Of a stretch of 64,000 nucleotides of DNA, positions 1 through 64,000 are shown piece after piece (positions within the stretch are counted from its first letter, which is position 1; each line of letters starts with the position of its first letter). A model generated the notes under the pieces. That model did not search any database, had not been told where the DNA came from, and worked only from the letters and a program-made list of their open reading frames with translations. Position numbers and translations under genes: made by a program. This stretch comes from a virus. The stretch is taken from positions 1 to 64,000 of IMG/VR virus record IMGVR_UViG_3300008459_005489, one strand, 5' to 3'.

Positions 1-1
1 G

Positions 2-703
2 TGGTCAACAAATCTTGTGTATCAAGGTGGTGTTGCACTCAACTGCTTGGCCAATAGACGACTAGGAAATTACTTTGACGACATCTGGATCATGCCCAAC
101 CCTGGAGACGCCGGTAGCAGCCTCGGAGCCGCTGCTCTTGCTTATGGTCAAAGATTGCATTGGCACAATGCTTACCTAGGTCACAATATTCCTGGCGCTT
201 ATCCTGTTGACGATATTGTCCGCGGTTTACTTCACGATGGTATTGCGGGAGTGGCTAGTGGCCGTGCTGAATTTGGGCCCAGGGCACTGGGTAACCGGAG
301 CCTACTTGCTGACCCCCGCGTTGCAAAAATTAAGGATCAAGTAAATGCAATCAAACGCAGACAAAAATTCCGACCTTTTGCCCCTGTTGTTTTGGCTGAA
401 CTGGCTGGCAATTATTTTGATATGCCTAGTGGCTGGCATACTCATGACTACATGCAGTCAGTAGCTCGTTGCCGGTCTCCTGATGTTTATCCTGCTGTGT
501 GTCATGTTGATGGCACCAGCCGAGTACAAACTGTTGCGGCGGATGGGTCAGGAATAAGACAGTTGTTGGAAGCATGGCACGCCAAAACAGGTTGTGCCAT
601 GTTGTTGAATACCAGTTTGAACATACGTGGCGAGCCCATGGTCAATGATCGAGCAGATGCTGATCGATTTGAAATGCTGTATGGGGTAACGGTGTATTCA
701 TGA
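2..703 (+). CDS. Carbamoyltransferase (NodU/CmcH/TobZ family), C-terminal part
   Basis: The reading frame is open from base 2, so the gene is cut by the window edge and only about 233 C-terminal residues are present. Family hallmarks visible: GGVALN near the start, the PNPGDAGSSLGAA block about 35 residues later, and GRAEFGPRALGNRSLLADPR followed by a conserved K..QVNAIKRRQKFRPFAPV stretch. This family transfers a carbamoyl group from carbamoyl phosphate, via carbamoyl-adenylate, to a hydroxyl of a sugar or antibiotic precursor. The N-terminal Kae1/YrdC-like portion lies outside the window. The stop overlaps the next start (ATGA), so it is coupled to the FkbM methyltransferase. The substrate is unknown; a glycan or modified nucleotide made by the surrounding island is inferred. 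Confidence 0.92.
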   Translation, partial: WSTNLVYQGGVALNCLANRRLGNYFDDIWIMPNPGDAGSSLGAAALAYGQRLHWHNAYLGHNIPGAYPVDDIVRGLLHDGIAGVASGRAEFGPRALGNRSLLADPRVAKIKDQVNAIKRRQKFRPFAPVVLAELAGNYFDMPSGWHTHDYMQSVARCRSPDVYPAVCHVDGTSRVQTVAADGSGIRQLLEAWHAKTGCAMLLNTSLNIRGEPMVNDRADADRFEMLYGVTVYS

Positions 704-1485
704 TCGAATCTACAAAAACTCGATATTGCAATGAATTTTGGTACCACAGCAATGATCTAATGATTGGTGCCAGTCTTGCACGGTACGGAGAGTACAGTCA
801 ATGCGAAATTGATTTTCTACTGAGTTTCTTAACCAATGATGCCGTGGTATATGATGTGGGGGCCAACATAGGATACCATACCACAGCATTTGCCACACGG
901 GTCAAACGTGTGTATGCATTTGAACCTCACCCAGGAAATTATGCATTGTTGGAAAAAAACACTGAGGAATTTGACAATGTGTTTTTAGGGCAGTATGCAG
1001 TGAGTGACCGCAGGACAACTTGTTACATTTCAGATTATGATCCTGATCAGATCAGCAATTTTGGTGCTGTCAGTGTTGTTGATGACACCACAGGAATTGC
1101 GGTCCGTGCCATTGATTTAGATACTGCTGGGTTGGACCTACCGGACTTCATCAAGATTGATGCAGAAGGACACGAATTACAAGTGCTACAAGGTTGCAAA
1201 CAAATCGTACAACAACATTGCCCTGTGATCTACTATGAAGCACATGAATCACGGCACCTTAGAGACATATACTTGTTGTTGAGTGAAGATAGATATAGGT
1301 TTTATTGGGCGCAAGTGAACAATTATAATCCTGCAAATTTTGCCAACAACGCAGACAATGTATTTGGAAGTAGTGGATTGATGAGTATTCTAGCCTGGCC
1401 TAGAACGCTGGGAGAATTGCCGATGACTCCTGTGACAGGCATGGATGACACTGCTGGTAGATTCTACGCCAACGGACATCCTTAA
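700..1485 (+). CDS. FkbM-family SAM-dependent methyltransferase
   Basis: A 261-residue class I methyltransferase. VVYDVGANIGYHTT (about residues 49-62) is the SAM-binding motif I, YAFEPHPGNYALLEKN is motif II with the acidic ribose-binding residue, and DFIKIDAEGHELQVLQG (about 150-166) is the FkbM signature. Members O-methylate sugars, polyketides or glycans. The start overlaps the carbamoyltransferase stop by four bases, so the two are co-translated and probably modify the same molecule. Its stop touches the stop of the convergent amidinotransferase gene, leaving no room for a terminator between them. Confidence 0.9.
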   Translation: MIESTKTRYCNEFWYHSNDLMIGASLARYGEYSQCEIDFLLSFLTNDAVVYDVGANIGYHTTAFATRVKRVYAFEPHPGNYALLEKNTEEFDNVFLGQYAVSDRRTTCYISDYDPDQISNFGAVSVVDDTTGIAVRAIDLDTAGLDLPDFIKIDAEGHELQVLQGCKQIVQQHCPVIYYEAHESRHLRDIYLLLSEDRYRFYWAQVNNYNPANFANNADNVFGSSGLMSILAWPRTLGELPMTPVTGMDDTAGRFYANGHP

Positions 1486-2510
1486 AGATAAGTTTCTAGT
1501 CCGCCACGTCTGCGGATGTCTTGTGTGCAACAACTGATACCGCCATCCCAGAAGTAACTGTGACGCAGTTCACTGATGATAGGGTCTATTCGATGCCGGC
1601 GGCAGTAGTCAAATACTTCTTTGTTGTATGCACTGAATATAACATGCGACTCATCCAGTACCAAACAGTTGACATCAAACACAGTTTCAGCAACAAAGCC
1701 AGTCCACTTGGTCAGATAAGTGTTCACAAAGTCTGAGAACTCTGCGGTAGGAGTTTGCCCTTGCACGTACCAGGCACCCGGTGATTGTTCATACTTGAAC
1801 TTGCCAACTTCCATGGCTGCCCAGATTGAACTATCCCAGATCTTGCAAACATCCCAACCTGGGAAGTCCGCAGCCAAATTCAAGTTTACATCATGCTTGC
1901 TTGACAACAACACACCTGGCTTGAGAATAGCAAACACAGCATCACCGTGCCCATCTGTAATGGCCTCGTGTACTCTATATTCAGCACCCAGCACATTGTC
2001 CACAATCCAACGAGTTTGATCTGGACGCAAGAAGTCTGAGTTATCAAAAAACACATCACGACCCACACGCACAATGCAACTTGCACTGGCGCCATTTAAA
2101 ATACAATCTGAATCCCATGAACTTTTATGCGGATTAACCACTGCATCGCCATATTGTTTGCAAATATTATCTAGCTCTGGCATGGCCAACACACGTAACA
2201 ATTTGTCGCCTAATGTAATCTGCCAATCTCTTGGGGTAAGTGGTGGCAAGGGTGCACCACCACCTTCAGTTTGATGCCAAATAAAACTGTCTTTGTCGGG
2301 CAAGTCTGGACGTTTGACCACAGCACCAAAACGTTCAATGGTCTTGACAAGATTGTCAAGATCTTCGTCAGTCTCTGCCAAGATTTGTTGCAGTTGATTG
2401 CGTACTTGTGCATTGTCTATAAAATCAAAGTAATCAGGTGTGTACGCACACCCCACAATGACTTCTTCAAGTGGTTGCCAGCTGGTATAGGAGTTAACGA
2501 TGTTGTTCAT
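1482..2510 (-). CDS. Amidinotransferase family protein (StrB/glycine amidinotransferase-like)
   Basis: 342 residues beginning with WQPLEEVIVG, the typical opening of arginine:glycine and arginine:inosamine-phosphate amidinotransferases. A histidine block (TDGHGDAVF, about residue 195) and a C-terminal GGISCCTQDIRRRGG supply the expected catalytic His and Cys of the pentein fold. Such enzymes move the amidino group of arginine to an amine, for example during streptidine formation. A second copy lies at 55162-56220. It is the last gene of a leftward run with two putative glycosyltransferases and overlaps the upstream gene by 17 bp. The acceptor amine is unknown; an arginine deiminase-like activity cannot be excluded. 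Confidence 0.82.
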   Translation of the reverse strand: MNNIVNSYTSWQPLEEVIVGCAYTPDYFDFIDNAQVRNQLQQILAETDEDLDNLVKTIERFGAVVKRPDLPDKDSFIWHQTEGGGAPLPPLTPRDWQITLGDKLLRVLAMPELDNICKQYGDAVVNPHKSSWDSDCILNGASASCIVRVGRDVFFDNSDFLRPDQTRWIVDNVLGAEYRVHEAITDGHGDAVFAILKPGVLLSSKHDVNLNLAADFPGWDVCKIWDSSIWAAMEVGKFKYEQSPGAWYVQGQTPTAEFSDFVNTYLTKWTGFVAETVFDVNCLVLDESHVIFSAYNKEVFDYCRRHRIDPIISELRHSYFWDGGISCCTQDIRRRGGLETYL

Positions 2511-3684
2511 TTATTTGCTCGATTAAAGTATTTAAACGTCCGGCCTTTGAGGACTGAAATAATTGTTGGTTGTATTCAATGTCAGCTCTGCACTGTTCAA
2601 ACAACTGTGGCAGATGTTGCTTGGCATCGTGTATGGCTTTTGTGAGAGTGATCCAACGCTGAGTGTGATTGTGTTCACAGTCGTAATCATTGTCTAAAAT
2701 GCCATCAAAAACTCGATAGCCAAGATCGCGTAATGCTTGCAAACTGCCTGCACCACCGGCTACAAAAAACATCTGTCCATGCTTGATGGGTTTAAAAGTT
2801 TTTTCAGTGATAAAACATCCATTGGACTGATCCACATCAAATTGGCTTTCCAACACAATATTGCAATAACTATTGACATGGTATTTGGGAATCAGCACAC
2901 TGTGATCGTTGCGTTGGTCAAAGTCCAATTCGTCGCTGATGTATGGTGCGCCGTCAAGAAATTTCTTGCGCTCATATCTCAATCGGGATATCATGTCAAC
3001 TTCAATGGGGCAATCGTCATCTGCGCCTGTGGCAGGTTCACAATAACTCCAGTATGAATTGTCTAACAATCCGCTTTGCCATAGATCAGCTATTGCAGTG
3101 GCCCGCCACCATTTGTGGATTCTACTCAAACAAGTAAAATCATGCTCTCTTGGTTGATTGTGTGCAGGCAATGGCGCCTGGTCAAGATTGCGTTGATAAT
3201 ACCATAATTCAAAGTCATGAAAAGTTACAAATCCAGGTTGTTTGGCAGCGGCTGAATTTGCACTGACAAACACATAGCAATCCATGGGCATGCTGTGTTG
3301 CTGGGCCAATGTGTCCAATCGATTTTTGATACGTGCAGGGTGGTCACCTTCGTGATAGTAAAACAACAATCGCAAATCACCCTGACGCACACGTTGTCGC
3401 ACATGGTCATTCAACAACTCAAAATAATCAATGTCAAAATCAAAAAAGCCAATGCCAATGGGGTAAAAGGTATTGGGAGGTAGCACATCATGTATGGAAA
3501 AAATGTTGATGGGCACTGAATGTTGTTCGCAGTATTCTTGCAGTCTCAATGGAGTGGTGTAAGGCCAGTGCTGTCCAAACTCACGCCAGGCCTGTGTGTA
3601 AGGTCTGGCCTGATGACGTGCCAGTGCAGGATATATTCTACCTTTGACCGTGGCATCTGCCACAAAATTAAGACTTAAATTCAT
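2494..3684 (-). CDS. Putative glycosyltransferase-like protein (EKTFKP paralogue 1)
   Basis: 396 residues. The C-terminal third carries FITEKTFKPIKHGQMFFVAGGAGSLQALRDLGYRVFD, a motif shared with the proteins at 3668-4831, 41776-42831, 43448-44410 and 60153-61154. The arrangement resembles the nucleotide-sugar-binding end of GT-B enzymes such as GT10 fucosyltransferases, where an E-K pair precedes a conserved pocket, but that is inference from pattern only. The first about 250 residues are divergent from the paralogues. The ends overlap both neighbours by 17 bp, so it sits within one transcript with the amidinotransferase. Confidence 0.6.
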   Translation of the reverse strand: MNLSLNFVADATVKGRIYPALARHQARPYTQAWREFGQHWPYTTPLRLQEYCEQHSVPINIFSIHDVLPPNTFYPIGIGFFDFDIDYFELLNDHVRQRVRQGDLRLLFYYHEGDHPARIKNRLDTLAQQHSMPMDCYVFVSANSAAAKQPGFVTFHDFELWYYQRNLDQAPLPAHNQPREHDFTCLSRIHKWWRATAIADLWQSGLLDNSYWSYCEPATGADDDCPIEVDMISRLRYERKKFLDGAPYISDELDFDQRNDHSVLIPKYHVNSYCNIVLESQFDVDQSNGCFITEKTFKPIKHGQMFFVAGGAGSLQALRDLGYRVFDGILDNDYDCEHNHTQRWITLTKAIHDAKQHLPQLFEQCRADIEYNQQLFQSSKAGRLNTLIEQINEQHR

Positions 3685-4831
3685 TCAACATATCCTGTAA
3701 TTCCTGCCATAGTATGGCTTCAAAGCCGCCATGATAAAAATGATTCCAATTGTGCTCAATAATTTCATGTGCAGAGTCAAATAGGTCTTGGCGATGTTCT
3801 TCCAACCCATCTAACATTTTTAGCACTTGTGCAATCTTTTCTATGCGCTTGGCATCATCTGGTTCATCATCATAGCTTTCGTCCCACAAGTGATCAAATG
3901 TTCGAAATCCATAACTGCGCAAATACCTCAAACTGCCTTGGGTGCCTACTATGATAAACGGCATGCCCATGGCAATGGGTTTGAAAGTTTTCTCAGTCAA
4001 GTGATGTCTGCGTCCTGTGGCCACAGTCTCAGTAACCAAGTATAACAAACTTTCAGCAGATTCATCAAACAAACTGAGCCAGCACGAATGCATGGGATGA
4101 CCAGTTTCACCTTCAAAGTTCCGGGGTAATGATTGTTGGGCAAACACTGTTTCAATGTCAGGGTACTTGTTTTTAAGAGGTTGTATGGCATCTAGTATAG
4201 CAATGTTTTCCGCAGGACACACAGAGGGACACGACACATGATTTTTAGACATGCCCATTTTAAATATCCAGTACAACATTTCCAATCTGTGCTTGCGTTC
4301 GCCTGCCACAATACGATTAGGTGCCAAGAACGTTCGTGTGATTGTTCGTTGAGCAGGTGGAGTAATCAAAAAAGTTCGATCATATCCACGGAACCAATCC
4401 AATGCTGCCCAGCCATGAAAGAAATAATAATAACTTTTCCAGTTGTATTTGTTGCACACAAACTCAACGGTGTCACTGTCTCGCTCGCTGGTAATAATGC
4501 TGCCAACCTGGTGATCAATTCTTAGCGGCTTGGTGTACCCAGCATCAAGGGCTATTTTGTTTAATTTGATTCGATTGGTACACAATTCATGAATATCTTT
4601 GTTTTTATCCACAACAGATTCAAAAGTGGGCAAGTGTATGTTCAAATGAATAGGCTCTTGATCCCATAATAGTGTATAATTGTGTTCGTGAGTAATATCA
4701 CTGCCATAATTAACTAGACTGTCAGGGTCAGTTCTGCCAAACGGCTCGCACCACCATAATCTTACTCTAGGATGATTTTTTTTAAGCCAAGGCCAAAATG
4801 TGTTGTTGTAAATTTCATCTATTCTAATCAT
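3668..4831 (-). CDS. Putative glycosyltransferase-like protein (EKTFKP paralogue 2)
   Basis: 387 residues, same family as its downstream neighbour. The C-terminal block LTEKTFKPIAMGMPFIIVGTQGSLRYLRSYGFRTFDHLWDESYDD matches the shared pattern of an E-K pair, a hydrophobic strand with G.QGSL, and a GF..FD...DESYD tail. The N-terminal half mentions no recognised domain. The start codon shares two bases with the start codon of the divergent repeat-protein gene (CATG at 4829-4832), so promoters for both must lie inside the opposite coding sequence. Confidence 0.6.
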   Translation of the reverse strand: MIRIDEIYNNTFWPWLKKNHPRVRLWWCEPFGRTDPDSLVNYGSDITHEHNYTLLWDQEPIHLNIHLPTFESVVDKNKDIHELCTNRIKLNKIALDAGYTKPLRIDHQVGSIITSERDSDTVEFVCNKYNWKSYYYFFHGWAALDWFRGYDRTFLITPPAQRTITRTFLAPNRIVAGERKHRLEMLYWIFKMGMSKNHVSCPSVCPAENIAILDAIQPLKNKYPDIETVFAQQSLPRNFEGETGHPMHSCWLSLFDESAESLLYLVTETVATGRRHHLTEKTFKPIAMGMPFIIVGTQGSLRYLRSYGFRTFDHLWDESYDDEPDDAKRIEKIAQVLKMLDGLEEHRQDLFDSAHEIIEHNWNHFYHGGFEAILWQELQDMLNEFKS

Positions 4832-7457
4832 GTTTGACGTATTTTATTCAGGAAAGAAGCCAGGCCGTTTTGCGCATGAGCGTGAGGCTGATAGTATCGA
4901 GCATGCACAGAAGTTGAGTCGCACAAGGTATTTTTGGTGGATACACTACTTAGCGGACCTCAACACATGGGATTGGCTTTTTGAACCTGTTCCATGGCAA
5001 ACCGACCAACGGCATGCATGGCCCAATCAACATCAACCTGATTCAGGCGTGTACCTTGTGCCACGTGCAGGATACACAGACACAAACTATCACAGTGAGC
5101 TGACTATTCGTCACCAGGCTGATCAGTCGTGCTGGCATGTGCCCGATTACATAGATGCTGCCAGCATTGATACACAGTGGAGTCCTGACCCCATGGATCC
5201 GCCTTACGTGTACGAATTTCCAGTGGAATGGGGATGGGACAACATAGGGGGTCCGGAGTATCGAGTACCTGGCGCTGTTGAACGCAAGTTTGTGATGAAT
5301 TTTGTGGCACGTACTGTGCCCGATCACTCAGCATGGCATCAGCACTGCTCAGCAGACTTGCCACCGGAACTTGCCCGTTGGAGACCCAACCCTGCGGACC
5401 CACCCTATGACTATGTGTTCGGGAATCAGTGGCATTCAGCTGAAGTCATGCCCACAGTGGAATATCGTGTGCCAGGTGCTGTCAGCAAGAAGTACATGTC
5501 AGAACTCAAAGCCCAATTGCCTGCCCAACACACTGATCACTGGCACACTTTGATCGATTGTGACTGGGACTATAGTTGGATACCTGATCCAGGAGATCCT
5601 CCTTATGTGTATGTGTTTGGCAATCAGTGGTGGTCAGCAGAGAAATGGCCCACAGTGGAATATCATGTGCCGGGTGCTACAGAACGCAAGTACATGGATT
5701 ACCCACGTGCTTCATTGCGGACTGTGAACACAGGCTGGCGTGACCGGAGTGATCATGGTTATACATTTGACTGGACCTGGCAGCCTGACCCTGGGGATCA
5801 GCCTTACATCTATGTGTTTGGCAATCAATGGCATTCAGCACAAGTCATGCCCACCGTGGAATGGCGACATCCTGCAGCCACAAATGACTCCCCTGTAAAG
5901 TACATGGACTGGCCACGTGCTGTGTTATTGCCTGATCCAACACTATGGACCATACCCGACGGTGTGGATCATGCACAGATTGATTTTTCTTGGCGGCCTG
6001 ACCCTGGTGAACCACCTTACATGTATCAGTTTGCCACACAGCATCAAAAAACAGGTGGGCCTGTGTACACAGTACCGGGCGCCACAGAAACCAAGTATCT
6101 TGAAAACATACAGATCAAGATCGAAGCAGAAACTGTGCCCATTGTGGAAATAGATCACTTGGACGGTGCAGCAGGGCAGATTGCCAACACCATCAAACGC
6201 ATAAGATACTTTGACAACTATCGCGACACGCTAATTCGCTTGGCCAAGAGTCTGGTGGACCAACATGAATTTGTTTGGGTGTGCTCGAGCATTTGTGACT
6301 ACACTGATTTTGATTTCTCTTGGCATCCTGAACAGTGGCAGCAGACCATGCTGCATGTGTTTGCCAGTGATACCCAAAAGTTTGGCGACACGTTTTACAT
6401 GCATGTGCCTACATTTGCTGCTAGAGCTGAAAAGAAAGCATTGTTGGAATGGTACAGTGTGAACTTTGTCAAAATCACTGTGTCACGACGACCCATGCCG
6501 GTTATTGTACACAACAGTGACAGTCAAGTAGATGCAGTAAAAACAACGAACTGGGCAGGACCACTGGCCACATTTACCAACCATGACTATGTGCAGGGTA
6601 ATCTGGTGACTGTGCCACTATGGCGGCAAGACACCAAGACCATTGTGCCTGTTGGGAGTGGCGCAGGCACAGTAGTTGTTCCCAAGGTCGCTGTTCCCTA
6701 CATAAAGACACAGTTGTATGACTATGCTCACATAGACCGCACACAACGTATTTTGAAAGACCCGCCGTTGGACATTGTGTTCATCAGCAATGGTGAAATA
6801 AATGCTGAAATTTACTTTGAACATTTGGAATACACAGCCCACGACGCAAATCATAAGAATCTCATGCATCATGTGTCAGGCGTGAATGGTCGTGTGGCAG
6901 CATATCAAGCGGCTGCTAGACAGAGCACTACGCCTTGGTTTTTTGCTGTGTTTGCCAAACTAGAAGTCACTAGAGATTTTGACTGGTCCTGGCAACCTGA
7001 CCGTATGCAACAGCCCAAGCACTATATCTTTCATGCACACAATCCTGTTAATGGATTAGTGTACGGTCACCAGGCCATGATTGCTTACAACAAACGATTG
7101 GTGTTGGAGAACTCAGGTGCGGGACTGGACTTTACACTAGACCAAGCACATGAAGTTGTGCCTATTTGCTGTGGCACAGCCATGTATCATGAGTCAGACT
7201 GGATGTGCTGGCGCACTGCTTTCCGTGAAGCGATAAAACTAAAAGCCAGTTTACCTGATGTTGAAAGCGAGCACAGACTAAATCGATGGCTCACGGTTGA
7301 CTCAACAGAAGGTGGGTGGAGTCGCAAAGGTGCTGAAGATGGTGTGGAGTACTATGACTCAGTTGGTGGTGACTTTGCGGCGCTTAAGAAAAGTTATGAG
7401 TGGAACTGGTTGGCCACGTATGCGTTTGTCAAACGCAGTCTAACAACTGATCAATAA
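4830..7457 (+). CDS. Large repeat protein with FDWSW-PDPxDPPY-FGNQ modules
   Basis: 875 residues. At least five tandem modules of about 65-75 residues (roughly residues 110-400) follow the pattern [FWI]D.[ST]W.PDP.DPPY.Y.FGNQW, then PTVEY.VPGA..KYM. Longer versions of the same core occur near residues 25-90, 455-535 and 690-770, where each is preceded by a hydrophobic segment such as EFVWVCSSICDYTDFDFSW or TPWFFAVFAKLEVTRDFDWSW. These longer units look like a GT-A-type nucleotide-sugar-binding core in which the D.D position is FD[FW]SW; the short modules would be truncated copies. No signal peptide or membrane segment. Function is not recognised. It is flanked by sugar-modifying genes and its 3' end overlaps the convergent aminotransferase by 29 bp. 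Confidence 0.75.
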   Translation: MFDVFYSGKKPGRFAHEREADSIEHAQKLSRTRYFWWIHYLADLNTWDWLFEPVPWQTDQRHAWPNQHQPDSGVYLVPRAGYTDTNYHSELTIRHQADQSCWHVPDYIDAASIDTQWSPDPMDPPYVYEFPVEWGWDNIGGPEYRVPGAVERKFVMNFVARTVPDHSAWHQHCSADLPPELARWRPNPADPPYDYVFGNQWHSAEVMPTVEYRVPGAVSKKYMSELKAQLPAQHTDHWHTLIDCDWDYSWIPDPGDPPYVYVFGNQWWSAEKWPTVEYHVPGATERKYMDYPRASLRTVNTGWRDRSDHGYTFDWTWQPDPGDQPYIYVFGNQWHSAQVMPTVEWRHPAATNDSPVKYMDWPRAVLLPDPTLWTIPDGVDHAQIDFSWRPDPGEPPYMYQFATQHQKTGGPVYTVPGATETKYLENIQIKIEAETVPIVEIDHLDGAAGQIANTIKRIRYFDNYRDTLIRLAKSLVDQHEFVWVCSSICDYTDFDFSWHPEQWQQTMLHVFASDTQKFGDTFYMHVPTFAARAEKKALLEWYSVNFVKITVSRRPMPVIVHNSDSQVDAVKTTNWAGPLATFTNHDYVQGNLVTVPLWRQDTKTIVPVGSGAGTVVVPKVAVPYIKTQLYDYAHIDRTQRILKDPPLDIVFISNGEINAEIYFEHLEYTAHDANHKNLMHHVSGVNGRVAAYQAAARQSTTPWFFAVFAKLEVTRDFDWSWQPDRMQQPKHYIFHAHNPVNGLVYGHQAMIAYNKRLVLENSGAGLDFTLDQAHEVVPICCGTAMYHESDWMCWRTAFREAIKLKASLPDVESEHRLNRWLTVDSTEGGWSRKGAEDGVEYYDSVGGDFAALKKSYEWNWLATYAFVKRSLTTDQ

Positions 7458-8511
7458 CATACTCAATTTCCAAGTCTGTTAGTTCAGGATAGATAGGTAG
7501 ACTCAAACATCTACGTGCTAGGCTGCTGCCAGCACTCAGCAAGTCTGGGCTCTGGTAATGTTGATATGCTGGTAACTCATGCATGGGTGTTGCGTAGTGT
7601 ACCTTGGTTTCAACACCACGCAAGGCAAGATTACGTTGCAAGATATCACGATTGTCCACATGAATCACAAATTTGTGAAAACAGTGCTCATCAAAATTGC
7701 TGCTGTCAATCAAACAAGTGATATTAGGATTTTGTTTCAACATCTCTATCCAGTGCTGAGCAATGGTGCGTCTACGTTGTTGCCACTGGTCAATGTAGCG
7801 AGTTTTTACCAACATCTGCGCACAGTCCGTTTCGCTCATTCTACTGTTGGTGCCAACTTCTGCATGTTTGCTGTGTTTGCCATTGCTGATCCAATCCTGG
7901 GCAAAATCTCTCAAGCCAGCATTGGCAGTGATTACCGCCCCACCATTGCTATAGTTGGCTAGATTCTTTGTGGGATCAAAACTAATAGCACAATCGCCCA
8001 GCCGATTATTGTCATTGCTGAGCCAATGCTGTGCGCCATCTTCAATTATGAGATGAGTAAGCGGCCAAATACTGTTTCTCAATGCGTGAAGGGACTGCCC
8101 ATACAAACCTACACCGCATATGGCTTGAACATCTGTACCGTGTAACAGTTTGTCCATGTCCATCACACCATACCGATCAGTGTCCACAATGTGCAAGTTC
8201 CAGCCTGCTCGCACAAATGCATTCAGTGTAGCAGGATATGTTATTGTGGGCACAGCCACAGTGGGCGGTATAAAACCTGATCGTGATTGATACCATTCAG
8301 CAATGATTTCTAATGCTTGTGTACCCGAGTGACAGGTTATGGCATAAGGTTGGTGATTGCGTCGAGCCAGCCAATCTTCAAACTCATAAGTGTAGTTGCC
8401 GCTCATGAGAGATCCTGAACGCAACACTGTATCTGTTACATCTAAGATCTCGGTGCGAAGATTGTTATACTGTTTTCGGATTCCAGTAAACGGAATTGTC
8501 AAGCCACTCAT
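7429..8511 (-). CDS. DegT/DnrJ/EryC1/StrS-family PLP sugar aminotransferase
   Basis: 360 residues with the fold-type I aminotransferase plan: PFTGIRKQY opening, TCHSGTQALEII cofactor-binding loop, IIEDGAQHWL (the Asp that contacts the pyridine nitrogen), and SFDPTKNLANYSNGGAVIT with the Schiff-base lysine (about residue 180). This family aminates keto-sugars bound to nucleotides. The start lies 47 bp inside the upstream epimerase gene, indicating tight translational coupling; the epimerase/aminotransferase pairing suggests production of an amino-deoxy sugar nucleotide. Confidence 0.92.
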   Translation of the reverse strand: MSGLTIPFTGIRKQYNNLRTEILDVTDTVLRSGSLMSGNYTYEFEDWLARRNHQPYAITCHSGTQALEIIAEWYQSRSGFIPPTVAVPTITYPATLNAFVRAGWNLHIVDTDRYGVMDMDKLLHGTDVQAICGVGLYGQSLHALRNSIWPLTHLIIEDGAQHWLSNDNNRLGDCAISFDPTKNLANYSNGGAVITANAGLRDFAQDWISNGKHSKHAEVGTNSRMSETDCAQMLVKTRYIDQWQQRRRTIAQHWIEMLKQNPNITCLIDSSNFDEHCFHKFVIHVDNRDILQRNLALRGVETKVHYATPMHELPAYQHYQSPDLLSAGSSLARRCLSLPIYPELTDLEIEYVIDQLLDCV

Positions 8512-9436
8512 AATACTTCTTAAATCCTTGTTCTACATCCGTCTTGGGATCAAAACTCAAGATGGTTCGGGCACGATCAACATTCAGCGCACCGCGACTG
8601 GGAAAGTCTGCATCCCGGTCCTGTATCTCAATAGTACCCTTGCCCACAATCTTCACAATCATTTCTGCGGCTTCTAACAAACTTACTGAATGTGATTTAG
8701 TAATGTTGAATGTCATGTTGCGGCACATGATACGTGTGGCTGCGGAAACAATGCCATCAGCGGCATCATCCACATAGGTAAAGTCTAAGGTTTCGTTTGC
8801 TCCATTAACTCGGAGCACTCCGCCGCGCATTGCTGTGAGCATGAATTTGGCAACGACTCGGTCTTCAACATCAAGTGGCCCATAAACAGCACTGGGGCGA
8901 ATAATAACATACTCAAAACCACAACGGCGGCTATAATCTTTGACAAGGTCTTCTCCACATAGTTTCATTATTCCATACTGCCCTTGCGGGTGGCATGGAT
9001 CATCTTCCAACACATCATCTTCGAAGTTGCCGTACACCATGCTTGAACTGATGTACACAAACCGTTCAATTTTGTGTTTTTTGGCACTCTCAAGCAAGTT
9101 GATCAACCCCCGCATCATGACATCTGCACCCAGTGCAGGGTTGGCATTGACCACTTTCTGTCGGGGAAAACTGGCACAGTGAATGATAACTTTGGGCTTG
9201 TGCTCACCTATGAGCAAGTCCATGTCTGACTCATCAGTGATGTCGTAAAGGTAGATTGGTGTGTCTGGTGCAATCTTCTTTTCACGTTCTGCCATCAAGT
9301 AATCAATTTCTGCTTGTGGAATGATGCCATAAGTGGTTTTGGTATCCATGATCACAGTTTTCTCACCACGTGCTTGCAGTCGTGCCACTATATTGTGCCC
9401 AATGAGGCCTAGTCCACCTGTAACTAAAAATGTCAT
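8465..9436 (-). CDS. NAD(P)-dependent sugar epimerase/dehydratase (extended SDR)
   Basis: 323 residues. N-terminal TGGLGLIGHNI is the Rossmann GxxGxxG motif; SSSMVYG and YGIMK supply the catalytic Ser and the Tyr-x-x-x-Lys pair (about residues 125-150). Extended SDRs of this type epimerise or dehydrate nucleotide sugars. It overlaps the sugar aminotransferase downstream and the small protein upstream (ATGA), so the three form one operon. The precise sugar cannot be told from sequence alone. Confidence 0.9.
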   Translation of the reverse strand: MTFLVTGGLGLIGHNIVARLQARGEKTVIMDTKTTYGIIPQAEIDYLMAEREKKIAPDTPIYLYDITDESDMDLLIGEHKPKVIIHCASFPRQKVVNANPALGADVMMRGLINLLESAKKHKIERFVYISSSMVYGNFEDDVLEDDPCHPQGQYGIMKLCGEDLVKDYSRRCGFEYVIIRPSAVYGPLDVEDRVVAKFMLTAMRGGVLRVNGANETLDFTYVDDAADGIVSAATRIMCRNMTFNITKSHSVSLLEAAEMIVKIVGKGTIEIQDRDADFPSRGALNVDRARTILSFDPKTDVEQGFKKYYEWLDNSVYWNPKTV

Positions 9437-9759
9437 TTGAATTTCAATCTAAAAAATGTTTGATTTGGCTCGCTGAGTCGGGCCATGATTCGATATCGAT
9501 AGCCATAACTGCTGTGATCTATTTGACGCATCCAATAAGGCTTTTCCACAGCATGCTCCATCACAAACTTTCCTGCTTCACTGTCTTGCCATTCACTTAT
9601 GGGCTGCGCCGCATACAAGTCCGGATCTTCTACATCGCCCATGGAGAACTCATGTACGCAAATGTCACTAAAGCGCACTACGTGATCATCGATGATTTTG
9701 CATTCTGCACCCTGCCAGTGCATGGAAGTTTCATAAAGAAGGGTAGCTAGTGTTGACAT
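9433..9759 (-). CDS. Hypothetical protein, 108 aa
   Basis: No family recognised. Soluble, mixed composition, with a basic C-terminus. The stop overlaps the epimerase start (ATGA), and a promoter with the -10 box ending only five bases before the ATG precedes it, so it probably starts a leaderless transcript that includes the epimerase and aminotransferase. Confidence 0.7.
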   Translation of the reverse strand: MSTLATLLYETSMHWQGAECKIIDDHVVRFSDICVHEFSMGDVEDPDLYAAQPISEWQDSEAGKFVMEHAVEKPYWMRQIDHSSYGYRYRIMARLSEPNQTFFRLKFK

Positions 9760-9764
9760 GCAAC

Positions 9765-9793
9765 ATTGTAGCAGATTACTCTGCTAAGGTCGA
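9765..9793 (-). promoter_or_regulatory. sigma70-type promoter, leaderless
   Basis: TCGACC, 17 bp, TACAAT on the minus strand, inside the 3' end of thyX. Only five bases separate the -10 box from the ATG at 9759, so transcription should begin at or next to the start codon. Confidence 0.6.
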
Positions 9794-10456
9794 TGCCATT
9801 GGGAAGATGGCAGCAATGGCTTTGGCGCAGGCCCGAGCAACGGCCTGGTGTTCTTTTTGTGTGCCGTTGTCTGATCGTAGTTCAATAAAGTGAATCCATG
9901 ATCTCAAGGTGCCATTCATGTACAGTCGGCTTGACATCATGCCTTCGGGCAGCACAGCACGAGCCTGTTCCTTGGCAATGCCATTTTTGATAGCCCAGTC
10001 GTAGGCTTCAATGGCTGCCATTTTTACACGTTGTTGAGCACGTTCCCACCCCATGGCCAAGTTACGTGCTTCGGGATTGTCCTGTACCAGCTCTATGCTG
10101 TTCTGTCTATTCGTGGTGTCTTGCAGTCGTGCTTCGCGTAGTACGAATTCAAGATCCTTTGTTGGGTCAGCATAGCGTTGCGAAAACTCTTGGAAGCTGA
10201 AACTTCTGTGACGGAGGATTTGCCGCGCAATATCTCTTGTTGTCGTAATTTCCATGCAAGCACTGACCATTTCAAGGGGGCTCCAGTGCTGGTGTCGAAC
10301 AAGATACCGGATAAGTTTCTCGCTAGTGTCTGTGTTGAATTGGTTGGAGGGATTGCTGACACGGGCGCAGTACGCAATGAGTTCTTGTGCATCTCCAATG
10401 CCTTGAGTTGCAAATTCCTGGGTAGGTTGACTATAGCTGAGTAATTTAGCATTCAT
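9776..10456 (-). CDS. thyX: Flavin-dependent thymidylate synthase ThyX
   Basis: 226 residues. RHRSFSFQEFSQRY (about residues 81-94) is the ThyX signature (RHR, then S and R-Y), contributing to FAD and dUMP binding. ThyX makes dTMP from dUMP with methylenetetrahydrofolate and NADPH, supplying thymidylate for phage DNA synthesis. Length fits the family. The start overlaps the upstream stop by four bases. Confidence 0.96.
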   Translation of the reverse strand: MNAKLLSYSQPTQEFATQGIGDAQELIAYCARVSNPSNQFNTDTSEKLIRYLVRHQHWSPLEMVSACMEITTTRDIARQILRHRSFSFQEFSQRYADPTKDLEFVLREARLQDTTNRQNSIELVQDNPEARNLAMGWERAQQRVKMAAIEAYDWAIKNGIAKEQARAVLPEGMMSSRLYMNGTLRSWIHFIELRSDNGTQKEHQAVARACAKAIAAIFPMASTLAE

Positions 10457-10725
10457 TTGGTGAAATTAATTTTTTTAAGGATTGGATCATTGGGAAAATT
10501 ATTTTTCAAAGTTTCAAGTGCATCCACACGCCACTCTAACAATTTGAAATTCAATACCCACGGAAAAATTGCATGAACAACACTGCCCAAAGACAAAAAA
10601 AGTAACTTACCGGCTTCGAACATTGACAGTGCAAAATGCCAAATGTAATTTACCACTGGATTATTTTTTTGTCTGCCAGCGTATGCGGATGCCTGTTGCA
10701 AGTGCTGAGAATTGAACCAAGTCAT
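10453..10725 (-). CDS. DUF6356-like small membrane protein
   Basis: 90 residues with two hydrophobic stretches (about 26-48 and 49-63): the SMFEAGKLLFLSLGSVVHAIFPWVL region resembles the DUF6356 family, sometimes labelled capsule-biosynthesis protein, though its real function is unknown. ATGA overlap with thyX downstream. The family match is from memory of the pattern and needs a profile search. Confidence 0.65.
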   Translation of the reverse strand: MTWFNSQHLQQASAYAGRQKNNPVVNYIWHFALSMFEAGKLLFLSLGSVVHAIFPWVLNFKLLEWRVDALETLKNNFPNDPILKKINFTK

Positions 10726-11024
10726 AGATCTTTTAGTAATTTGTCAGTTTCGGGTTGCACAATAGTAGCAATAGCACCAACGTCAAGAATAAAATCAACG
10801 TCACGCACAGCTTCTCCAAGGTCGGCCAAGGTTCTTGACATCACAGTTTCAATTTCATCAAAGTCAAGACCTTGACGTCGTAGTAGGTCAAGATTGATGG
10901 TGCGTTGCCGCTTGCCATGCAACTTGACCACAACTTTTTTTATACACTCAAGTGGAACATCGGTGATGTCTACATCGTCAATGATGTGTTCCCAGCGTTC
11001 CAAGAACTCATTACTGAACTGCAT
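10722..11024 (-). CDS. Conserved phage-type hypothetical protein, 100 aa
   Basis: I chose the ATG at 11024 (MQFSNEF) because it sits just inside the end of the upstream gene with a purine-rich stretch before it; an upstream in-frame ATG at 11072 would run deep into that gene. Alpha/beta composition with many acidic residues (EHIIDDVDITDVPLE). Function unknown; the tight overlaps indicate part of the thyX operon. Confidence 0.72.
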   Translation of the reverse strand: MQFSNEFLERWEHIIDDVDITDVPLECIKKVVVKLHGKRQRTINLDLLRRQGLDFDEIETVMSRTLADLGEAVRDVDFILDVGAIATIVQPETDKLLKDL

Positions 11025-11736
11025 CGGCCGCTGCCTTCTTGCGACTGCGTGTTTTGGCGGCAACGGGTTCAACGGCAGTGGTTACAGGAACAGTTTTAGC
11101 AGACTTCATGTTCACAGCAGGAAACATTTTTTGTGCTTCTTTTTTCATTCTGGCGGCTTCGGCAACCAGGCCTTTGGCATCCGCTTCCATTTTCTTGGCC
11201 TGCGCCAGCATGTTGGCTGCCAGTGACTGGTCATCCAATGCACCTGATGCAGGAGCGACCAATGGTGCTACTAACGCTTCGGCTTCTGAAATGCGACCTT
11301 CTTTGAATGCCTTCTCTGCTTTGCGTTTGGTGGCAGGGTCAACAATGCCGGCATTGGCATCCAGTTCCTGCATGCGTTTGAGAGCCTCGGCGCCTGATTC
11401 CATTTCTTTTACAATGCGGTTTAGTTCGTCAAGTTTGACATTGCTTTGTGCAGTGGGTGTGACAATCACCTGATTGGTATTGATCTTCTTCAACATGCCT
11501 TCATTGTGCAAGGCTTGTAAAATAACTCTACCATCCGGCAACAAGTTGCGATGCAACACATCAGCCAAGTTAGGACTTTGTTGACCAGGAGCTGATTCCA
11601 AAATAGTCATGATGGTATTGTGAATATGCGATGGTAATGTTTCGGGATAAATCACCAGGCACATGTGTTCTTGGCCGGGTAGTTCTCTAAATATGATTGC
11701 AACCTTGCGGTCACCGTGTCGTCCTATGTGTTTCAT
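11011..11736 (-). CDS. Conserved phage-type protein with Ala/Lys-rich C-terminus
   Basis: 241 residues. The first about 95 form a compact domain (MKHIGRHGDRKVAIIFRELPG...) of a type I associate with large T4-like phages; the rest is Ala/Glu/Lys-rich and predicted helical or coiled coil, ending in a very basic tail (KTRSRKKAAA). Function unknown; a structural or nucleic-acid-associated role is possible. The start overlaps the upstream stop by four bases. Confidence 0.75.
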   Translation of the reverse strand: MKHIGRHGDRKVAIIFRELPGQEHMCLVIYPETLPSHIHNTIMTILESAPGQQSPNLADVLHRNLLPDGRVILQALHNEGMLKKINTNQVIVTPTAQSNVKLDELNRIVKEMESGAEALKRMQELDANAGIVDPATKRKAEKAFKEGRISEAEALVAPLVAPASGALDDQSLAANMLAQAKKMEADAKGLVAEAARMKKEAQKMFPAVNMKSAKTVPVTTAVEPVAAKTRSRKKAAADAVQ

Positions 11737-11948
11737 TGTGATTCTCCTTGTGTGGGTTCAGCTGACGGTTGTGCCTCAGCCTGTGCGGCCAATTGTGCTT
11801 GAGTAGCTGTTAAGAAAGCACCCAGTTTGTCATAGATGCCGCCAACAGTGCTCATTTCATTGGCACGAAAAGCGCCACGTGCAGTGGCAGCTTCGATTAA
11901 GTTTTTGAGTGATGCCATGTCGGCCAGGGTAAGTGATGCGTTTTCCAT
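11733..11948 (-). CDS. Small conserved phage-type protein, 71 aa
   Basis: Begins MENASLTLADMASLKNLIE, helical, with a Gln/Ala-rich tail. I prefer the ATG at 11948 because the longer frame overlaps the well-formed gene at 11986-12192. Found next to the preceding gene in an ATGA overlap. Function unknown. Confidence 0.72.
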   Translation of the reverse strand: MENASLTLADMASLKNLIEAATARGAFRANEMSTVGGIYDKLGAFLTATQAQLAAQAEAQPSAEPTQGESQ

Positions 11949-11985
11949 GTAAATATTTAAGGCAACGGAATGAGGGTGGAATATT

Positions 11986-12192
11986 TTATGGAGTATTTTG
12001 GAAAAACTCTTCGGCCCGACGTTTTGCTTCTGCTTCACTTGCAGCCCACACTGTGACCATGGCTGTTGAGCCTGCAATCTCAATGTCAAACGGCACCGCA
12101 CCCGAAAAGGCAAAATCTTCAGGAACACTTACTTTGACTATGAACTGTTCCAGACGCTTGATCCTGTTGATGATATGTTCAATGGTGTTCAT
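11986..12192 (-). CDS. Small hypothetical protein, 68 aa
   Basis: N-terminal helix (MNTIEHIINRIKRLEQ) followed by a beta-rich segment and a C-terminal helix (SEAEAKRRAEEFF). Start ATG at 12192 lies within the end of the upstream 45-aa gene. Function unknown. Confidence 0.68.
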   Translation of the reverse strand: MNTIEHIINRIKRLEQFIVKVSVPEDFAFSGAVPFDIEIAGSTAMVTVWAASEAEAKRRAEEFFQNTP

Positions 12193-12316
12193 CACGCTTG
12201 TTCCAGTCTCTACGTGCTATACGTGCTTCTTCAATACAACGAGTGATCATGGGCCATGCATACGGCGCCACAAATCCAAACATGGCACCGTACACAAACC
12301 ATTCAAATTGAATCAC
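12179..12316 (-). CDS. Small membrane protein, 45 aa, GTG start
   Basis: One hydrophobic helix (WFVYGAMFGFVAPYAW) followed by a basic tail with EEARIARRDWNKR. The GTG start overlaps the upstream stop as GTGA, and the 3' end overlaps the next gene by 14 bases; this chain of overlaps is the main support. Function unknown. Confidence 0.6.
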   Translation of the reverse strand: MIQFEWFVYGAMFGFVAPYAWPMITRCIEEARIARRDWNKRDEHH

Positions 12317-12534
12317 GCTATTCGTCCCAGTACACTGTAAAACAATCCGTTGAGCATGTGGGTGCAGTTCTGACCTTGTCGGTGCAGGAGATACATCTGT
12401 TCAACCAATTCTCGGGCATTGATATTGCCTTCAGGAGGCAATTCGCCGCGTGATTCTAGTTCTTCTAACAAATCGTTGGTGTCAAAATCTACTAGATCTA
12501 CATCAACTTCTACTTCGGTGTACACTGTTGGCAT
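12313..12534 (-). CDS. Acidic small protein, 73 aa
   Basis: Very acidic N-terminus (TEVEVDVDLVDFDTNDLLEE) then a helical segment. No family recognised. Directly abuts the upstream 81-aa gene. Confidence 0.68.
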   Translation of the reverse strand: MPTVYTEVEVDVDLVDFDTNDLLEELESRGELPPEGNINARELVEQMYLLHRQGQNCTHMLNGLFYSVLGRIA

Positions 12535-12780
12535 TTAAAACTCCTTCATGCGCTTAATATCTTCATGTTTGACAATTACCACATTCTTTACAACACCTTC
12601 GTACTTGACGGGCAAATCCAAGTGTATGCTGATCTTGGGCCCTTGCACCGGACTGATTAGTGTGTCATTACCCACAGTGCCTGCAAAGGGAATGCCGTTC
12701 CAGTGACCGAATACCCTGTCGCCTATTGAGTACTCTGGCTGGTATCCAGTGCGTTCAAAGTATTCGGTCTGATTGCCCAT
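12535..12780 (-). CDS. Small beta-rich protein, 81 aa
   Basis: Contains YSIGDRVFGHWNGIPFAGTVG, a pattern typical of small SH3-like/KOW barrels, then a Lys/Val-rich strand pair. Function unknown. The ATG overlaps the upstream TAA (TAATG). Confidence 0.7.
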   Translation of the reverse strand: MGNQTEYFERTGYQPEYSIGDRVFGHWNGIPFAGTVGNDTLISPVQGPKISIHLDLPVKYEGVVKNVVIVKHEDIKRMKEF

Positions 12781-12941
12781 TATTGTTGTTGCACACAGAA
12801 CAAGTGAGCATTTAGTCCACGGTCTTTTAATATCTTAGAAAGGTCTCTACATTCTTGATATGTTTTGACTTCGGCCAATTGAGAGAACTTTATCTCAAAC
12901 GGTGCCACATCCATTGTAAGTGCAATAATCAGTGCCCACAT
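12780..12941 (-). CDS. Small hypothetical protein, 53 aa
   Basis: Starts MWALIIALTMDVAPFEIKF; the rest is a helical YQECRDLSKILKDRGLNAHLF segment. It fills the space between the SPFH gene and the 81-aa gene exactly, with TAATG at its 3' end and only one base from the SPFH stop, so it is very likely translated. Function unknown. Confidence 0.62.
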   Translation of the reverse strand: MWALIIALTMDVAPFEIKFSQLAEVKTYQECRDLSKILKDRGLNAHLFCVQQQ

Positions 12942-12942
12942 A

Positions 12943-13737
12943 TTACTTGGGCATCATCAATGCGTTGAAGTTTGAAGGAACCACAATGGTCTGCACTTGA
13001 CCGTTCTTGATACCTTCACTAATATTCAACATGGCCTGTGCTTGCATGAACGCAATTGACGCACCGCTATTGTTGGCCAGTGCTGCCATTCTGCGTGACT
13101 CTGCTTCGGCAGTTTTTACTTCAACTTCTTTCTGCTTCAACTCATTCTTGCTACGAACCAAAGCATTGGCACTCTCAACCACTGTGTCACTGGGCAACAC
13201 ATTACGAATCATAACTTGATTGATGGTGATCGAGCCATCTAGTTTTTCTTCAGCAAGATTGCGAGTAATCTCTTCCCTGATGTAGTTTTCCATTTCAGTG
13301 CGATTGTCTGCCATGTCCAGGGCTTCGTGCTTGCGGGCTGATTTGTAGATGGCATTGCGAGCATTTTGCACAATGTAGTTGTACATCACATAAGTGTCGC
13401 CTTTGAACTCAGCGTGGAAACTTTTGTTCTTGGTTGCGTACAATTCACTCACCTGTTGTGGGTTGATGTTGTAAACTACCACAGCATCAAAGTCTTTCAT
13501 GGTTGAGTTGTCTTTGGCCACAGGAGTCATGTTCTCCAATGTGACATTAACGTCCTTGATGGGGAATGTAAGCACATCACCTATCATGGTTTGATTGAAT
13601 GATCCAGGCAACAATTCACCTGGCTGAATCTGTCGGTCAAAGCCCACACGCACACCCACAGTACCAGTTTCAATGCGAGTACAACCTGAGGCAAGAACAG
13701 CGGCTGCAAGAATAGAGAGAGTCAAAATACGTTTCAT
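12943..13737 (-). CDS. SPFH/prohibitin-domain lipoprotein
   Basis: 264 residues. The N-terminus is a lipoprotein signal peptide with lipobox LASGC (Cys about residue 19), so the protein is likely anchored to a membrane on the periplasmic side. GTVGVRVGFDRQIQPGELLPG is the SPFH/Band 7 entry motif, followed by the Band 7 body and a Glu/Lys/Ala-rich coiled coil (about 195-225). SPFH proteins form large membrane rings that scaffold or protect other membrane proteins, for example around HflKC/FtsH. It has its own promoter (13787-13815) and an AAGGA ribosome site. In phages the role is unknown. Confidence 0.88.
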   Translation of the reverse strand: MKRILTLSILAAAVLASGCTRIETGTVGVRVGFDRQIQPGELLPGSFNQTMIGDVLTFPIKDVNVTLENMTPVAKDNSTMKDFDAVVVYNINPQQVSELYATKNKSFHAEFKGDTYVMYNYIVQNARNAIYKSARKHEALDMADNRTEMENYIREEITRNLAEEKLDGSITINQVMIRNVLPSDTVVESANALVRSKNELKQKEVEVKTAEAESRRMAALANNSGASIAFMQAQAMLNISEGIKNGQVQTIVVPSNFNALMMPK

Positions 13738-13746
13738 GTTTTTCCT

Positions 13747-13923
13747 TTAAAATAAAACTACAAGAGTGATTAAAAATACAAGTGTTAGTATAGCACAGAT
13801 AGCACTATATGTCAATAGTTTGGTCACCGACCAAAGTTCTTTTTCGGTCATTTCTCTAATGGTTTTAATGCCAACAAAGAACAGCCCAAAAATAACTACA
13901 AAAGCCAATATGATTTTAAACAT
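13747..13923 (-). CDS. Small two-helix membrane protein, 58 aa
   Basis: Two hydrophobic helices (residues about 3-19 and 36-58) flank a charged loop IKTIREMTEKELWSVTK. Start ATG at 13923 overlaps the upstream gene end by 8 bases. The promoter for the SPFH lipoprotein lies inside this gene. Function unknown. Confidence 0.68.
   Translation of the reverse strand: MFKIILAFVVIFGLFFVGIKTIREMTEKELWSVTKLLTYSAICAILTLVFLITLVVLF
13787..13815 (-). promoter_or_regulatory. sigma70-type promoter for SPFH lipoprotein gene
   Basis: TTGACA, 17 bp, TATACT, located inside the upstream membrane-protein gene. It leaves a leader of about 43 bases with an AAGGA site before the SPFH start. Confidence 0.75.
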
Positions 13924-14296
13924 TTCGATTGTTCCATTTATGTATATTTTCTAATCGTTGCTCATCTGTGAGTTCATCACAACGGCTGCTGTGATCTGGC
14001 ATGCGTAAGAATTGATCTGTGCCCACTCGTGGGCCATAGGTCTTCCTAAACACACTCATGATAAAGCCTGTGCTAAAAGCCATGGTGATCAAGGCAATAT
14101 GTCCCAGCATGTTGTAGCCAATATAAAATAGTTCTCCAAAGAACAGGCCAAACGCCAAACACCAAAAACACGCCAACAAAATACTAGTTAGATATTTAAG
14201 ATAAGTTGGCGCATACCGCAGGCTGTTGAGATTGGGATTGAGTCCATCTCTAAAGGCCTTGTACAAGATGTAGATAAACTTCAATACTGAAAACAT
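13916..14296 (-). CDS. Membrane protein, 126 aa
   Basis: Start ATG at 14296 was chosen because AAAGGA lies seven bases upstream and it forms TAATG with the preceding stop; an in-frame ATG 18 bases earlier is less likely. Two or three hydrophobic segments between residues 35 and 90, then a soluble tail ending HKWNNRNV. Function unknown. Confidence 0.72.
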   Translation of the reverse strand: MFSVLKFIYILYKAFRDGLNPNLNSLRYAPTYLKYLTSILLACFWCLAFGLFFGELFYIGYNMLGHIALITMAFSTGFIMSVFRKTYGPRVGTDQFLRMPDHSSRCDELTDEQRLENIHKWNNRNV

Positions 14297-14580
14297 TACA
14301 ATTCCTTTGTCCAATGTGCGATAAAACTATCACGGTCTTTGCTATCTCTAAACCAAAATGCAGTAGGATCCACATAGTATCTAAGACCAGGTGCCTCAAC
14401 CTTTACAGTTTGTCCCACAATACCCTTAACTCTTCGACCTGCAGGACCAAATGTCTTTTCAGCCCACTCAATCATACTGGCACCGTGTTGCATTCTTATG
14501 GGCAATAGTGGCCTCACAACATGATATAGTTCGTTGTACAGCGACCTTGTTTGACACAGTAGGTTGTGATCCGGTGTCAT
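14296..14580 (-). CDS. Hypothetical protein, 94 aa
   Basis: Start at 14580 chosen from the ATGA overlap with the upstream gene and a GGAG site. Mixed alpha/beta with Trp and Phe in the C-terminal half (PTAFWFRDSKDRDSF). Function unknown. Confidence 0.68.
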   Translation of the reverse strand: MTPDHNLLCQTRSLYNELYHVVRPLLPIRMQHGASMIEWAEKTFGPAGRRVKGIVGQTVKVEAPGLRYYVDPTAFWFRDSKDRDSFIAHWTKEL

Positions 14581-14798
14581 TGATAACTCCATATCATTGT
14601 GGCACTGTCTTGGGTGAATTTTTTTGACCATGCAACATAACCGCCATTGCTGTCGCTCCAAGGACAATGCTGTTGCCACAGTGCCTGGGCCTCTGCAGGA
14701 TCTGGGTGACCCTTCATCAATTGATCCACTTGAGGTCGTGTGCGCCAACCATCTAGGCTCCAGTCATGTGCTTGCAGTGCAATTTCTAATTCGTTCAT
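14577..14798 (-). CDS. Hypothetical protein, 73 aa
   Basis: Begins MNELEIALQAHDWSL; Trp-rich and acidic (AQALWQQHCPWSDSNGGYVAW). Overlaps both neighbours by four bases, in the same operon as the HExxH/VWA protein. Function unknown. Confidence 0.7.
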   Translation of the reverse strand: MNELEIALQAHDWSLDGWRTRPQVDQLMKGHPDPAEAQALWQQHCPWSDSNGGYVAWSKKFTQDSATMIWSYQ

Positions 14799-15073
14799 TC
14801 TTCAACTCCGAAATGATTTCTAAATCTAACGACTGCATCTACGATACCTTGATTATTGCCTAGAAGGTATTCTCTGATTAAAGGATCTGTTTCTGTGGCA
14901 AGATCCTCATCGGCAACAATCTCCTCCCAAGCTTCTTTCATACATTCTCGCACAATCAACTGGGCGAACACACTGGAGAGTCGTGTCATCTGTTCATGAC
15001 TCAACTGGGTCCATGTTTCAGGCACCGCTTGATCCAATGCCTTGTCAAGTAGTTTTTTGATATGTTCATTCAT
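14795..15073 (-). CDS. Conserved phage-type small helical protein, 92 aa
   Basis: Begins MNEHIKKLLDKALDQ and contains FAQLIVRECMKEAWEEIV, a pattern frequent in small proteins of T4-like phages. Function unknown. It lies 12 bases after the metallopeptidase/VWA gene. Confidence 0.72.
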   Translation of the reverse strand: MNEHIKKLLDKALDQAVPETWTQLSHEQMTRLSSVFAQLIVRECMKEAWEEIVADEDLATETDPLIREYLLGNNQGIVDAVVRFRNHFGVEE

Positions 15074-15084
15074 TCTGGCACTCC

Positions 15085-16389
15085 TCAGTCTTGTTTGCTC
15101 TCATCATAGTAGGCATGTGTGCCCCAGGGTGGCACAATGGTTGTTGTGCCATGCAAGATCCAAGTGGTGTCACAGTATTCGGCGTCACCCCAAGAACCAA
15201 ACGGGTAGCCGTCTGTGAACACGATGAGTCGGCGTGGTGTGATCTCTTGATCTTTCAAGTAGGTAAAGATACAATCAAAATCAGTGCCACCACCACCAGA
15301 CACTTCGTAGTCAATCATGCTGTCAAGATTGTCCGAGTCATATTGCGCAGGGTTATAGCACTGGGTATCAAACGTTGCCACATGTATCTTGTAACTTGGG
15401 AACGAGTCCATGATGCCTTGGATCTCACTCAAAAAGTCTCTCAGCATGTCCTGGCTGATGGAACCAGACGCATCCAACATCACAGCAACATCAATCATTT
15501 CATCGGGCTTTTGTCCCGGCATCACTGCATCCATGTGCCAACCTTTGCGGCTGGCCCGCATCCATGTGTAGTCGGCTTTGATAGTGCTTTCCAGATTCAT
15601 GCGCAAAATTTCACGCCAGTTCAACTGTGGCTCAGTAAGTTGTTGGATCAGTCGCTTGACACCTGCGGGCAAGTTGCCAGCACCGTCCACTGTGGCCGCT
15701 GCCGCCAGCATGGCTTCTTTGATCTCGTCCTTGATGGCTTGTTTGTCCTCTGCGCTCAGTTTAGGACGGCCCTTGCCTTCGCCTTCTTGATCTCCGTCGC
15801 CATCACCTTCACCGTCCAAGTGCTCGTCGATCATTTGATCCAGCAATGAACCAATGTCAATCTTTTCTGCTTTTTCGTACAACTGATCGTATACTTCTTC
15901 CGAACTCAAGCCGTCATACTTGCGATCATACAAGCAAGGTACACTAGTGATCTTCTCACCCACATTGTGTTTCACCAAGTCACCATTCACACAATAGTCA
16001 TTGGCAATGTTCCACAACTGCGGGTCTCTGTCTCCGCGACGTCCAAAGTGATCATACACACAATGCAACACCTCATGTCCAAACAAGAATTCAATTTCTT
16101 TGGGACGCAACATCTCAATAAAGCGGGTATTGTAGTAAAAATTTCTGCCGTCTGTTGCGGCTGTGGCACACCATTCATCAGCATTGATCAGTTTGAGCCG
16201 TGTTGCAAGGTTACCAAAGAAACTAGCCTTCAACAGCAAACCCACACGAGCCGAAACCAACTTTTCACGCACCACGCGATCCAGTTTTGCATCTGTGGCG
16301 CCGATCAAGTTGGCAAATTTCTTTGCGTCATCTTTGGTGGCAGTGGTGCCTGCTGTGGCATGTAGTACGTCAGGGTTGAAATAGTGCAT
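15085..16389 (-). CDS. Zinc metallopeptidase-like plus VWA domain protein
   Basis: 434 residues. An HExxH motif (GHEVLHCVYDHFGRR, about residues 102-116) marks a putative metallopeptidase domain, and the C-terminal part has a MIDAS-type VWA domain: DASGSIS (about 313), GGGGTDFDC and FTDGYP. The middle is acidic and Gly-rich (GEGDGDGDQEGEGKG). Start ATG 16389 is preceded by AAGGAA and a consensus promoter; the in-frame ATG 21 bases upstream is less likely. In many genomes such proteins pair with a MoxR/CobS-type AAA+ ATPase, here 18836-19927, suggesting a chelatase-like or protein-remodelling pair. Confidence 0.88.
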   Translation of the reverse strand: MHYFNPDVLHATAGTTATKDDAKKFANLIGATDAKLDRVVREKLVSARVGLLLKASFFGNLATRLKLINADEWCATAATDGRNFYYNTRFIEMLRPKEIEFLFGHEVLHCVYDHFGRRGDRDPQLWNIANDYCVNGDLVKHNVGEKITSVPCLYDRKYDGLSSEEVYDQLYEKAEKIDIGSLLDQMIDEHLDGEGDGDGDQEGEGKGRPKLSAEDKQAIKDEIKEAMLAAAATVDGAGNLPAGVKRLIQQLTEPQLNWREILRMNLESTIKADYTWMRASRKGWHMDAVMPGQKPDEMIDVAVMLDASGSISQDMLRDFLSEIQGIMDSFPSYKIHVATFDTQCYNPAQYDSDNLDSMIDYEVSGGGGTDFDCIFTYLKDQEITPRRLIVFTDGYPFGSWGDAEYCDTTWILHGTTTIVPPWGTHAYYDESKQD

Positions 16390-16412
16390 GTGATTCCTTG
16401 TTTGTTTCATGT

Positions 16413-16441
16413 ATTATAGCAGAAGTTGAATTAATGGTCAA
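16413..16441 (-). promoter_or_regulatory. sigma70-type promoter for metallopeptidase/VWA operon
   Basis: TTGACC, 17 bp, TATAAT on the minus strand, about 24 bases ahead of the ATG at 16389, with AAGGAA between. Confidence 0.82.
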
Positions 16442-16461
16442 TGTAGTACTTGAGTATTACA

Positions 16462-17010
16462 CTAGTCTGACGCCGAATGAATTTCTATCAAAGGAATATG
16501 GTCGGGATGCTGTATGACGTAATCAATTATTTTAGCAATACTATCTAGTGCTAACCATTTTTCATGTCCAGGTTTGCCATCATTTAGTCCGCCGGCAATT
16601 ATATGTGAAGTTTTAATTCCTTTTTTGTTGTTCAATTGCAGGCTCCGGTCTCGCAATGCTCGCTTTTGTATACTGTATCCACCATAAATGCTATCTATGC
16701 GACCATCATCAACTCCCATCCACTCAGCAGTGCTTCCGATGTTTATAATATGCCCTTTGATATTGTGCTTGGACCAAACATGCCATGTGGTTTCAAGCAA
16801 TGCTAATTGTCCACCATTGCATATAAAACTGCTGTTGATAAAAACATTGTAGTTTTTAATCTTGTTTTGAAAAAAGTCTTCACTGCCCGAATCCCAAAAT
16901 CTCAAATCGTATCCAGTTGCCCTGCTAGCAAATTCTGCCTGAGGAAATTTTCTTTTGATAGCCGAAGCCACAGTAGTATGATCGGGGTTTCCTGTGCAAA
17001 GTATATTCAT
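16462..17010 (-). CDS. Short-chain dehydrogenase/reductase-like protein
   Basis: 182 residues. INIGSTAEW supplies the catalytic Ser region and YSIQK the Tyr-x-x-x-Lys pair; the N-terminal Rossmann glycine motif is reduced (CTGNPDHTTVASAIK), so cofactor use is uncertain. Shorter than typical SDRs (about 250). AT-richer than its neighbours. The start overlaps the radical SAM gene stop (ATGA), suggesting the two act in one pathway. Confidence 0.75.
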   Translation of the reverse strand: MNILCTGNPDHTTVASAIKRKFPQAEFASRATGYDLRFWDSGSEDFFQNKIKNYNVFINSSFICNGGQLALLETTWHVWSKHNIKGHIINIGSTAEWMGVDDGRIDSIYGGYSIQKRALRDRSLQLNNKKGIKTSHIIAGGLNDGKPGHEKWLALDSIAKIIDYVIQHPDHIPLIEIHSASD

Positions 17011-18146
17011 GATATAATTTTACTCCATTCGGGGGTTAACGCCTTGAAATCTGTACCTCGTATGTGATTCAATGCAGATATATTTTTCCAAAAATGATCA
17101 TGGGATTGGTCGCTTGTTTTCAAGGATTGCACCAACAGGAGTAATTGGTTGTAGTTTTGAAATTTGCGTTGTAGCGTGGCATGACCCGACTCTGACAGAT
17201 AATCAAGTTCAAAATCACCAACTGCTTTTTGAAAAATTAAATTAGTTGGGTCGCCATATCTGTTTGAAGAAAAATTTTCATTCCACCAATCCCATACTTC
17301 GTTTAAATAAAAAAAGTTAAGATAACTCCATGTACAATTTATATTGAACATATGGTTGTGTGGCATATTAGCATAGAACCAATCCAAGGTAGAGTTGACT
17401 TTGTTCCAGTCTGCTCCAGTGCGTTGGTAATCAAATCGAGCACCAACATCATCAATGCTGAAATACAGTTCAATCAACTGACATTTCTCCCATAATTGTA
17501 AAATTTCATCCGACACTGTTTGCGTAGCATTGGTATTATAAAATACTCTAACATCTGACAGTCCTTTTACTTGTTGAATTTTTTGCAAAAGTCTAACATG
17601 ATTCTCAGACAACAGTGGTTCGCCACCACCATGAAAATGCACATGCTTGATATTTTCCAAAAGAGCCTGGTCAGTTATTTCTAATTGTTCATTTTTTTTG
17701 TATTGAAACGGTGCAATATCATATGTGGGGTGTAATTTTTGATAATCAGGAATCCATTGTGAACTGTTTTGAGGTCCGCATATGACACATTTCAAATTGC
17801 ATAAATTTCCAACACTGTAGTCAATACCTGTTGGCCCAGACAACTCAATGTTGATGTCTTTATGGTATTCTTCGTATAGTTTTTTTGATCCTTGTCGTCG
17901 GCTTTCTATCCCAGCATCTTCGGCACTGTAGCAGGCCTGGCATCCTGGTATAAAGGCATCAGTTTCAACACATTTTTTTAGCTCTAAGTGTTCGGGGCTA
18001 TTCCACACATCAGTCAAATTGAACTCTGATGATGTTTTGATATATCCATTGTAAAAAGAACAAGGATTGTAACCCAGTTCACCGTTGTGAGACCATATGG
18101 CAAGATTTTTATAAATTTCGTAGCAAAAGTATTTTTTATTTTTCAT
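17007..18146 (-). CDS. Radical SAM protein with flanking Cys clusters (twitch/SPASM-like)
   Basis: 379 residues. The radical SAM CxxxCxxC motif is CNLKCVIC (about residues 117-124), preceded unusually by an about 110-residue N-terminal part with its own cysteines (CSF, then CQACYSAED), which could bind an auxiliary cluster as in twitch/SPASM enzymes. HFHGGGEPLL is the GGE motif that binds SAM. The substrate is unknown. The start ATG at 18146 forms TGATG with the upstream stop; a GTG three bases earlier is possible. Coupled with the SDR-like gene. It does not resemble PqqE in layout, although a pqqA gene lies 5 kb away. Confidence 0.88.
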   Translation of the reverse strand: MKNKKYFCYEIYKNLAIWSHNGELGYNPCSFYNGYIKTSSEFNLTDVWNSPEHLELKKCVETDAFIPGCQACYSAEDAGIESRRQGSKKLYEEYHKDINIELSGPTGIDYSVGNLCNLKCVICGPQNSSQWIPDYQKLHPTYDIAPFQYKKNEQLEITDQALLENIKHVHFHGGGEPLLSENHVRLLQKIQQVKGLSDVRVFYNTNATQTVSDEILQLWEKCQLIELYFSIDDVGARFDYQRTGADWNKVNSTLDWFYANMPHNHMFNINCTWSYLNFFYLNEVWDWWNENFSSNRYGDPTNLIFQKAVGDFELDYLSESGHATLQRKFQNYNQLLLLVQSLKTSDQSHDHFWKNISALNHIRGTDFKALTPEWSKIIS

Positions 18147-18451
18147 CACAGGTATTTAAGTATGAACCATGACTGTGAGGTTTCATTGTAGAAGTCCAAA
18201 TGCACTTGATATTCATAGTGGAATCCTGTTGGCGCCGCGCCCCAATGATAACCATCCAACACACCAACAGTTGGACGATTGGGTTCAAGTCCCTGATGGT
18301 CACGTGCAGTAAATCCCAGTTCACGCCGCATGATGTGCCGCATGCGTATGGCAGTGCCAAAATCTTGAGCCAAGCGGTCCAGCACCATGGACCACTCATC
18401 AGGGTTGTGAAAGATGATAAGATTCCGCTTGGTTGTTACCCGATAAGACAT
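18146..18451 (-). CDS. Hypothetical protein, 101 aa
   Basis: No family recognised; contains LDRLAQDFGTAIRMRHIMRRELG (helical) and an aromatic C-terminal half. TGATG overlap with the radical SAM gene, TAATG with the upstream gene. Confidence 0.68.
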   Translation of the reverse strand: MSYRVTTKRNLIIFHNPDEWSMVLDRLAQDFGTAIRMRHIMRRELGFTARDHQGLEPNRPTVGVLDGYHWGAAPTGFHYEYQVHLDFYNETSQSWFILKYL

Positions 18452-18783
18452 TATGCAGTGCCTAAATGTGCCAGTTCAAAGAACATAAGTTCCTTGTCCG
18501 AAGCCACGTAGATTCTATAGTTGCGGTACTCGGTGCTGTAGGCCCACTGTAGATTTAGATCATCTGACTGATGGCTTGAAGGTACTGTATCATTCAGTTG
18601 TTCAGCAATCTCGTTCTGTGTCTTGACATCTGTACTCCAGCCATATGTGCGGTTGAACCAACGTCGGGCTCGATCAAACTCCAGCACACCACTGCTGTAA
18701 TCACCCTTGGGGAATTCAATGGTGTACCGATAGATCTTGCTCCAACTGTTGCGACCATTTAGTTTGACAATTTCGTATTTCAT
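18451..18783 (-). CDS. Hypothetical protein, 110 aa
   Basis: Start ATG 18783 chosen because the longer frame would overlap the end of the MoxR gene. Basic and aromatic, with EFDRARRWFNRTYGWSTDVK. Function unknown. Confidence 0.65.
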   Translation of the reverse strand: MKYEIVKLNGRNSWSKIYRYTIEFPKGDYSSGVLEFDRARRWFNRTYGWSTDVKTQNEIAEQLNDTVPSSHQSDDLNLQWAYSTEYRNYRIYVASDKELMFFELAHLGTA

Positions 18784-18835
18784 ATTAAAAGGGTGGCACA
18801 GCCACAGCCCTGTAAGACTGCACCACCCACCCCCA

Positions 18836-19927
18836 TCAGCTGGCTTGCAAAATGTACTTGCCGTAACGAGCATGGAACTCGTCAAACACCTTGATCTTGG
18901 TAGGCTGCATCGGCAACATATAAGTTGTCAGTGCAATACGAGCACCCAACACCACCAGTTCAGTCTCAAAGTTCTTCATCATATATGCCAAAAAGTTATT
19001 GCTCATTTCATGGAACTCTTTGTCTGACACTTTCTTTTGCTCAATGGCGTCTTTGAGTTCGTAGCACATGCTGATGACCAAACTGTACATGGCCGACACT
19101 TCTTTCACATTCAAGTCTGTTACCTTGCCACTCAAGATGTCCGAGGGCTGGGGCATGCGTCCGGACACTTTGCGGTGTGCTTTGAATTTCACAGCAAGGC
19201 CCTCGCCCACAGTACCTGCAATCAGGTTCATTTCTGTGTCCTCGTCACATTCATCCGCCAACAGCTCACTCACAAAACTCCAAGAGCGCGGTGTTGCAAA
19301 TGCACGTGAACTGGACTTGGCATCAAAGTCGTACAAGTCCTGCTTGGCAAAACTCAAGTAACCCACCACGTCTTTGTGGATGTTGTGATTCACAGCCCAC
19401 TCTTGCCATGATGCAAAGTCTACACGCATTTCCTGGTGAACAAAACGATTTGCCAGCGGAGTCGGCATGCGGAAGGTAACACCTTTGTCTGATTCACGAT
19501 TACCTGCTGCCACCATCACCACATTGTCAGGCAGTTTATACTTGCCAATGCGTCGATTCAAAATCAACTGATATGCGGCACTCTGCACTGACGCTGGAGC
19601 TGAGTTCATCTCGTCCAAAAACAGCACCACCACAGGGTACTGGCTGGCAGTTTCTTCATCGGGCATTTCCACAGGGGGAGCCCAATCCATCTTGCCAATG
19701 TCTTTGTTGTAAAACGGAATACCACGAATGTCTGTGGGTTCCATCTGTCCCAGGCGCAAGTCAATCATCAAGCCACCAAGTTCTTCTGTGATGCCAGCCA
19801 CAACTTCGCTCTTGCCGATGCCGGGAGGACCCCACAAAAACATAGGACGCTTTTTCTTAAAAGCATGCATGATGGATTTACGAACTTGGGCACTGGTTAC
19901 TGTACGTGCATCTGATACTGCTGACAT
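18836..19927 (-). CDS. MoxR/CobS-type AAA+ ATPase
   Basis: 363 residues. Walker A GPPGIGKSE (about 33-41), Walker B VVVLFLDEMNSA (about 97-108), sensor 1 region VVMVAAGNRES and an arginine-finger-like PLANRF. MoxR and CobS ATPases act on partners that carry VWA domains to remodel proteins or insert metals; the HExxH/VWA protein 2.4 kb downstream is the obvious candidate. AAAGGAAA precedes the ATG, and a promoter lies 41 bases upstream. Confidence 0.92.
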   Translation of the reverse strand: MSAVSDARTVTSAQVRKSIMHAFKKKRPMFLWGPPGIGKSEVVAGITEELGGLMIDLRLGQMEPTDIRGIPFYNKDIGKMDWAPPVEMPDEETASQYPVVVLFLDEMNSAPASVQSAAYQLILNRRIGKYKLPDNVVMVAAGNRESDKGVTFRMPTPLANRFVHQEMRVDFASWQEWAVNHNIHKDVVGYLSFAKQDLYDFDAKSSSRAFATPRSWSFVSELLADECDEDTEMNLIAGTVGEGLAVKFKAHRKVSGRMPQPSDILSGKVTDLNVKEVSAMYSLVISMCYELKDAIEQKKVSDKEFHEMSNNFLAYMMKNFETELVVLGARIALTTYMLPMQPTKIKVFDEFHARYGKYILQAS

Positions 19928-19967
19928 GGGCTGTTTCCTTTCGGGGGTTGTAGTAAGTTAAGTCGTT

Positions 19968-19996
19968 ATTGTAGTTGATTGTGAATTTGTTGTCAA
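19968..19996 (-). promoter_or_regulatory. sigma70-type promoter for MoxR operon
   Basis: TTGACA, 17 bp, TACAAT on the minus strand; the -35 box overlaps the stop region of the 59-aa upstream gene. Confidence 0.78.
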
Positions 19997-20172
19997 CATG
20001 CATAGTTGCAGTTTTGCAACAGGTCATCGCGCACAATTTCTGCAATCATCTCTTGTGCTTCGCCTATGCTGAAGCCGTATTCTTGCACAACAAAATCAAT
20101 AACTTGATCTTCAGTGCAGTTGAGGCTGATCATTTCTTGAATGTCAGTGTAAAGTCTGCTCATCTGTCCCAT
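19993..20172 (-). CDS. Small acidic protein, 59 aa
   Basis: Helical and acidic (DIQEMISLNCTEDQVIDFVVQ). Starts at TAATG with the upstream gene, GGAG eight bases before. Ends at the MoxR promoter. Function unknown. Confidence 0.65.
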   Translation of the reverse strand: MGQMSRLYTDIQEMISLNCTEDQVIDFVVQEYGFSIGEAQEMIAEIVRDDLLQNCNYAC

Positions 20173-20363
20173 TATAGGTTCTCCTCCATTAATTGGTCAT
20201 CAATTTCACTCAACATGTCGTGCAACAAGCCACTGATCTCATCAAAGTCCACGCACTCGGGTTCAAACAGTCTTCGAAACTCTGTTATCTTTTTAGTCAA
20301 TACTTCAACAGCGTCAACCAGTTCGTCGAATCTGGCTTCAGCCTGTTCTAACTTCTCGCTCAT
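20172..20363 (-). CDS. Small coiled-coil protein, 63 aa
   Basis: Glu/Leu-rich heptad-like sequence throughout (EKLEQAEARFDELVDAVEVL). The ATG overlaps the upstream TAA. The junction sequence before it (GATCGGGAGACAGCATAATG) is duplicated exactly at 40702-40721. Confidence 0.68.
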   Translation of the reverse strand: MSEKLEQAEARFDELVDAVEVLTKKITEFRRLFEPECVDFDEISGLLHDMLSEIDDQLMEENL

Positions 20364-20635
20364 TATGCTGTCTCCCGATCTGTGATGTAAGTGAATAAAA
20401 CAAATTTGGCACGGTTCAGCAGTTGTCGCTGATCTTCTATGGTGTTGAAGTCGGGCTGTTCGTATGCCATCATTTCCTGTGCATCGCTCAGCATACTTGC
20501 CACAACCATTGCAGGTCCTGAAAAACGGAACGTGCTACCGGACTCCACTGCTTCACGCATCTGTGCTTCAGTGCAACCGTACATGCCCACTTCACGGATT
20601 TCTTTAGTTGTCAGTCCTTCAAACGCTTTTCTCAT
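20363..20635 (-). CDS. Hypothetical protein, 90 aa
   Basis: Start ATG 20635 chosen because AAGGAG lies seven bases upstream; the longer frame would place the promoter inside the gene. Contains TTKEIREVGMYGCTEAQMREAV and ends DRETA, an ending shared with the protein at 40704-40916. Function unknown. Confidence 0.7.
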   Translation of the reverse strand: MRKAFEGLTTKEIREVGMYGCTEAQMREAVESGSTFRFSGPAMVVASMLSDAQEMMAYEQPDFNTIEDQRQLLNRAKFVLFTYITDRETA

Positions 20636-20665
20636 CTCAGGCTCCTTTTTGCTTTGTATGCCACT

Positions 20666-20694
20666 ATTATAACAGTTTGGCAATTATTGGTCAA
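20666..20694 (-). promoter_or_regulatory. sigma70-type promoter, cassette copy 1
   Basis: TTGACC, 17 bp, TATAAT, followed by a leader (TGGCATACAAAGCAAAAAGG with AG next) that recurs at 20985-21013 and 41315-41343. Confidence 0.85.
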
Positions 20695-20702
20695 CCAAAA
20701 TG

Positions 20703-20954
20703 TCAACTGTATTGTGTGGTATCTTCCATCGCCACGGTCAAGCCCAGTTGTTCCAAGACTTCCCACTCAGGTTTTTCACGCCAGGTTTGAATGTATGCCT
20801 CTTTGACGTCGTGGGCCAATGCCCGGGCAAATTTCTTACTCTGCATGATCTTTTGCATCTTGCGGGCGTCAACGATTTCAACGCCTGGCAGATTTTCAAA
20901 CACTGCCTGCAGTTCTTTTTCCGAGAATTCAATGGTCACTGTGATCTTGTTCAT
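20703..20954 (-). CDS. Hypothetical protein, 83 aa
   Basis: Begins MNKITVTIEFSEKELQAVF; beta strand then helices. AAAAGGAG site before the ATG, driven by promoter cassette copy 2. It stands alone between two promoters. Function unknown. Confidence 0.72.
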   Translation of the reverse strand: MNKITVTIEFSEKELQAVFENLPGVEIVDARKMQKIMQSKKFARALAHDVKEAYIQTWREKPEWEVLEQLGLTVAMEDTTQYS

Positions 20955-20984
20955 TGCGAGCTCCTTTTTGCTTTGTATGCCATT

Positions 20985-21013
20985 ATTATAGCAAATTGGG
21001 AATTTCCGGTCAA
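20985..21013 (-). promoter_or_regulatory. sigma70-type promoter, cassette copy 2
   Basis: TTGACC, 17 bp, TATAAT, with the shared leader ending AAAAAGGAG. It begins immediately after the terminator at 21015-21040. Confidence 0.85.
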
Positions 21014-21014
21014 G

Positions 21015-21040
21015 AAAAACCCTGCATCGAGCAGGGTTTT
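21015..21040 (-). terminator. Rho-independent terminator after the phosphoesterase gene
   Basis: On the minus strand a 7-bp ACCCTGC/GCAGGGT stem with a TCGAT loop is followed by five T residues. Confidence 0.85.
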
Positions 21041-21065
21041 AAAAGGTAGTACTTGAGTATTACTG

Positions 21066-21680
21066 TTAATCCACATGGTGTTCGGTCTTGAAATTGCCGT
21101 TTTTGAATCCAATCTCTCCACCTTCTGCTTGGATGCGCCGGTACACATCATCCAACAATATGGGTGCAAAGTCAGTCTGTTCCACGCACACACAATGGTA
21201 TCGCGGATCGATCTCAGTGCCGTACAATACTTCACCGGTCTTGGCGTTGACACCACGGGCCCGTTTCACACGACTGGCGTGCAAGTGTCCGTGAATGTTG
21301 GTACCAAAGCGACCCAACGAGGCCTCATGCACAGGGATATGACTCAAGATCATTCCGTTCATCACATGGTATGCCCGCAACTCACGAAAGTATTCGCGAT
21401 ACTCCACATCCGGAAAGATATCATGGTTGCCGCGAATCAATACCTTGTCCCCGTTCAAGCGAGCCAAAGTTTTCAACGCACGGCGGTTGATAACCACGTC
21501 ACCCAAATGGTACACTTTGTCAGTGGGCCGGACTCGTGCGTTCCACTTTGCAACCATGTCCTCATCCATCTCCTCGGGAGTGTCGTAAGGACGCAACTTG
21601 GTCACGCCATCGTTGCGAGTGAACTTGCACACACCCATGTGTCCAAAATGTGTGTCACTTACCAAAAACGTTGCTGGCAT
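21066..21680 (-). CDS. Calcineurin-like metallophosphoesterase
   Basis: 204 residues with all metal motifs in order: SDTHFGH (DxH), LGDVV (GD), IRGNHD (GNHD), ILSHIPVH and IHGHLH (GHxH). Family members cleave phosphodiesters or phosphomonoesters with a bimetal centre; substrate here unknown. Monocistronic, with its own promoter, AGGAG site and terminator. Confidence 0.93.
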   Translation of the reverse strand: MPATFLVSDTHFGHMGVCKFTRNDGVTKLRPYDTPEEMDEDMVAKWNARVRPTDKVYHLGDVVINRRALKTLARLNGDKVLIRGNHDIFPDVEYREYFRELRAYHVMNGMILSHIPVHEASLGRFGTNIHGHLHASRVKRARGVNAKTGEVLYGTEIDPRYHCVCVEQTDFAPILLDDVYRRIQAEGGEIGFKNGNFKTEHHVD

Positions 21681-21705
21681 ACGTCACTCCTTTCTTTAAA
21701 GTGTA

Positions 21706-21734
21706 ATTATAACAGATTGGGCATTTCTGGTCAA
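21706..21734 (-). promoter_or_regulatory. sigma70-type promoter for metallophosphoesterase
   Basis: TTGACC, 17 bp, TATAAT; leader of about 20 bases carries GAAAGGAG before the ATG at 21680. Confidence 0.85.
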
Positions 21735-21737
21735 GCA

Positions 21738-22208
21738 CTACTTGGGTACTACTTCCAACCAAGTGTGATCGCCCATGTACTTAACCTGTGCCTGGTACTC
21801 GTAATCCTCAGGTGCACTGCTTGACCAGTCGTCAGGACCATGCGGTGTCAACAAGGTATGTTGCCGGCGCCGGTCCCAGGCCAACCAATACACATTGCCC
21901 ATCACAGGACTGAATTGGTACACTGCCGCATGCACTAGATCTGTAACGGCTAGTCTGCGTCGAATGTCATCTGCTTGCTTTTGCAACACACTCACCAGTT
22001 CCATGATTCGATCATACTCTTGCTGGGCATACATCCTGGCATGATTGATCATGAGATCTTTTTGCTGTGTGACTGGTACTAGATCAAATGCAGGACCCAG
22101 TGTACTGGTGGCGTAGGGTGTGACATTACGGTTGAAGAAGTGCACCAAGGTATTGCCGGTGCTGACATCAAAGCTATCGCGACCCTTGGCGCTATTGCTT
22201 TCATCCAC
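21738..22208 (-). CDS. DUF2452-like protein, 156 aa
   Basis: The C-terminal half (YQFSPVMGNVYWLAWDR, then LLTPHGPDDW and MGDHTWLEV) fits the DUF2452 pattern of small uncharacterised proteins; the centre is helical (DRIMELVSVLQKQADDIRRR). Function unknown. Ends just before the phosphoesterase promoter. Confidence 0.72.
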   Translation of the reverse strand: MDESNSAKGRDSFDVSTGNTLVHFFNRNVTPYATSTLGPAFDLVPVTQQKDLMINHARMYAQQEYDRIMELVSVLQKQADDIRRRLAVTDLVHAAVYQFSPVMGNVYWLAWDRRRQHTLLTPHGPDDWSSSAPEDYEYQAQVKYMGDHTWLEVVPK

Positions 22209-22210
22209 TG

Positions 22211-22477
22211 TTACAGGGGCTGTTGTTTGTTGCGTCTGCGTGGCTGAACTTCAGTCTCACGATAGATGTAGTCTCGGCCAATTTTACCTGCTTCAATTTC
22301 CAACATAGCTGTGACGCCGGCACTGTGTGCAAATTTAAGTGTGATTTTAGGCATGTCACCGCGACTCAGTTCCCGCATGCGGCGTGCGCCAGCCAGGACC
22401 AAATCGTATCGGTTACCGATCATGGCCACTGCCTGTTCTGAGTTGAGTCCTGCTGTTCTGTCTGCTGGGTGCTTCAT
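22211..22477 (-). CDS. rpoZ: RNA polymerase omega subunit homologue
   Basis: 88 residues, the usual length of omega. SEQAVAMIGNRYDLVLAGARRMREL (about 16-40) aligns directly with the bacterial omega core ([22 protein letters not shown]), and VTAMLEIEAGKI (about 57-68) with the second conserved helix. Omega binds the beta-prime subunit, aids RNA polymerase assembly and is a site of ppGpp action. AAGGAAG lies ahead of the chosen ATG; the longer frame would run into the upstream gene. ATGA overlap with the zinc-binding protein gene. A phage copy could replace host omega. Confidence 0.85.
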   Translation of the reverse strand: MKHPADRTAGLNSEQAVAMIGNRYDLVLAGARRMRELSRGDMPKITLKFAHSAGVTAMLEIEAGKIGRDYIYRETEVQPRRRNKQQPL

Positions 22478-22764
22478 GGTTCTTCCTTGGTTGATAATCC
22501 GTTTGAATGCTTGGCTGTTTGTTGTTCCAAGTCTTGGAACAGGCGCTTTTCTTGTTGGGTCAGTCTGTCCTTGTGTGTCTTGCGTGGATTGCCACACATG
22601 AAACATCGTGGTTGACCACAGTCCATGGCATGACGCTTGGCAAACTTATGCGGCTGACCAATGTTTGAACCAGCGGCTCGGGCAATTTTAACTTGTCTAG
22701 ACACAGCCACATCAGTTTTGTGTCGGCGTCGGCTGTTGACAAATCGGGCTAGGTCGTTGCTCAT
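22474..22764 (-). CDS. Small basic protein with zinc-ribbon-like Cys motif
   Basis: 96 residues, Lys/Arg-rich, with C(8)GQPRCFMCGNPRK: three clustered cysteines plus nearby histidines that could bind zinc. Probably nucleic-acid binding; function unknown. Overlaps rpoZ by four bases, which puts it in the same transcript. Confidence 0.72.
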   Translation of the reverse strand: MSNDLARFVNSRRRHKTDVAVSRQVKIARAAGSNIGQPHKFAKRHAMDCGQPRCFMCGNPRKTHKDRLTQQEKRLFQDLEQQTAKHSNGLSTKEEP

Positions 22765-22925
22765 CCGCCGCGTCCCACTGTGCGTTGCACAGGTCTACCT
22801 GCAATGGCGGGAGTGCCAGATCGCTTGGTTTTGCCTGATTTGATTTTGGCATCAGGATGAGCAGCCGCATGTTTTTTGGCCAATGCGTCTCGAAGTGTAT
22901 CAGTCAATTTTTTAGGTTTAGTCAT
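22761..22925 (-). CDS. Very basic small protein, 54 aa
   Basis: Begins MTKPKKLTDTLRDALAKK and is rich in Lys, Arg, Ala. ATG 22925 chosen because a longer frame crosses the promoter. First gene of the rpoZ transcript. Likely nucleic-acid binding by composition only. Confidence 0.68.
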   Translation of the reverse strand: MTKPKKLTDTLRDALAKKHAAAHPDAKIKSGKTKRSGTPAIAGRPVQRTVGRGG

Positions 22926-22950
22926 ACTGTTATTTACGTCCTTGGTGTAC

Positions 22951-22979
22951 AGTATAACAAAGAATCCATTGAGTGTCAA
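22951..22979 (-). promoter_or_regulatory. sigma70-type promoter for rpoZ operon
   Basis: TTGACA, 17 bp, TATACT on the minus strand, directly after the pqqA terminator. Confidence 0.82.
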
Positions 22980-22982
22980 GAG

Positions 22983-23003
22983 AAAAGGGCCGACGGCCCT
23001 TTT
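22983..23003 (-). terminator. Rho-independent terminator after pqqA
   Basis: AAAGGGCC/GGCCCTTT stem with a three-base loop, then TTCTC on the minus strand, 20 bases after the pqqA stop. Confidence 0.82.
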
Positions 23004-23022
23004 GGTTTAATGCTTTTGCAAA

Positions 23023-23097
23023 TTAGCGTGTCATAAAATACATGGTAATTTCAAAACCATAACGCATATCTTGCGCGGCTGGTGTAGTCCATTTCAT
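23023..23097 (-). CDS. pqqA: PqqA, pyrroloquinoline quinone precursor peptide
   Basis: 24 codons. The peptide starts MKWTTPA, contains RYGFEITMYF and ends in Arg, the hallmark of PqqA: Glu16 and Tyr20 fall exactly where canonical PqqA places the two residues that PqqE cross-links to build PQQ. A strong AAAGGAG site lies seven bases before the ATG, a TATAAT box about 40 bases upstream and a terminator just downstream, so it is a dedicated monocistronic unit. No pqqB-E is present in the window; host enzymes would have to process it. PQQ is the cofactor of periplasmic methanol, glucose and alcohol dehydrogenases. Confidence 0.93.
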   Translation of the reverse strand: MKWTTPAAQDMRYGFEITMYFMTR

Positions 23098-23138
23098 AGT
23101 AATCTCCTTTGGTTAAACATACTGTTGTATGTATGACT

Positions 23139-23167
23139 ATTATACTACACAATCCATCAAGAACATA
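23139..23167 (-). promoter_or_regulatory. Probable pqqA promoter
   Basis: Consensus TATAAT at 23139-23144 (minus). At 17-bp spacing the -35 hexamer is only TATGTT, so the promoter may be activator-dependent. The leader contains a small CATAC/GTATG hairpin before AAAGGAG. Confidence 0.6.
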
Positions 23168-23219
23168 TCCTGATAATCATGATTTTGTGTAAGTGGAACT
23201 CACTAAGTATTTACACTAG

Positions 23220-23657
23220 TTACTGTGTTTCTTTATGTGCAGCCAAGGCCTTGACAAAGCGGTTGGCGTGACTACGTTCTGCTTTGGCCAGTGTTTCAAA
23301 CCAATCAGCAATTTCGTCGTGGCCTTCATCACGTGCAGTTTTGGCCATGCCTGGATACATGTCAGTGTATTCATGTGTTTCACCGTGGATAGCACTTTCC
23401 AATGCTTGGGTAACAGTCCGGGCAGTCATTCCTGTACCAGGATCACCTGAACCACCGTCGATCAGGTATTCCATGTGACCATGTGCATGTCCAGTTTCGC
23501 CTTCGGCAGTGCTACGGAACAAGGCAGCAACATCGTTGTCTCCGGCCACGTCAGCCATGTTTGCAAAGTACAAGTACCGTCGGTTGGCCTGTGATTCACC
23601 GGCAAATGCTTCTTTTAAATTCAATTCAGTTCGGGTTCCTTTTACGGATTGTGTCAT
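23220..23657 (-). CDS. Rubrerythrin-like ferritin-domain protein
   Basis: 145 residues forming the four-helix diiron domain: [13 protein letters not shown] (first Glu), [13 protein letters not shown] (ExxH), [11 protein letters not shown] and [11 protein letters not shown] (second half ligands). The C-terminal rubredoxin domain of classical rubrerythrins is missing. Such proteins reduce hydrogen peroxide and protect against oxidative stress. TAGGAGG precedes the ATG; own promoter. Confidence 0.92.
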
Positions 23658-23683
23658 GGGTTCCTCCTATTAGTGACATCACT

Positions 23684-23713
23684 AGTATATAGTATATCTA
23701 TGGCGCTGGTCTA
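23684..23713 (-). promoter_or_regulatory. Promoter for rubrerythrin gene
   Basis: TAGACC, 18 bp, TATACT on the minus strand; a second TATACT lies 7 bases upstream of the first. Confidence 0.6.
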
Positions 23714-23720
23714 TGGATTT

Positions 23721-23743
23721 TGCCATTGTATTTTTTAATGGCA
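23721..23743. promoter_or_regulatory. Inverted repeat between divergent genes
   Basis: TGCCATT, nine-base AT loop, AATGGCA, midway between the rubrerythrin promoter and the plus-strand aminotransferase. It could be an operator or a hairpin; no regulator is identified. Confidence 0.4.
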
Positions 23744-23791
23744 GTGTTTGACATTATCTATTGTGTTTTACCAAAATTTATTATATAATGT

Positions 23792-24664
23792 ATGATGAAT
23801 AATTTTCCTGCATGGCGCAATGGCGCCTATTGCAATGTCGCTGATCTCTCATTGAGCATACTGGATTTGGGTGTGATACACTCTGATGCCACATACGATG
23901 TGCTGGCTGTGAAGCATGGACGAGCACTACAACTCAATCAACATATCAACAGATTAGAGCAAAGTTGCCGTGGTTGGCGACTGCCCATGCTGTACACCAG
24001 CGAAGAACTAAAAACTGTTGTGGCAGAGTTATACCACCGCAGTGAATTGGAAGCGGCGTTTGTTTGGTTTGCAGTCACAAGAGGTATTCCTGAATCAGGC
24101 ATGCCTAGAGATCTGACTCGTTGTGACACACAAGTCATGGCCTATGTCAAACCCTATTACGGATTTAATGTGACCAACACCGCCAGACTGTGTTTGAGCA
24201 CAACTCCGAGAGTTCCATCAACGTCTATCAATCAGAGCTACAAGAACTGGGCCTGGCAAGATCTAACACAAAGCCAATGGCAGGCTCAAGACCGTGGATA
24301 TGACAGTGCAGTGCTGTTGGATCACAATGGGCATTTGACCGAAGGACCTGGATTCAATGTCGGTGTGGTAATTGATTCAGTCATACACATACCACGACAA
24401 AATGTCCTGGGTGGTATTACCATGCAGCTTGTGCAACAGTTGTGTGATGCTCATGACATCAACTATAAATATTCTGACATTGATGCAGGCATGCTGGAAG
24501 CTGCCACAGACATGTTTGTTACCAGCACAGCCGGTGACATTGTGCCTGTTACTGAATTTGAATCTCAAAAGTTTTCAGTATCTGCTGAGCAATACACGCT
24601 GAAAAAACTCATACAAAAAGCCTGGACCTTGGATGGTTATTCCACACTATTACGTACCGTTTGA
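23792..24664 (+). CDS. Class IV PLP aminotransferase (BCAT/DAAT type)
   Basis: 290 residues. SINQSYKNWAWQDL carries the Schiff-base lysine (about residue 151), GYDSAVLLDHNGHLTEGPGFNVGVV is the class IV signature with the Glu that contacts the cofactor, and DMFVTSTAGDIVPV closes the phosphate-binding site. Likely transaminates a branched-chain or D-amino acid, or acts as a lyase. A TATAAT box ends two bases before the first ATG and five before the second (23795), so the transcript may be leaderless from the second. First of three overlapping plus-strand genes. Confidence 0.9.
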   Translation: MMNNFPAWRNGAYCNVADLSLSILDLGVIHSDATYDVLAVKHGRALQLNQHINRLEQSCRGWRLPMLYTSEELKTVVAELYHRSELEAAFVWFAVTRGIPESGMPRDLTRCDTQVMAYVKPYYGFNVTNTARLCLSTTPRVPSTSINQSYKNWAWQDLTQSQWQAQDRGYDSAVLLDHNGHLTEGPGFNVGVVIDSVIHIPRQNVLGGITMQLVQQLCDAHDINYKYSDIDAGMLEAATDMFVTSTAGDIVPVTEFESQKFSVSAEQYTLKKLIQKAWTLDGYSTLLRTV

Positions 24665-25538
24665 ATCAGGGAACATTTATGTTCACACAGTCACTGCACC
24701 TGGCAACGGCCGTGCTGTGGTAATCCTGCCTGGCCGTTCAATGAGTGGCAGAAACTTTTGGCATTTTGATCCAGGCACTGGCGTCACACATGCTGAACAA
24801 TTGGCTGCACAAGGTGTGGATGTGTACATGGTAGATGCCCTGGGATTTGGCAACAGCACAGGTATGTCGCGTTCAGACTACAATAGAATTTACTTTGCCA
24901 AACAAATTGCGGCTGTGATCGAAACCATGCCACACTACAATAACATTGCTGCCTTGGGTTTTTGCAATACCACGGTAGTGCCTTTAGTGTTAGCAGCACA
25001 AGGCTTGGTCAATCGAGCGGTGGTAATGAGCCCCACTGTGTTTGATACCACATGGTGTGAACAAAACCCTGGCATGATAAGACTGTGGCAACGCACTGCC
25101 ACAGAGTCAGGCTACTGGAGCACCAGTTTGGATGTGTTGATAGAACAACAACTTGCCAAGATCAGTGATAGAGAAATAGGCGAGCCACAGCGTGTTGCAC
25201 CATGGTATCAAAAAATGCAAACACTCACACAAGGCTATACTTCTTACAATTTAGATTCGTGGACAGCACCCAGAACATGGTGGTTAGACAGAATCACGTG
25301 GCCTTTGTTGCATGACAGTCACGGCTTTGACACAGATGCATTGGCTGGAGTGCCAATCTTGTTCACTCGTGGTGAATATGATGTGGATGTTCCACAAGAT
25401 TGGTTTGATCGTGCATGTGGATACTTTGGTAACGCTGATTTGCAAACATACACCATACCTGGCGTCACACACTTTGCACTGTGGGAACATGGTTATCAAG
25501 CCGCTGTGGATCGTGTGCAGGAGTTCTTGCTGTCATGA
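24633..25538 (+). CDS. Alpha/beta hydrolase with Cys nucleophile
   Basis: 301 residues. The oxyanion-hole segment is VVILPGRSMSG; the nucleophile elbow reads LGFCNTTVV, placing Cys (about residue 111) where Ser is usual, as in dienelactone hydrolase. Downstream FTRGEYDVDVP supplies the acid and PGVTHFALWEHG the His. The start lies 32 bases inside the aminotransferase gene and the stop overlaps the next start. Could be a thioesterase-like or acyltransferase activity; substrate unknown. Confidence 0.85.
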   Translation: MVIPHYYVPFESGNIYVHTVTAPGNGRAVVILPGRSMSGRNFWHFDPGTGVTHAEQLAAQGVDVYMVDALGFGNSTGMSRSDYNRIYFAKQIAAVIETMPHYNNIAALGFCNTTVVPLVLAAQGLVNRAVVMSPTVFDTTWCEQNPGMIRLWQRTATESGYWSTSLDVLIEQQLAKISDREIGEPQRVAPWYQKMQTLTQGYTSYNLDSWTAPRTWWLDRITWPLLHDSHGFDTDALAGVPILFTRGEYDVDVPQDWFDRACGYFGNADLQTYTIPGVTHFALWEHGYQAAVDRVQEFLLS

Positions 25539-26770
25539 TTTACGTTCCAGATTCAGTAGGTGAGGTATTATACAGCCCACTAGGGCATTACACAGTGGGC
25601 GATAATTGGTTCTACAGCAACAGAGATGCACTAGAGGCCAGTCACCGTACCGGCCAACCTGTGGCTTGGCATTACTATGATGATGTTTGGGCTACTGCAC
25701 ATGCCGCTGGACACTGGCGCAATCAAAATCTACGCGAACTATATTATGCCAGAGCAAGACAAATACGTGAGCAGTATGACTATGTGGCGGTGTTGTTCAG
25801 TGGCGGCTGGGACAGTCGCAACATAATTGAAAGTTTTGCCGCACAAGGACTGCGCATAGATGATATCATTGTGTTGACCACACCAGAACTAGAAAACACA
25901 ACAGACTTCAACAATCAAGACCCCACAAACTGGTACGGTGAGATCATGTATCATGCAGTGCCCTATGCTGAACGTTATGCTGCCGCACATCCGGGCACAG
26001 GAGTGATCAAGATAGAGTGGCTGGATCGTGTGGTAAATGCTTATCGTAATCCTGAGCAAGTGTTCAAGGACAGTCGCCCCAAGCCTGGTGTGTTCTTTGG
26101 CCGTTGGCTCAGCGTAGCAACAAATGCTCAGCTAGAAAAACGAATAGGCAACCGTCGTGCCACATTACTAACTGGGCTAGATAAGCCTTGTGTGATGCGC
26201 ACTGGAGACTCTTACCGAGGATTTTTTCCCGAAGGCCTAATGCGTGTGTACACCTATTGCACAAAAAGCAACGGGTTCCCAGACAATGTGATATGGGAAC
26301 CATTTTATTGGACGCCCAACATGCCTGAACTGGCCATACGTGGTTGGTATGAACTGATAGATTTGTGTCGTCGAGATGCTGTGGTAGCACATGCTCATGA
26401 TTCCACATTGAGCATGGAACAACGTGCCACAGCCAAAATGAGTCGCTATGTACAAGATGCCATGCGCAGACATTTGTACCCAGGGTTTGATGCCGGTGCC
26501 TGGCAAGCAGACAAACAAAACGACTATGGTTTTTTTATGCAATTCGAGTTGCCAATATTGAATTTGCTGGCGCAAAAACAAGTACCGGTTAGAGAAGTGT
26601 TGGGTGAAGTTTTGGCAGAAACTGCTCAACGCATTGGTGAGAGTTCTGTTGCCATCGGCGACCGAACCAACAGCGGTCTGGTGCCTTGGGTTGACATGCC
26701 TGGTGGGCATACTGTGTTAGATTACAAAACCTTTACCAGTTGTGTGATCAATTTAGATGGCCGGCCCTGA
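25535..26770 (+). CDS. PP-loop ATPase (asparagine-synthetase-like)
   Basis: 411 residues from the ATG at 25535, chosen from the ATGA overlap. VAVLFSGGWDSRNIIESFAAQG (about residues 79-100) is the PP-loop (SGGxDS) used by N-type ATP pyrophosphatases such as asparagine synthetase, QueC and beta-lactam synthetase to adenylate a substrate. No glutaminase domain is present. Length and the rest of the sequence do not fit QueC. Together with the aminotransferase and hydrolase it forms a three-gene pathway of unknown product. Its stop codon lies inside the antisense tRNA-Arg gene. Confidence 0.8.
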   Translation: MIYVPDSVGEVLYSPLGHYTVGDNWFYSNRDALEASHRTGQPVAWHYYDDVWATAHAAGHWRNQNLRELYYARARQIREQYDYVAVLFSGGWDSRNIIESFAAQGLRIDDIIVLTTPELENTTDFNNQDPTNWYGEIMYHAVPYAERYAAAHPGTGVIKIEWLDRVVNAYRNPEQVFKDSRPKPGVFFGRWLSVATNAQLEKRIGNRRATLLTGLDKPCVMRTGDSYRGFFPEGLMRVYTYCTKSNGFPDNVIWEPFYWTPNMPELAIRGWYELIDLCRRDAVVAHAHDSTLSMEQRATAKMSRYVQDAMRRHLYPGFDAGAWQADKQNDYGFFMQFELPILNLLAQKQVPVREVLGEVLAETAQRIGESSVAIGDRTNSGLVPWVDMPGGHTVLDYKTFTSCVINLDGRP

Positions 26771-26832
26771 CGGAATCGAACCGCCACCGCTTGTTTCGAA
26801 GACAAGCATGATATCCATTTCACCAAGGGCCG
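26758..26832 (-). tRNA. tRNA-Arg (TCG)
   Basis: Acceptor CGGCCCT/AGGGCCG, anticodon loop CTTCGAA, G73 and encoded CCA. Its 3' end overlaps the convergent PP-loop gene by 13 bases. Confidence 0.93.
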
Positions 26833-26850
26833 GTGTTTGCTAAGTAACGT

Positions 26851-27552
26851 ATGACTGAACTATTATATACCCTGATTGCAACACATATCACCATTGTTGC
26901 TGTCACACTATTCCTGCACAGAAGCCAAGCACACAGAAGCGTACAGTTTCACCCTGTAGTGTCACACTTCTTTAGATTTTGGCTGTGGCTCACAACTGGC
27001 ATGGTCACAAAACAATGGGTAGCGGTACATCGCAAGCATCACAGATTCAGCGACGAGCCGGGTGATCCACACTCACCGCATGTGTATGGAATCAAACAAG
27101 TTTTCTTCAAAGGAGCAGTGCTATATCATGCGGCATCAAAAGATAAAGTCATGGTTGATACATATGGTGTTGGTACTCCTGCTGATTGGATTGAGCACAA
27201 CCTATACAGTGCTCACTCCAGACTTGGCATTGGCATTCTCTTTTTGTTCAACATCATCGTCTTTGGTTGGGTTGGCGCCATAATCTGGGGCATACAAATG
27301 CTATGGATCCCATTATGGGCCGCTGGTGTTGTGAATGGCATTGGACACTGGTGGGGGTATCGCAATGGTCAAACAAAAGATCAAAGCCAAAACATTGTGC
27401 CTTGGGGCATTGTGATCGGCGGCGAAGAACTACACAACAATCATCACCTTAATCCTGCCGGTGCTCGACTCAGCAGACACTGGTGGGAGTTTGATATTGG
27501 ATGGATGTACATCCGATTGCTCAGTGCCTTGCAGTTGGCCACTGTGAAATAA
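26851..27552 (+). CDS. Fatty acid desaturase (acyl-lipid/acyl-CoA delta-9 type)
   Basis: 233 residues with four hydrophobic segments and the three histidine boxes of membrane diiron desaturases: HRSQAH (about 23-28), HRKHH (about 60-64) and EELHNNHH (about 191-198). These enzymes introduce a cis double bond into acyl chains using oxygen and reduced ferredoxin or cytochrome b5. Somewhat shorter than cellular homologues (about 270-300). A phage copy would alter host membrane fluidity or decorate a phage product. Confidence 0.93.
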   Translation: MTELLYTLIATHITIVAVTLFLHRSQAHRSVQFHPVVSHFFRFWLWLTTGMVTKQWVAVHRKHHRFSDEPGDPHSPHVYGIKQVFFKGAVLYHAASKDKVMVDTYGVGTPADWIEHNLYSAHSRLGIGILFLFNIIVFGWVGAIIWGIQMLWIPLWAAGVVNGIGHWWGYRNGQTKDQSQNIVPWGIVIGGEELHNNHHLNPAGARLSRHWWEFDIGWMYIRLLSALQLATVK

Positions 27553-27553
27553 C

Positions 27554-27627
27554 TGGTGCTCTCACCGAGAATTGAACTCAGGATTCAGTCTTACCAAGAC
27601 TGTGTTATACCACTTAACTACAAGAGC
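27554..27627 (-). tRNA. tRNA-Thr (GGT)
   Basis: GCTCTTG/TGAGAGC acceptor, anticodon loop TTGGTAA, A73, encoded CCA. Confidence 0.93.
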
Positions 27628-27633
27628 AAAAGA

Positions 27634-27707
27634 TGGAGCAGGATACCAGAATCGAACTGGTGACTGGACGTTGGCAACGTTCTATTTTCCCCCTAAACTA
27701 ATCCTGC
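27634..27707 (-). tRNA. tRNA-Gly (GCC)
   Basis: GCAGGAT/ATCCTGC acceptor, anticodon loop TTGCCAA with one A-C mismatch in the anticodon stem, encoded CCA. Confidence 0.9.
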
Positions 27708-27713
27708 GATATT

Positions 27714-28184
27714 TTAGGCCGCCTGCAGACCTTTGAATCTGTCGGCAGCATAACTTGCGGCAAATGCATGTGGTTTCACAAAAGGAATCACGTTGCATGT
27801 GCCTTTGATGTAGCCTATGGCTTGGCTTAGGACACAACTTGAACCGTGCATTTCGTCAGGGTTGATGTCCAAGTGAACTTCGACATCACGTCCTTCCAAC
27901 ACTTCCGCCAGTTTCAAGTACAACTCTGATACTTTATAAACTTCAGTCATGAGTCGCATGGCAGGTTTGGACACCTTTTGATCCCACACACGTTCACGAT
28001 GCACTTCACCAAAGATCTTGCAACCGTTGTTGCCGTTGATGTGAACCACAACAGCCAACACATAGTCAGCATGCCATGCACCGTCGATGCGCAGGCGTTC
28101 TGAATCACAGCCAAGATAGATCTTGGTTTCCGGAGACTGAGCCCGGATAAATTCTGCCACTTGTTCTAGATCAAGTTTTTTCAT
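27714..28184 (-). CDS. DUF458/YkuK-like RNase H-fold protein
   Basis: 156 residues from ATG 28184 (an upstream TTG is possible). IYLGCDSERL (first acidic strand), VHLDINPDEMHGSSCVLSQAIGYIKG and KPHAFAASYAADRFKG match the conserved layout of the DUF458 family, predicted to have an RNase H-like fold with Asp catalytic residues. It sits between tRNA genes and is probably co-transcribed with them. Role unknown; RNA processing is a possibility only. Confidence 0.82.
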   Translation of the reverse strand: MKKLDLEQVAEFIRAQSPETKIYLGCDSERLRIDGAWHADYVLAVVVHINGNNGCKIFGEVHRERVWDQKVSKPAMRLMTEVYKVSELYLKLAEVLEGRDVEVHLDINPDEMHGSSCVLSQAIGYIKGTCNVIPFVKPHAFAASYAADRFKGLQAA

Positions 28185-28213
28185 ATGCACTTTCAAGATT
28201 ATTTATTGTTGAC

Positions 28214-28293
28214 TGGTACCCCCACTCTGATTCGAACAGAGAACATATACTCCCTTTTGAGGAGAGTGACTTTACCAATTTGTCCATGGGGGC
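28214..28293 (-). tRNA. tRNA-Leu (CAA)
   Basis: GCCCCCA/TGGGGGT acceptor with terminal G-U, anticodon loop CTCAAAA, encoded CCA. The variable region is only about 8 bases, short for a leucine tRNA. Confidence 0.85.
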
Positions 28294-28298
28294 AGGTG

Positions 28299-28373
28299 TG
28301 GTGGATGTTAGTGGGATCGAACCACTGACCCACAGCATGTCGAGCTGTTGCACTACCGCTGTGCTAAACATCC
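28299..28373 (-). tRNA. tRNA-Val (GAC), C33
   Basis: GGATGTT/AACATCC acceptor, D stem GCAC/GTGC, anticodon stem ACAGC/GCTGT with loop TCGACAT: position 33 is C instead of the near-universal T. A73, encoded CCA. Confidence 0.78.
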
Positions 28374-28378
28374 TGAAT

Positions 28379-28455
28379 TGGTGCCCCAGAGGAGACTCGA
28401 ACTCCTAAAATACGGCTTCTAAGACCGGCATGTATACCAATTCCATCACCGGGGC
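28379..28455 (-). tRNA. tRNA-Leu (TAG)
   Basis: GCCCCGG/CTGGGGC acceptor, anticodon loop CTTAGAA, short variable loop, A73, encoded CCA. Confidence 0.85.
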
Positions 28456-28467
28456 ATTAAATACAAT

Positions 28468-28791
28468 ATGATTCCATACGAACTACGAGATACCACACAA
28501 GTACTGTATGCTAAGTTCAGCTGTCAGCCCTACGTGCCTGCTAGTTACTGGACCACCTCTAGAGAATTTGTGTTGAATCCACTTTACCAACACACTGTGA
28601 CACAGTATGTGGCGGATCCTGTGTTTGAAAAACCTCAGCATGAATTTGTGCTGGATACCACATTCTTGGTGCCTCCTCCAGGTTCCGACCCTGGTTCTCC
28701 GGATTTTCAATCCGATGCTATGACCACATCAGCTAAAGAGGCAAATTTGGTACCTTGTGACGGGATCGAACCGCCGACATTCGCCGTGTAA
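28468..28791 (+). CDS. Uncertain ORF opposite tRNA genes
   Basis: An open frame of 107 codons begins 12 bases after the tRNA-Leu gene and fills the 211-base gap before tRNA-Phe, then runs on through that tRNA and into tRNA-Val on the opposite strand. The first 70 residues look protein-like (SREFVLNPLYQHTVTQYVAD), but there is no ribosome site and no recognised family. It may be a gene remnant or spurious. Confidence 0.3.
   Translation: MIPYELRDTTQVLYAKFSCQPYVPASYWTTSREFVLNPLYQHTVTQYVADPVFEKPQHEFVLDTTFLVPPPGSDPGSPDFQSDAMTTSAKEANLVPCDGIEPPTFAV
28667..28742 (-). tRNA. tRNA-Phe (GAA)
   Basis: GCCTCTT/AGGAGGC acceptor, anticodon loop TTGAAAA, A73, encoded CCA. T-loop reads GTCGGAA, slightly unusual. 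Confidence 0.92.
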
Positions 28792-28822
28792 AGGCGCTAC
28801 TCTACCGCTGAGTTAACAAGGC
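28748..28822 (-). tRNA. tRNA-Val (TAC)
   Basis: GCCTTGT/ACAAGGT acceptor, anticodon loop TTTACAC, A73, encoded CCA. Confidence 0.93.
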
Positions 28823-28987
28823 TTAGGAAATTTGTTGCAATGCGTCTCGACGCATCAGCAGTTGGCGTGTTTCGTTGACTCTATGCACAGAGATGTACTC
28901 GATGCCTTCGAATATTCTTACATGTCTGATATCATCGCAAATGAGTATTTCTCTTGTGATCTTGTTTTCAAATGTAATTTTGTTCAT
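28823..28987 (-). CDS. Small hypothetical protein, 54 aa
   Basis: Begins MNKITFENKITREIL and ends RRDALQQIS; mixed beta/alpha with many charged residues. A strong AGGAGATGATT site precedes the ATG. The stop codon abuts the 5' end of tRNA-Val, so the mRNA is presumably released by RNase P cleavage. Function unknown. Confidence 0.7.
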   Translation of the reverse strand: MNKITFENKITREILICDDIRHVRIFEGIEYISVHRVNETRQLLMRRDALQQIS

Positions 28988-29013
28988 AATCATCTCCTGT
29001 TACAGTACTTATT

Positions 29014-29105
29014 TGGCGGAAGACGGAGGAGTCGAACCCCATCCCTGTTAAGAGAACCTGGTTTTCAAGGCCAGTCGCAGGACCAACCCCGCTGCATCAT
29101 CTTCC
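29014..29105 (-). tRNA. tRNA-Ser (TGA)
   Basis: GGAAGAT/GTCTTCC acceptor, anticodon loop CTTGAAA, long variable arm, G73, encoded CCA. Confidence 0.93.
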
Positions 29106-29114
29106 TGTATTTTT

Positions 29115-29192
29115 TGGAGCAACGGGTGAGATTTGAACTCACGGTTTTTGGGATTTGCAATCCCATGCGTTGGGCCACTCCGCCACCGTTGC
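29115..29192 (-). tRNA. tRNA-Cys (GCA)
   Basis: GCAACGG/CCGTTGC acceptor, anticodon loop TTGCAAA, T73, encoded CCA. Confidence 0.93.
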
Positions 29193-29198
29193 ATTGCA

Positions 29199-29272
29199 TG
29201 GTCTCCGATGCAAGAATCGAACTTGCGCTCCTTGGTCCCAAACCAAGAGTGATACCATTTCACCAATCGGAG
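29199..29272 (-). tRNA. tRNA-Pro (TGG)
   Basis: CTCCGAT/ATCGGAG acceptor, anticodon loop TTTGGGA, A73, encoded CCA. Confidence 0.93.
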
Positions 29273-29330
29273 TAAAAAATTAGACCACAAGTGTAAGGGA
29301 CTTACGCCGGCGGGCTTTGCCTAGCGGGTA

Positions 29331-29537
29331 TTACTTGCGATCCAAATGAGGTTCTCGAGTCTTGTCAACTTCAACATAACGTACAGACTGCATACTCTCT
29401 GGCAAGTTCCAGTTGAGATTTTTCCAGTATCGATGCAACAAGTTGTTGACCAACAGCACTAGACCTACCAGCACTATGATGCCACAGCTCAGTAAAATTA
29501 CACATACCAAAAAGGTTGCGGCACTCTCAATTGTCAT
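29331..29537 (-). CDS. Small membrane-anchored protein, 68 aa
   Basis: N-terminal hydrophobic helix (residues about 6-33, FLVCVILLSCGIIVLVGLVLLV) then a soluble charged tail. Weak AAAGAA rib some-site region. Placed between tRNA-Gly and tRNA-Pro genes. Function unknown. Confidence 0.6.
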   Translation of the reverse strand: MTIESAATFLVCVILLSCGIIVLVGLVLLVNNLLHRYWKNLNWNLPESMQSVRYVEVDKTREPHLDRK

Positions 29538-29557
29538 TGTTGTTTCTTTCAGTTGAA

Positions 29558-29631
29558 TGGAGCGGCGTGCGAGAATCGAACTCGCGACACGAACTTGGAA
29601 GGATCGGGTAATACCATTTTACGAACGCCGC
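29558..29631 (-). tRNA. tRNA-Gly (TCC)
   Basis: GCGGCGT/ACGCCGC acceptor, anticodon loop CTTCCAA, T73, encoded CCA. A promoter lies just upstream at 29642-29670. Confidence 0.93.
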
Positions 29632-29641
29632 TTATACATTA

Positions 29642-29670
29642 ATTATACAACAAGCCACCGGGTTTGTCTA
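29642..29670 (-). promoter_or_regulatory. Internal promoter of tRNA array
   Basis: TAGACA, 17 bp, TATAAT on the minus strand between tRNA-Gln and tRNA-Gly. Confidence 0.68.
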
Positions 29671-29677
29671 TGTTGTT

Positions 29678-29753
29678 TGGCAGGGGAGATGAGATTCGAA
29701 CTCATGATCACGATTTCAAAGACCGTTGCCTTAGGCCACTAGGCGACACCCCA
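29678..29753 (-). tRNA. tRNA-Gln (TTG)
   Basis: Acceptor TGGGGTG/CTCCCCT with an unpaired 1-72 position, typical of glutamine tRNAs; anticodon loop CTTTGAA, G73, encoded CCA. Confidence 0.92.
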
Positions 29754-29761
29754 ACAGGAAC

Positions 29762-29835
29762 TGGTAGCCAGTACAAGAATTGAACTTGTGATAATCGCTT
29801 ATCAAGCGACCGTTATACCATTTAACTAACCGGCT
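29762..29835 (-). tRNA. tRNA-Ile (GAT)
   Basis: AGCCGGT/ACTGGCT acceptor, anticodon loop TTGATAA, A73, encoded CCA. Confidence 0.93.
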
Positions 29836-29841
29836 GAAATT

Positions 29842-29917
29842 TGGTGGTAATAGTTGGACTCGAACCAACGGTGGGTTGCGTATGAAGCAACTGCATTAGC
29901 CACTATGCTATATTACC
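29842..29917 (-). tRNA. tRNA-Met or Ile2 (CAT), copy 1
   Basis: GGTAATA/TATTACC acceptor, anticodon loop TTCATAC, A73, encoded CCA. Elongator Met or lysidine-type Ile cannot be separated by eye. Its first two bases form the end of the structured spacer at 29918-29991. Confidence 0.9.
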
Positions 29918-29991
29918 ATATAGAAACACACTTGATATAGGAGATCACTCTCTCACGGATGAACCCGAGGTTGGTCAAATATGTTTTTATA
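29918..29991 (-). ncRNA. Structured inter-tRNA spacer 1
   Basis: Exactly fills the gap between the CCA of tRNA-Lys(TTT) and the first base of tRNA-Met. On the plus strand it opens CCATATAGAAACACAC and closes ATGTTTTTATATGG, so the precursor folds into a 14-16 bp terminal stem with G-U pairs. Interior about 45 bases. Same arms as the spacers at 32748, 33605, 33791 and 33977. Confidence 0.6.
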
Positions 29992-30066
29992 TGGTAGGAG
30001 CACAGGGAATCGAACCCTGATTAACTGGTTAAAAGCCAGCTACTTTGGCCGTTAAGTTATGCTCCC
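29992..30066 (-). tRNA. tRNA-Lys (TTT)
   Basis: GGGAGCA/TGCTCCT acceptor with G-U at 1-72, anticodon loop CTTTTAA, A73, encoded CCA. Confidence 0.93.
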
Positions 30067-30071
30067 GTACA

Positions 30072-30147
30072 TGGTCCCTGCGGTCAGATTCGAACTGACG
30101 ACCAGCGGATTAAGAGTCCGTTGCGCTACCAACTGCGCCACACAGGG
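30072..30147 (-). tRNA. tRNA-Lys (CTT)
   Basis: CCCTGTG/CGCAGGG acceptor, anticodon loop CTCTTAA, A73, encoded CCA. First tRNA after the promoter at 30252-30280. Confidence 0.93.
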
Positions 30148-30208
30148 TCAGTCGTAATTTTTTGATTTTACGTGCCAACCCTAGACCAATACGGGATCTA
30201 GAGCGACA

Positions 30209-30229
30209 CTACGGTTTACCTCGTTTCAT
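30209..30229 (-). other. Possible six-codon leader peptide
   Basis: ATG-AAA-CGA-GGT-AAA-CCG-TAG preceded by AAGGAG at proper spacing, between the tRNA promoter and the first tRNA-Lys. A CTAGA/TCTAG hairpin follows. It may be a leader or chance; no peptide function is claimed. Confidence 0.3.
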
Positions 30230-30251
30230 GCCATCTCCTTGTTAAAAACGT

Positions 30252-30280
30252 ATTATACAATAAACGGAATCTATCGTCAA
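30252..30280 (-). promoter_or_regulatory. sigma70-type promoter for tRNA array (left block)
   Basis: TTGACG, 17 bp, TATAAT on the minus strand; reads into tRNA-Lys(CTT) and onward through about 17 tRNA genes. The -35 box overlaps the end of the oxygenase-like gene. Confidence 0.85.
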
Positions 30281-30864
30281 CCTTTTGTTCGGCGTTGAAA
30301 GCCGAACCATGCCTTGATGGATTTGCTGATGGGCAAATCTTTATCAAACCCAATTGTCAAACTTATTCTGTGACCAGACAATTCAGGATTAGGATGTACG
30401 CTATGTACGCACGATGCATCAAATAACACTGGTGACACCAATTCAAATTCGGTAATTAGTTCACGTTCTTGATCCATTGGAAATCCTGTATATAATATAC
30501 CATTTGTATCACTAGTAAGTTTTCCAGCACCGTCAGGAACTTGCCAAAGTTTTGTCATTGAGCCTTGACAATTTCTAACTGGCCATAAGATTCTTACATA
30601 CGGGTCTACACCGTCGTTGTCTTTGTGCATGCTTACAATATCATTATCAGCGCAAACTATGGTGGCCAATCTTTCTGGAATCAAATGCCGACTGTTTAAA
30701 AATTCTGCTAGCAACGGACAATGACTCAGCATATGATGTATTGATTGATCATTGAAATAATTTTTACTCAACATTGCATCAGTGTGGTCAACAATATACT
30801 TGTAGACTTCTTCACTTATGTCCTGATGATTTTCTACATCTAAGAATTTGTATGCTAACTTCAT
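30277..30864 (-). CDS. Putative Fe(II)/2-oxoglutarate oxygenase-like (cupin) protein 1
   Basis: 195 residues from ATG 30864 (the longer frame enters tRNA-Thr). SMHKDNDGVDPYVRILWPV supplies an H-x-D pair and FDASCVHSVHPNPELSGHRISLTIGFD a distal His and a conserved Arg, matching the facial-triad layout of 2OG oxygenases. Only pattern-based. A similar protein is at 35702-36316. Possible roles include hydroxylating a peptide, nucleotide or glycan. Confidence 0.6.
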   Translation of the reverse strand: MKLAYKFLDVENHQDISEEVYKYIVDHTDAMLSKNYFNDQSIHHMLSHCPLLAEFLNSRHLIPERLATIVCADNDIVSMHKDNDGVDPYVRILWPVRNCQGSMTKLWQVPDGAGKLTSDTNGILYTGFPMDQERELITEFELVSPVLFDASCVHSVHPNPELSGHRISLTIGFDKDLPISKSIKAWFGFQRRTKG

Positions 30865-30877
30865 GCTATTACTTATT

Positions 30878-30951
30878 TGGTGCCCCACGACAGAATCGAA
30901 CTGCCATCACAGGATTACAAAACCAGTGTAATGCCATTATACTAGTAGGGC
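30878..30951 (-). tRNA. tRNA-Thr (TGT)
   Basis: GCCCTAC/GTGGGGC acceptor, anticodon loop TTTGTAA, A73, encoded CCA. The anticodon stem has T-T oppositions, so it may be weak. Confidence 0.85.
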
Positions 30952-30958
30952 GGCGGTA

Positions 30959-31141
30959 TTAAGACTTTGCTATGATCTTTTGAATTGTTTTCTTATAGTC
31001 CAAGGCACGTTGAATCTTTGCACGATTTTTTGGTCTAGCAGTTTCCAACAGGGCTGTTAGCTGTGCCACATTCAGTGGACCAAGCCTGGGCCGGCCACTG
31101 TGATGTTTCATTGGATCGTTGTGTGTGTTATATGCTGACAT
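30959..31141 (-). CDS. Small basic protein, 60 aa
   Basis: MSAYNTHNDPMKHHSGRPRL opening, then a helical basic half (PKNRAKIQRALDYKKTI). AAAGGAAAA site before the ATG. Situated between tRNA genes. Probably nucleic-acid binding by composition; function unknown. Confidence 0.65.
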   Translation of the reverse strand: MSAYNTHNDPMKHHSGRPRLGPLNVAQLTALLETARPKNRAKIQRALDYKKTIQKIIAKS

Positions 31142-31157
31142 AGTTTTCCTTTTTGTT

Positions 31158-31232
31158 TGGCTCCTCAGACTGGGATCGAACCAATGACCGAACGGTTAAC
31201 AGCCGTTTGCTCTACCTCTGAGCTACTGAGGA
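31158..31232 (-). tRNA. tRNA-Asn (GTT)
   Basis: TCCTCAG/CTGAGGA acceptor, anticodon loop CTGTTAA, G73, encoded CCA. Confidence 0.93.
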
Positions 31233-31240
31233 ATATACTT

Positions 31241-31330
31241 TGGCGGAACGTTAGGGAGTCGAACCCTATGAGCAAGTTTCCTCACCCTACGCATTAGCAG
31301 TGCGTTGCCTTACCGTCCGGCCCACGTTCC
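31241..31330 (-). tRNA. tRNA-Ser (GCT)
   Basis: GGAACGT/ACGTTCC acceptor, anticodon loop CTGCTAA, long variable arm, G73, encoded CCA. Confidence 0.93.
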
Positions 31331-31352
31331 TTGCGAATACTTATACTGACAT

Positions 31353-31427
31353 TGGTGGAGGGTAAGGGAATCGAACCCTTAACTCATGCTTGCAAAGCAC
31401 ATGTGTTCCCGTTAGCACCAACCCCCC
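31353..31427 (-). tRNA. tRNA-Ala (TGC)
   Basis: GGGGGGT/ACCCTCC acceptor with the G3-U70 alanine identity pair, anticodon loop TTTGCAA, A73, encoded CCA. Confidence 0.93.
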
Positions 31428-31434
31428 AAATACA

Positions 31435-31508
31435 TGGCATCCCGGGAGGGACTCGAACCCCCACAAACGGTTTTGGAGACCGCTATGCTGCCATTACACC
31501 ACCGAGAC
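31435..31508 (-). tRNA. tRNA-Trp (CCA)
   Basis: GTCTCGG/CCGGGAT acceptor, anticodon loop CTCCAAA, G73, encoded CCA. Confidence 0.93.
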
Positions 31509-31619
31509 AAATTAAACACACTGTTGCCAATGTGTGTATTAAAACAGATTGTATGCTTAGGGAATAATATTTCTGTCAAGCGACCAGCAACGGATACGCA
31601 ATCTGTTTTAATACGCTCG
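31509..31619 (-). ncRNA. Structured leader before tRNA-Trp
   Basis: Contains a 16-bp perfect inverted repeat (GTATTAAAACAGATTG and its complement, 31536-31551 and 31601-31616) enclosing about 49 bases, then a smaller ACACAC/GTGTGT hairpin flush with the tRNA-Trp 5' end, using the AAACACACT arm of the other spacers. An open frame crosses it but is probably not coding. Confidence 0.5.
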
Positions 31620-31712
31620 GATTTTTTTATGTACAAGAACACAAGCCATCCCCGAGGCCGCCCGTTTATTTTTTTGAGTGCTTGTAGGACCGCGTTTCCG
31701 TTTGCACTAAAT

Positions 31713-31746
31713 AAAAAAACCCCGGAGTGTTTAGTTCCGGGGTTCT
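31713..31746 (-). terminator. Terminator after orphan peptide 1
   Basis: ACCCCGGA/TCCGGGGT stem, nine-base loop, then seven T on the minus strand. Confidence 0.85.
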
Positions 31747-31770
31747 TGTTAGATATACGAATATAGTCTA

Positions 31771-31881
31771 TCAGAACCCCGGGTCTCCTGGAATACTGTT
31801 GAATGTGCCATTGGCCAACAGCCAGGTTGTTGCCTGGAAGGACATGGGTTTTGTCATTGAACAGAATTGTTGTTTCATCAT
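31771..31881 (-). CDS. Orphan peptide 1, 36 aa
   Basis: Starts MMKQQFCSMTKP and ends FNSIPGDPGF; one Cys, no known family. It has a private consensus promoter (31889-31917), an AGGA site six bases before the ATG, and a strong terminator 25 bases after the stop, the same layout as pqqA. That arrangement argues for a real, separately expressed peptide. Function unknown. Confidence 0.55.
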   Translation of the reverse strand: MMKQQFCSMTKPMSFQATTWLLANGTFNSIPGDPGF

Positions 31882-31888
31882 AGTTCCT

Positions 31889-31917
31889 ATTATAGTTTAT
31901 TTATTATTTGTTGTCAA
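31889..31917 (-). promoter_or_regulatory. sigma70-type promoter for orphan peptide 1
   Basis: TTGACA, 17 bp, TATAAT, about eight bases before the ATG at 31881. Confidence 0.8.
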
Positions 31918-31977
31918 CCACAGAGCAAAATTATTTGCAGTGCTCTGCATTACAAAACTCATTCTATTGCTAGTATA

Positions 31978-32376
31978 TCAAACTTGCTGTATGAATGCAC
32001 TCCAAAGAACAGTGCCATCTTCACTGACAATTGGAACAGCCCAGACGTTCTCAAAATCACATGTGTTGATACTGGCTTGGGTATCAAAGTGAATAAGACT
32101 CCAAAACTTTCGCATGGAAAAATCAGCCTCTAAATTTTGAAATTTGTCAACAAAGGCCTGTGCAGCTTCTTCGCTGATGGAATAATAAATTGATACGTCA
32201 GGCCATGTGTCTGCGTTCACCACGCACAAATTCAATATCAAATTTTCATTTATGCACTCATTCCAGAAATTGACAATAGGATCGAAATGATCAACTACAT
32301 GTTCGCTTCCTTTTGAGCTTATGTTAAGGTCAGACGCCTCTTCCCTAGCAGTCATTATTATTGTAATTTCATACAT
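31978..32376 (-). CDS. Hypothetical protein, 132 aa
   Basis: ATG 32376 chosen because AAAAGGAAAT precedes it and the longer frame enters the initiator tRNA gene. Acidic and aromatic, alpha/beta (MYEITIIMTAREEASD; DFENVWAVPIVSEDGTVLW). Resembles small ferredoxin-like or antibiotic-monooxygenase-fold proteins only in general layout. Function unknown. Confidence 0.65.
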   Translation of the reverse strand: MYEITIIMTAREEASDLNISSKGSEHVVDHFDPIVNFWNECINENLILNLCVVNADTWPDVSIYYSISEEAAQAFVDKFQNLEADFSMRKFWSLIHFDTQASINTCDFENVWAVPIVSEDGTVLWSAFIQQV

Positions 32377-32391
32377 ATATTTCCTTTTATT

Positions 32392-32466
32392 TGGTTGCAG
32401 AGGACGGATTCGCACCGCCGGTCCCCGGGTTATGAGCCCGATGAGATACTACTTCTCCACTCTGCG
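32392..32466 (-). tRNA. Initiator tRNA-fMet (CAT)
   Basis: Acceptor CGCAGAG/CTCTGCA leaves C1 opposite A72, and the anticodon stem has the three G-C pairs (CGGG..CCCG) around loop CTCATAA: both initiator hallmarks. Encoded CCA. T-loop TGCGAAT. Confidence 0.92.
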
Positions 32467-32670
32467 CTATGTTTATTTATATTGAATGAAGCACTGCCCG
32501 GTGTTTAAAGGTACGTATAGCAATATGCCGATACCATCCTTCCAGGAACATGACTTCGACTGTGACTAGCAGTCCACGCGGCTCTCGCCCGGTCAGCGGC
32601 TCTGGATCAATAAGTCCCTGGCAGTTGGGCCCATTGTCAATGAGTTTTTAACACGCTTCAATCAATATCG
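32467..32670 (-). other. Spacer between tRNA-His and tRNA-fMet
   Basis: 204 bases with no recognised gene. A 56-codon open frame lacking a clear start crosses it (ending in RTFKHRAVLHSI). GC-richer than its surroundings and rich in short inverted repeats, so it may be a structured RNA like its neighbours or a gene remnant. Confidence 0.35.
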
Positions 32671-32747
32671 TGGGGTGCATGATGGGATTCGAACCCACGC
32701 ATATCGGAATCACAATCCGAGGTCTTGACCGCTTGACGACACGCACC
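32671..32747 (-). tRNA. tRNA-His (GTG)
   Basis: Encodes the extra G at -1 opposite C73, acceptor GTGCGTG/CATGCAC, anticodon loop TTGTGAT, encoded CCA. Confidence 0.93.
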
Positions 32748-32825
32748 ATATAGAAACACACTAGTCGGAAACGACTTAGAGACCTACTTGCCCACAGTCA
32801 CGAAGGCTTCTAATGTGTTTTTACA
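32748..32825 (-). ncRNA. Structured inter-tRNA spacer 2
   Basis: Fills exactly the gap between the CCA of tRNA-Arg(ACG) and G(-1) of tRNA-His. Arms CCATATAGAAACACACT and AATGTGTTTTTACATGG pair; inside is AGTCG-GAAA-CGACT on the plus strand, a hairpin that is palindromic in stem. Confidence 0.6.
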
Positions 32826-32902
32826 TGGCGCGACCGGAGAGATTCGAACTCCCGACCCCTTGGTTCGTAGCCAAGTACTCTATCCAACTGAGCTACGGTC
32901 GC
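32826..32902 (-). tRNA. tRNA-Arg (ACG)
   Basis: GCGACCG/CGGTCGC acceptor, anticodon loop CTACGAA, G73, encoded CCA. Confidence 0.93.
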
Positions 32903-33133
32903 CGGTTGAATTTGAGAGCCTACGCCGCTTTTATCGTAGATTTATTCAGGACTTACCGGCCGCCTAGCCTGACCTCGAGCACGATGGATATCACTTGGGC
33001 TCCATCCAGCGTGGTCCCCGAGTGGACTACCGCAGTTGCCCGCGGCTGGGTCTCGAACCCACTTGCCTTCTGCTGTTTTGGTCCTTCGAAGAAACCTAGA
33101 CAGCGTGACTTCACTTGCTGACACTCTCAAAAC
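32903..33133 (-). ncRNA. Structured spacer 3 (about 220 nt)
   Basis: Bounded by TTTGAGAG (about 33121-33128) and CTCTCAAA (about 32909-32916). Internal hairpins include GATGGA/TCCATC, TGGG-TTCGAGA-CCCA (tRNA T-arm-like) and CCGC/GCGG. No coding frame. It could be a non-coding RNA or a degenerate tRNA-containing element. Confidence 0.5.
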
Positions 33134-33261
33134 TGGATTTGTTTAGTAGGCTACCCCTCATGTTCTCTTACTCTTGGGTAGCGTGACCATGTCGTATATC
33201 ACCGAAGAACAATCCGCAATATACTAGGCTCCCTCGCTAAAGGCATTACTAAACAAAAACT
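33134..33261 (-). ncRNA. Structured spacer 4 (about 128 nt)
   Basis: Bounded by perfect TTTGTTTAGTA and TACTAAACAAA repeats; inside, GCTACCC/GGGTAGC forms a further stem. The right end meets the CCA of tRNA-Asp. Confidence 0.5.
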
Positions 33262-33337
33262 TGGCGGTCCTAGGGGGTAACGATCCCCACTCTTACGGCG
33301 TGACAAGCCGTCGTGCGTCCATGAACACTTTAGGACC
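33262..33337 (-). tRNA. tRNA-Asp (GTC)
   Basis: GGTCCTA/TAGGACC acceptor, anticodon loop TTGTCAC, G73, encoded CCA. T-loop ATCGTTA is unusual. Confidence 0.9.
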
Positions 33338-33518
33338 AAAAATCTTGTTGTTACATTAAAAATGCGGCTTGCGCCTCCCACTGCTAACTACTGCTTCCCA
33401 ATTTATCGTCCATCGGCACCCGTGGTAGGGCTTGCGATGCGCATCGGCCTGACGTTCTGGCGTCAGTGATCCTTGGGATAGGACTGCTGGGCCTTGACCT
33501 GCCCAGCATCAGGTTGTT
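33338..33518 (-). ncRNA. Structured spacer 5 (181 nt)
   Basis: Between tRNA-Tyr and tRNA-Asp. Contains several strong hairpins in series: GCTGGGC/GCCCAGC, CTGACG/CGTCAG, CGATGCGCATCG. No long terminal repeat and no coding frame. Confidence 0.45.
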
Positions 33519-33604
33519 TGGTGGAGACGGATGGATTCGAACCACCGCGCTTTTTACGGGCCAGATTTACAGTCTGGTGCAATCAACCACTCTGCCACGT
33601 CTCC
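33519..33604 (-). tRNA. tRNA-Tyr (GTA)
   Basis: GGAGACG/CGTCTCC acceptor, anticodon loop CTGTAAA, long variable arm, A73, encoded CCA. Confidence 0.93.
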
Positions 33605-33715
33605 AAAACGTACTATATAGAAACACACTATACAACAGGTTTAGGTCTGCTTCTGTATCCTGTCACGGCGTAGTATGAAGTTATCTCTAGACCTCAGCCG
33701 TAATGTGTTTTTATA
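33605..33715 (-). ncRNA. Structured inter-tRNA spacer 6
   Basis: Lies between tRNA-Glu CCA and tRNA-Tyr. Arms CTATATAGAAACACACT and AATGTGTTTTTATATGG pair as in spacers 1 and 2; interior includes ACGGC/GCCGT and AGGTCT/AGACCT complementarity. Confidence 0.6.
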
Positions 33716-33790
33716 TGGTACACGATACGAGAATCGAACTCGTCTTTCCGCCTTGAAAGGGCAGCGTCCTAACCGATAGACGAATCGTGC
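33716..33790 (-). tRNA. tRNA-Glu (TTC)
   Basis: GCACGAT/ATCGTGT acceptor with G-U at 1-72, anticodon loop CTTTCAA, A73, encoded CCA. Confidence 0.93.
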
Positions 33791-33900
33791 ATGCTATACG
33801 AAAACACACTTCGGATACTGTACTAAACAGAAACTATCCAACACGGGCTATCCCGCTGAAGCATGTTTACATATAGTACCCTGTAACTAGACAGGGACTA
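33791..33900 (-). ncRNA. Structured spacer 7 and adjoining hairpin
   Basis: CTATACGAAAACACACT (33794 on) pairs with GCATGTTTACATATAG (to 33876), enclosing GGATA/TATCC and GGG/CCC hairpins. Directly after it, TAGT-CCCTGT/ACAGGG-ACTA forms a second hairpin (33874-33900). Confidence 0.5.
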
Positions 33901-33976
33901 CATGACAATCAAAATTTTAACGAACTTTTCAACTAGTCTCGATCGACTGTGCTGTTTTAAACTGTTTGGTCAACAC

Positions 33977-34074
33977 CATAGAAAAACACACTCTCAGGAA
34001 TCGAACCTGCTACCCTGTAGTACGGGGCTGTATCCAACGGACCATCGCGCATGGTCTGAGTGTGTTTATCTATG
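33977..34074 (-). ncRNA. Structured spacer 8 with tRNA-like interior
   Basis: CCATAGAAAAACACACTC pairs with GAGTGTGTTTATCTATG. Inside, on the minus strand, CAGG-TTCGATT-CCTG is a T-arm and GACC/GGTC a D-stem-like hairpin; with CACACTC/GAGTGTG as acceptor it resembles a tRNA, but no valid anticodon arm or CCA is seen. Possibly a decayed tRNA. 33901-33976 holds nothing recognisable. Confidence 0.5.
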
Positions 34075-34188
34075 TTGTCGCGGAGGCCGAGTCTACAAAC
34101 TCGCTTCGAGTCCCTTGGTTCCAACCCTTTTTGCATCTCTGCGTGGGTTCTTACATTCGAGGACCGCCTTGCTTTCTAACTAGTCTCT
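34075..34188 (-). other. Untranslated leader of the right tRNA/spacer block
   Basis: About 114 bases between the promoter at 34189 and spacer 8. Contains CGAGT/ACTCG and GGGTT/AACCC short stems. No gene seen. Confidence 0.4.
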
Positions 34189-34217
34189 AGTATAACATCT
34201 TGTGTTATTCTGGTCAA
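34189..34217 (-). promoter_or_regulatory. sigma70-type promoter, right tRNA block (proximal)
   Basis: TTGACC, 17 bp, TATACT. Reads leftward into the spacer/tRNA block from tRNA-Glu onward. Confidence 0.8.
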
Positions 34218-34287
34218 CTTGTTTTGCAAAATCCCTTTGCTTTGTAGGGTCTTTGCAAACTTTGCTGTTGCTTTCTGACTAGTCTCT

Positions 34288-34316
34288 AATATAACATCTC
34301 TGCCATTATTGGTCTA
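34288..34316 (-). promoter_or_regulatory. sigma70-type promoter, right tRNA block (distal)
   Basis: TAGACC, 17 bp, TATATT. The downstream sequence (AGAGACTAGT.AGAAAGCAA) duplicates that after the proximal promoter, so the two arose by tandem duplication about 99 bp apart. 34218-34287 has no gene. Confidence 0.65.
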
Positions 34317-34325
34317 GCCGAAAAA

Positions 34326-34353
34326 GAAAAACCCGCCTAGATAGCGGGTTTTT
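34326..34353. terminator. Terminator after orphan peptide 2
   Basis: AAAAACCCGC, seven-base loop, GCGGGTTTTT; symmetric, so it could act in both directions. Confidence 0.82.
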
Positions 34354-34373
34354 GCTTGAGTAGTACTTTTGTA

Positions 34374-34472
34374 TTAGGTACCACTGCTCCCGCTGTTAGT
34401 ATAGGCCAGCGCCTCACGTGTATAATCATGTGAGGGTATCTCAAAGGACAGTTGGGTGTATTGCTTGTTCAT
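34374..34472 (-). CDS. Orphan peptide 2, 32 aa
   Basis: Starts MNKQYTQLSFEIP and ends AYTNSGSSGT; no known family. Private promoter with TATAAT five bases before the ATG, so leaderless, and a terminator 20 bases after the stop. The Ser/Gly/Thr-rich tail is notable but no processing enzyme can be assigned. Confidence 0.5.
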   Translation of the reverse strand: MNKQYTQLSFEIPSHDYTREALAYTNSGSSGT

Positions 34473-34477
34473 AGTTT

Positions 34478-34506
34478 ATTATATATGACAGTGAGTCGAA
34501 AGTCAA
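34478..34506 (-). promoter_or_regulatory. sigma70-type promoter, leaderless, orphan peptide 2
   Basis: TTGACT, 17 bp, TATAAT; only five bases to the ATG at 34472. Confidence 0.78.
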
Positions 34507-34532
34507 TGATTTGTTAGATGTCTTTTGCCAAT

Positions 34533-34724
34533 TTATGTTCTTCCGGGTGGAGGTTTTGTAGTACCTAGTTGTCGCTCAAACGAACCAGGTCCTGCCAGTT
34601 CGGGTGGTAGTGGTGGCGGAACATAACGTTCCTTCACAGGCTTCTTGCCAAAAATTGATTCGTGTCTGGTGGCCAGTTCTTGTTGACTGACCACTGATGG
34701 ACGGGGTCTTGTGCCTTTGCTCAT
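34533..34724 (-). CDS. Pro/basic-rich small protein, 63 aa
   Basis: Disordered-looking, with YVPPPLPPELAGPGS and a basic ends. GAGGAG site before the ATG and a consensus promoter upstream. Function unknown. Confidence 0.65.
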   Translation of the reverse strand: MSKGTRPRPSVVSQQELATRHESIFGKKPVKERYVPPPLPPELAGPGSFERQLGTTKPPPGRT

Positions 34725-34743
34725 GGTGTCTCCTCAAATGTGT

Positions 34744-34772
34744 AGTATATATTAGTGTTGCCAGTGGGTCAA
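34744..34772 (-). promoter_or_regulatory. sigma70-type promoter for 63-aa protein
   Basis: TTGACC, 17 bp, TATACT, with a GAGGAG-bearing leader to 34724. Confidence 0.8.
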
Positions 34773-34780
34773 CACTTTTA

Positions 34781-35365
34781 TCAAATCACTTGGGCAATAC
34801 GAGCCAAGATGATTTCAACCACTTGATTGCTGATCACAACTTCATAGTGGTTCAGCGGAAGTTCTACCAATTCAAAATCTGTGCGATATTGTTGGCTTTC
34901 TATTGTGACCACACCGTCATTGGGTTCTTGTATCCAGGGACTGGCTCCGCGTGTGGTCACAACCTGTGTCCAACATGGTGGTGCAGGCAACTTTTTGGCC
35001 GCAGCCATGGGATGACTTGCAGGACCAATGTCTTTCATCAGCCGGTTAAACGGCAGGAAGTAACGTGCATAATCTGCTTGTTTGCTGCCACCATAAGGTG
35101 TGCTCAAGCTCACACCGCCCACAGTGGTCGCACTGTAGTGGTTGGCCAGGTGCAGGGCATAGATACCGCCCAGGCTGTGACTGACGAAGAACAGTCGATC
35201 CTGATCATCCAGTTGGCCCTTCATTTCTGCCAGGTTGTGATCAAATCCTGCTTCGCTGTTGTATTCCAGGGCTAGGTCGGGCTCTTCTGTGTGATCCCGC
35301 ACAAACTGTCTGATGTGTGTGAAACTTTCTGCTGTGGCTGATGCCCCGTGTATGTAAACTATCAT
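34781..35365 (-). CDS. Alpha/beta hydrolase (lipase/esterase-like)
   Basis: 194 residues. YIHGASATAESF is the HG oxyanion motif, FVSHSLGGIYAL the nucleophile elbow (Ser about residue 63), EPNDGVV the acid and LNHYEVV the His. Resembles small PGAP1-type or triacylglycerol lipases. No signal peptide. Located just downstream of the tmRNA terminator. Substrate unknown. Confidence 0.88.
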   Translation of the reverse strand: MIVYIHGASATAESFTHIRQFVRDHTEEPDLALEYNSEAGFDHNLAEMKGQLDDQDRLFFVSHSLGGIYALHLANHYSATTVGGVSLSTPYGGSKQADYARYFLPFNRLMKDIGPASHPMAAAKKLPAPPCWTQVVTTRGASPWIQEPNDGVVTIESQQYRTDFELVELPLNHYEVVISNQVVEIILARIAQVI

Positions 35366-35382
35366 TTGAATATTTATTGTAG

Positions 35383-35405
35383 AGAAACCCGCCGAAGCGG
35401 GTTCT
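35383..35405 (-). terminator. Terminator after the tmRNA
   Basis: AACCCGC-TTCG-GCGGGTTT followed by CTCT on the minus strand, with a stable TTCG tetraloop. Confidence 0.8.
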
Positions 35406-35702
35406 GAGTTTCTGTTACGAGGTATGTCTTACCCTAGGCAGTGTTTAGGCTGCCAAAGCGAACTGTTCGTCGTTTGCATTTACGGTTTTTGCTTGATTAA
35501 CGGTCATCGCCTACCGTGCTGTCCACTCTGTTACTTGTTGCCCTGTCGAAACTATGCACCCCCATCAAAAGAATTATTGACTAACATTCCCCCCATACTT
35601 CATTTCTGGTGCGGCTAATGCAAAAACTCTTTTGGTGGAGGTGGGGGGATTTGCACCCCCGTCCAGAACACTTTTCTCTCGGCTTCATACAACAATAACT
35701 AC
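35406..35702 (-). ncRNA. ssrA: Circularly permuted (two-piece) tmRNA
   Basis: Read on the minus strand, the acceptor half comes first (about 35702-35633): GGGGG-TGCAAAT-CCCCC T-arm, then CACCTCC, A73 and encoded CCA. After a 69-nt intervening segment (35632-35564) comes the coding half, starting GGGGGTG at 35563. GGGGGTG pairs with CACCTCC and includes a G3-U70 wobble, the alanine identity pair. The next bases (CATAGTTTCGACAGG) match the tmRNA 5' consensus. CAACAAGTAAC of the coding half pairs with GTTATTGTTG of the acceptor half (P2). The tag frame (35445-35477) reads ANDEQFALAA and stop. Released by a terminator. It is transcribed from the promoter at 37089 with three tRNAs and two proteins. 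Confidence 0.95.
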
Positions 35703-36316
35703 TATTTAATCAAATGTGGCCATAAGTTGCCATATTCATCCAATGGTTCAGGTTTAAACCTGATGCTTGCGGCTACTCTCAATTGGGTGTGATGAGTTTC
35801 TGGGCGATGTAAAATATTGACATTGATCCAATGAGGAATATTAGAATCACATCGTCCAATTTCTACTGCTGTACGAGGATCCACAACTCTAGCTATTTCA
35901 ACAATAGAAGTACCAATAACATAGTCTGGTAAACTTTGATCTTTGATCTTGCCATCATACCACACAGTGTAGGTGTCTTCACAGTTGATCAGTGGAATGT
36001 TCAGTGCAATATCCACACCTACATCCACATGCGGAGGAAATTCACGAGTGCTTTCAACAGAGATAAACGTTATTACAAAAAAATTGTTGTATATACCCAG
36101 TCGTTGGAACTCTTGCATCAGAGTAGTACAAGTGTTGTGCATGAGTACTTTGTAGCTGATTTCCACAGCGGTGCTGGTATATGGAACCAGTGTGTCTTTC
36201 TTGGTTTGAATAAACAACTTCAATAATTCTTTTTGTATTGCAGGTAATAATTCTGGATTTAGGCTGGGCTCATGATACAGCCAATCAGGAGTGGTATTTC
36301 GATATTTGTAAACCAT
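35702..36316 (-). CDS. Putative 2OG oxygenase-like (cupin) protein 2
   Basis: 204 residues from ATG 36316; the much longer frame overlaps the next gene and is rejected. FPPHVDVGVDIALNIPLINCEDTYTVWYDG gives an H-x-D pair, and HTQLRVAASIRFKPE a basic distal strand, similar to the protein at 30277. The stop codon abuts the 5' end of the tmRNA acceptor piece. Function unknown. Confidence 0.62.
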   Translation of the reverse strand: MVYKYRNTTPDWLYHEPSLNPELLPAIQKELLKLFIQTKKDTLVPYTSTAVEISYKVLMHNTCTTLMQEFQRLGIYNNFFVITFISVESTREFPPHVDVGVDIALNIPLINCEDTYTVWYDGKIKDQSLPDYVIGTSIVEIARVVDPRTAVEIGRCDSNIPHWINVNILHRPETHHTQLRVAASIRFKPEPLDEYGNLWPHLIK

Positions 36317-36323
36317 ATGGTAT

Positions 36324-36818
36324 TTATACGCTGTTGGGCTCGTCGGCCACACGCCATGACAACAGTGCCAAATCTGCGGCAATTTCGTCGGTGACTGTGC
36401 CTTCACTGACGAAATTTCGTGAGCCGTCAGTGTCTCCGTTGCCCAGGCCATCACCAATGCCTGAACAGTACCAGTCCATGTAGTCGCCACCCTTGTCTTG
36501 CAGGTCAGCCACAATACCACCTGCACTACGCCAGGTGCATGACCAATAGACGTCTTTGAGTATGAGCCAAACATCTTGTTTTTGGAAACTGTTGTTGCAC
36601 AAGGCAGCATACAGGTTCTGTGCATAGGTGTCACTGCCACGCACTTTGCTCAAGAACCAGTCGGCCTGGCTCATGTCGTATTCCATGTTGTTGATCCGGT
36701 ACTCAGGAGTCTGCCTGCGTTCAGCTTCCAACTTGACCCACTTGCCACGGATGTCATCAAAGAAGTCATCATCAGTGCCTTCGCTTGCATGTTGTGGTTC
36801 TATTGTGATGTCGTTCAT
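36324..36818 (-). CDS. Conserved phage-type hypothetical protein, 164 aa
   Basis: ATG 36818 chosen for its AAAGGAA site; the longer frame enters tRNA-Leu. Contains SDTYAQNLYAALCNNSFQ, DVYWSCTWRSAGGIVADL and a Gly/Asp-rich loop, a layout I associate with conserved proteins of marine and T4-like phages. Function unknown. Part of the tRNA-tmRNA operon. Confidence 0.75.
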   Translation of the reverse strand: MNDITIEPQHASEGTDDDFFDDIRGKWVKLEAERRQTPEYRINNMEYDMSQADWFLSKVRGSDTYAQNLYAALCNNSFQKQDVWLILKDVYWSCTWRSAGGIVADLQDKGGDYMDWYCSGIGDGLGNGDTDGSRNFVSEGTVTDEIAADLALLSWRVADEPNSV

Positions 36819-36829
36819 GTCAGTTCCTT

Positions 36830-36913
36830 TGGTACGAGTAACCGGAGTCGAACCGGTACGCATTCAGCGGCGGATTTTAAGTCCGCTGGGTCTACCTATT
36901 CCCCCATACTCGC
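36830..36913 (-). tRNA. tRNA-Leu (TAA)
   Basis: GCGAGTA/TACTCGT acceptor, anticodon loop CTTAAAA, long variable arm, A73, encoded CCA. Confidence 0.93.
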
Positions 36914-36927
36914 ATGTTTGTATTTAC

Positions 36928-37002
36928 TGGTCCGGCGTACAGGAATCGAACCCATATTCGCGGAGTAGAAATCCGCTGTATTATCCATTATACTAACGCC
37001 AG
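36928..37002 (-). tRNA. tRNA-Arg (TCT)
   Basis: CTGGCGT/ACGCCGG acceptor, anticodon loop TTTCTAC, A73, encoded CCA. Confidence 0.92.
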
Positions 37003-37005
37003 TGT

Positions 37006-37080
37006 TGGTGCCCACAGAGGGAATTGAACCCCCACTCAAGCGATTATGAGTCGCCTGCTTTACCATTAAGCTATGTGGGC
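37006..37080 (-). tRNA. tRNA-Met or Ile2 (CAT), copy 2
   Basis: GCCCACA/TGTGGGC acceptor, anticodon loop CTCATAA, A73, encoded CCA. Not an initiator (G1-C72 paired). One of the two elongator-type CAT tRNAs may be Ile2. Confidence 0.92.
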
Positions 37081-37088
37081 TGATGTAT

Positions 37089-37117
37089 ATTGTAACAGGA
37101 ATTTTATTTATTGTCAA
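37089..37117 (-). promoter_or_regulatory. sigma70-type promoter of tRNA-tmRNA operon
   Basis: TTGACA, 17 bp, TACAAT. Drives tRNA-Met, tRNA-Arg, tRNA-Leu, two proteins and the tmRNA, ending at 35383. The -35 overlaps the end of the radical SAM gene. Confidence 0.82.
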
Positions 37118-39158
37118 GCGACACTGTTGGTCTGGTCCAGACATCTGTGTGAACCCACTTGAAATCAAAATCTAATGATTGGCCTTGACCATGATGGTTG
37201 GCAGCTGGATTGTGATCATAAGTTTCGGCTTGTAAACTGATATCAAAATCTGCGTTCCATACCCCATCTGCATTAATTTCAAAATTGTAAACAGCACGGA
37301 ATTCAAATTTTGTTCCTGATGAACAATTATCAGGATATTTTGGATATCGTCTTGTGCCAAATTCTTTGAGATCTCGATCTGGATCAAACTCCACTCTAAA
37401 CCGGTAGGCACCCATGGCCAACCAGAACACCCGCAACAAAGGCCAAATTTCGTTGATCAAACTATTGGCCATGGGATTGATGTTCACTTTGATGATCTCG
37501 TAGTCAAAGTCTTTTTCCCAAGGAATTGAATCTGCCCAATTTGCAGGGTCTGACTCAATCTGATATTGATTTTTTAAGTCAGGTTCTTGACAGTGCGGTT
37601 GATAACGCCTTTTGGTGCCGTGCAATCTAAATTGTTCCAGCAGTATATTGGTAAGTTTGAATCTGACAAATCTGTGAAACACAGTGTTGCGCAGATCCTG
37701 TGTGGCCCATCCGTGAGTCCAGTCAATTCGTCTCACACCAAATCGTTCGCGTTCTAGATCCAAGGGTGTGTTGTGTCCCAGTCCGCAGGTGCCGGCACTT
37801 TGTGCGCCCATGCCTGAGTTACGCAGCCGCCACATCAAGGTTTGTGTTTGTGCCACGTCAGTCAATTCTTCGCCTGGAAATCCTGTGAACCAAGTAGCAA
37901 ACTGATTGCAAAAATCAATCTCAGCCATGTCGTTAAAATTTTGTTCGATCCATTCCACTCGACAATTTTTTTTCATCAAGTCCAGCACATTCTGTGATCC
38001 AGATTCCACACCAAAAGCAAACCCTGTGGCTCCTGATCGTTTTAACAGTGCCCAAAAGTCTCGGTCCATTTTACCATCAATTCGACTGTAGCCACTCCAA
38101 CTGATACATATTTGTCTTTCCATCAGTCCTTCAGCAAACCCTCTCAACTCACGAAGATTTCCATTCAGCAAACTGTCTATGAATGTGACACTTTGTATGT
38201 GTTGATTGCGATAGGCAATTTCAATTTCCTTCAACACACGAGATCCTTGACGGGCACGATATTTCCAAAACACTGTTTCATTGCAATACACACAGTTGGC
38301 AATGCACCCTCGGCTGAATTCGCTGGTTATGCCGTAAGATTCATATAACGAGATATCAAAATCACTGTAGTCAGCTGGGGGCATGCTGTCTAGATCTATA
38401 CGTGCATCTTTGCTTTGAGTTAAAAATTTTGGCAATTCTTCAGTGGGATTTTCTATGTTTTCCAGCACCTGCAACCACAACATTTCACCTTCGCCAGACA
38501 CATAATGATCAATTGCAGGGTTGTCGGCTCGGCTACCGCCAGGGCTAACGCCGCTGTTGTTGTTCATTTGTGTGATATTGGGACCGCCAATGATGATTTT
38601 TAAATCAGGTGATCGGCGTTTGAATTGTTCAATCATCCACATGACACATGCATCGTTGGTGTACCAACAACTGAATCCCAATACTGTGGGCTGCCAAGAC
38701 AAGATTTCATCTAAGTATGGCGTCAACATTGGCTCAAGCATGGGGTGCAATATCTTGCTGTAATGAGGATCTTGCCATTTCCAATCTTCATAACTGCTCC
38801 AATACGGCAGCAACTCCGGGCCTGCTTGTTTTTTACACACAGCATTGATATCCCATGTTTTGGTAGCAAACCCTGCATGCTTGCTCAGTGCTGCCATTCT
38901 AGCAATGCCATATGGTGGCGAAACAGTACTCCATTCGGGCATGACAATCAGTGCCACACGATTTGATCTAATTGTTTCGTAATGTATTACAACTTCAGTG
39001 AGATTTTTTTGTTTGCGACTTTCAGTTGGACTTTTTTGTGCGGCCACAAACATTTCAGAAAGTTTCACATGTGTGTCATTGCCGACCGCGACTGGAGACA
39101 CAGTTGGATACTGTGTTGTTTGAATGGGTATTATTTTTTTTGAATCGATAACTGACAT
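37104..39158 (-). CDS. B12-binding-domain radical SAM protein 1
   Basis: 684 residues. The N-terminal half has a Rossmann-like cobalamin-binding layout (RVALIVMPEWSTVSPPYGIARMAAL about 65-90; TVLGFSCWYTND and LKIIIGGPNITQ). The radical SAM motif is GCIANCVYCNE (about 305), with SWSGYSRIDG and FGVESGSQNVLDLMKK further on. A long C-terminal extension (about 540-684) is unassigned. Class B radical SAM enzymes methylate unreactive carbons or rearrange substrates; substrate unknown. A related protein is at 51307-53313. Confidence 0.9.
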   Translation of the reverse strand: MSVIDSKKIIPIQTTQYPTVSPVAVGNDTHVKLSEMFVAAQKSPTESRKQKNLTEVVIHYETIRSNRVALIVMPEWSTVSPPYGIARMAALSKHAGFATKTWDINAVCKKQAGPELLPYWSSYEDWKWQDPHYSKILHPMLEPMLTPYLDEILSWQPTVLGFSCWYTNDACVMWMIEQFKRRSPDLKIIIGGPNITQMNNNSGVSPGGSRADNPAIDHYVSGEGEMLWLQVLENIENPTEELPKFLTQSKDARIDLDSMPPADYSDFDISLYESYGITSEFSRGCIANCVYCNETVFWKYRARQGSRVLKEIEIAYRNQHIQSVTFIDSLLNGNLRELRGFAEGLMERQICISWSGYSRIDGKMDRDFWALLKRSGATGFAFGVESGSQNVLDLMKKNCRVEWIEQNFNDMAEIDFCNQFATWFTGFPGEELTDVAQTQTLMWRLRNSGMGAQSAGTCGLGHNTPLDLERERFGVRRIDWTHGWATQDLRNTVFHRFVRFKLTNILLEQFRLHGTKRRYQPHCQEPDLKNQYQIESDPANWADSIPWEKDFDYEIIKVNINPMANSLINEIWPLLRVFWLAMGAYRFRVEFDPDRDLKEFGTRRYPKYPDNCSSGTKFEFRAVYNFEINADGVWNADFDISLQAETYDHNPAANHHGQGQSLDFDFKWVHTDVWTRPTVSLDNK

Positions 39159-39178
39159 TGTCAGTTACTTATGCACAG

Positions 39179-39316
39179 TCAGTTTAGGAGTTTGTTGATA
39201 GCGTCTATGGCCATTTTTGCCAGATCTAAATCAATGCCCATTCTGTGTGCTATTTCTGCGGTGCTGAGATTGCGTTCCAACAGTTCGCGCACCTGGTTTA
39301 CGAGTTCTCGTTTCAT
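39179..39316 (-). CDS. Small helix-turn-helix-like protein, 45 aa
   Basis: MKRELVNQVRELLERN then LSTAEIAHRMGIDLDLAKMA, which fits a helix-turn-helix with the AEIAHRMGI turn. Its promoter's -10 box is six bases before the ATG, so the mRNA is probably leaderless. A possible DNA-binding regulator. Confidence 0.65.
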   Translation of the reverse strand: MKRELVNQVRELLERNLSTAEIAHRMGIDLDLAKMAIDAINKLLN

Positions 39317-39322
39317 GTACTA

Positions 39323-39352
39323 TATATAACGTCTTAGCCCTGGCTAGATCAA
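39323..39352 (-). promoter_or_regulatory. Promoter for HTH protein, leaderless
   Basis: TTGATC, 18 bp, TATATA, six bases from the ATG at 39316. Confidence 0.6.
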
Positions 39353-39358
39353 TTTTGC

Positions 39359-39625
39359 CTAACTGAACAACACCCATGTCCATGCTTTGACAAACAGCCA
39401 GATTGCGCCCAAGTACATCAACCCTATTGCAAGGCCAATCAGATCAAACGGTTCCGTCTTGGGGTTGTTAACGTGTCGCACCACAGCCGCACCCATGTGC
39501 AGGTCTTTTGCAATCAACACCATCAATGGCGCTACAACTTCGGGCACGGGTGCATGAAACTCTGCCATCATTTCGTCTGTAAAATCGGGCATGTCAAAGT
39601 CATCATCAACAGGTGTGGTGGCCAT
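39359..39625 (-). CDS. Single-pass membrane protein, 88 aa
   Basis: Acidic N-terminus (DDDFDMPDFTDEMM) and a C-terminal hydrophobic helix (LIGLAIGLMYLGAIWLFVK). Overlaps the upstream stop by one base. Function unknown. Confidence 0.7.
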   Translation of the reverse strand: MATTPVDDDFDMPDFTDEMMAEFHAPVPEVVAPLMVLIAKDLHMGAAVVRHVNNPKTEPFDLIGLAIGLMYLGAIWLFVKAWTWVLFS

Positions 39626-39849
39626 TATTCTAGTCCCAGTGTGGCAGGTGAGTGATCTAAACTATCACGACCATCCTCGCTATAAAAAAACGCATCCGGA
39701 TCTGTGATTCTGATGCTCAAATCACTGTGCATCAAATCATAGTCCACAAAGTCATGATTGGCATCGTACACACGGAAATAATATTCTCCGTCGATACCGC
39801 GTATCAAACATCCTTCAACGCCTGTGGCACTTTTTGCAGTAGTCATCAT
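39625..39849 (-). CDS. Hypothetical protein, 74 aa
   Basis: Beta-rich, acidic (YYFRVYDANHDFVDYDL). GGAG site at the upstream gene's end. Function unknown. Confidence 0.7.
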   Translation of the reverse strand: MMTTAKSATGVEGCLIRGIDGEYYFRVYDANHDFVDYDLMHSDLSIRITDPDAFFYSEDGRDSLDHSPATLGLE

Positions 39850-40134
39850 TTACTCCCAGGTTCTGTGACGTTCAGCCACCCATTCACGGCCGTCATATTC
39901 CTCAACGTACCAATTGACATCATCGGGAACACTTACAATCTTCAATTCAGCATACTCACCGTTAGCGTCAGAGCTCATGAGTTCAACTATTGAAATCAAG
40001 TGCTCATCGTCTCTTGGAATGCGGCGGCTGTGAAAATCAAGATCTGTTATGCCGGCCAGTTCCCGGTATTTATTCTCGGCCGCGGCACTGAGCCCAAAAC
40101 CACCGTGGCAAGTGTTGATCACAACCTTGGTCAT
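39850..40134 (-). CDS. Conserved phage-type protein, 94 aa
   Basis: MTKVVINTCHGGFGLSAAAENKYREL and C-terminal IEDDVNW-YVEEYDGREWVAE-like segment are typical of a small protein seen in many large phages. Function unknown. Overlaps the upstream stop by four bases. Confidence 0.78.
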   Translation of the reverse strand: MTKVVINTCHGGFGLSAAAENKYRELAGITDLDFHSRRIPRDDEHLISIVELMSSDANGEYAELKIVSVPDDVNWYVEEYDGREWVAERHRTWE

Positions 40135-40529
40135 AGTTCATCCTCATACCAGTCAACAGCATCAGTTTCAATTACGACATGTCCAAACTGGAGTTGTCCG
40201 CCTTGTGAGCCAGTCACAAATGGCTCGGCAAACTCTTGAATAGCACCCAAGTCCAAGAATTGATCAAAATTGTCAACGTACTTTATATCGTCTAATCGAA
40301 TACAACCGATACTTCCTGCGTCTACACTGTATGCATGACCGTGTTGATCATGATAGGTGCCGTCACCGTAGGCAGTGCTGTAGATGGCAAACCTGCGTCC
40401 ATCGGGCAGTTCAAATTCGCCGTCAAGAATCCGTGGCTCTTTTATGATGATGTTGCAAATTTCACGCCACTCTTCATCGGCCATGACATAGCACAAATCA
40501 CCAATGTAGTATTTTCCGGCGGGCATCAT
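40131..40529 (-). CDS. Conserved phage-type protein, 132 aa
   Basis: ATG 40529 chosen for AAGGAG upstream. Contains GKYYIGDLCYVM, STAYGDGTYHDQHGHAYSVD and GSIGCIRLDDI, a pattern recurring in phage genomes. Function unknown. Confidence 0.77.
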   Translation of the reverse strand: MMPAGKYYIGDLCYVMADEEWREICNIIIKEPRILDGEFELPDGRRFAIYSTAYGDGTYHDQHGHAYSVDAGSIGCIRLDDIKYVDNFDQFLDLGAIQEFAEPFVTGSQGGQLQFGHVVIETDAVDWYEDEL

Positions 40530-40530
40530 G

Positions 40531-40704
40531 TTAGTATGTCTCCTTGATGATGTCAAACTGTTCAGCAGGCCATTGGGCCTTGAACTCGTCTGTTTTGACG
40601 TAGGCATTGTAGTCCGTGGCATTGAAAAACACCTTGCGAAACACTGCCGTGTGCTTGCCCTTTTCAGTGATTGTGAGATAAACTGATTTTGCTTTGCCTG
40701 CCAT
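40531..40704 (-). CDS. Small hypothetical protein, 57 aa
   Basis: MAGKAKSVYLTITEKGKHTA opening, then a helical TDYNAYVKTDEFKAQW segment. Sits in a gap between overlapping genes, starts at TAATG with the upstream stop and has the duplicated GGGAGACAGCATAATG junction. Function unknown. Confidence 0.68.
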   Translation of the reverse strand: MAGKAKSVYLTITEKGKHTAVFRKVFFNATDYNAYVKTDEFKAQWPAEQFDIIKETY

Positions 40705-40916
40705 TATGCTGTCTCCCGATCAAATTTACGTTCAACATCTGCCCACAGGGCAGGGTTCATCATGTCTGTATGGTATGCACAAATTTCTTCGGCATCCTCA
40801 AGCACCGAGCACCGGTCTACTGTGGTGCCAGCATACACACCTTCAACTGTTTCGGACCAACGAACCACGTCCCAACGTTCGGCTTTGTCATGCCATTCAA
40901 CTGTGAATCTCATCAT
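40704..40916 (-). CDS. Hypothetical protein, 70 aa
   Basis: MMRFTVEWHDKAERWDVVRW opening; ends DRETA like the protein at 20363. ATGA overlap upstream. Function unknown. Confidence 0.7.
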   Translation of the reverse strand: MMRFTVEWHDKAERWDVVRWSETVEGVYAGTTVDRCSVLEDAEEICAYHTDMMNPALWADVERKFDRETA

Positions 40917-41284
40917 GCAGCCTTTCTAAAATAACCGTAGGGCAAGCCCTGGGTGAAACAAAAATAGTCGGCGTCGCCATTGGCGTGTTCAGCATCCATG
41001 AGCCAGGCAATCACACGCTCACGGTCGGCGCCTGTGTGCATGAGACTAGTAACACGATCTTCAAACTTCACAACAGCGTCGGCTTCAGCTGTCTTGCGGT
41101 CAGCCTCTTCACGCTGGATCACAGCACCAAGGCTGGCAAACTCTATTTCAAAGTCTGCAAAGGTCCAGCTGGAGGTGTCAACACCACGGGGACGATGGCC
41201 GTAAGCGTCCTTGTACATGTCCCAATAGGTGCATTGGGCTTGCTCAAGATCTGTCATGTCTTCCCAAGATTTCAACTGTTCCAT
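40913..41284 (-). CDS. Conserved phage-type protein, 123 aa
   Basis: MEQLKSWEDMTDLEQAQCTYWDMYKDAYGHRPRGV, followed by a helical middle and DADYFCFTQGLPYGYF. Similar openings occur in proteins of several phage groups. First gene after promoter cassette copy 3. Function unknown. Confidence 0.75.
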   Translation of the reverse strand: MEQLKSWEDMTDLEQAQCTYWDMYKDAYGHRPRGVDTSSWTFADFEIEFASLGAVIQREEADRKTAEADAVVKFEDRVTSLMHTGADRERVIAWLMDAEHANGDADYFCFTQGLPYGYFRKAA

Positions 41285-41314
41285 TGCTGACTCCTTTTTG
41301 CTTTGTATGCCACT

Positions 41315-41343
41315 ATTATAGCAGTTTGTGAATTATTGTGCAA
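41315..41343 (-). promoter_or_regulatory. sigma70-type promoter, cassette copy 3
   Basis: TTGCAC, 17 bp, TATAAT, then the shared leader TGGCATACAAAGCAAAAAGG ending in AG before the ATG at 41284. Confidence 0.8.
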
Positions 41344-41665
41344 CCGATTTAACACGCACATCAGTGTTGAGTGAAGGTGTGTACTTTTGTATTAACTCGC
41401 GCTCTAACTTGTGTGCAACATCTTTGCCACGCACAATGTCCACGATTGCATAGTTTACAGCGGCTTCGCCTGCGGCACGAATTGCTTCGTACAGGTTCCA
41501 GCTCTTGTCTTCTGTGCGGGCGCGGTAGATGTGCTTGTTAACACGGCTACGAATAGACATGTTGATTGTGCGCTGAGTTTTAGCGGTAATACCAATGTAG
41601 TACTCCAATCCAATTTGGATTGTGTACACAATGTGGGTTCGATCAGTACGTTTCTTTCTTATCAT
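41333..41665 (-). CDS. GIY-YIG domain protein
   Basis: 110 residues. [15 protein letters not shown] corresponds to the GIY...YIG pair, followed by an Arg/His-rich helix ([23 protein letters not shown]), a Glu (ERELIQKY) and TPSLN. This is the single-domain GIY-YIG nuclease layout. It could be a homing-type or repair nuclease. Leaderless promoter upstream. Confidence 0.82.
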
Positions 41666-41671
41666 GTGTGT

Positions 41672-41700
41672 ATTATAGCATTTCGGGCATATTCGGTCAA
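41672..41700 (-). promoter_or_regulatory. sigma70-type promoter, leaderless, GIY-YIG gene
   Basis: TTGACC, 17 bp, TATAAT, six bases from the ATG at 41665. Confidence 0.82.
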
Positions 41701-41775
41701 CCGAACGGTTGTACTACAAAAGTACTACTTTTTGGGTTTCACACCCGGTAATACTTGAGTACTATAAGTATTTGT

Positions 41776-42831
41776 ATGACTGACTTGTACCACAGCATAT
41801 ACGAAAACGAAATATTTGTCAAGAGCCGTTGTATTTGGCACGAAAACACCTTGCTGGACTTTTTCCGCAGTCAGCTTATGGCCTTGGGTTACAGCGCCGC
41901 AGACCATAGCAACAAGGTATGGCGGCGAGGTGATCAAACTGTGATTACTTGCCTAGTAGATGATTTTACCACCTGCAACACCAACCATGATCTCAAACTG
42001 CCTTACATGTTTGATCGCAACACTGTGGTCATAACCGACACCTGGTGTGGGGCGCCTACTCAATATCAAGTGGCAACATTGCCCAACAGTTTTTTTGGTA
42101 TCTATGCACATGATCCTGAACGCCTGGCCTGGCAACCCCAACGCAGGTTTAATTTTGCAGTGAATCGCCTGGATGCCAAACGCATGTTGATGCTGTTGGA
42201 ATTGCAGTTAAGGTCAGAAGATCATCCTAGTGACCAGGATTACATCAATTTCAACTGCTGGTCATGGGATGGTGACAATTCCAACACACCTGGACTACAA
42301 GCAAACTTTCAACGCCAGTACCACTTGTTGGAATCACAATACAATGACGTATATGAGCACACTTACAATAGACTGTGTGACACAATGCCTTATGTCAATC
42401 ATGAATTGTCACAGACACAGGTACATCGATCAGCCTGGATGAACATTGTGATGGAAACTTACAGCAGTGACAACACTGTGGCCTTGAGTGAAAAAACATT
42501 TAGGGCCTTGTGTTTGCCTGTGCCTTGGCAACTGTATTCAGGACGACACACTGTGGCCCGACTGGCCAGCCTGGGTTTTGACACCCTAGCAGACACAGTC
42601 ACACATGGTTACGATTCCATGATTGAAAATCGCACAGCAGCCTACGGAGACAAAATGGTAGACTTTTTGTTTGAAGCCACTGAAAATGTACAGCAATTTC
42701 AACAGCAAGATATCACTGATCGTTGTGTTCAGGCCGCTGAACATAACATCACACTGTTACAATCCATGCAACAGCAGTGGCCTTCAGACTTTGCTGCCTG
42801 GTGGCCTGGAGTGCTGAAAAAATTACAATGA
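41776..42831 (+). CDS. Putative glycosyltransferase-like protein (EKTFKP paralogue 3)
   Basis: 351 residues from ATG 41776 (an in-frame TTG lies 21 bases earlier). ALSEKTFRALCLPVPWQLYSGRHTVARLASLGFDTLADTVTHGYD is the family block, with R in place of K-P. N-terminal region divergent. ATGA overlap with the next gene. Function inferred only from motif and context. Confidence 0.58.
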   Translation: MTDLYHSIYENEIFVKSRCIWHENTLLDFFRSQLMALGYSAADHSNKVWRRGDQTVITCLVDDFTTCNTNHDLKLPYMFDRNTVVITDTWCGAPTQYQVATLPNSFFGIYAHDPERLAWQPQRRFNFAVNRLDAKRMLMLLELQLRSEDHPSDQDYINFNCWSWDGDNSNTPGLQANFQRQYHLLESQYNDVYEHTYNRLCDTMPYVNHELSQTQVHRSAWMNIVMETYSSDNTVALSEKTFRALCLPVPWQLYSGRHTVARLASLGFDTLADTVTHGYDSMIENRTAAYGDKMVDFLFEATENVQQFQQQDITDRCVQAAEHNITLLQSMQQQWPSDFAAWWPGVLKKLQ

Positions 42832-43451
42832 ACATTGAACAAGCATTGACAGATAAATTTTGTATGTTTTACAAGATCAATGTTGACCCAATGCTACTAG
42901 CGCCTGGTCAATTGTTGTCAACGTCGTTGAATCATGTGAATCATTGTTTACGCACCCTGGGAGCCAACATTGCATCATGGCCCTGGGGAGATCAAGACGA
43001 AGCCACACGCCTGGTTAGAGTCAACTGGATCTATCAAAATCTACAGCAAGAACCCATACGAAAACCTATTCTAGTAGATCATTTGCACAGAGTCATCTGC
43101 GGAGATACTAGACTCATGGCCTTGTCTTTGTTAAAAGATCTCCCGGCTGTGAGTGTTGTAATGGTCTGCCCAGTGCACCTGCAGGATCAGTATAATCATT
43201 GGATACGCATACGCAACAATCAAGATCTTGTACACGCAGCGAATTTCCAGCCGGATGCACAGGTTCTGGTTGACATCAGCGGTGACAAAATCTGCTGGTT
43301 AGAAATTGGAGATCAAAGTACTGCTCACCATTTGCATGATCATGACACAAGAGTTGCAATGATGACCAACTACTTGAAGACTCAATCTGCAGAACTTGAG
43401 ATAACTACTCAGTGGTGCAGCGACTCGATTGATTGGTCCAGATTCATATGA
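42828..43451 (+). CDS. ParB/sulfiredoxin-like fold protein (tentative), 207 aa
   Basis: IRKPILVDHLHRVICGDTRLMALSLL resembles the ParB/Srx core (a strand, then I.GDTRL.A), but no DNA-binding domain is present. Sandwiched between two glycosyltransferase-like genes with ATGA overlaps at both ends, so it probably serves the same pathway rather than partitioning. Confidence 0.5.
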   Translation: MNIEQALTDKFCMFYKINVDPMLLAPGQLLSTSLNHVNHCLRTLGANIASWPWGDQDEATRLVRVNWIYQNLQQEPIRKPILVDHLHRVICGDTRLMALSLLKDLPAVSVVMVCPVHLQDQYNHWIRIRNNQDLVHAANFQPDAQVLVDISGDKICWLEIGDQSTAHHLHDHDTRVAMMTNYLKTQSAELEITTQWCSDSIDWSRFI

Positions 43452-44410
43452 TCAGACATTATTCAGAATTTTTTCAAAACACACTGACAAAGTTAGGTTT
43501 TGACGTGCATGGTGTTTGGAATACATTTGATCCTCCTTACAATCACGACACTGGGTGGCCAATCAAATTACCTGACATTGAATTCCGCGCCAGCACTTTG
43601 TTGGTCATGCACTTTCAAGATTTTGTCACACACAAAGATGGCAAAATTTTAGAACTCGAACAGGTTGAACAAAAATATCAACAATATGCCAATCAAGTGG
43701 TGGTGATTTATTGGCCACACAACCTCAAACACTACTACACAGGCCCAATCAAATTGATCGAATTCAATGTACACGAATATCAGATCTTGCAAAATTTACA
43801 TGTTCGTTGGGACGAATGGCGACACATGGTATCCATGCCCAAAACCCTAGCCTGGCAATGTTTGAATGGCAGGATGTGTGCGCATAGATTTCAAGTCAAA
43901 GAGATTTTGCAACACTGGCCCAATGGCATACTCAGTTATCACGATGCTGTGCCTTTGAGCCAATGGGATTACAGCACATATCAGGGCACCGAGAACGAAG
44001 ACAATTTCATACGGTTGCTAGATGTGTATGGCAGTTGTGCAGTAAACATTGTGACAGAAACTCAATACAACACAGCACCAGGCATAATCACAGAAAAAAC
44101 TTTTATGGCCATGTTGGCCGAACAAATACCCATTGTGATTGGATATCCAGGCATTGTTCAAGATTGCATTGAATTGGGATTTGACATGTTCACGGACATT
44201 GTCGATGTATCTTATGATTACCTGTCCAATGATCAACGGATTCAACATGCCTTAGAAACAAATCGAGATATAATACTTGGCAAGATAGATCTTGCACCCT
44301 ATCGTGAACGTCTATGTGCGCAACGTGAATTCTTGTTGGATGATTATCCCACTGTAATGGAGTTGCGTTTTATTCGTGACTGCGAACAACTCAGTAACTC
44401 AAACTTGTGA
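43448..44410 (+). CDS. Putative glycosyltransferase-like protein (EKTFKP paralogue 4)
   Basis: 320 residues from ATG 43448. IITEKTFMAMLAEQIPIVIGYPGIVQDCIELGFDMFTDIVDVSYDY is the family block. Ends overlapping the convergent minus-strand gene by 20 bp. N-terminal half contains VVIYWPHNL and LARRW-type segments but no known motif. Confidence 0.58.
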   Translation: MIRHYSEFFQNTLTKLGFDVHGVWNTFDPPYNHDTGWPIKLPDIEFRASTLLVMHFQDFVTHKDGKILELEQVEQKYQQYANQVVVIYWPHNLKHYYTGPIKLIEFNVHEYQILQNLHVRWDEWRHMVSMPKTLAWQCLNGRMCAHRFQVKEILQHWPNGILSYHDAVPLSQWDYSTYQGTENEDNFIRLLDVYGSCAVNIVTETQYNTAPGIITEKTFMAMLAEQIPIVIGYPGIVQDCIELGFDMFTDIVDVSYDYLSNDQRIQHALETNRDIILGKIDLAPYRERLCAQREFLLDDYPTVMELRFIRDCEQLSNSNL

Positions 44411-44750
44411 TGAATCGTTGCATGTCTCCATGCAACACAGCCATCATTGCTTCTTTGCTGCCAAACATTATCAGTTTGTTCAGCTTGCGATTGTTGATCA
44501 TGTAGTAGGGACAAGTCATGCGACGATCCAATGCAATTAAGTTTTTGGGTGTCAACAGTTTTTCTGGAAGATCAAATGAATAACTGCTAAGTTCCAACAA
44601 GTTCTCAAACACATAAAAACCTTCATATGTGAGTCGCAATCCCCCATCATCTCTGATGTTCTGCCACCAGGTACGCATGGCATCATCCAAAGTGGGCGCA
44701 TCAGGATAACGTGTTATGAGTTCTTGAGTAAGGGCAAGTTTATTGAGCAT
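44391..44750 (-). CDS. Conserved T4-like phage protein, 119 aa
   Basis: LDDAMRTWWQNIRDDGGLRLTYEGFYVF and LLTPKNLIALDRRMTCPYYMI are characteristic of a small protein widespread in T4-like cyanophages and relatives. Function unknown. Overlaps the upstream start region. Confidence 0.8.
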   Translation of the reverse strand: MLNKLALTQELITRYPDAPTLDDAMRTWWQNIRDDGGLRLTYEGFYVFENLLELSSYSFDLPEKLLTPKNLIALDRRMTCPYYMINNRKLNKLIMFGSKEAMMAVLHGDMQRFITSLSY

Positions 44751-45036
44751 TGGGATAAATTTTATCCCCTTGCGTTAACAGCACCACACTGAACTTGTCA
44801 GTTCGGAATTGTGTGTTAAGTTTGCGAGCTAGGTTGATAGCGTGTCCGGGGTTGGAGAAAGATACCTTTTTGTATTTGGGTCCAGGAAACTGCGTAAGCA
44901 AGTTGCTGGTCTTTAGATTGATAGGCTTGGTATCAAAGAACACTGCCCACACACCTTCCGAGGCCAGCACTTGTTCTGTCTTGTAGGTTTGTTTGTTTGT
45001 GTGCTCGATCAGCACTGTTGGCTTTGGTCTTGACAT
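44740..45036 (-). CDS. Conserved phage-type protein, 98 aa
   Basis: Basic alpha/beta protein (FPGPKYKKVSFSNPGHAINLARKLN), often found beside the preceding family. Function unknown. Confidence 0.75.
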   Translation of the reverse strand: MSRPKPTVLIEHTNKQTYKTEQVLASEGVWAVFFDTKPINLKTSNLLTQFPGPKYKKVSFSNPGHAINLARKLNTQFRTDKFSVVLLTQGDKIYPNAQ

Positions 45037-45066
45037 ATTAAACTCCGTGTTTATTTATGTCAATAT

Positions 45067-45279
45067 CTATGTACTTTTAAAACTACCCCCAGTGATCTGC
45101 ACTTCCACTACTTCTGCACCACGTGCTTGTTGTTCACGCAATTGTTCCAATATTAGCAACAATTTGGTTATGTCTGCGTGTAAGTCTTTGGCATCTCGCA
45201 TGGGCATCATGAAATCTTTTTGCCCACGTGCTTCGTGTGCTTTGACGTTGTCTACAAAACGATTTATGTGTATGCTCAT
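45067..45279 (-). CDS. Small helical protein, 70 aa
   Basis: DAKDLHADITKLLLILEQLREQQ is a predicted coiled coil. Four-base overlap with the MazG-like gene upstream. Function unknown. Confidence 0.72.
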   Translation of the reverse strand: MSIHINRFVDNVKAHEARGQKDFMMPMRDAKDLHADITKLLLILEQLREQQARGAEVVEVQITGGSFKST

Positions 45280-45644
45280 TTTTTCAAGAAGGGAACCAAA
45301 TTAGGTGCAGTCCAGCCCTGAGGCTTGAGCACTTTGCCATCCTCACGCTTGCGCACCTTGCCTGTATCTCGATCAATCTTGGCAAGGTTAGTGGCCATAA
45401 CTTCTTTCCATGCACTTTCTGCATCTGCACCCATCGAATGGATAGCACCTATTGTTACAACCAGAATGTCTATAAGCGCATCCAATTGTTCTACGCGGTC
45501 ATCCGATAATGTAGCTTCCAATAATTCTTGATGTTCTTCGTTAATTAAATTAATATACATTGCATACTGTAGTTCATTAGATGAGTCTACAGTTTGATCG
45601 CAAGCTCGCATGAACTTTTCCTGATCACGAAAGGGATTTGTCAC
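45276..45644 (-). CDS. MazG-like nucleotide pyrophosphohydrolase
   Basis: 122 residues from a GTG at 45644, six bases after AGGAGG. NEEHQELLEA (ExxE) and EQLDALIDILVVTIG (ExxD) are the metal-binding motifs of the all-alpha NTP pyrophosphatase superfamily. Such enzymes remove unwanted NTPs or dNTPs, or lower ppGpp, during infection. Confidence 0.85.
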   Translation of the reverse strand: MTNPFRDQEKFMRACDQTVDSSNELQYAMYINLINEEHQELLEATLSDDRVEQLDALIDILVVTIGAIHSMGADAESAWKEVMATNLAKIDRDTGKVRKREDGKVLKPQGWTAPNLVPFLKK

Positions 45645-46074
45645 GTGCTGCCTCCTGGGTATGAAATGGACCTTGATATTGATAGCGTTCCAACACAATC
45701 AGCTTGGGGTTGCGAAGCAGTTTCCATGCACGATGTTGTTTCACAGCATACCAACCTGCGGCATACCAAGACTTGGATTTGCTTTCTTTGGTAAACAATG
45801 GCAACCGGTGCTTGACGTCCCACATAGGATTGAATGCTCTACAACCTGTTTCAAATCCATGCACTTGATCTGGTGCTGGTTTAGTGGTTTTTTCTGGCGG
45901 CGCAAACTCAATGCCAACTTTTTTACGCACCATGGGAATGGTCTTGAACTTGCCCACTTGATCATTAATGCGCACAGTGTAGCCATCGGCTTCAGCTTCT
46001 AACGCACCAATCTTGCGATTGTCTTTTTTAAGTATCCAATACTTTTTATCAATTACTGGCTTGGCTTCGATCAT
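45625..46074 (-). CDS. Conserved phage-type protein, 149 aa
   Basis: Basic beta-rich N-terminus (KKYWILKKDNRKIGALEAE) and aromatic C-terminal half (SKSWYAAGWYAVKQHRAWKL). Similar proteins occur in T4-like phages. Overlaps the MazG-like gene by 20 bases. Function unknown. Confidence 0.75.
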   Translation of the reverse strand: MIEAKPVIDKKYWILKKDNRKIGALEAEADGYTVRINDQVGKFKTIPMVRKKVGIEFAPPEKTTKPAPDQVHGFETGCRAFNPMWDVKHRLPLFTKESKSKSWYAAGWYAVKQHRAWKLLRNPKLIVLERYQYQGPFHTQEAARDKSLS

Positions 46075-46092
46075 CTAAAACTCCTTTGTGTG

Positions 46093-47124
46093 TTATTCGT
46101 CATAAAACAATGTGGTATTAATTTTTTTGACAATTCGTTCATAGAGATCAATCTTATGAACTTCCTTGATTTCATCTTTGATTTGCTGTGGTAATTGTTT
46201 AATATGGTCCAATGTAACCGGCGGGGTCTGTGGCCAGTCAATCCCTTTGATATCGTTATACACAGTGGTGATCCTATATCCTTCGGCTTGATTGAGTTTA
46301 AATGCACTTCCTATTTTGCATTGGTTCTGGTAAGGCATTTTTAAATACTCGAGTCTTTGGTCAGGACTAGATTTTTCAGACCATGTTAGCAACTGTTGAA
46401 AATATTTAATTTCGCTGGAATCCAAATCTTCTAATACAGAATTACTTAACCGGGCATTAACAAAAAAATATTTTGGATATTTGTCTAGTTTGGTTGAGTC
46501 TGCTAGATTACATATTTTTGCCAATAGGCCAAATTCAGAGTCTGACTCAAGAAGATTCATCCAAAAATCATAATATTCGGGCTTAGTTAGCCAGGCTGAT
46601 GAATCACCTATCATAAGTATTTTCAACTGTCCCAGGGTCTCAAGCTGTTTGACTGCATCAGTTACTGTTGGCCATTTGCTGTTGCTGTAGTCATCTTGGC
46701 ATATTAAGCCGTTAGTTGACAGATTATTTAGATAAAATTTTAGATCTGACAATGTGATATCAAAGTTTTTACTACCGTCAATATGGCAGTAAGAAAATTT
46801 AGGCCAATTAAATTGGCCCAGTATTTTACTGTCAACAGTCTTGAGCACAGATTTAGCTGCTGGCCAATGCTCGGTAGATCCAAAATGTGCTAATTCTGCA
46901 GGATCAACATCAAACACATAAAAGTCTCGACTATGCTGTTGTGACAACTCAGTCATAGCATATGTGCTACCACCAACACCAATCTCGCTTATTGCACCAT
47001 CAAGATTTGATACTGCAAGATGTCCTAGATAATAAAACAACAATGTATCGCAGTATGACTTGAGACAACAAGAAATCGAATCTTGATTAGACAATTCTAA
47101 AAATTTACAATTATCTAGTATCAT
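46093..47124 (-). CDS. Class I methyltransferase-like protein, 343 aa
   Basis: SEIGVGGSTYAM (motif I), DFYVFDVDPAE (motif II) and FSYCHIDGSKNFDITLSDLKFYL followed by LICQDDY fit Methyltransf_24-type enzymes. AT-richer than its neighbours and inserted between replication genes, suggesting separate acquisition. Substrate unknown. Confidence 0.72.
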   Translation of the reverse strand: MILDNCKFLELSNQDSISCCLKSYCDTLLFYYLGHLAVSNLDGAISEIGVGGSTYAMTELSQQHSRDFYVFDVDPAELAHFGSTEHWPAAKSVLKTVDSKILGQFNWPKFSYCHIDGSKNFDITLSDLKFYLNNLSTNGLICQDDYSNSKWPTVTDAVKQLETLGQLKILMIGDSSAWLTKPEYYDFWMNLLESDSEFGLLAKICNLADSTKLDKYPKYFFVNARLSNSVLEDLDSSEIKYFQQLLTWSEKSSPDQRLEYLKMPYQNQCKIGSAFKLNQAEGYRITTVYNDIKGIDWPQTPPVTLDHIKQLPQQIKDEIKEVHKIDLYERIVKKINTTLFYDE

Positions 47125-48154
47125 CTAGAACTCCTTTGTATGTCTGATTCATCCAGCGACCCATGGCATCTGCATGTTCGCTGAGCTTGTTGAGCTCGTA
47201 CCGGCCACAGAACCGTAAAAAATGCGCACCTACCATGCCTACATCTCTGTGACTGATCTGCTCACGTATGGCTTCATCTACTACAGCTTTGATTGCATCA
47301 GGCTGTGCCGTTAGATCGATCAGAGTGCAATTGCGTTCATAGTCGTCCAGCACCTTGCGTTCCGTTTGTTCATGATCCATCCAACGTTGCAACATGAGAT
47401 TGTTCCAGGCATAGCCACGCCGGCCACGATCTTCAAATGCTTCTGTTAGTCCCACTTGATTCTTGGTGCCTTTCACACGCACACCAGGGTAGGCCGAGAA
47501 CACATTGTCACCTGGATCGCCACGCATGCACTTCAAGAACAGCACCCACTGTTGATAATCAACAGGTGGCACAAAGTTGGCATCGGGTTTGCCCACCTTG
47601 ATCTTTGAGTTGCTCTCAATAGTAAATGCCAAGTTTTTGCCTTTTGCGTCTGTCACACCCGTGGTACTGAACAAGTGATCGTTGATGCCATTGTACAATT
47701 TCACATTGGGTGCAATCAACTGCACAAAGTCGGAATCTGAACTGACCACAACATGTTCATCCAGGGGGTGTAGTGCAATCCAACGTGCAATGATGTCATC
47801 TGCTTCTGCTGTGGCACAACGAACAACACTACAGTTGGTTTTTGTAGACAAGTATTTAGTCAGCTCATCATAGGTTTCCCAGAACAGTTTGTCCTCTTCT
47901 GCTTCTGACTCACTCATTTGCCCACGAGCCACAGCACGGTTGGCCTTGTAGGGTCGATAGTGATCCTTGCGCCAGCTTCGACCCTCTAATGCGAATACCA
48001 CATGATCAGCACCAAGATCACGTGCCACTTTGTTGGCACTCATCAAGGTAAGATGTAGTGCAAATCCCAATTTGGTCCAAGTATCTGCGGCACGATGCGC
48101 TTGATGCCGCGCACGGAAAAACATGTTGCTTGTGTCAATCAGTAGATAGCGCAT
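47111..48154 (-). CDS. 5'-3' exonuclease / flap endonuclease (T4 RNase H-like)
   Basis: 347 residues. LLIDTSNMFF (first metal Asp), FALEGRSWRKDHYRPYKANR, AEADDIIARW, VSSDSDFVQL and RGDPGDNV are the PIN/FEN metal-site and helix-hairpin-helix motifs in order. It removes RNA primers and flaps during DNA replication. Overlaps upstream SGNH gene by 20 bases. Confidence 0.93.
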   Translation of the reverse strand: MRYLLIDTSNMFFRARHQAHRAADTWTKLGFALHLTLMSANKVARDLGADHVVFALEGRSWRKDHYRPYKANRAVARGQMSESEAEEDKLFWETYDELTKYLSTKTNCSVVRCATAEADDIIARWIALHPLDEHVVVSSDSDFVQLIAPNVKLYNGINDHLFSTTGVTDAKGKNLAFTIESNSKIKVGKPDANFVPPVDYQQWVLFLKCMRGDPGDNVFSAYPGVRVKGTKNQVGLTEAFEDRGRRGYAWNNLMLQRWMDHEQTERKVLDDYERNCTLIDLTAQPDAIKAVVDEAIREQISHRDVGMVGAHFLRFCGRYELNKLSEHADAMGRWMNQTYKGVLDDTR

Positions 48155-48857
48155 GTGTGGTTACCAAGTTGTGTTGTTTGATGTATTGTAACACATACTT
48201 GGCCCAAAAGCAATGTCCTTTGGCATCAAAGTGATAGGAATTTGGTGTAACCCACTCAAATCCGTTGTTTACAAGTACAGAATTGTAACTTAGATCTCGA
48301 CTGTACGGACCAAGATAACTTTTACCAAAATCTTTTTTATCTGAGATATCACTAAATGTACTCCATCCGTTGTAAAACAAATGTGTTACTTTTTTGTCTG
48401 ATAGTTCAACGTGCAGATTCCAGATTTTTTTATACCATTCTTGAGTCTTTGCCCAGTAATCGTGATTGGCCACATATTGCTTGTAGCGTAATTGTAAATC
48501 TTTTGGAATCCAGTCAGTTCCGCTGGCGTTAACCTGGTAATAGGTACCATTGTGCAACCACTCTTCTCGTTCCCAAGTAGTCCACTGTATCACAACAAAA
48601 ACGTCTGATAAGTCTGTTTGATTATCTAGCCATTGCTGTGTGGTCCTAAGTATCCGGTCATTGCTGGATGCAGATTCTGCATCACACACCAAGTTGGCAT
48701 CTATTTGTTCTGCAAGTCGGGTACACCAACTGGCTGCTAGGTTTACAGGATGTGGACGTCGATCAATACCTGCACCACCATTGTCCACAGCAAATGCATC
48801 AGGAACAACTGCTTCTGCAGCCGCGGTGTGGCTGCAGCCATTTGCATACAGTATCAT
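48135..48857 (-). CDS. SGNH-hydrolase-like protein 1
   Basis: 240 residues. ANGCSHTAA (block I with Ser), ASSNDRIL, VVIQWTTWEREEW and C-terminal NSYHFDAKGH (block V, D..H) follow the SGNH/GDSL scheme, in which Ser attacks an ester. One of six related genes in the window. Likely a glycan O-acetyl or acyl esterase or transferase; substrate unknown. Confidence 0.75.
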   Translation of the reverse strand: MILYANGCSHTAAAEAVVPDAFAVDNGGAGIDRRPHPVNLAASWCTRLAEQIDANLVCDAESASSNDRILRTTQQWLDNQTDLSDVFVVIQWTTWEREEWLHNGTYYQVNASGTDWIPKDLQLRYKQYVANHDYWAKTQEWYKKIWNLHVELSDKKVTHLFYNGWSTFSDISDKKDFGKSYLGPYSRDLSYNSVLVNNGFEWVTPNSYHFDAKGHCFWAKYVLQYIKQHNLVTTHALSTD

Positions 48858-49345
48858 CGCGGGCTGGGACCACCTGTGTCGTCAGCACCCACTGGTTCCC
48901 ATGCTTCAAGTTTCTTTTTCAAGAGTTCGGCATTGACCACACGCTGTCGTAATTCACTGCTACTAAACGAATGATCGCGTCCATTAAAGTGTAATTCAAT
49001 ATCACGTTTGTGACAAATCTCGCGTCCAGTGAATTCACGACCTTCGTATTCCACACCTAGTATGCGCACGTCAATGGGCAGGATCAATAACAGGTCTTCT
49101 AGATCTTTTTCTGTGTTATAAACCCAGACTTCATCCACATACTTGCAGCCTATCAATTGCAGTTGTCGCTCCACAATGCTTTGCACTGGGCGATTCTTGT
49201 TGGGTCGGTCCAAGGTGGGATCATTTTGCAATGCGCAAATCAAGTAATCGCATTCTTCTTTTGCTTCACGCAACATGGCTATGTGGCCAGCATGTAACAA
49301 ATCAAATGTGCTGGCAGTAAAGCCAACTCGTCGTCCATCCATCAT
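48854..49345 (-). CDS. Cytidylyltransferase-like nucleotidyltransferase (TagD type)
   Basis: 163 residues with TASTFDLLHAGHI, the HxGH nucleotide-binding motif, ending in FSSSELRQRV (SSS.LR, analogous to ISSTxLR). Such enzymes activate glycerol-3-phosphate, phosphoethanolamine or a sugar phosphate with CTP. ATGA overlap with the SGNH gene points to a common pathway. Confidence 0.88.
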   Translation of the reverse strand: MMDGRRVGFTASTFDLLHAGHIAMLREAKEECDYLICALQNDPTLDRPNKNRPVQSIVERQLQLIGCKYVDEVWVYNTEKDLEDLLLILPIDVRILGVEYEGREFTGREICHKRDIELHFNGRDHSFSSSELRQRVVNAELLKKKLEAWEPVGADDTGGPSPR

Positions 49346-49356
49346 AATCTATTTCC

Positions 49357-49755
49357 TTAACTGATCTCTGTGCGCCCATCGCCGATGTCTCTGGTTCGAA
49401 CATATTGTGCACCAGAGTTACGAATGGCTTGTTCTTGTTCCCATGTTTCCATCACAACGTGTCTGCACACATTTTGGAACCACCGATCCACCAGATCCGA
49501 GTCTGCGTCTGTGGGTTTCATCATGTAACCAGCCTTGACCAATCTAGCAATGAATATCTCATTCCAGTCCAGTTCAAATGCGCCTTGGTGCAAGTTGTTG
49601 GGATCAATGTCCATGGTTACAATGGCCACATAAGGCTCACCTTTTTCAGTGGCAAGTTCTTTGGCGGTTTTTTCTGGTGCTCGGGGCACACGCAGAACCT
49701 TTTCTTTTTCCTCTTTTGCAGGAGGTTTTGTTTTAAATCTATCAAAGAATCTCAT
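49357..49755 (-). CDS. Conserved T4-like phage protein, 132 aa
   Basis: ATG 49755 (TAATG with queE). Contains EKTAKELATEKGEPYVAIVTMD and FELDWNEIFIARLVKAGY, a combination common in T4-like cyanophages. Function unknown. Confidence 0.8.
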   Translation of the reverse strand: MRFFDRFKTKPPAKEEKEKVLRVPRAPEKTAKELATEKGEPYVAIVTMDIDPNNLHQGAFELDWNEIFIARLVKAGYMMKPTDADSDLVDRWFQNVCRHVVMETWEQEQAIRNSGAQYVRTRDIGDGRTEIS

Positions 49756-50600
49756 TATTTGCCCCATCCATTGCCCCAAAGATCAACGTGCAATCTGGGA
49801 CTGTACCAGTAGCCACGCTTGAGTGCTTCGTCAGCAACATTGATCCTGTTGCCATCGTATACCGACACCACACCGCCCACTGGCATCACAAACACAGGAC
49901 CACCAAACTCACGCAGGCGATATTCATCCACAGCACGATCCAGTTCGTTAAAGTCCGCAACCTTTTCCACCACAAACTTGAGATATGTCACACCGTATGT
50001 TTCGTAGTCCCATACCACGTCAGGCTTGATAGCATCCTCCCATGACTCTCCTGATACTGATAGTTTGGGACTTACACTGAAGGTGATCTCACCAAACCAA
50101 TTGCGCAAATAGTCCTTGAACTCTCGCGTCAAGTCTTGAGTACCATTGGTTTCAAATGTGATGTGTCGCAGGCCACGTTCGTGCAACACATCCAACAACT
50201 CAGGATAGGCACGTTGCCAACCCAGCAGTGGCTCGCCACCTGTGATCACAAGATGCACAGGATTGCCATTGGGTTGCAGCCAGTTACCACGGGGCAACAA
50301 TGCTGTCATCTTGTCAACCAGTTGTTCCACTGTATATGTGGGACTCAAGTGCTTGAAGTCTGGATGCCATGACGCATAACTGTCACAGCCTGTGTTCACT
50401 AGTGGCAGTTCTTCAAATGTCTTGTACAACTCCACAGTCTTGGCCACTTCGTCTGCTTCCTTACTCTTTTCTCCTGGCTTGCAACCAAATCCTGAACAGG
50501 TAAAGTTGCAACCAAACATACGCAAGAACACGCTGGGCACACCAACATAGCGTCCTTCACCTTGTGCTGAATAAAATAATTCTGATACTTTTAATTTCAT
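49755..50600 (-). CDS. queE: 7-carboxy-7-deazaguanine synthase QueE
   Basis: 281 residues. SELFYSAQGEGRYVGVPSVFLR is the QueE N-terminus; GCNFTCSGFGC holds the Cys ligands of the radical SAM cluster in a variant spacing, and ITGGEPLL is the SAM-binding GGE motif. QueE turns 6-carboxytetrahydropterin into 7-carboxy-7-deazaguanine, precursor of preQ0, queuosine and 7-deazaguanine DNA modifications. Acts with QueD (54156) and FolE (57962). QueC is not in the window. Confidence 0.92.
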   Translation of the reverse strand: MKLKVSELFYSAQGEGRYVGVPSVFLRMFGCNFTCSGFGCKPGEKSKEADEVAKTVELYKTFEELPLVNTGCDSYASWHPDFKHLSPTYTVEQLVDKMTALLPRGNWLQPNGNPVHLVITGGEPLLGWQRAYPELLDVLHERGLRHITFETNGTQDLTREFKDYLRNWFGEITFSVSPKLSVSGESWEDAIKPDVVWDYETYGVTYLKFVVEKVADFNELDRAVDEYRLREFGGPVFVMPVGGVVSVYDGNRINVADEALKRGYWYSPRLHVDLWGNGWGK

Positions 50601-51307
50601 AATCTTGTTACCTTTGCCATGCCCGACTTGCGGGGATCTTTATTTAGATTGATACTTTCTTCATGCATTTTAACACGGGTTTCTGTTTTTGTCACCCAAC
50701 CTGGTAATACTGCATCCAAATAGGCCAAATGCTCCTCAGGACTAGGATGCGGATCGCCATTTCGATTGGGCCATCCAGTTTTGGCAAACACAGTTTTGTC
50801 ATAGCCCGGCAAGATAGTGTCCAATACATCACTGTACAATCTCATGACATCTCTGTGCAAACTAATATCATCATTGGGCCAAGGACGAGCCATGAGTTCT
50901 ACCATGCTTATGAATCGCCAGGTCAACCCTGTACGAGTTTCTAACAACGTTTTGACTGCCTTGATATATGCAAGGTCTCGTATCAAATACCCTCGCTCGT
51001 CTATGTGTGTTTTGAGATATTCTTTGTTGAATACGTTGGTTGCAAAATGCGCATTGCCTGGAGTGTGCCACCGTCCGTCAACATACCGATCTTCGCGATC
51101 TAAACTTGTCCAACAAACTATCACAGTATCGGCAACACCGAACTGATGACGTTGATCCGCTTCCATTACTGAGTTAAAAATGTAATGATTGCCGCCACCG
51201 GCCTGTCCCCAATTTTCAAAGTGATCAAATTCTGGTGCCAAGCAATCGGCCCAGGTGCTCCAACGATAGTTGGTAAAACTACACCCAAATGTAAACAGCC
51301 TTGACAT
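50597..51307 (-). CDS. SGNH-hydrolase-like protein 2
   Basis: 236 residues: FGCSFTNYRW (block I), QAGGGNHYIF (Gly/Asn blocks), VIVCWTSLDRED, and DPHPSPEEHLAYLD (block V). Four-base overlap with queE and TGATG with the radical SAM gene. Confidence 0.75.
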   Translation of the reverse strand: MSRLFTFGCSFTNYRWSTWADCLAPEFDHFENWGQAGGGNHYIFNSVMEADQRHQFGVADTVIVCWTSLDREDRYVDGRWHTPGNAHFATNVFNKEYLKTHIDERGYLIRDLAYIKAVKTLLETRTGLTWRFISMVELMARPWPNDDISLHRDVMRLYSDVLDTILPGYDKTVFAKTGWPNRNGDPHPSPEEHLAYLDAVLPGWVTKTETRVKMHEESINLNKDPRKSGMAKVTRL

Positions 51308-53313
51308 CAGGTCACTAGTTGTTTTTTCTTAATTGAAAAAGCACCTTGTGCTTTGGCAGCACCTGCACCTCGACGTGTGCCCTTGACATTTTCAACACCA
51401 ATGCGATCCACTGTGGCCTTGCCAAAGTTTCTACGTCGGGCAAAATAAAACAGTTCCAAGAAACGGTTCAAACTCATGGTCTTGTCTTCGGGAAAATCCA
51501 GCCTGTATGTTGTGGCAGTTTTTTCCAAGGGCTGATTGAAACTGAGATAATCCCAGATGTTGTAATCTACATCAAGATTCATGGGATATTGATTTCTATC
51601 ATTGTACTTGATGTAGTAATTTCTTTGCAGTTTCATCAAACTGGCCAACAAATCTTCGGGCAAGTTATAACGTTGTAAAAACTTTTCCAGCACGTCATAC
51701 AGTTCATCCACACGGTCTTCCTGGTGCATGTTCATACTTGTTCTGTGAATGATGTTCCAGCCATGTATTTCTACACCAATCTTGGGATGGTTGATTTTGC
51801 CAGTCATCATCCAGTTGGCAAAGTATTGGCGTGTTTCGGCTTCTTCTTTCTTCACCCATTCATTGGTCATAAAATACTCAAACAAATCTTCATAGTAATC
51901 ATTGTAACTGATGCCCATGTACTTGTTGATGAAACGTGCAACTAGTGTAGCAAAGCCATTGATGTGGAATGTGGTTTGAAACCAGGAGAAAATCTGTGCA
52001 TCCAACATAATGGGTGTGGGCATGTCCTTGGTGCCTGTTATGACATCAATACTTTCTTCAATGTGTTCCACACTGTAACTGCCGGCAAAGTAATCTGTCA
52101 CAGGCTGACTGGTGATCTTGAACAGCTTCTTTTGCAACAGGTTCATCTCAGCATTTTCCAACAACTGTGCCTGGAACACAGTGATGCCGGTGTGCTGATT
52201 CAAGTCATACAGGGCATAGAAGTTCTTTTTCCATGTTTCCAATGTCTCACCAGGCAAGCCCAAGATCAGTTCTGTGTAAGCAGGAATGTTGCGTTGATCA
52301 CACAATTCAAACACTTCGTTTAGCTTGTTCATTTCCATGTTCTTGCGACGAATGTTTTCCAGCACGTCATGGTCCAGACTTTGCACACTCAGTGTGAGGC
52401 CTTGATTGAAGCCACGTGCATCCAGCAGTTTCTTCACAATGTCTATGACTTCTTTCTTTTGATTCTTGGCCCAGGCCACACTGAATGTTCTGGGTGAGCC
52501 ATATTTTTCTTGCATTTCAATAATCTTGTCTGCAATCATGCCATCACGTTCGGGGAACATGCCAAAGTTAGCATCAGTGATTGAGATCCAGTCAAAGTTT
52601 CGCTTGGCCATCCATTCCAGTTCTTCAAACACACGTTCAAGTTCAAACTTCTTGACCTTGTTGTAGGTCAGACTGCCCCAGTCACAAAATGTACAAGCAT
52701 AAGGGCAACCACGATTGGTTTCCAATGTGCCTTGCCATGTGACTTCGGGATGCTGAGCTATCATTTGGTCAAAGATACCTGACAAATAAGGACTGGCTAC
52801 TTCTTCCAAACTTTCAATGCGTTCAGCATCTTGTGTTTTTACTGCTTCGCCGTCTCTGTTGATCAATAGACCTGGCACTGTTTCCCAGTCTTGAGTTTCA
52901 AAATGTTCCAACACACGTTTGAAAGTTATCTCACCTTCATAACAAATCACAAGATCTATAAACGGTTCTTTGACAAACAATTCGGGATCAGTTATGGCCA
53001 CTTCTGGTCCACCAAATATGGTCAACACTGAGGGATTGATTTCTTTGATACGTCGAGCCAGGGCGTAGTTGTAACGATGATTCCACACATACGTACTGAA
53101 GGTTACAATTTCGTTCTTGGCCAAGCGTTGTGCCAATGGCTCCACAGCATCTCTACGCCAAATCCAATCTGTAACTTCAAATTGTTCACGTATGCAAGGA
53201 TCTGCCAGGCTGTAACTCCATACCACACCTGCTGAATATGGCAGGTAATATGCGTTGAATTCTTTTGGCCCTTGTTGAAAGTTGGGCTGAACAAAGGCTA
53301 GTTTATATGTCAT
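51307..53313 (-). CDS. B12-binding-domain radical SAM protein 2
   Basis: 668 residues. Cobalamin-binding-like N-terminus (VVTFSTYVWN, LTIFGGPEVAITDPE) and a radical SAM core with RGCPYACTFCDWGS (about residue 203). SVQSLDHDVLENIRR and LILGLPGETLETW are class B features. No B12-specific DxHxxG is apparent. Substrate unknown; co-transcribed with queD, a GT and SGNH proteins. Confidence 0.9.
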   Translation of the reverse strand: MTYKLAFVQPNFQQGPKEFNAYYLPYSAGVVWSYSLADPCIREQFEVTDWIWRRDAVEPLAQRLAKNEIVTFSTYVWNHRYNYALARRIKEINPSVLTIFGGPEVAITDPELFVKEPFIDLVICYEGEITFKRVLEHFETQDWETVPGLLINRDGEAVKTQDAERIESLEEVASPYLSGIFDQMIAQHPEVTWQGTLETNRGCPYACTFCDWGSLTYNKVKKFELERVFEELEWMAKRNFDWISITDANFGMFPERDGMIADKIIEMQEKYGSPRTFSVAWAKNQKKEVIDIVKKLLDARGFNQGLTLSVQSLDHDVLENIRRKNMEMNKLNEVFELCDQRNIPAYTELILGLPGETLETWKKNFYALYDLNQHTGITVFQAQLLENAEMNLLQKKLFKITSQPVTDYFAGSYSVEHIEESIDVITGTKDMPTPIMLDAQIFSWFQTTFHINGFATLVARFINKYMGISYNDYYEDLFEYFMTNEWVKKEEAETRQYFANWMMTGKINHPKIGVEIHGWNIIHRTSMNMHQEDRVDELYDVLEKFLQRYNLPEDLLASLMKLQRNYYIKYNDRNQYPMNLDVDYNIWDYLSFNQPLEKTATTYRLDFPEDKTMSLNRFLELFYFARRRNFGKATVDRIGVENVKGTRRGAGAAKAQGAFSIKKKQLVT

Positions 53314-53325
53314 CCTGTATTTACG

Positions 53326-54159
53326 TCATTTGGCAAAGTGCCGGTGTGGATTGTCAAATTGCACCATTTGCTTGTTGACATCATTCTGGGCTAATTTTTC
53401 CCAAGGATCTTGTGTGCCTTTGAATATGTTTGTAAAGAATTCAGTACTAATTCCTTGGTTGTGCATGTGCGTGGCCAACTTGACACAGTCCTGATGTCGT
53501 AGTTCAATCTGAGTCTTGCTGTGGAAATCTGCTTCGTCAAATGGACGTCCTTCTAGTGATGCACGTTCTTTGAATGTGGCATCGTTGTTGTTGCCCGTGA
53601 TGTCAGCACGGTCATGCAACACCCAAACAGGTATGCGTTCCCAAATGTCCAACATGTAGGCCTGTTGACTGAGCCAGCCATCTTGCACACTGTGCGGACT
53701 GATATAGCCCAACAACTCATACCACTTGCGTGGCAGTATGGGAAAGATGCTGTAGGGATGATCCAAGTGAGTGTGGAATGCCAGCAGTTTGAATTCCCCT
53801 TCACGGTTCATAATCTCTGTGTCCCAACTTTTGGTCTCCATCACAGCATCATCGTTCCAGATCATCAGCCAACTAGCATCTGTATGTTCGGCCAGTTTGT
53901 TGTTGTACACATTGAGTCTATGGTAGCCCTGGCGTTCAAACTGCATGGCAGTATAACTGAGTTCTTGCTGGTCCAGCCATGGCTGTAGTTCAGTACGGAA
54001 GTATTCAGTGCCTGCTGCATCGTCATTGTCAAACGCAAACATCAATTGTAGTCGGTCAGGACGATCAGCAAGACTGATCAGGCTGCGAACACTGCGACCT
54101 AAACTTTCAGTGCGGCCTCGTGTGGCCAACAGCATTGCAATATCGTACTCAGGTGTCAT
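53326..54159 (-). CDS. GT-A glycosyltransferase-like protein (family 2-like)
   Basis: 277 residues. DIAMLLATRGRTESLGRSVRSL is a typical GT2 opening, and LMIWNDDAVMETKSWD gives a DD(x)D-like metal/nucleotide-sugar motif about residue 103. ATGA overlap with queD. Could glucosylate DNA, a nucleotide or a surface glycan. Confidence 0.78.
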   Translation of the reverse strand: MTPEYDIAMLLATRGRTESLGRSVRSLISLADRPDRLQLMFAFDNDDAAGTEYFRTELQPWLDQQELSYTAMQFERQGYHRLNVYNNKLAEHTDASWLMIWNDDAVMETKSWDTEIMNREGEFKLLAFHTHLDHPYSIFPILPRKWYELLGYISPHSVQDGWLSQQAYMLDIWERIPVWVLHDRADITGNNNDATFKERASLEGRPFDEADFHSKTQIELRHQDCVKLATHMHNQGISTEFFTNIFKGTQDPWEKLAQNDVNKQMVQFDNPHRHFAK

Positions 54160-54689
54160 GCAAACAAATCCTCATTCCATTCTCTATGGCCTTCTCTAAA
54201 AGCCATATTTGATTGTGTTTCTCTCACTTCTACTCGGTAGCACCACAAGCGTTGTGCCTCACCAGGCCCCCACATGTCGGGAATGTACACACCGTTCACG
54301 TACCGGTACAACTGATCAGCAAGACCTTCGCAGCCTAGTTTGGGTAATATAGTTAGCTTGGCAATGTTTCTGCGTTGCATTTCCCGGTAGAACTCCAATT
54401 CAGGATCGTCTTCTGCCACCAACAAGGTGTGATCAAATTGACTTTCCAACACTGCCTTGAGCTCTTTGAGTCCACCATAGTCAGCGGCCCAGTTGCGTGT
54501 GTCCAACTGATCTGTTCCAAAGTAGAACTTCATGGAGAAACTGTAACCATGTATCAAATTGCAATGGCTGTCTGCCCGCCACTGACGATATGCACATGGA
54601 AATGCATCGTGGTATTCTTTGGTACTGGTATATTTGTATTGTCTTGCGGACATCCAACGGTGTCCCACTTCATTTTGATCTTGTGTCAT
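54156..54689 (-). CDS. queD: QueD / 6-carboxytetrahydropterin synthase homologue
   Basis: 177 residues. ADSHCNLIHGYSFSMKFYF supplies the zinc-binding His residues (H..HGY in place of HGHNY), DYGGLKELKAVLESQFDHTLL the catalytic Asp/His region, and NIAKLTILPKLGCEGLADQLY the rest. Converts dihydroneopterin triphosphate, the FolE product, to 6-carboxytetrahydropterin. AGGAG site; own promoter. Somewhat longer than cellular QueD. Confidence 0.88.
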   Translation of the reverse strand: MTQDQNEVGHRWMSARQYKYTSTKEYHDAFPCAYRQWRADSHCNLIHGYSFSMKFYFGTDQLDTRNWAADYGGLKELKAVLESQFDHTLLVAEDDPELEFYREMQRRNIAKLTILPKLGCEGLADQLYRYVNGVYIPDMWGPGEAQRLWCYRVEVRETQSNMAFREGHREWNEDLFA

Positions 54690-54707
54690 GCTTTTTCTCC
54701 TATGTTA

Positions 54708-54736
54708 ATTATAGCATAGGCGGCAGAGTTTGTAAA
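54708..54736 (-). promoter_or_regulatory. sigma70-type promoter for queD operon
   Basis: TTTACA, 17 bp, TATAAT; AGGAG-containing leader to 54689. Confidence 0.8.
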
Positions 54737-54770
54737 GCGGGAATGACGCCAAGACCGCTTAAAGGAATAC

Positions 54771-55172
54771 TTATGCTGGCAGTTGATATCCTGTGGCTTT
54801 GTAGTTGGCCTGTCCTGCAATAACTCCGCGCACACCACCCACAGGGTCAGCGCAGTCGCCGTTGCGTCTGGGAATCAAATGCACATGTGGATACATCACA
54901 GTTTGGCCAGCGGCTTGCCCCATGTTGATGCCTATGTTGAATGCATCACATTCTCCATCTCGGACCATTCTACGACCATGCCGCATGGCTGATTCAAAGC
55001 AGTCTGTTATCACGTCATCTGTATTGTATTGCGGCACAAACAACAAGTGTCCCGACGCCACAGGATATCGATCTTGGAACACAGAGACATGATAGTCGCT
55101 ATATTCTCCAACCTTGAGGTCCCAAGGTGCAACTCCTGCGACCTGTGCTTGTTCTAATGTTTCATACTTCAT
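54771..55172 (-). CDS. HIT-family nucleotide hydrolase
   Basis: 133 residues from ATG 55172. GQTVMYPHVHLIPRR is the HIT motif region (HxH with a preceding Tyr-Pro), and the N-terminal HVSVFQDRYPVASGHLLFVP matches the family. HIT proteins hydrolyse dinucleoside polyphosphates or nucleoside phosphoramidates. Overlaps the amidinotransferase gene by 11 bases. Confidence 0.87.
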   Translation of the reverse strand: MKYETLEQAQVAGVAPWDLKVGEYSDYHVSVFQDRYPVASGHLLFVPQYNTDDVITDCFESAMRHGRRMVRDGECDAFNIGINMGQAAGQTVMYPHVHLIPRRNGDCADPVGGVRGVIAGQANYKATGYQLPA

Positions 55173-56220
55173 TGATAATCTTTCTCTTTTCACCACGACG
55201 TCGAATATCCAGTGTAACACAATGCGGACCTGCTGCCCAAAAAGTTTTATGTCTCAATGATGCTTCATGACACGTAATACCCAAGGATGCCATGTGCTCA
55301 AACAGCACAGAATGATGATTATTAAAAATCACATTGTGTGGGTCAACCACCAAGACATTGGTACTGAATGAGACTATTTGCTCATAGCCTTTTGATTCAT
55401 CTAATAGATGCTCCAAGTTTTCAATTTTTTTTTGTTTTTTTTCTGGTGGGAAATACAATTTGATTTCGTGTATGGTTTTGTTTTGCAGTGCTCTGGGCAC
55501 AAATGAACGATCCACACAAAATACAGTGTCATCGTCGGTCATGAAAAAACCATGATCAATATGCCCCCAATTTTGTAGTGCATCACTGTCTGTAGACACA
55601 ATGGTATTGTTAGGAAGATTTCGTTGCATCCATGCTAGGCCTAGTTGACTGCCCGGACCTTGAGTGTTGGTAATCAAATGCTCACCACATTTGAACATGG
55701 TGGCGGTGTGCCAAAGTAGATGTCTGGCATATAATTTGTGATAAACTATACGACCTAAATCTTTGTAGTTATCCATCCATTTTTTTGAGTCAGTCATGGG
55801 CCATAGATTGGGCATGGGTTGACTGATCCAATTGGACCCGTTTTCAAACAGCGTTCTAAAAATATCGTAATAGCTTCTGCCATCAAAAAATCTGTCAGTC
55901 ATGCTGGTATATGTTTGATACACTGTGTCGCCATACACCAAGTACTGATCCCTAGGCACAATCGGGGCCATGGGAATATCAACTGAGAATGAAGATAAAT
56001 TCACTGGCTGTTGATACTGATACACCCGGGGACGATGCACTACCACACCTAACTCTTGCAATAGTGCGGCTAGATTGTCAAGATCTTGTTTGGTTTCTTC
56101 CAACACATGGTTGAAAGCTGACTGAAGTTCTACTGGTATGGCCCAATCAAGATCGCCCGGTGCATAGCAGTCGCCCACTATGACTTCTTCCAGTGGATCC
56201 CAATCAGTCCATACTGCCAT
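55162..56220 (-). CDS. Amidinotransferase family protein, copy 2
   Basis: 352 residues beginning WTDWDPLEEVIVGDCY. GHIDHGFF (about 225) gives the His, and GPHCVTLDIRRRG (about 333) the Cys, as in copy 1 at 1482-2510. The two copies are clearly diverged, suggesting different acceptors. Located with HIT and BI-1 genes. Confidence 0.83.
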   Translation of the reverse strand: MAVWTDWDPLEEVIVGDCYAPGDLDWAIPVELQSAFNHVLEETKQDLDNLAALLQELGVVVHRPRVYQYQQPVNLSSFSVDIPMAPIVPRDQYLVYGDTVYQTYTSMTDRFFDGRSYYDIFRTLFENGSNWISQPMPNLWPMTDSKKWMDNYKDLGRIVYHKLYARHLLWHTATMFKCGEHLITNTQGPGSQLGLAWMQRNLPNNTIVSTDSDALQNWGHIDHGFFMTDDDTVFCVDRSFVPRALQNKTIHEIKLYFPPEKKQKKIENLEHLLDESKGYEQIVSFSTNVLVVDPHNVIFNNHHSVLFEHMASLGITCHEASLRHKTFWAAGPHCVTLDIRRRGEKRKIINEV

Positions 56221-56222
56221 GA

Positions 56223-56921
56223 TTATTCTTTTCTACCGCCAAACAACTGCAACAAATTCAAGAACAAGTTGATAAAGTCCATGTACAATGTCAGCGCACC
56301 ACGTACTTCTACAGCCGCACTGGTCTCTACTGAAATTTCTTCGCGAATCTTTTGTGTGTCGTAGGCAGTGAGTCCCAGGAAGATTATGATAGCCAATGCA
56401 CTGATTACCATCTGCATCACAGTTGACCCAATGAAGATGTTCACAATGCTGGCAATGATGATGGCAATCAAGCCCACAAACATAAACCGGCCCACACTGT
56501 CAAGACTGCGTTTGGTAAAGTAGCCATAGCCACTCATTACCCCAAACAAGATGGCTGCACTCATAAACGCTGACACAATACTGCCCATGGTAAACACCGC
56601 AAAGATCATTGAAAAACTCAAGCCCATGAGTGCCGCAAATCCATGTAAACACAACTGTGCCACAGGTTTTGTGGGGTTATTGGCCAGTACCATGCTGATA
56701 CCAAATATTGCTGCCAAGGGTGCAAAAATCACAATCCATTTCAGCACGCCTGTAAAAAAGAATTGCAACAGTTCTGGAGTGGTACCAATCCAATAACTGA
56801 CCAGCATGCTGACCAGCACAGCCACACTCATGTGTCCATATACACGGCCCATGGCCGAATTAATTTCTTCTGCTGCGCGATATTTTGTTTCATCATTGTC
56901 GTTGTAGTTTGTGCCAAACAT
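56223..56921 (-). CDS. Bax inhibitor-1 (YccA/UPF0005) family membrane protein
   Basis: 232 residues with seven hydrophobic helices. Ends LYMDFINLFLNLLQLFGGRKE, the BI-1 C-terminal signature. Bacterial members interact with FtsH and conduct calcium or modulate membrane protein degradation. An SPFH protein also occurs in the window, and SPFH and YccA both bind FtsH in E. coli. Confidence 0.92.
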   Translation of the reverse strand: MFGTNYNDNDETKYRAAEEINSAMGRVYGHMSVAVLVSMLVSYWIGTTPELLQFFFTGVLKWIVIFAPLAAIFGISMVLANNPTKPVAQLCLHGFAALMGLSFSMIFAVFTMGSIVSAFMSAAILFGVMSGYGYFTKRSLDSVGRFMFVGLIAIIIASIVNIFIGSTVMQMVISALAIIIFLGLTAYDTQKIREEISVETSAAVEVRGALTLYMDFINLFLNLLQLFGGRKE

Positions 56922-56930
56922 GATATCTCC

Positions 56931-57125
56931 TTAAGACTCAATTTCCATTGTGTTCCACTCTTTGACTACATCCAGCATTTCTGCTTCCGTAGCACAAAGA
57001 ACTTTGGCGGTTTTCCAATCGTTTTCTTTGTCTCGTCCGCCTACTTCCACCATAAAACCATTATCGTAACGATTTACAGTGATGGATTCGTTTACTTTGT
57101 CCAGTTTGCTTAATTTCTTAGCCAT
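56931..57125 (-). CDS. Small conserved phage-type protein, 64 aa
   Basis: Basic N-terminus (MAKKLSKLDKVNESI) then GFMVEVGGRDKENDW. AAGGAG upstream. Function unknown. Confidence 0.72.
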   Translation of the reverse strand: MAKKLSKLDKVNESITVNRYDNGFMVEVGGRDKENDWKTAKVLCATEAEMLDVVKEWNTMEIES

Positions 57126-57136
57126 GCTCTTTCTCC

Positions 57137-57250
57137 TTAAGTTAATTCTAACACTCTATATTTGCTTGCAGGATAGTTCTCCTGCAACCATTCCAACAGC
57201 CCTGGTTCCCAAGGCAGTTTGATTTCGCCTGTGATATTGGTGATATACAT
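57137..57250 (-). CDS. Small protein, 37 aa
   Basis: MYITNITGEIKLPWEPGLLEW, then EYPASKYRVLEL-like end. GAGGA upstream. Fills the gap between neighbouring genes. Function unknown. Confidence 0.55.
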   Translation of the reverse strand: MYITNITGEIKLPWEPGLLEWLQENYPASKYRVLELT

Positions 57251-57272
57251 TATTTGTCCTCGTTTAATTTGG

Positions 57273-57965
57273 TTAAAATACCTCTATCCATTCAGGGTAT
57301 AGATAATTTTTAAGTACCCTATTTCCTTTTACACTTGGGTGAGTGTCGCGTTGCTTGAAATAAGTTGGATGTTGAATATAAAAATTATTTTTCGATAGAA
57401 CAAAGTCAGATAGCACTAGCCATTCATCTAACAAGTCTGATCTATGTTCTTTAATGAAAATTCCAATTTCTTCCCAATTGTGGTCCTGATTGAATATAGA
57501 TTCAACATGCTTTTCACTAAGTAAACTGCACCAACTTGGTACAGCGCAAACTAAATTATCTAACCCACTTACAACACTGGGGTCTAAGTCGCACAATCCA
57601 CCAATTAAATTAATTTTAATTTTAAAATTGCCAGCCAACCGGTCAGCTCTTTGTAAATTATCATTCAAAATATTATTAGCTGCTTCCTTAATGGTAGTCC
57701 ATGTTTTTATATTAGTGATATCTATATTTCTTAATGGGTTAGTCAAAATCCAATAAAATGTATCAGTGTAATCAGGGGTATATCTATTTAGGAATTTTTC
57801 ATATGTGTCCAATGCTTGTGACAACGTGCTATTGCAACGGGATAAATTTGCTGATCCCAGCTCATTATCATGATGTAAAGATGCTATAGTAACAAAATTA
57901 GCACCAGTCACTCCCCCGTCTGTCCAGCTTCCTATGCCCCAACTATCACCAGCAATAACAATCAT
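57273..57965 (-). CDS. SGNH-hydrolase-like protein 3
   Basis: 230 residues: IAGDSWGIGSW (GDS block I), ARCNSTLSQ-like region with N, and DTHPSVKGNRVL (block V). AT-rich. ATGA overlap with folE. Confidence 0.75.
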   Translation of the reverse strand: MIVIAGDSWGIGSWTDGGVTGANFVTIASLHHDNELGSANLSRCNSTLSQALDTYEKFLNRYTPDYTDTFYWILTNPLRNIDITNIKTWTTIKEAANNILNDNLQRADRLAGNFKIKINLIGGLCDLDPSVVSGLDNLVCAVPSWCSLLSEKHVESIFNQDHNWEEIGIFIKEHRSDLLDEWLVLSDFVLSKNNFYIQHPTYFKQRDTHPSVKGNRVLKNYLYPEWIEVF

Positions 57966-58705
57966 CTTGATGCAAACTCCTGTTGTAGTTTGATATTGTC
58001 CATGAACTCTTTTTTTACACCGTCGTCCGTTTTGAAAGCACCACGCAACACAGTGGTCTGTGTAAGGCTGCTATGTGCCATGATACCACGATTCTCACAG
58101 CATCCGTGTGTGGCCTGTATGTACACGCCCACATCCTTTGATGCAGTTGCGGCCATGATTTCGTTGGCTATGTCTATACACAGTTCTTCCTGTAGTGTAC
58201 CACGCCTAGCGCACCACTGAGCAATGCGAGTATACTTAGATAAACCAATGAGCTTGTTGGCAGCGATGATTCCAATATAGGCGACCCCACTAACTGGTTG
58301 ATGATGATGACTGCACATACTGCGAAGTTCACTGCGTACAACCAGCATGCCTTCATAACGGTCTTGCGAATCATTTGGAAATGCTGTTGCGTCTGGTGGG
58401 GGTTCATATCTTCCTGCCATTATTTCGTTGTAGTACATCTTGGCCAAGCGTCTTGCTGTGCCCTTTGAGTTGGGATCATTCTCGCGATCAATCAGCAATG
58501 CATCCAACACACCTTCAAAAGCCACTGTAGCTTCGTCAATGAGTTTTTCTTTCACAGCGTCACTCATGTAATCGCTGATGTTGTCGCCAGCCCAGAAGCG
58601 TTGACCTCGTGCCTGCATTTGTTCTCTAAGCACTTGTGATAAATTTTTGCTGGTACTCACTGTTTGTTCTTCATCATTGCTGACATATACTTTATCGTAA
58701 CCCAT
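57962..58705 (-). CDS. folE: GTP cyclohydrolase I FolE
   Basis: 247 residues. MCSHHHQPVSGVAYIGI replaces the usual CEHHxxPF zinc block; KLIGLSKYTRIA and VYIQATHGCCENRGI complete the active site. Converts GTP to dihydroneopterin triphosphate, feeding QueD here and also folate for ThyX. GGAG site; own promoter at 58724. Confidence 0.95.
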   Translation of the reverse strand: MGYDKVYVSNDEEQTVSTSKNLSQVLREQMQARGQRFWAGDNISDYMSDAVKEKLIDEATVAFEGVLDALLIDRENDPNSKGTARRLAKMYYNEIMAGRYEPPPDATAFPNDSQDRYEGMLVVRSELRSMCSHHHQPVSGVAYIGIIAANKLIGLSKYTRIAQWCARRGTLQEELCIDIANEIMAATASKDVGVYIQATHGCCENRGIMAHSSLTQTTVLRGAFKTDDGVKKEFMDNIKLQQEFASR

Positions 58706-58723
58706 TTATTTCTCCAATGTGTG

Positions 58724-58752
58724 ATTGTACACTATTTAGACTGTACGGTCAA
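58724..58752 (-). promoter_or_regulatory. sigma70-type promoter for folE
   Basis: TTGACC, 17 bp, TACAAT; leader carries TTGGAG before the ATG at 58705. Confidence 0.82.
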
Positions 58753-59426
58753 GTGTTTTTAATAAAGTCTAGAATTATTTGGGCAATTTTCTCATGTCCG
58801 GCCTGATTGGGATGGCTGATGTTTGGATAGACATAAGGATTTTGGTCTTGATATAGACCACGATCAATGTCCATGTCAAAGCCAAGATCATCTTTCAAAC
58901 TGCGTTGACCTTGCCCGTATATCGTTGTAAGATCTACTTCAGGCCAAAAGTCAAAGTTTTGCCATCCGGCAATGTAATAATCTTTTATGCGGTATTTTTT
59001 ACATATGGCCTGACAGGTTAACACTGTAGTATTGATTCGCAGTGCAGTGTCAGGGGCACTGTCAAAATACCTGTAGTGCATGTCATTACAACGTGTGGCC
59101 AAATCTCTGTCGTGGCCTGGGGGGACCACAGCACCAGTTGGTGTCCAAAACCACCAACGATTGTCTACCCAGGTCATGTGACGATGTTGGCTGGTAAGAA
59201 AAAATACCGCTGTGTGTTCATAACCGTTGTCACGAAACAGTCGAGTTTGATCTAAAAACGTTTTGAGTTGCACAATCAAGTGTGTCAAACTAGATCCAGG
59301 TGCAGCATTGTTGTATACTCTTTCTGCTGGCAACATCTCAGCCAACAGTGTGCCATAGTTCTTTTCACCAGGCTCTAGCTCTGACCCCTGTGGCCAACTG
59401 TCACCAAACACACCCAATATGGTCAT
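58749..59426 (-). CDS. SGNH-hydrolase-like protein 4
   Basis: 225 residues: VFGDSWPQGSEL (block I), AAPGSSLTHL, and NISHPNQAGHEKIA (block V D/N..H). ATGA overlap with SGNH 5. Confidence 0.78.
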   Translation of the reverse strand: MTILGVFGDSWPQGSELEPGEKNYGTLLAEMLPAERVYNNAAPGSSLTHLIVQLKTFLDQTRLFRDNGYEHTAVFFLTSQHRHMTWVDNRWWFWTPTGAVVPPGHDRDLATRCNDMHYRYFDSAPDTALRINTTVLTCQAICKKYRIKDYYIAGWQNFDFWPEVDLTTIYGQGQRSLKDDLGFDMDIDRGLYQDQNPYVYPNISHPNQAGHEKIAQIILDFIKNT

Positions 59427-60163
59427 AGCAAATTGTTTTGATTGATCCAGGGCATGATCACTTGATCCACAAATTTTTCGTGCTGATCGGGCCTGGGATG
59501 AAAGTTGTTGACACCGTCAATTGGGCAAGTTTCTTTGACCCATTCATGTTGATTCTTGACGGGCAACCATTTGGTCCAGTCTATCTGTTCCCAAAGCCAC
59601 GCACAGTTGGTGTTGTTTTTGTAGTAGTCATTGAAAGTGTTGGCAGCGGCTGTGGTCATAAAGTACTTGACATTGTGTAACTTCAAGAAATTCTGCAGAT
59701 TGATAATGTGTTCCAGCGTGTAAATCTGTGCTGCTACTTCGTTATGATAATGTCTGTACCAAGGTGCATTGTGTGGGTGAGTCCAATGCGGGTTACAAAT
59801 AACCCAGCCACCGGGTGCGTTGTCGGCTACTCTAGTGGGATTTTCGATCCAACCATCCATGTTTGTAGTGAACTCAATAGGTTGCTCAAAATAGAAATCA
59901 AATCTATCTCGACCAGTCCACATGATACCCACTGACAAATCTTCAGCAGCGTGTGTTTTCAACAACTGACTCACACGATATTGAACTCTTCTGCTGATCA
60001 ATCCGTTGCCTTGCGATCCCATGGCCTCACTGTGATGTTGTACTCCATCTAGACGTTCTCTAAGAAAGATGGGCCATGTGCGGTTCTCAGGATTGTGATT
60101 GACGTCCCAGTTTATGCACTCACTGAAACTGCATCCTGCTGTTACCAAAACTTTATTGTTCAT
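59423..60163 (-). CDS. SGNH-hydrolase-like protein 5
   Basis: 246 residues: TAGCSFSECINWD, SQGNGLISRR, GIMWTGRDRFDFY and NFHPRPDQHEKF (block V). Overlaps both neighbours. Confidence 0.78.
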   Translation of the reverse strand: MNNKVLVTAGCSFSECINWDVNHNPENRTWPIFLRERLDGVQHHSEAMGSQGNGLISRRVQYRVSQLLKTHAAEDLSVGIMWTGRDRFDFYFEQPIEFTTNMDGWIENPTRVADNAPGGWVICNPHWTHPHNAPWYRHYHNEVAAQIYTLEHIINLQNFLKLHNVKYFMTTAAANTFNDYYKNNTNCAWLWEQIDWTKWLPVKNQHEWVKETCPIDGVNNFHPRPDQHEKFVDQVIMPWINQNNLL

Positions 60164-61154
60164 TGAAATCCTTGATTGTGTGTTGAAATTGCAGTTTCAC
60201 TGTTGATGCATGCTGCAACAACATATTGAAATTATTGTTGAGTCTATCGTGTATATTATCTCTCAATTGCTGGCACTGTGATAAATCCATGCTGTGATTT
60301 AATCTTTGTGTCTGATCAAATATCTGCGCAAATCTTTGCTGTTCATCAACCACTTGATCATAACTGTGATTCACAATGTCATCAAACATATCAAATCCCA
60401 GTTTGCGTACTTCGGCAACTAGGCCGGGAACTGCAAACCAAATGGGAATCTGTCGTAGTCCGAATGCCTTGAAAGTTTTTTCAGTTATAAAAATACTGCG
60501 CCATATACCAGGATCAGTTTGACTGCTACTTTCTACCACTAGGTTAAACAAACAACTGTGGAACACAGGGTTGGTTTGCACATGCTCAATGTTGTTGGTA
60601 GCACGATCTATGATGCCATCTATTGTGATGGGAATATCACAGTCAGGAAACAGGTGTCGATAGTTGCCTAAAACTTCGGGATGGCACATTGAACCAAAAC
60701 TGAATCTGGCATCAATGTTGTTGTCTATCAACCATCTGGCAATTGAGGCTCTACTGGGGCTGGGTCTACGCATCAGGCATAAAAATTTGTGATCTAGCAC
60801 AGAGTTGTACAGCACAGATTGTAACAATGGCAACCATTGCCCCAGTACTACCAACCAATTTGGCATGCTCACAGCCTGGTAAGGCAATGCAGTCACATCA
60901 ACACTAGTGTTGAAAACTACCAATAAATCTTTCACTGGCAGTTGTGTTAAAAATTCAATTAGATCATGTGCCGAATTGTTGCACTGTCCTTCGCATCTAA
61001 AATCAACCACCAACTTGTTGGCCTGCAGGTCTGTCAAAGTCAACCCACTGTCCTGCAGATCTTGATTGAGTTGTAATTCAACATCAGTGTCTCGATTGAT
61101 GTGCAACGCACCGTATTGCAAGGTGTTGGGATATATTCTAAAAATGCAGTTCAT
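60153..61154 (-). CDS. Putative glycosyltransferase-like protein (EKTFKP paralogue 5)
   Basis: 333 residues. FITEKTFKAFGLRQIPIWFAVPGLVAEVRKLGFDMFDDIVNHSYDQ is the family block. N-terminal region includes LPQAINW-type hydrophobic strands but no other motif. Overlaps the aminotransferase and SGNH 5 genes. Confidence 0.6.
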   Translation of the reverse strand: MNCIFRIYPNTLQYGALHINRDTDVELQLNQDLQDSGLTLTDLQANKLVVDFRCEGQCNNSAHDLIEFLTQLPVKDLLVVFNTSVDVTALPYQAVSMPNWLVVLGQWLPLLQSVLYNSVLDHKFLCLMRRPSPSRASIARWLIDNNIDARFSFGSMCHPEVLGNYRHLFPDCDIPITIDGIIDRATNNIEHVQTNPVFHSCLFNLVVESSSQTDPGIWRSIFITEKTFKAFGLRQIPIWFAVPGLVAEVRKLGFDMFDDIVNHSYDQVVDEQQRFAQIFDQTQRLNHSMDLSQCQQLRDNIHDRLNNNFNMLLQHASTVKLQFQHTIKDFNEQ

Positions 61155-61741
61155 GACTGTATAATGATTTGTCTACAGTCAGGATATGGCACATGCCGTG
61201 GGGATTGGCTTTGATATTGATCCAACAGTTGTTGGCCACGAACTGCTTCTTCTATTGTGGGCCGATAATGGTAACCAACTCGAAAAGTTTGTTGTGAAAT
61301 CCAGGGAGAAACTGTCAAATCTCTGCCATCATAACGCATAGCCAACAAGGCACGATAAGCCTCAGCATCATTCAACAGTATGGCACCACCACGCCCTATG
61401 GGCAAGGGTTTGTCATGCCCGAAACTCAAGCACTGCATTTGCCCTGGGCGGTACATGCCGCTCTCTAATCGTCTGGCACTGTCCCATATACGTGTTTTCT
61501 GAAATGAATACTCGCCCACCCAACGCTGCCACGCATGATCCAAGTACTGATATTCAATCGCCAGTTTGTGCATGAGCATGGGTATGCTCAAATAGGTATA
61601 TGGAGTGAATTCGCAAGATTCAACACCGTCATACCGCATACACAGTTCAATGGCATGGGTACAACAGTCAGTCATCACAGCATATGGTGCGCCAGTGAAC
61701 TGGGCCAAGGCTGTTTCGAACGCAACAATCTTATCGAACAT
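61151..61741 (-). CDS. Compact DegT/StrS-like aminotransferase, 196 aa
   Basis: Shorter than normal (about 360). TDCCTHAIELCMR corresponds to the cofactor loop, and CLSFGHDKPLPIGRGGAILL places the Schiff-base Lys. Parts of the large domain and the C-terminal domain are missing, although the frame is intact and overlaps its neighbour by ATGA. It may be a reduced enzyme or a remnant kept for another role. Confidence 0.78.
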   Translation of the reverse strand: MFDKIVAFETALAQFTGAPYAVMTDCCTHAIELCMRYDGVESCEFTPYTYLSIPMLMHKLAIEYQYLDHAWQRWVGEYSFQKTRIWDSARRLESGMYRPGQMQCLSFGHDKPLPIGRGGAILLNDAEAYRALLAMRYDGRDLTVSPWISQQTFRVGYHYRPTIEEAVRGQQLLDQYQSQSPRHVPYPDCRQIIIQS

Positions 61742-61745
61742 ATTT

Positions 61746-62396
61746 TTAATCTGTTAAGAAATTATAAATTTTATCAGCTACAATTTGATGGCCTTCTTCA
61801 AGGAAGTGTAATCGAGGCCCAGTTGGTGTCCCAACCGTCCATTCTTGCATAGATTCTGTTGGCCACCCTAAGAATGTTCTAGTATCAATTTTGTCAATGA
61901 GGTCTTTATTTTTTTCATCAAACCTAATAGGTGATTTGTGATTAATAAACGTATCAAGCATTACGTATTTTTTGTTATAATATTTTAAGTAACTTTGAGT
62001 CAAAATTATTTGTACAAGATATTGTTGTCGATACAAGTACTCATCAACATGATGGCGGTTGATATAATCAATCAATGTGCTTCGAAATTTAGTAGATTGA
62101 TCTGGGATTCGATATTGATTTTTACTTGCACCAGGTATAGTTTCCCAAACACTATATTCGTCGGCAATTTCTATGCGATCAAATCCGCTCCAGGCAATAA
62201 CAGCTAAATCGTAATTGTCCACTGGTTCTTCCACCAATGACCGTACCATTTTAATGTTGCCACTACCAACTACACCTCGATTGATAATGCCATAATTTAA
62301 TTTGTCGGCCAATAGATTGCCCCAACATTTAGTGCGATCCGCTAACTCGTCACCGTATGTAAAACTATCACCTATTACCAGTAAATTTTTTATCAT
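61746..62396 (-). CDS. SGNH-hydrolase-like protein 6
   Basis: 216 residues from ATG 62396: LLVIGDSFTYGDEL (GDSF block I), GVVGSGNIKM, VIAWSGFDRIE and HFLEEGHQIVA (C-terminal His). AT-rich. Confidence 0.78.
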   Translation of the reverse strand: MIKNLLVIGDSFTYGDELADRTKCWGNLLADKLNYGIINRGVVGSGNIKMVRSLVEEPVDNYDLAVIAWSGFDRIEIADEYSVWETIPGASKNQYRIPDQSTKFRSTLIDYINRHHVDEYLYRQQYLVQIILTQSYLKYYNKKYVMLDTFINHKSPIRFDEKNKDLIDKIDTRTFLGWPTESMQEWTVGTPTGPRLHFLEEGHQIVADKIYNFLTD

Positions 62397-62398
62397 TT

Positions 62399-63112
62399 TT
62401 AATCTATCCAATTAAGTTGCACAACTTCAAGGTCTAAATTGTTACATGGCTTTTCAGTTGATGTAAAAATAAGCATTGATGGGTCGTTCATTACTGTACC
62501 TGTGACATGGTGCCTCCATCCAAAAAAGTTAGTTGGCACATAATCATCAAACCTGGCAGTATTTAATAAATTATCAACTATAAATTTTTGATCACCTATA
62601 CTTGGCTGTTGCGGAGTCGGGGTACTACATTGTTTTATAATATTATCCTGGTCACTGATATACTTGTTATATAACAAACTGTAATCACCATCCCAGTAAA
62701 TAACTGAACTATTCAACACATACTTATAATATTGTTGGCCAGTAACAGCATCAATTTCTATTGTATAAGGTTCGTTGGGCATCAACAATAAGTCTGGTGG
62801 CAAAATTTTTACTACCTCTGTCAAGTTCTTGCATATAACAACATCCAAGTCAATATACAAGCAAGGTCCGGCAAACAATCCTGGACGAAACATGTCTAAT
62901 TTGTTCCACCAGCCCCAAGAATCTGTGGTCAGTGGAATAATACGGTAGTTGCATTGCTGTTGATTTAAATCATTACTCAAGCATACAAATTCAAATGGGA
63001 GATGAAGATTACGAGTAATTGCGCTGTGCAGTCGATCTACCCACATTTTAGAATATACAGGACGTTTCCAATTAGCTGGATCAATTGTGCATACACAAAT
63101 TACCGTTAACAT
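62399..63112 (-). CDS. Glycosyltransferase-like protein with DxD (GT8/GT32-like)
   Basis: 237 residues. WWNKLDMFRP and CLYIDLDVVICK (about residues 80-100) form the donor-binding DxD site of retaining GT-A enzymes; GDQKFIVDNLL is further downstream. Adds a sugar to an unknown acceptor. TAATG-type contact with the upstream gene. Confidence 0.8.
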   Translation of the reverse strand: MLTVICVCTIDPANWKRPVYSKMWVDRLHSAITRNLHLPFEFVCLSNDLNQQQCNYRIIPLTTDSWGWWNKLDMFRPGLFAGPCLYIDLDVVICKNLTEVVKILPPDLLLMPNEPYTIEIDAVTGQQYYKYVLNSSVIYWDGDYSLLYNKYISDQDNIIKQCSTPTPQQPSIGDQKFIVDNLLNTARFDDYVPTNFFGWRHHVTGTVMNDPSMLIFTSTEKPCNNLDLEVVQLNWID

Positions 63113-63474
63113 TATGCGCTCAAATGATCATGTTTGATCTCGTGCAAATATGATTGACCTAATTTATCAGCCATTGTATTTTTTAGACGTATACGTTTGT
63201 TGTTCCAATCTCGTATCAGAATGGCTCTGCGGCCAATTTCTTCAAGTGGCAATTGGTGCTCCGTGCCAGATTTTAATTCTTTTTCCAATGCCCAAATTTC
63301 ATCATGTATTTGATACAGCATCTTTAATTCTTCTTGTACCAAATTGAGATCGTAATTGATTAATTGATGTTGATAAAATATTAACTCTTCTTGATTTTTC
63401 GAAGTTTTTTCAAATTTCAGTTTGGCAATGCAATACCTGTCAACTAGTTCAATAATAGGAAAAATCGGAGTCAT
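63112..63474 (-). CDS. DUF6165-like helical protein, 120 aa
   Basis: LVDRYCIAKLKFEKT, LYQIHDEIWALEKEL and RDWNNKRIRLKNTM match the layout of DUF6165 proteins, which often lie beside glycosyltransferases. All-helical. Function unknown. Confidence 0.68.
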   Translation of the reverse strand: MTPIFPIIELVDRYCIAKLKFEKTSKNQEELIFYQHQLINYDLNLVQEELKMLYQIHDEIWALEKELKSGTEHQLPLEEIGRRAILIRDWNNKRIRLKNTMADKLGQSYLHEIKHDHLSA

Positions 63475-64000
63475 ACAAATAATGTTTCCATGGTCATAGG
63501 ATTGTCTAGTGCATTTTGTATTTGAATATTATTTATATTAGGCCTGCAAGGTTGACAAAACTCAACACGAGTTTTATTATAAATTTCATAATGTCGTTGA
63601 TTCAACCAAGAATCTCTAAAATCACCCTGATCCCAATTTGCTAGTTCAAATTGTGAGTTTCCTTTGCCTTCACAACAAGTGTATATTTTTCCATCAGCAC
63701 AAAACACAGGAAACTGAAACATTTGGTGGCATTTTTTATAATTGCGTGGCAATGTTTTATTTGTGTTAATATGATATAGCACCTGGTGTTGATTACTTAG
63801 CTCAGCTATTAATGCAATGATTTCTTCTGTGATCAAGTGTGCCTGATTGTTGACAATAACCGGCCGGAAATAAATTTTCCGGCCGCCCACACGTTTAACC
63901 AACACAAACAGATCATTCATAGCATCAATATTGTCGTTGAATGGATTAAGCAAGCACTTAAAATCTACGTTTACTCCAACATCAATCAAATTACGTGCAT
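63471..64000 (-). CDS. Radical SAM protein, SPASM-type C-terminal part (truncated by window)
   Basis: Frame open to the window end, so the N-terminus with the CxxxCxxC motif lies outside. Visible: YFRPVIVNN, then C...FPVFCADGKIYTCCEG and EFCQPCRPN, a SPASM-like arrangement of cysteines for auxiliary clusters. Substrate unknown. Confidence 0.75.
   Translation of the reverse strand, partial: ARNLIDVGVNVDFKCLLNPFNDNIDAMNDLFVLVKRVGGRKIYFRPVIVNNQAHLITEEIIALIAELSNQHQVLYHINTNKTLPRNYKKCHQMFQFPVFCADGKIYTCCEGKGNSQFELANWDQGDFRDSWLNQRHYEIYNKTRVEFCQPCRPNINNIQIQNALDNPMTMETLFV

Follow-up and report, generated by a model that had tools for sequence, protein, structure and literature searches.

The DNA analysed in the current work, a stretch of 64,000 nucleotides (hereafter the window) which forms the first part of a 69,734-base IMG/VR virus record, carries a 75-bp gene that is, judged by its sequence, a true pqqA, with none of pqqB-E found in the window beside it. 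Searches of phage isolates and viral metagenomes indicate that this gene is not unique, the same peptide being widespread and usually missed, and it is probably a substrate-supply auxiliary gene, the remainder of the pathway being performed by PqqBCDE of the host.

Identity of the gene and its genomic setting

The features referred to below are located in the window as follows:

23023..23097, minus strand: pqqA, 24 amino acids plus stop (PF08042 and TIGR02107 profile matches)
23104..23109, minus strand: ribosome-binding site AAGGAG, 6 nt before the ATG (read from the sequence)
23118..23135, no strand assigned: inverted repeat CATAC-N8-GTATG in the pqqA leader (sole perfect match in the window)
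23139..23144, minus strand: TATAAT -10 hexamer upstream of pqqA (read from the sequence)
22983..23003, minus strand: intrinsic terminator hairpin AAAAGGGCC-GTC-GGCCCTTTT downstream of pqqA (predicted fold)
23220..23657, minus strand: rubrerythrin gene, upstream of pqqA and used as syntenic anchor (Pfam PF02915, 92 bits)

The peptide encoded at positions 23097-23023 (minus strand) is MKWTTPAAQDMRYGFEITMYFMTR. A first-pass annotation, made from the letters of the DNA, had recognised in it the layout of a PqqA, including Glu16 and Tyr20, and had proposed a search against the PqqA families as a check. This search returned matches above both curated cut-offs, with 33.5 bits for the Pfam PqqA profile PF08042 (E 4e-8; cut-off 21.1) and 32.9 bits for the NCBIfam equivalog TIGR02107 (E 4.1e-8; cut-off 20), scores which are far above chance for a 24-residue open reading frame, and bears out the recognised layout; a PqqA search of 14 well-known genomes, performed as a control, gave no match. 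Glu16 and Tyr20 are spaced E-x3-Y as cross-linking by PqqE requires, and the cross-linked residues carry the same numbers in Methylorubrum PqqA (PMC10906245). The window peptide thus shares with the PqqA of bacterial pqqABCDE clusters its length, the Trp-Pro N-terminal part, the R-x-G-F-E-[IV]-T-M-Y core and the two reacting residues, and its gene differs from theirs in having no adjoining pqqBCDE. Because the nearest cellular peptide found is only 71-75% identical, no recent host donor was identified. Among viral copies, that of locus L308 is identical in DNA sequence to the window copy, while that of locus L091 encodes the same peptide with four synonymous and no nonsynonymous differences.

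With regard to expression signals, the strong ribosome-binding site attributed to the gene in the first-pass annotation is readily seen, as AAGGAG at its 6-nt distance from the start codon. The TATAAT hexamer is present as well, approximately 40 nt before the ATG, but the consensus promoter scan found no acceptable -35 sequence for it and did not report the box, so that by consensus the promoter is reduced to a -10 box. The inverted repeat of the leader, when one mismatch or fewer is allowed, occurs in the window as often as expected by chance; similar inverted-repeat arms precede pqqA in the loci L091, L310 and L315. The hairpin behind the gene is a real one (-14.5 kcal/mol, z -3.07), yet its description as a dedicated terminator did not hold, since in L309, a relative without pqqA, a hairpin of this kind immediately follows the rubrerythrin gene, which makes the terminator common to the rubrerythrin unit. 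The pqqA unit is therefore located between rubrerythrin and the shared terminator, which is probably the older element. The rubrerythrin neighbour is 93% identical in L074/L310 and in L091. In L310 and L091 rubrerythrin is followed directly downstream by the gene of a small protein bearing rubredoxin-like Cys motifs, which is missing in the window.

The first-pass annotation had called the genome phage-like and had named a host chromosome as the finding that would count against its proposal. No structural protein was recognised among the proteins scanned in the 64-kb window, which carries tRNAs, a tmRNA and many metabolic genes, and these properties would be compatible with host or plasmid DNA. 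Such a reading is almost certainly incorrect: positions 19223-27657 of the window (8.4 kb) are 100% identical to a 146,212-base IMG/VR viral contig (the source of L308) at the same coordinates, and over approximately its first 48 kb the window runs colinearly with the initial 52 kb of the contig G001 (148,328 bases; source of L074), by whose portal and capsid genes the reading is refuted. This relative encodes a portal protein (phrog_213) and a major head protein (phrog_138), which we take to be of the T4 type, together with SbcC, 29 tRNAs and a permuted tmRNA, the phrog_213 and phrog_138 genes being located outside the part matched in the window. The record is, on these comparisons, that of a large phage of freshwater type and not host DNA.

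The window itself encodes 30 tRNAs as well as a tmRNA which is permuted and of betaproteobacterial type. This two-piece tmRNA (35354-35746, minus strand), located beside the 30 tRNA genes, specifies the tag ANDEQFALAA, the corresponding tag of G001 being ANDELFALAA. An RNA polymerase Rpb6/omega-domain protein, resembling the omega subunit, is encoded at 22211-22606 (minus strand; PF01192, 33.8 bits), and a class IV aminotransferase at 23792-24664 (plus strand) represents probably a recent insertion or loss, as no counterpart was found in the colinear G001.

Occurrence and conservation of phage pqqA

Three tblastn runs employing different PqqA queries (E up to 10) were performed against 50,697 phage records, and all three queries returned the same 12 records. 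Nine of these are isolates of Methylophilales phages (four of Melnitz, and one each of P19250A, whose host is LD28, Venkman, MEP301, MEP401 and MEP402) which represent six phage types, and every such isolate found carries pqqA. A tenth genuine record among the 50,697 is that of the uncultured podovirus ctXG6705. Two records named 'Acinetobacter phage MD-2021a' (CAKLQF020000010.1 and CAKLQH020000055.1; L004 and L010) were rejected, being bacterial chromosome with pqqABCDE; L004 also has a polyphosphate kinase gene (ppk). No genuine match was obtained in this collection for phages of other named hosts, including SAR11 phages and phages of Pseudomonas, which is a PQQ-making genus. SAR11 phages include relatives of Melnitz (PMC9004378), and Venkman, MEP301, Melnitz and MEP401/402 serve as OM43 phage isolate references in PMC13037479.

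In five of the six phage types pqqA is without any annotation, in keeping with the earlier expectation that the gene would be smaller than most gene callers detect; its absence from the annotations of Methylophilales phages is attributed to its length of only 23-25 codons. In Melnitz and ctXG6705 an open reading frame on the wrong strand has been annotated over pqqA, and these hypothetical frames opposite the gene (L002 2967-3062, corresponding to Melnitz gene 152, and L005 2067-2195) are probably spurious.

IMG/VR was scanned with two degenerate DNA patterns, for which the numbers of loci given here represent lower bounds. The pattern for GFE[IV]TMY occurred at 120 loci or more, all 120 of the matches listed being PqqA open reading frames, and the pattern for the window subtype likewise at 120 loci or more, where among the matches listed 116 of 120 specify full-length PqqA and the remaining four are read with a shortened N-terminus. 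The flanks of the listed window-subtype loci (at least 120) contained no pqqB, pqqC, pqqD or pqqE. Contigs carrying pqqA among the IMG/VR matches listed reach 365 kb. When the motif is extended by a [VIF]M[NT][KR] tail, its occurrences in GTDB genomes are almost confined to Methylophilaceae.

Since core residues are conserved by construction in loci retrieved by a pattern, these were left out of the selection analysis, which was performed on the tblastn and neighbour-anchored sets only. The latter set consists of 252 loci fetched by means of adjoining genes so as not to condition on the motif. Across 43 distinct phage pqqA sequences, pN/pS was 0.22 and dN/dS approximately 0.12, and the core Trp, Pro, Arg, Gly, Phe, Glu and Tyr were invariant in all 43. 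The gene was found near Venkman gp26 in at least 55 of 80 loci, near the window-type rubrerythrin in at least 16 of 80, near the Melnitz OB-domain gene in at least 8 of 80 and near MEP401 gp67 in at least 3 of 12, counts which are lower bounds because some loci terminate short of where pqqA would be expected. All pqqA copies in the 252 loci scored 51 bits or more and none scored between 14 and 50, which indicates that pqqA is either intact or absent, with no decaying copies. Within the lineage of the window, only 2 of 20 large rubrerythrin-bearing records (examined as whole records) carry pqqA, and the gene is thus not essential. Sequence comparison accordingly identifies pqqA as an accessory gene which is under purifying selection where present.

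Probable substrate supply and competing readings

The first-pass annotation had noted no other pqq gene nearby, and this was upheld by a tblastn search of the 64-kb window, in which none of PqqB-E was found, and by a PqqE profile search of the whole 69.7-kb record, in which the sole radical-SAM match reached 20.3 bits, far under the cut-off of 381 bits. Examined as a possible pqq biosynthesis operon, the window pqqA has no pqqBCDE next to it. Similarly, PqqB, C, D and E were absent from the flanks of at least 120 pqqA-bearing viral loci, while PqqB-E were clearly matched in that search at approximately 25 host loci of the same database. The PqqE profile yielded no match above its cut-off in 47 whole pqqA-bearing phage records, that of the window included; in Methylotenera mobilis 13, taken as a positive control, the profile recovered two genuine PqqE. 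Methanol dehydrogenase was found in just one of these 47 records (G007), and the stand-alone pqqA is the common form. The record in question (the 72-kb source of L062) combines pqqA with a PQQ-dependent alcohol/methanol dehydrogenase at 34049-35731 (608 bits), and resembles the Lake Baikal case described below.

Considering that one PqqA is consumed for each PQQ while the enzymes are reused, the 75-bp precursor gene would by itself be the cheapest means of supply, the precursor being the only gene whose supply determines product in proportion. During infection the phage would transcribe pqqA from its own leader, perhaps also by read-through from rubrerythrin, and host PqqD would bind the phage PqqA, which host PqqE would then cross-link before it is trimmed. 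PqqB and PqqC of the host would finish the trimmed product to PQQ, which would keep methanol dehydrogenase (in methylotrophs) or other quinoprotein dehydrogenases loaded after host expression has been shut off. A cell-free extract of Gluconobacter supplied with PqqA peptide forms PQQ at 70-80% conversion (PMC9851590). In Acetobacter, pqqAB raised PQQ by only 29%, versus eightfold for the whole cluster (PMC7936290), from which it follows that the gain provided by a phage pqqA may be modest and may depend on the enzymes of the host.

Two of the properties looked for in an auxiliary gene were found, in that pqqA resides in a true phage genome, is under purifying selection and is intact across relatives. 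The possibility that the peptide acts instead as a decoy or inhibitor, occupying host PqqD and PqqE and thereby slowing PQQ synthesis or diverting SAM and reducing power, would agree with phages lacking the rest of the pathway and with the retention of the N-terminal part of PqqA (Trp, Pro, Arg), which is the region binding PqqD. However, the reacting Glu and Tyr would be dispensable in a peptide serving for binding only, yet both are invariant in the 43 sequences, and hosts themselves multiply pqqA, which leaves this possibility an unlikely one. The gene may also be thought of as passive cargo, picked up from a host by chance and of little effect on phage fitness, given that it is patchy among close relatives, that L309 has a clean site without it and that small genes are cheap to carry; nevertheless the dN/dS of approximately 0.12, the lack of decayed copies and the recurrence of pqqA in unrelated phage types, at different genome positions, render such an origin of the pattern improbable.

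It was also considered that a phage-encoded enzyme might convert the PqqA-like peptide into some other radical-SAM product, as the window contains radical SAM genes at 17007-18149, 37104-39158, 49755-50600 and 51307-53313. Their candidacy as PqqE was rejected, since none of the encoded proteins is PqqE-like at the cut-off and the families matched are of the twitch-domain, B12 and QueE types. Furthermore, the small pqqA-bearing phages P19250A, Venkman and MEP301 show no match whatever to the PqqE model, and a dedicated phage enzyme is for these reasons highly improbable. Supply of substrate to the host enzymes is retained as the preferred interpretation.

Hosts and precedents

The first-pass annotation had proposed that PQQ supply is boosted in a methylotrophic or other PQQ-dependent host. 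An auxiliary role in PQQ-dependent (methylotroph) hosts fits the distribution of the gene, because every Methylophilales phage isolate found carries pqqA, but the methylotroph part of the proposal is not specifically favoured by the window PqqA, which resembles that of other Burkholderiales about equally (71% identity, versus 68% to Methylophilaceae PqqA). Similarity matches of the window tRNAs and tmRNA are spread over Burkholderiales with no clear family, and the host of this phage is placed, from such matches, no finer than Betaproteobacteria/Burkholderiales.

PqqA was present in all 100 Methylophilaceae genomes sampled, at a median of 4 copies (range 1-12), with 12 pqqA and 2 pqqE in Methylotenera mobilis 13. 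In genomes of this family (for example G029 and G460) a single chromosome contains as many as 12 scattered pqqA, G029 having two pqqE. In a Hyphomicrobium-type methylotroph pqqA is present in five copies, of which three are scattered, one of these being strongly expressed (PMC9851590). As hosts carry several scattered pqqA, an extra dosage of precursor is a host habit which the phage gene repeats. The scattered copies of Hyphomicrobium (PMC9851590) and of Methylophilaceae are like that of the window in being single genes located off the operon and raising precursor dosage, and are unlike it in being chromosomal, the window copy being carried by a phage genome.

Phage PqqA as a kind is already known from one earlier report, published in 2020, of the Lake Baikal methylotroph phage VP_266, which encodes PqqA and methanol dehydrogenase (PMC7678222). 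There, too, an auxiliary role in supplying PQQ, in Methylophilaceae, was proposed for phage PqqA, but the pair was treated as one case, whereas the window pqqA stands alone. Neither the presence of pqqA in all cultured Methylophilales phages nor its common stand-alone form was found in the open-licence PubMed Central literature searched, and a phage pqqA goes unmentioned in the publications describing Melnitz, MEP301, MEP401/402 and Venkman. That an auxiliary gene carried by all cultured phages found for an abundant group of hosts should be unannotated there reveals a blind spot.

Cyanophage auxiliary genes of the psbA type offer a comparison, since in that system a fast-turnover component of the host is supplied by many phage types of one host group. 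The likeness lies in this supply; the differences are that pqqA provides a consumed precursor peptide and not an enzyme or structural protein, and that it measures 75 bp, below the usual gene-calling length. On this evidence, PQQ precursor supply would be a step repeatedly taken over by phages of methanol-oxidising bacteria. The chances are about even that phages have a general strategy of providing, for a ribosomally made cofactor, the precursor which is consumed, pqqA being commonly carried alone by phages of PQQ-dependent aquatic bacteria (Methylophilaceae and other Burkholderiales). If it is, PQQ supply during infection would be partly under phage control, a control missed since the gene is too short for gene callers. 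The published OM43 isolate systems Venkman, Melnitz, MEP301 and MEP401/402, together with P19250A, can be used at once for tests.

With respect to other genes of the window, two large radical SAM proteins of the B12-dependent type are encoded at 37104-39158 and 51307-53313 (both minus strand), their best matches being PhpK-like and KedN5-like methyltransferases, below cut-off. A QueE-like gene at 49755-50600 and a GTP cyclohydrolase gene at 57962-58705 (both minus strand) suggest 7-deazaguanine modification of the phage DNA.
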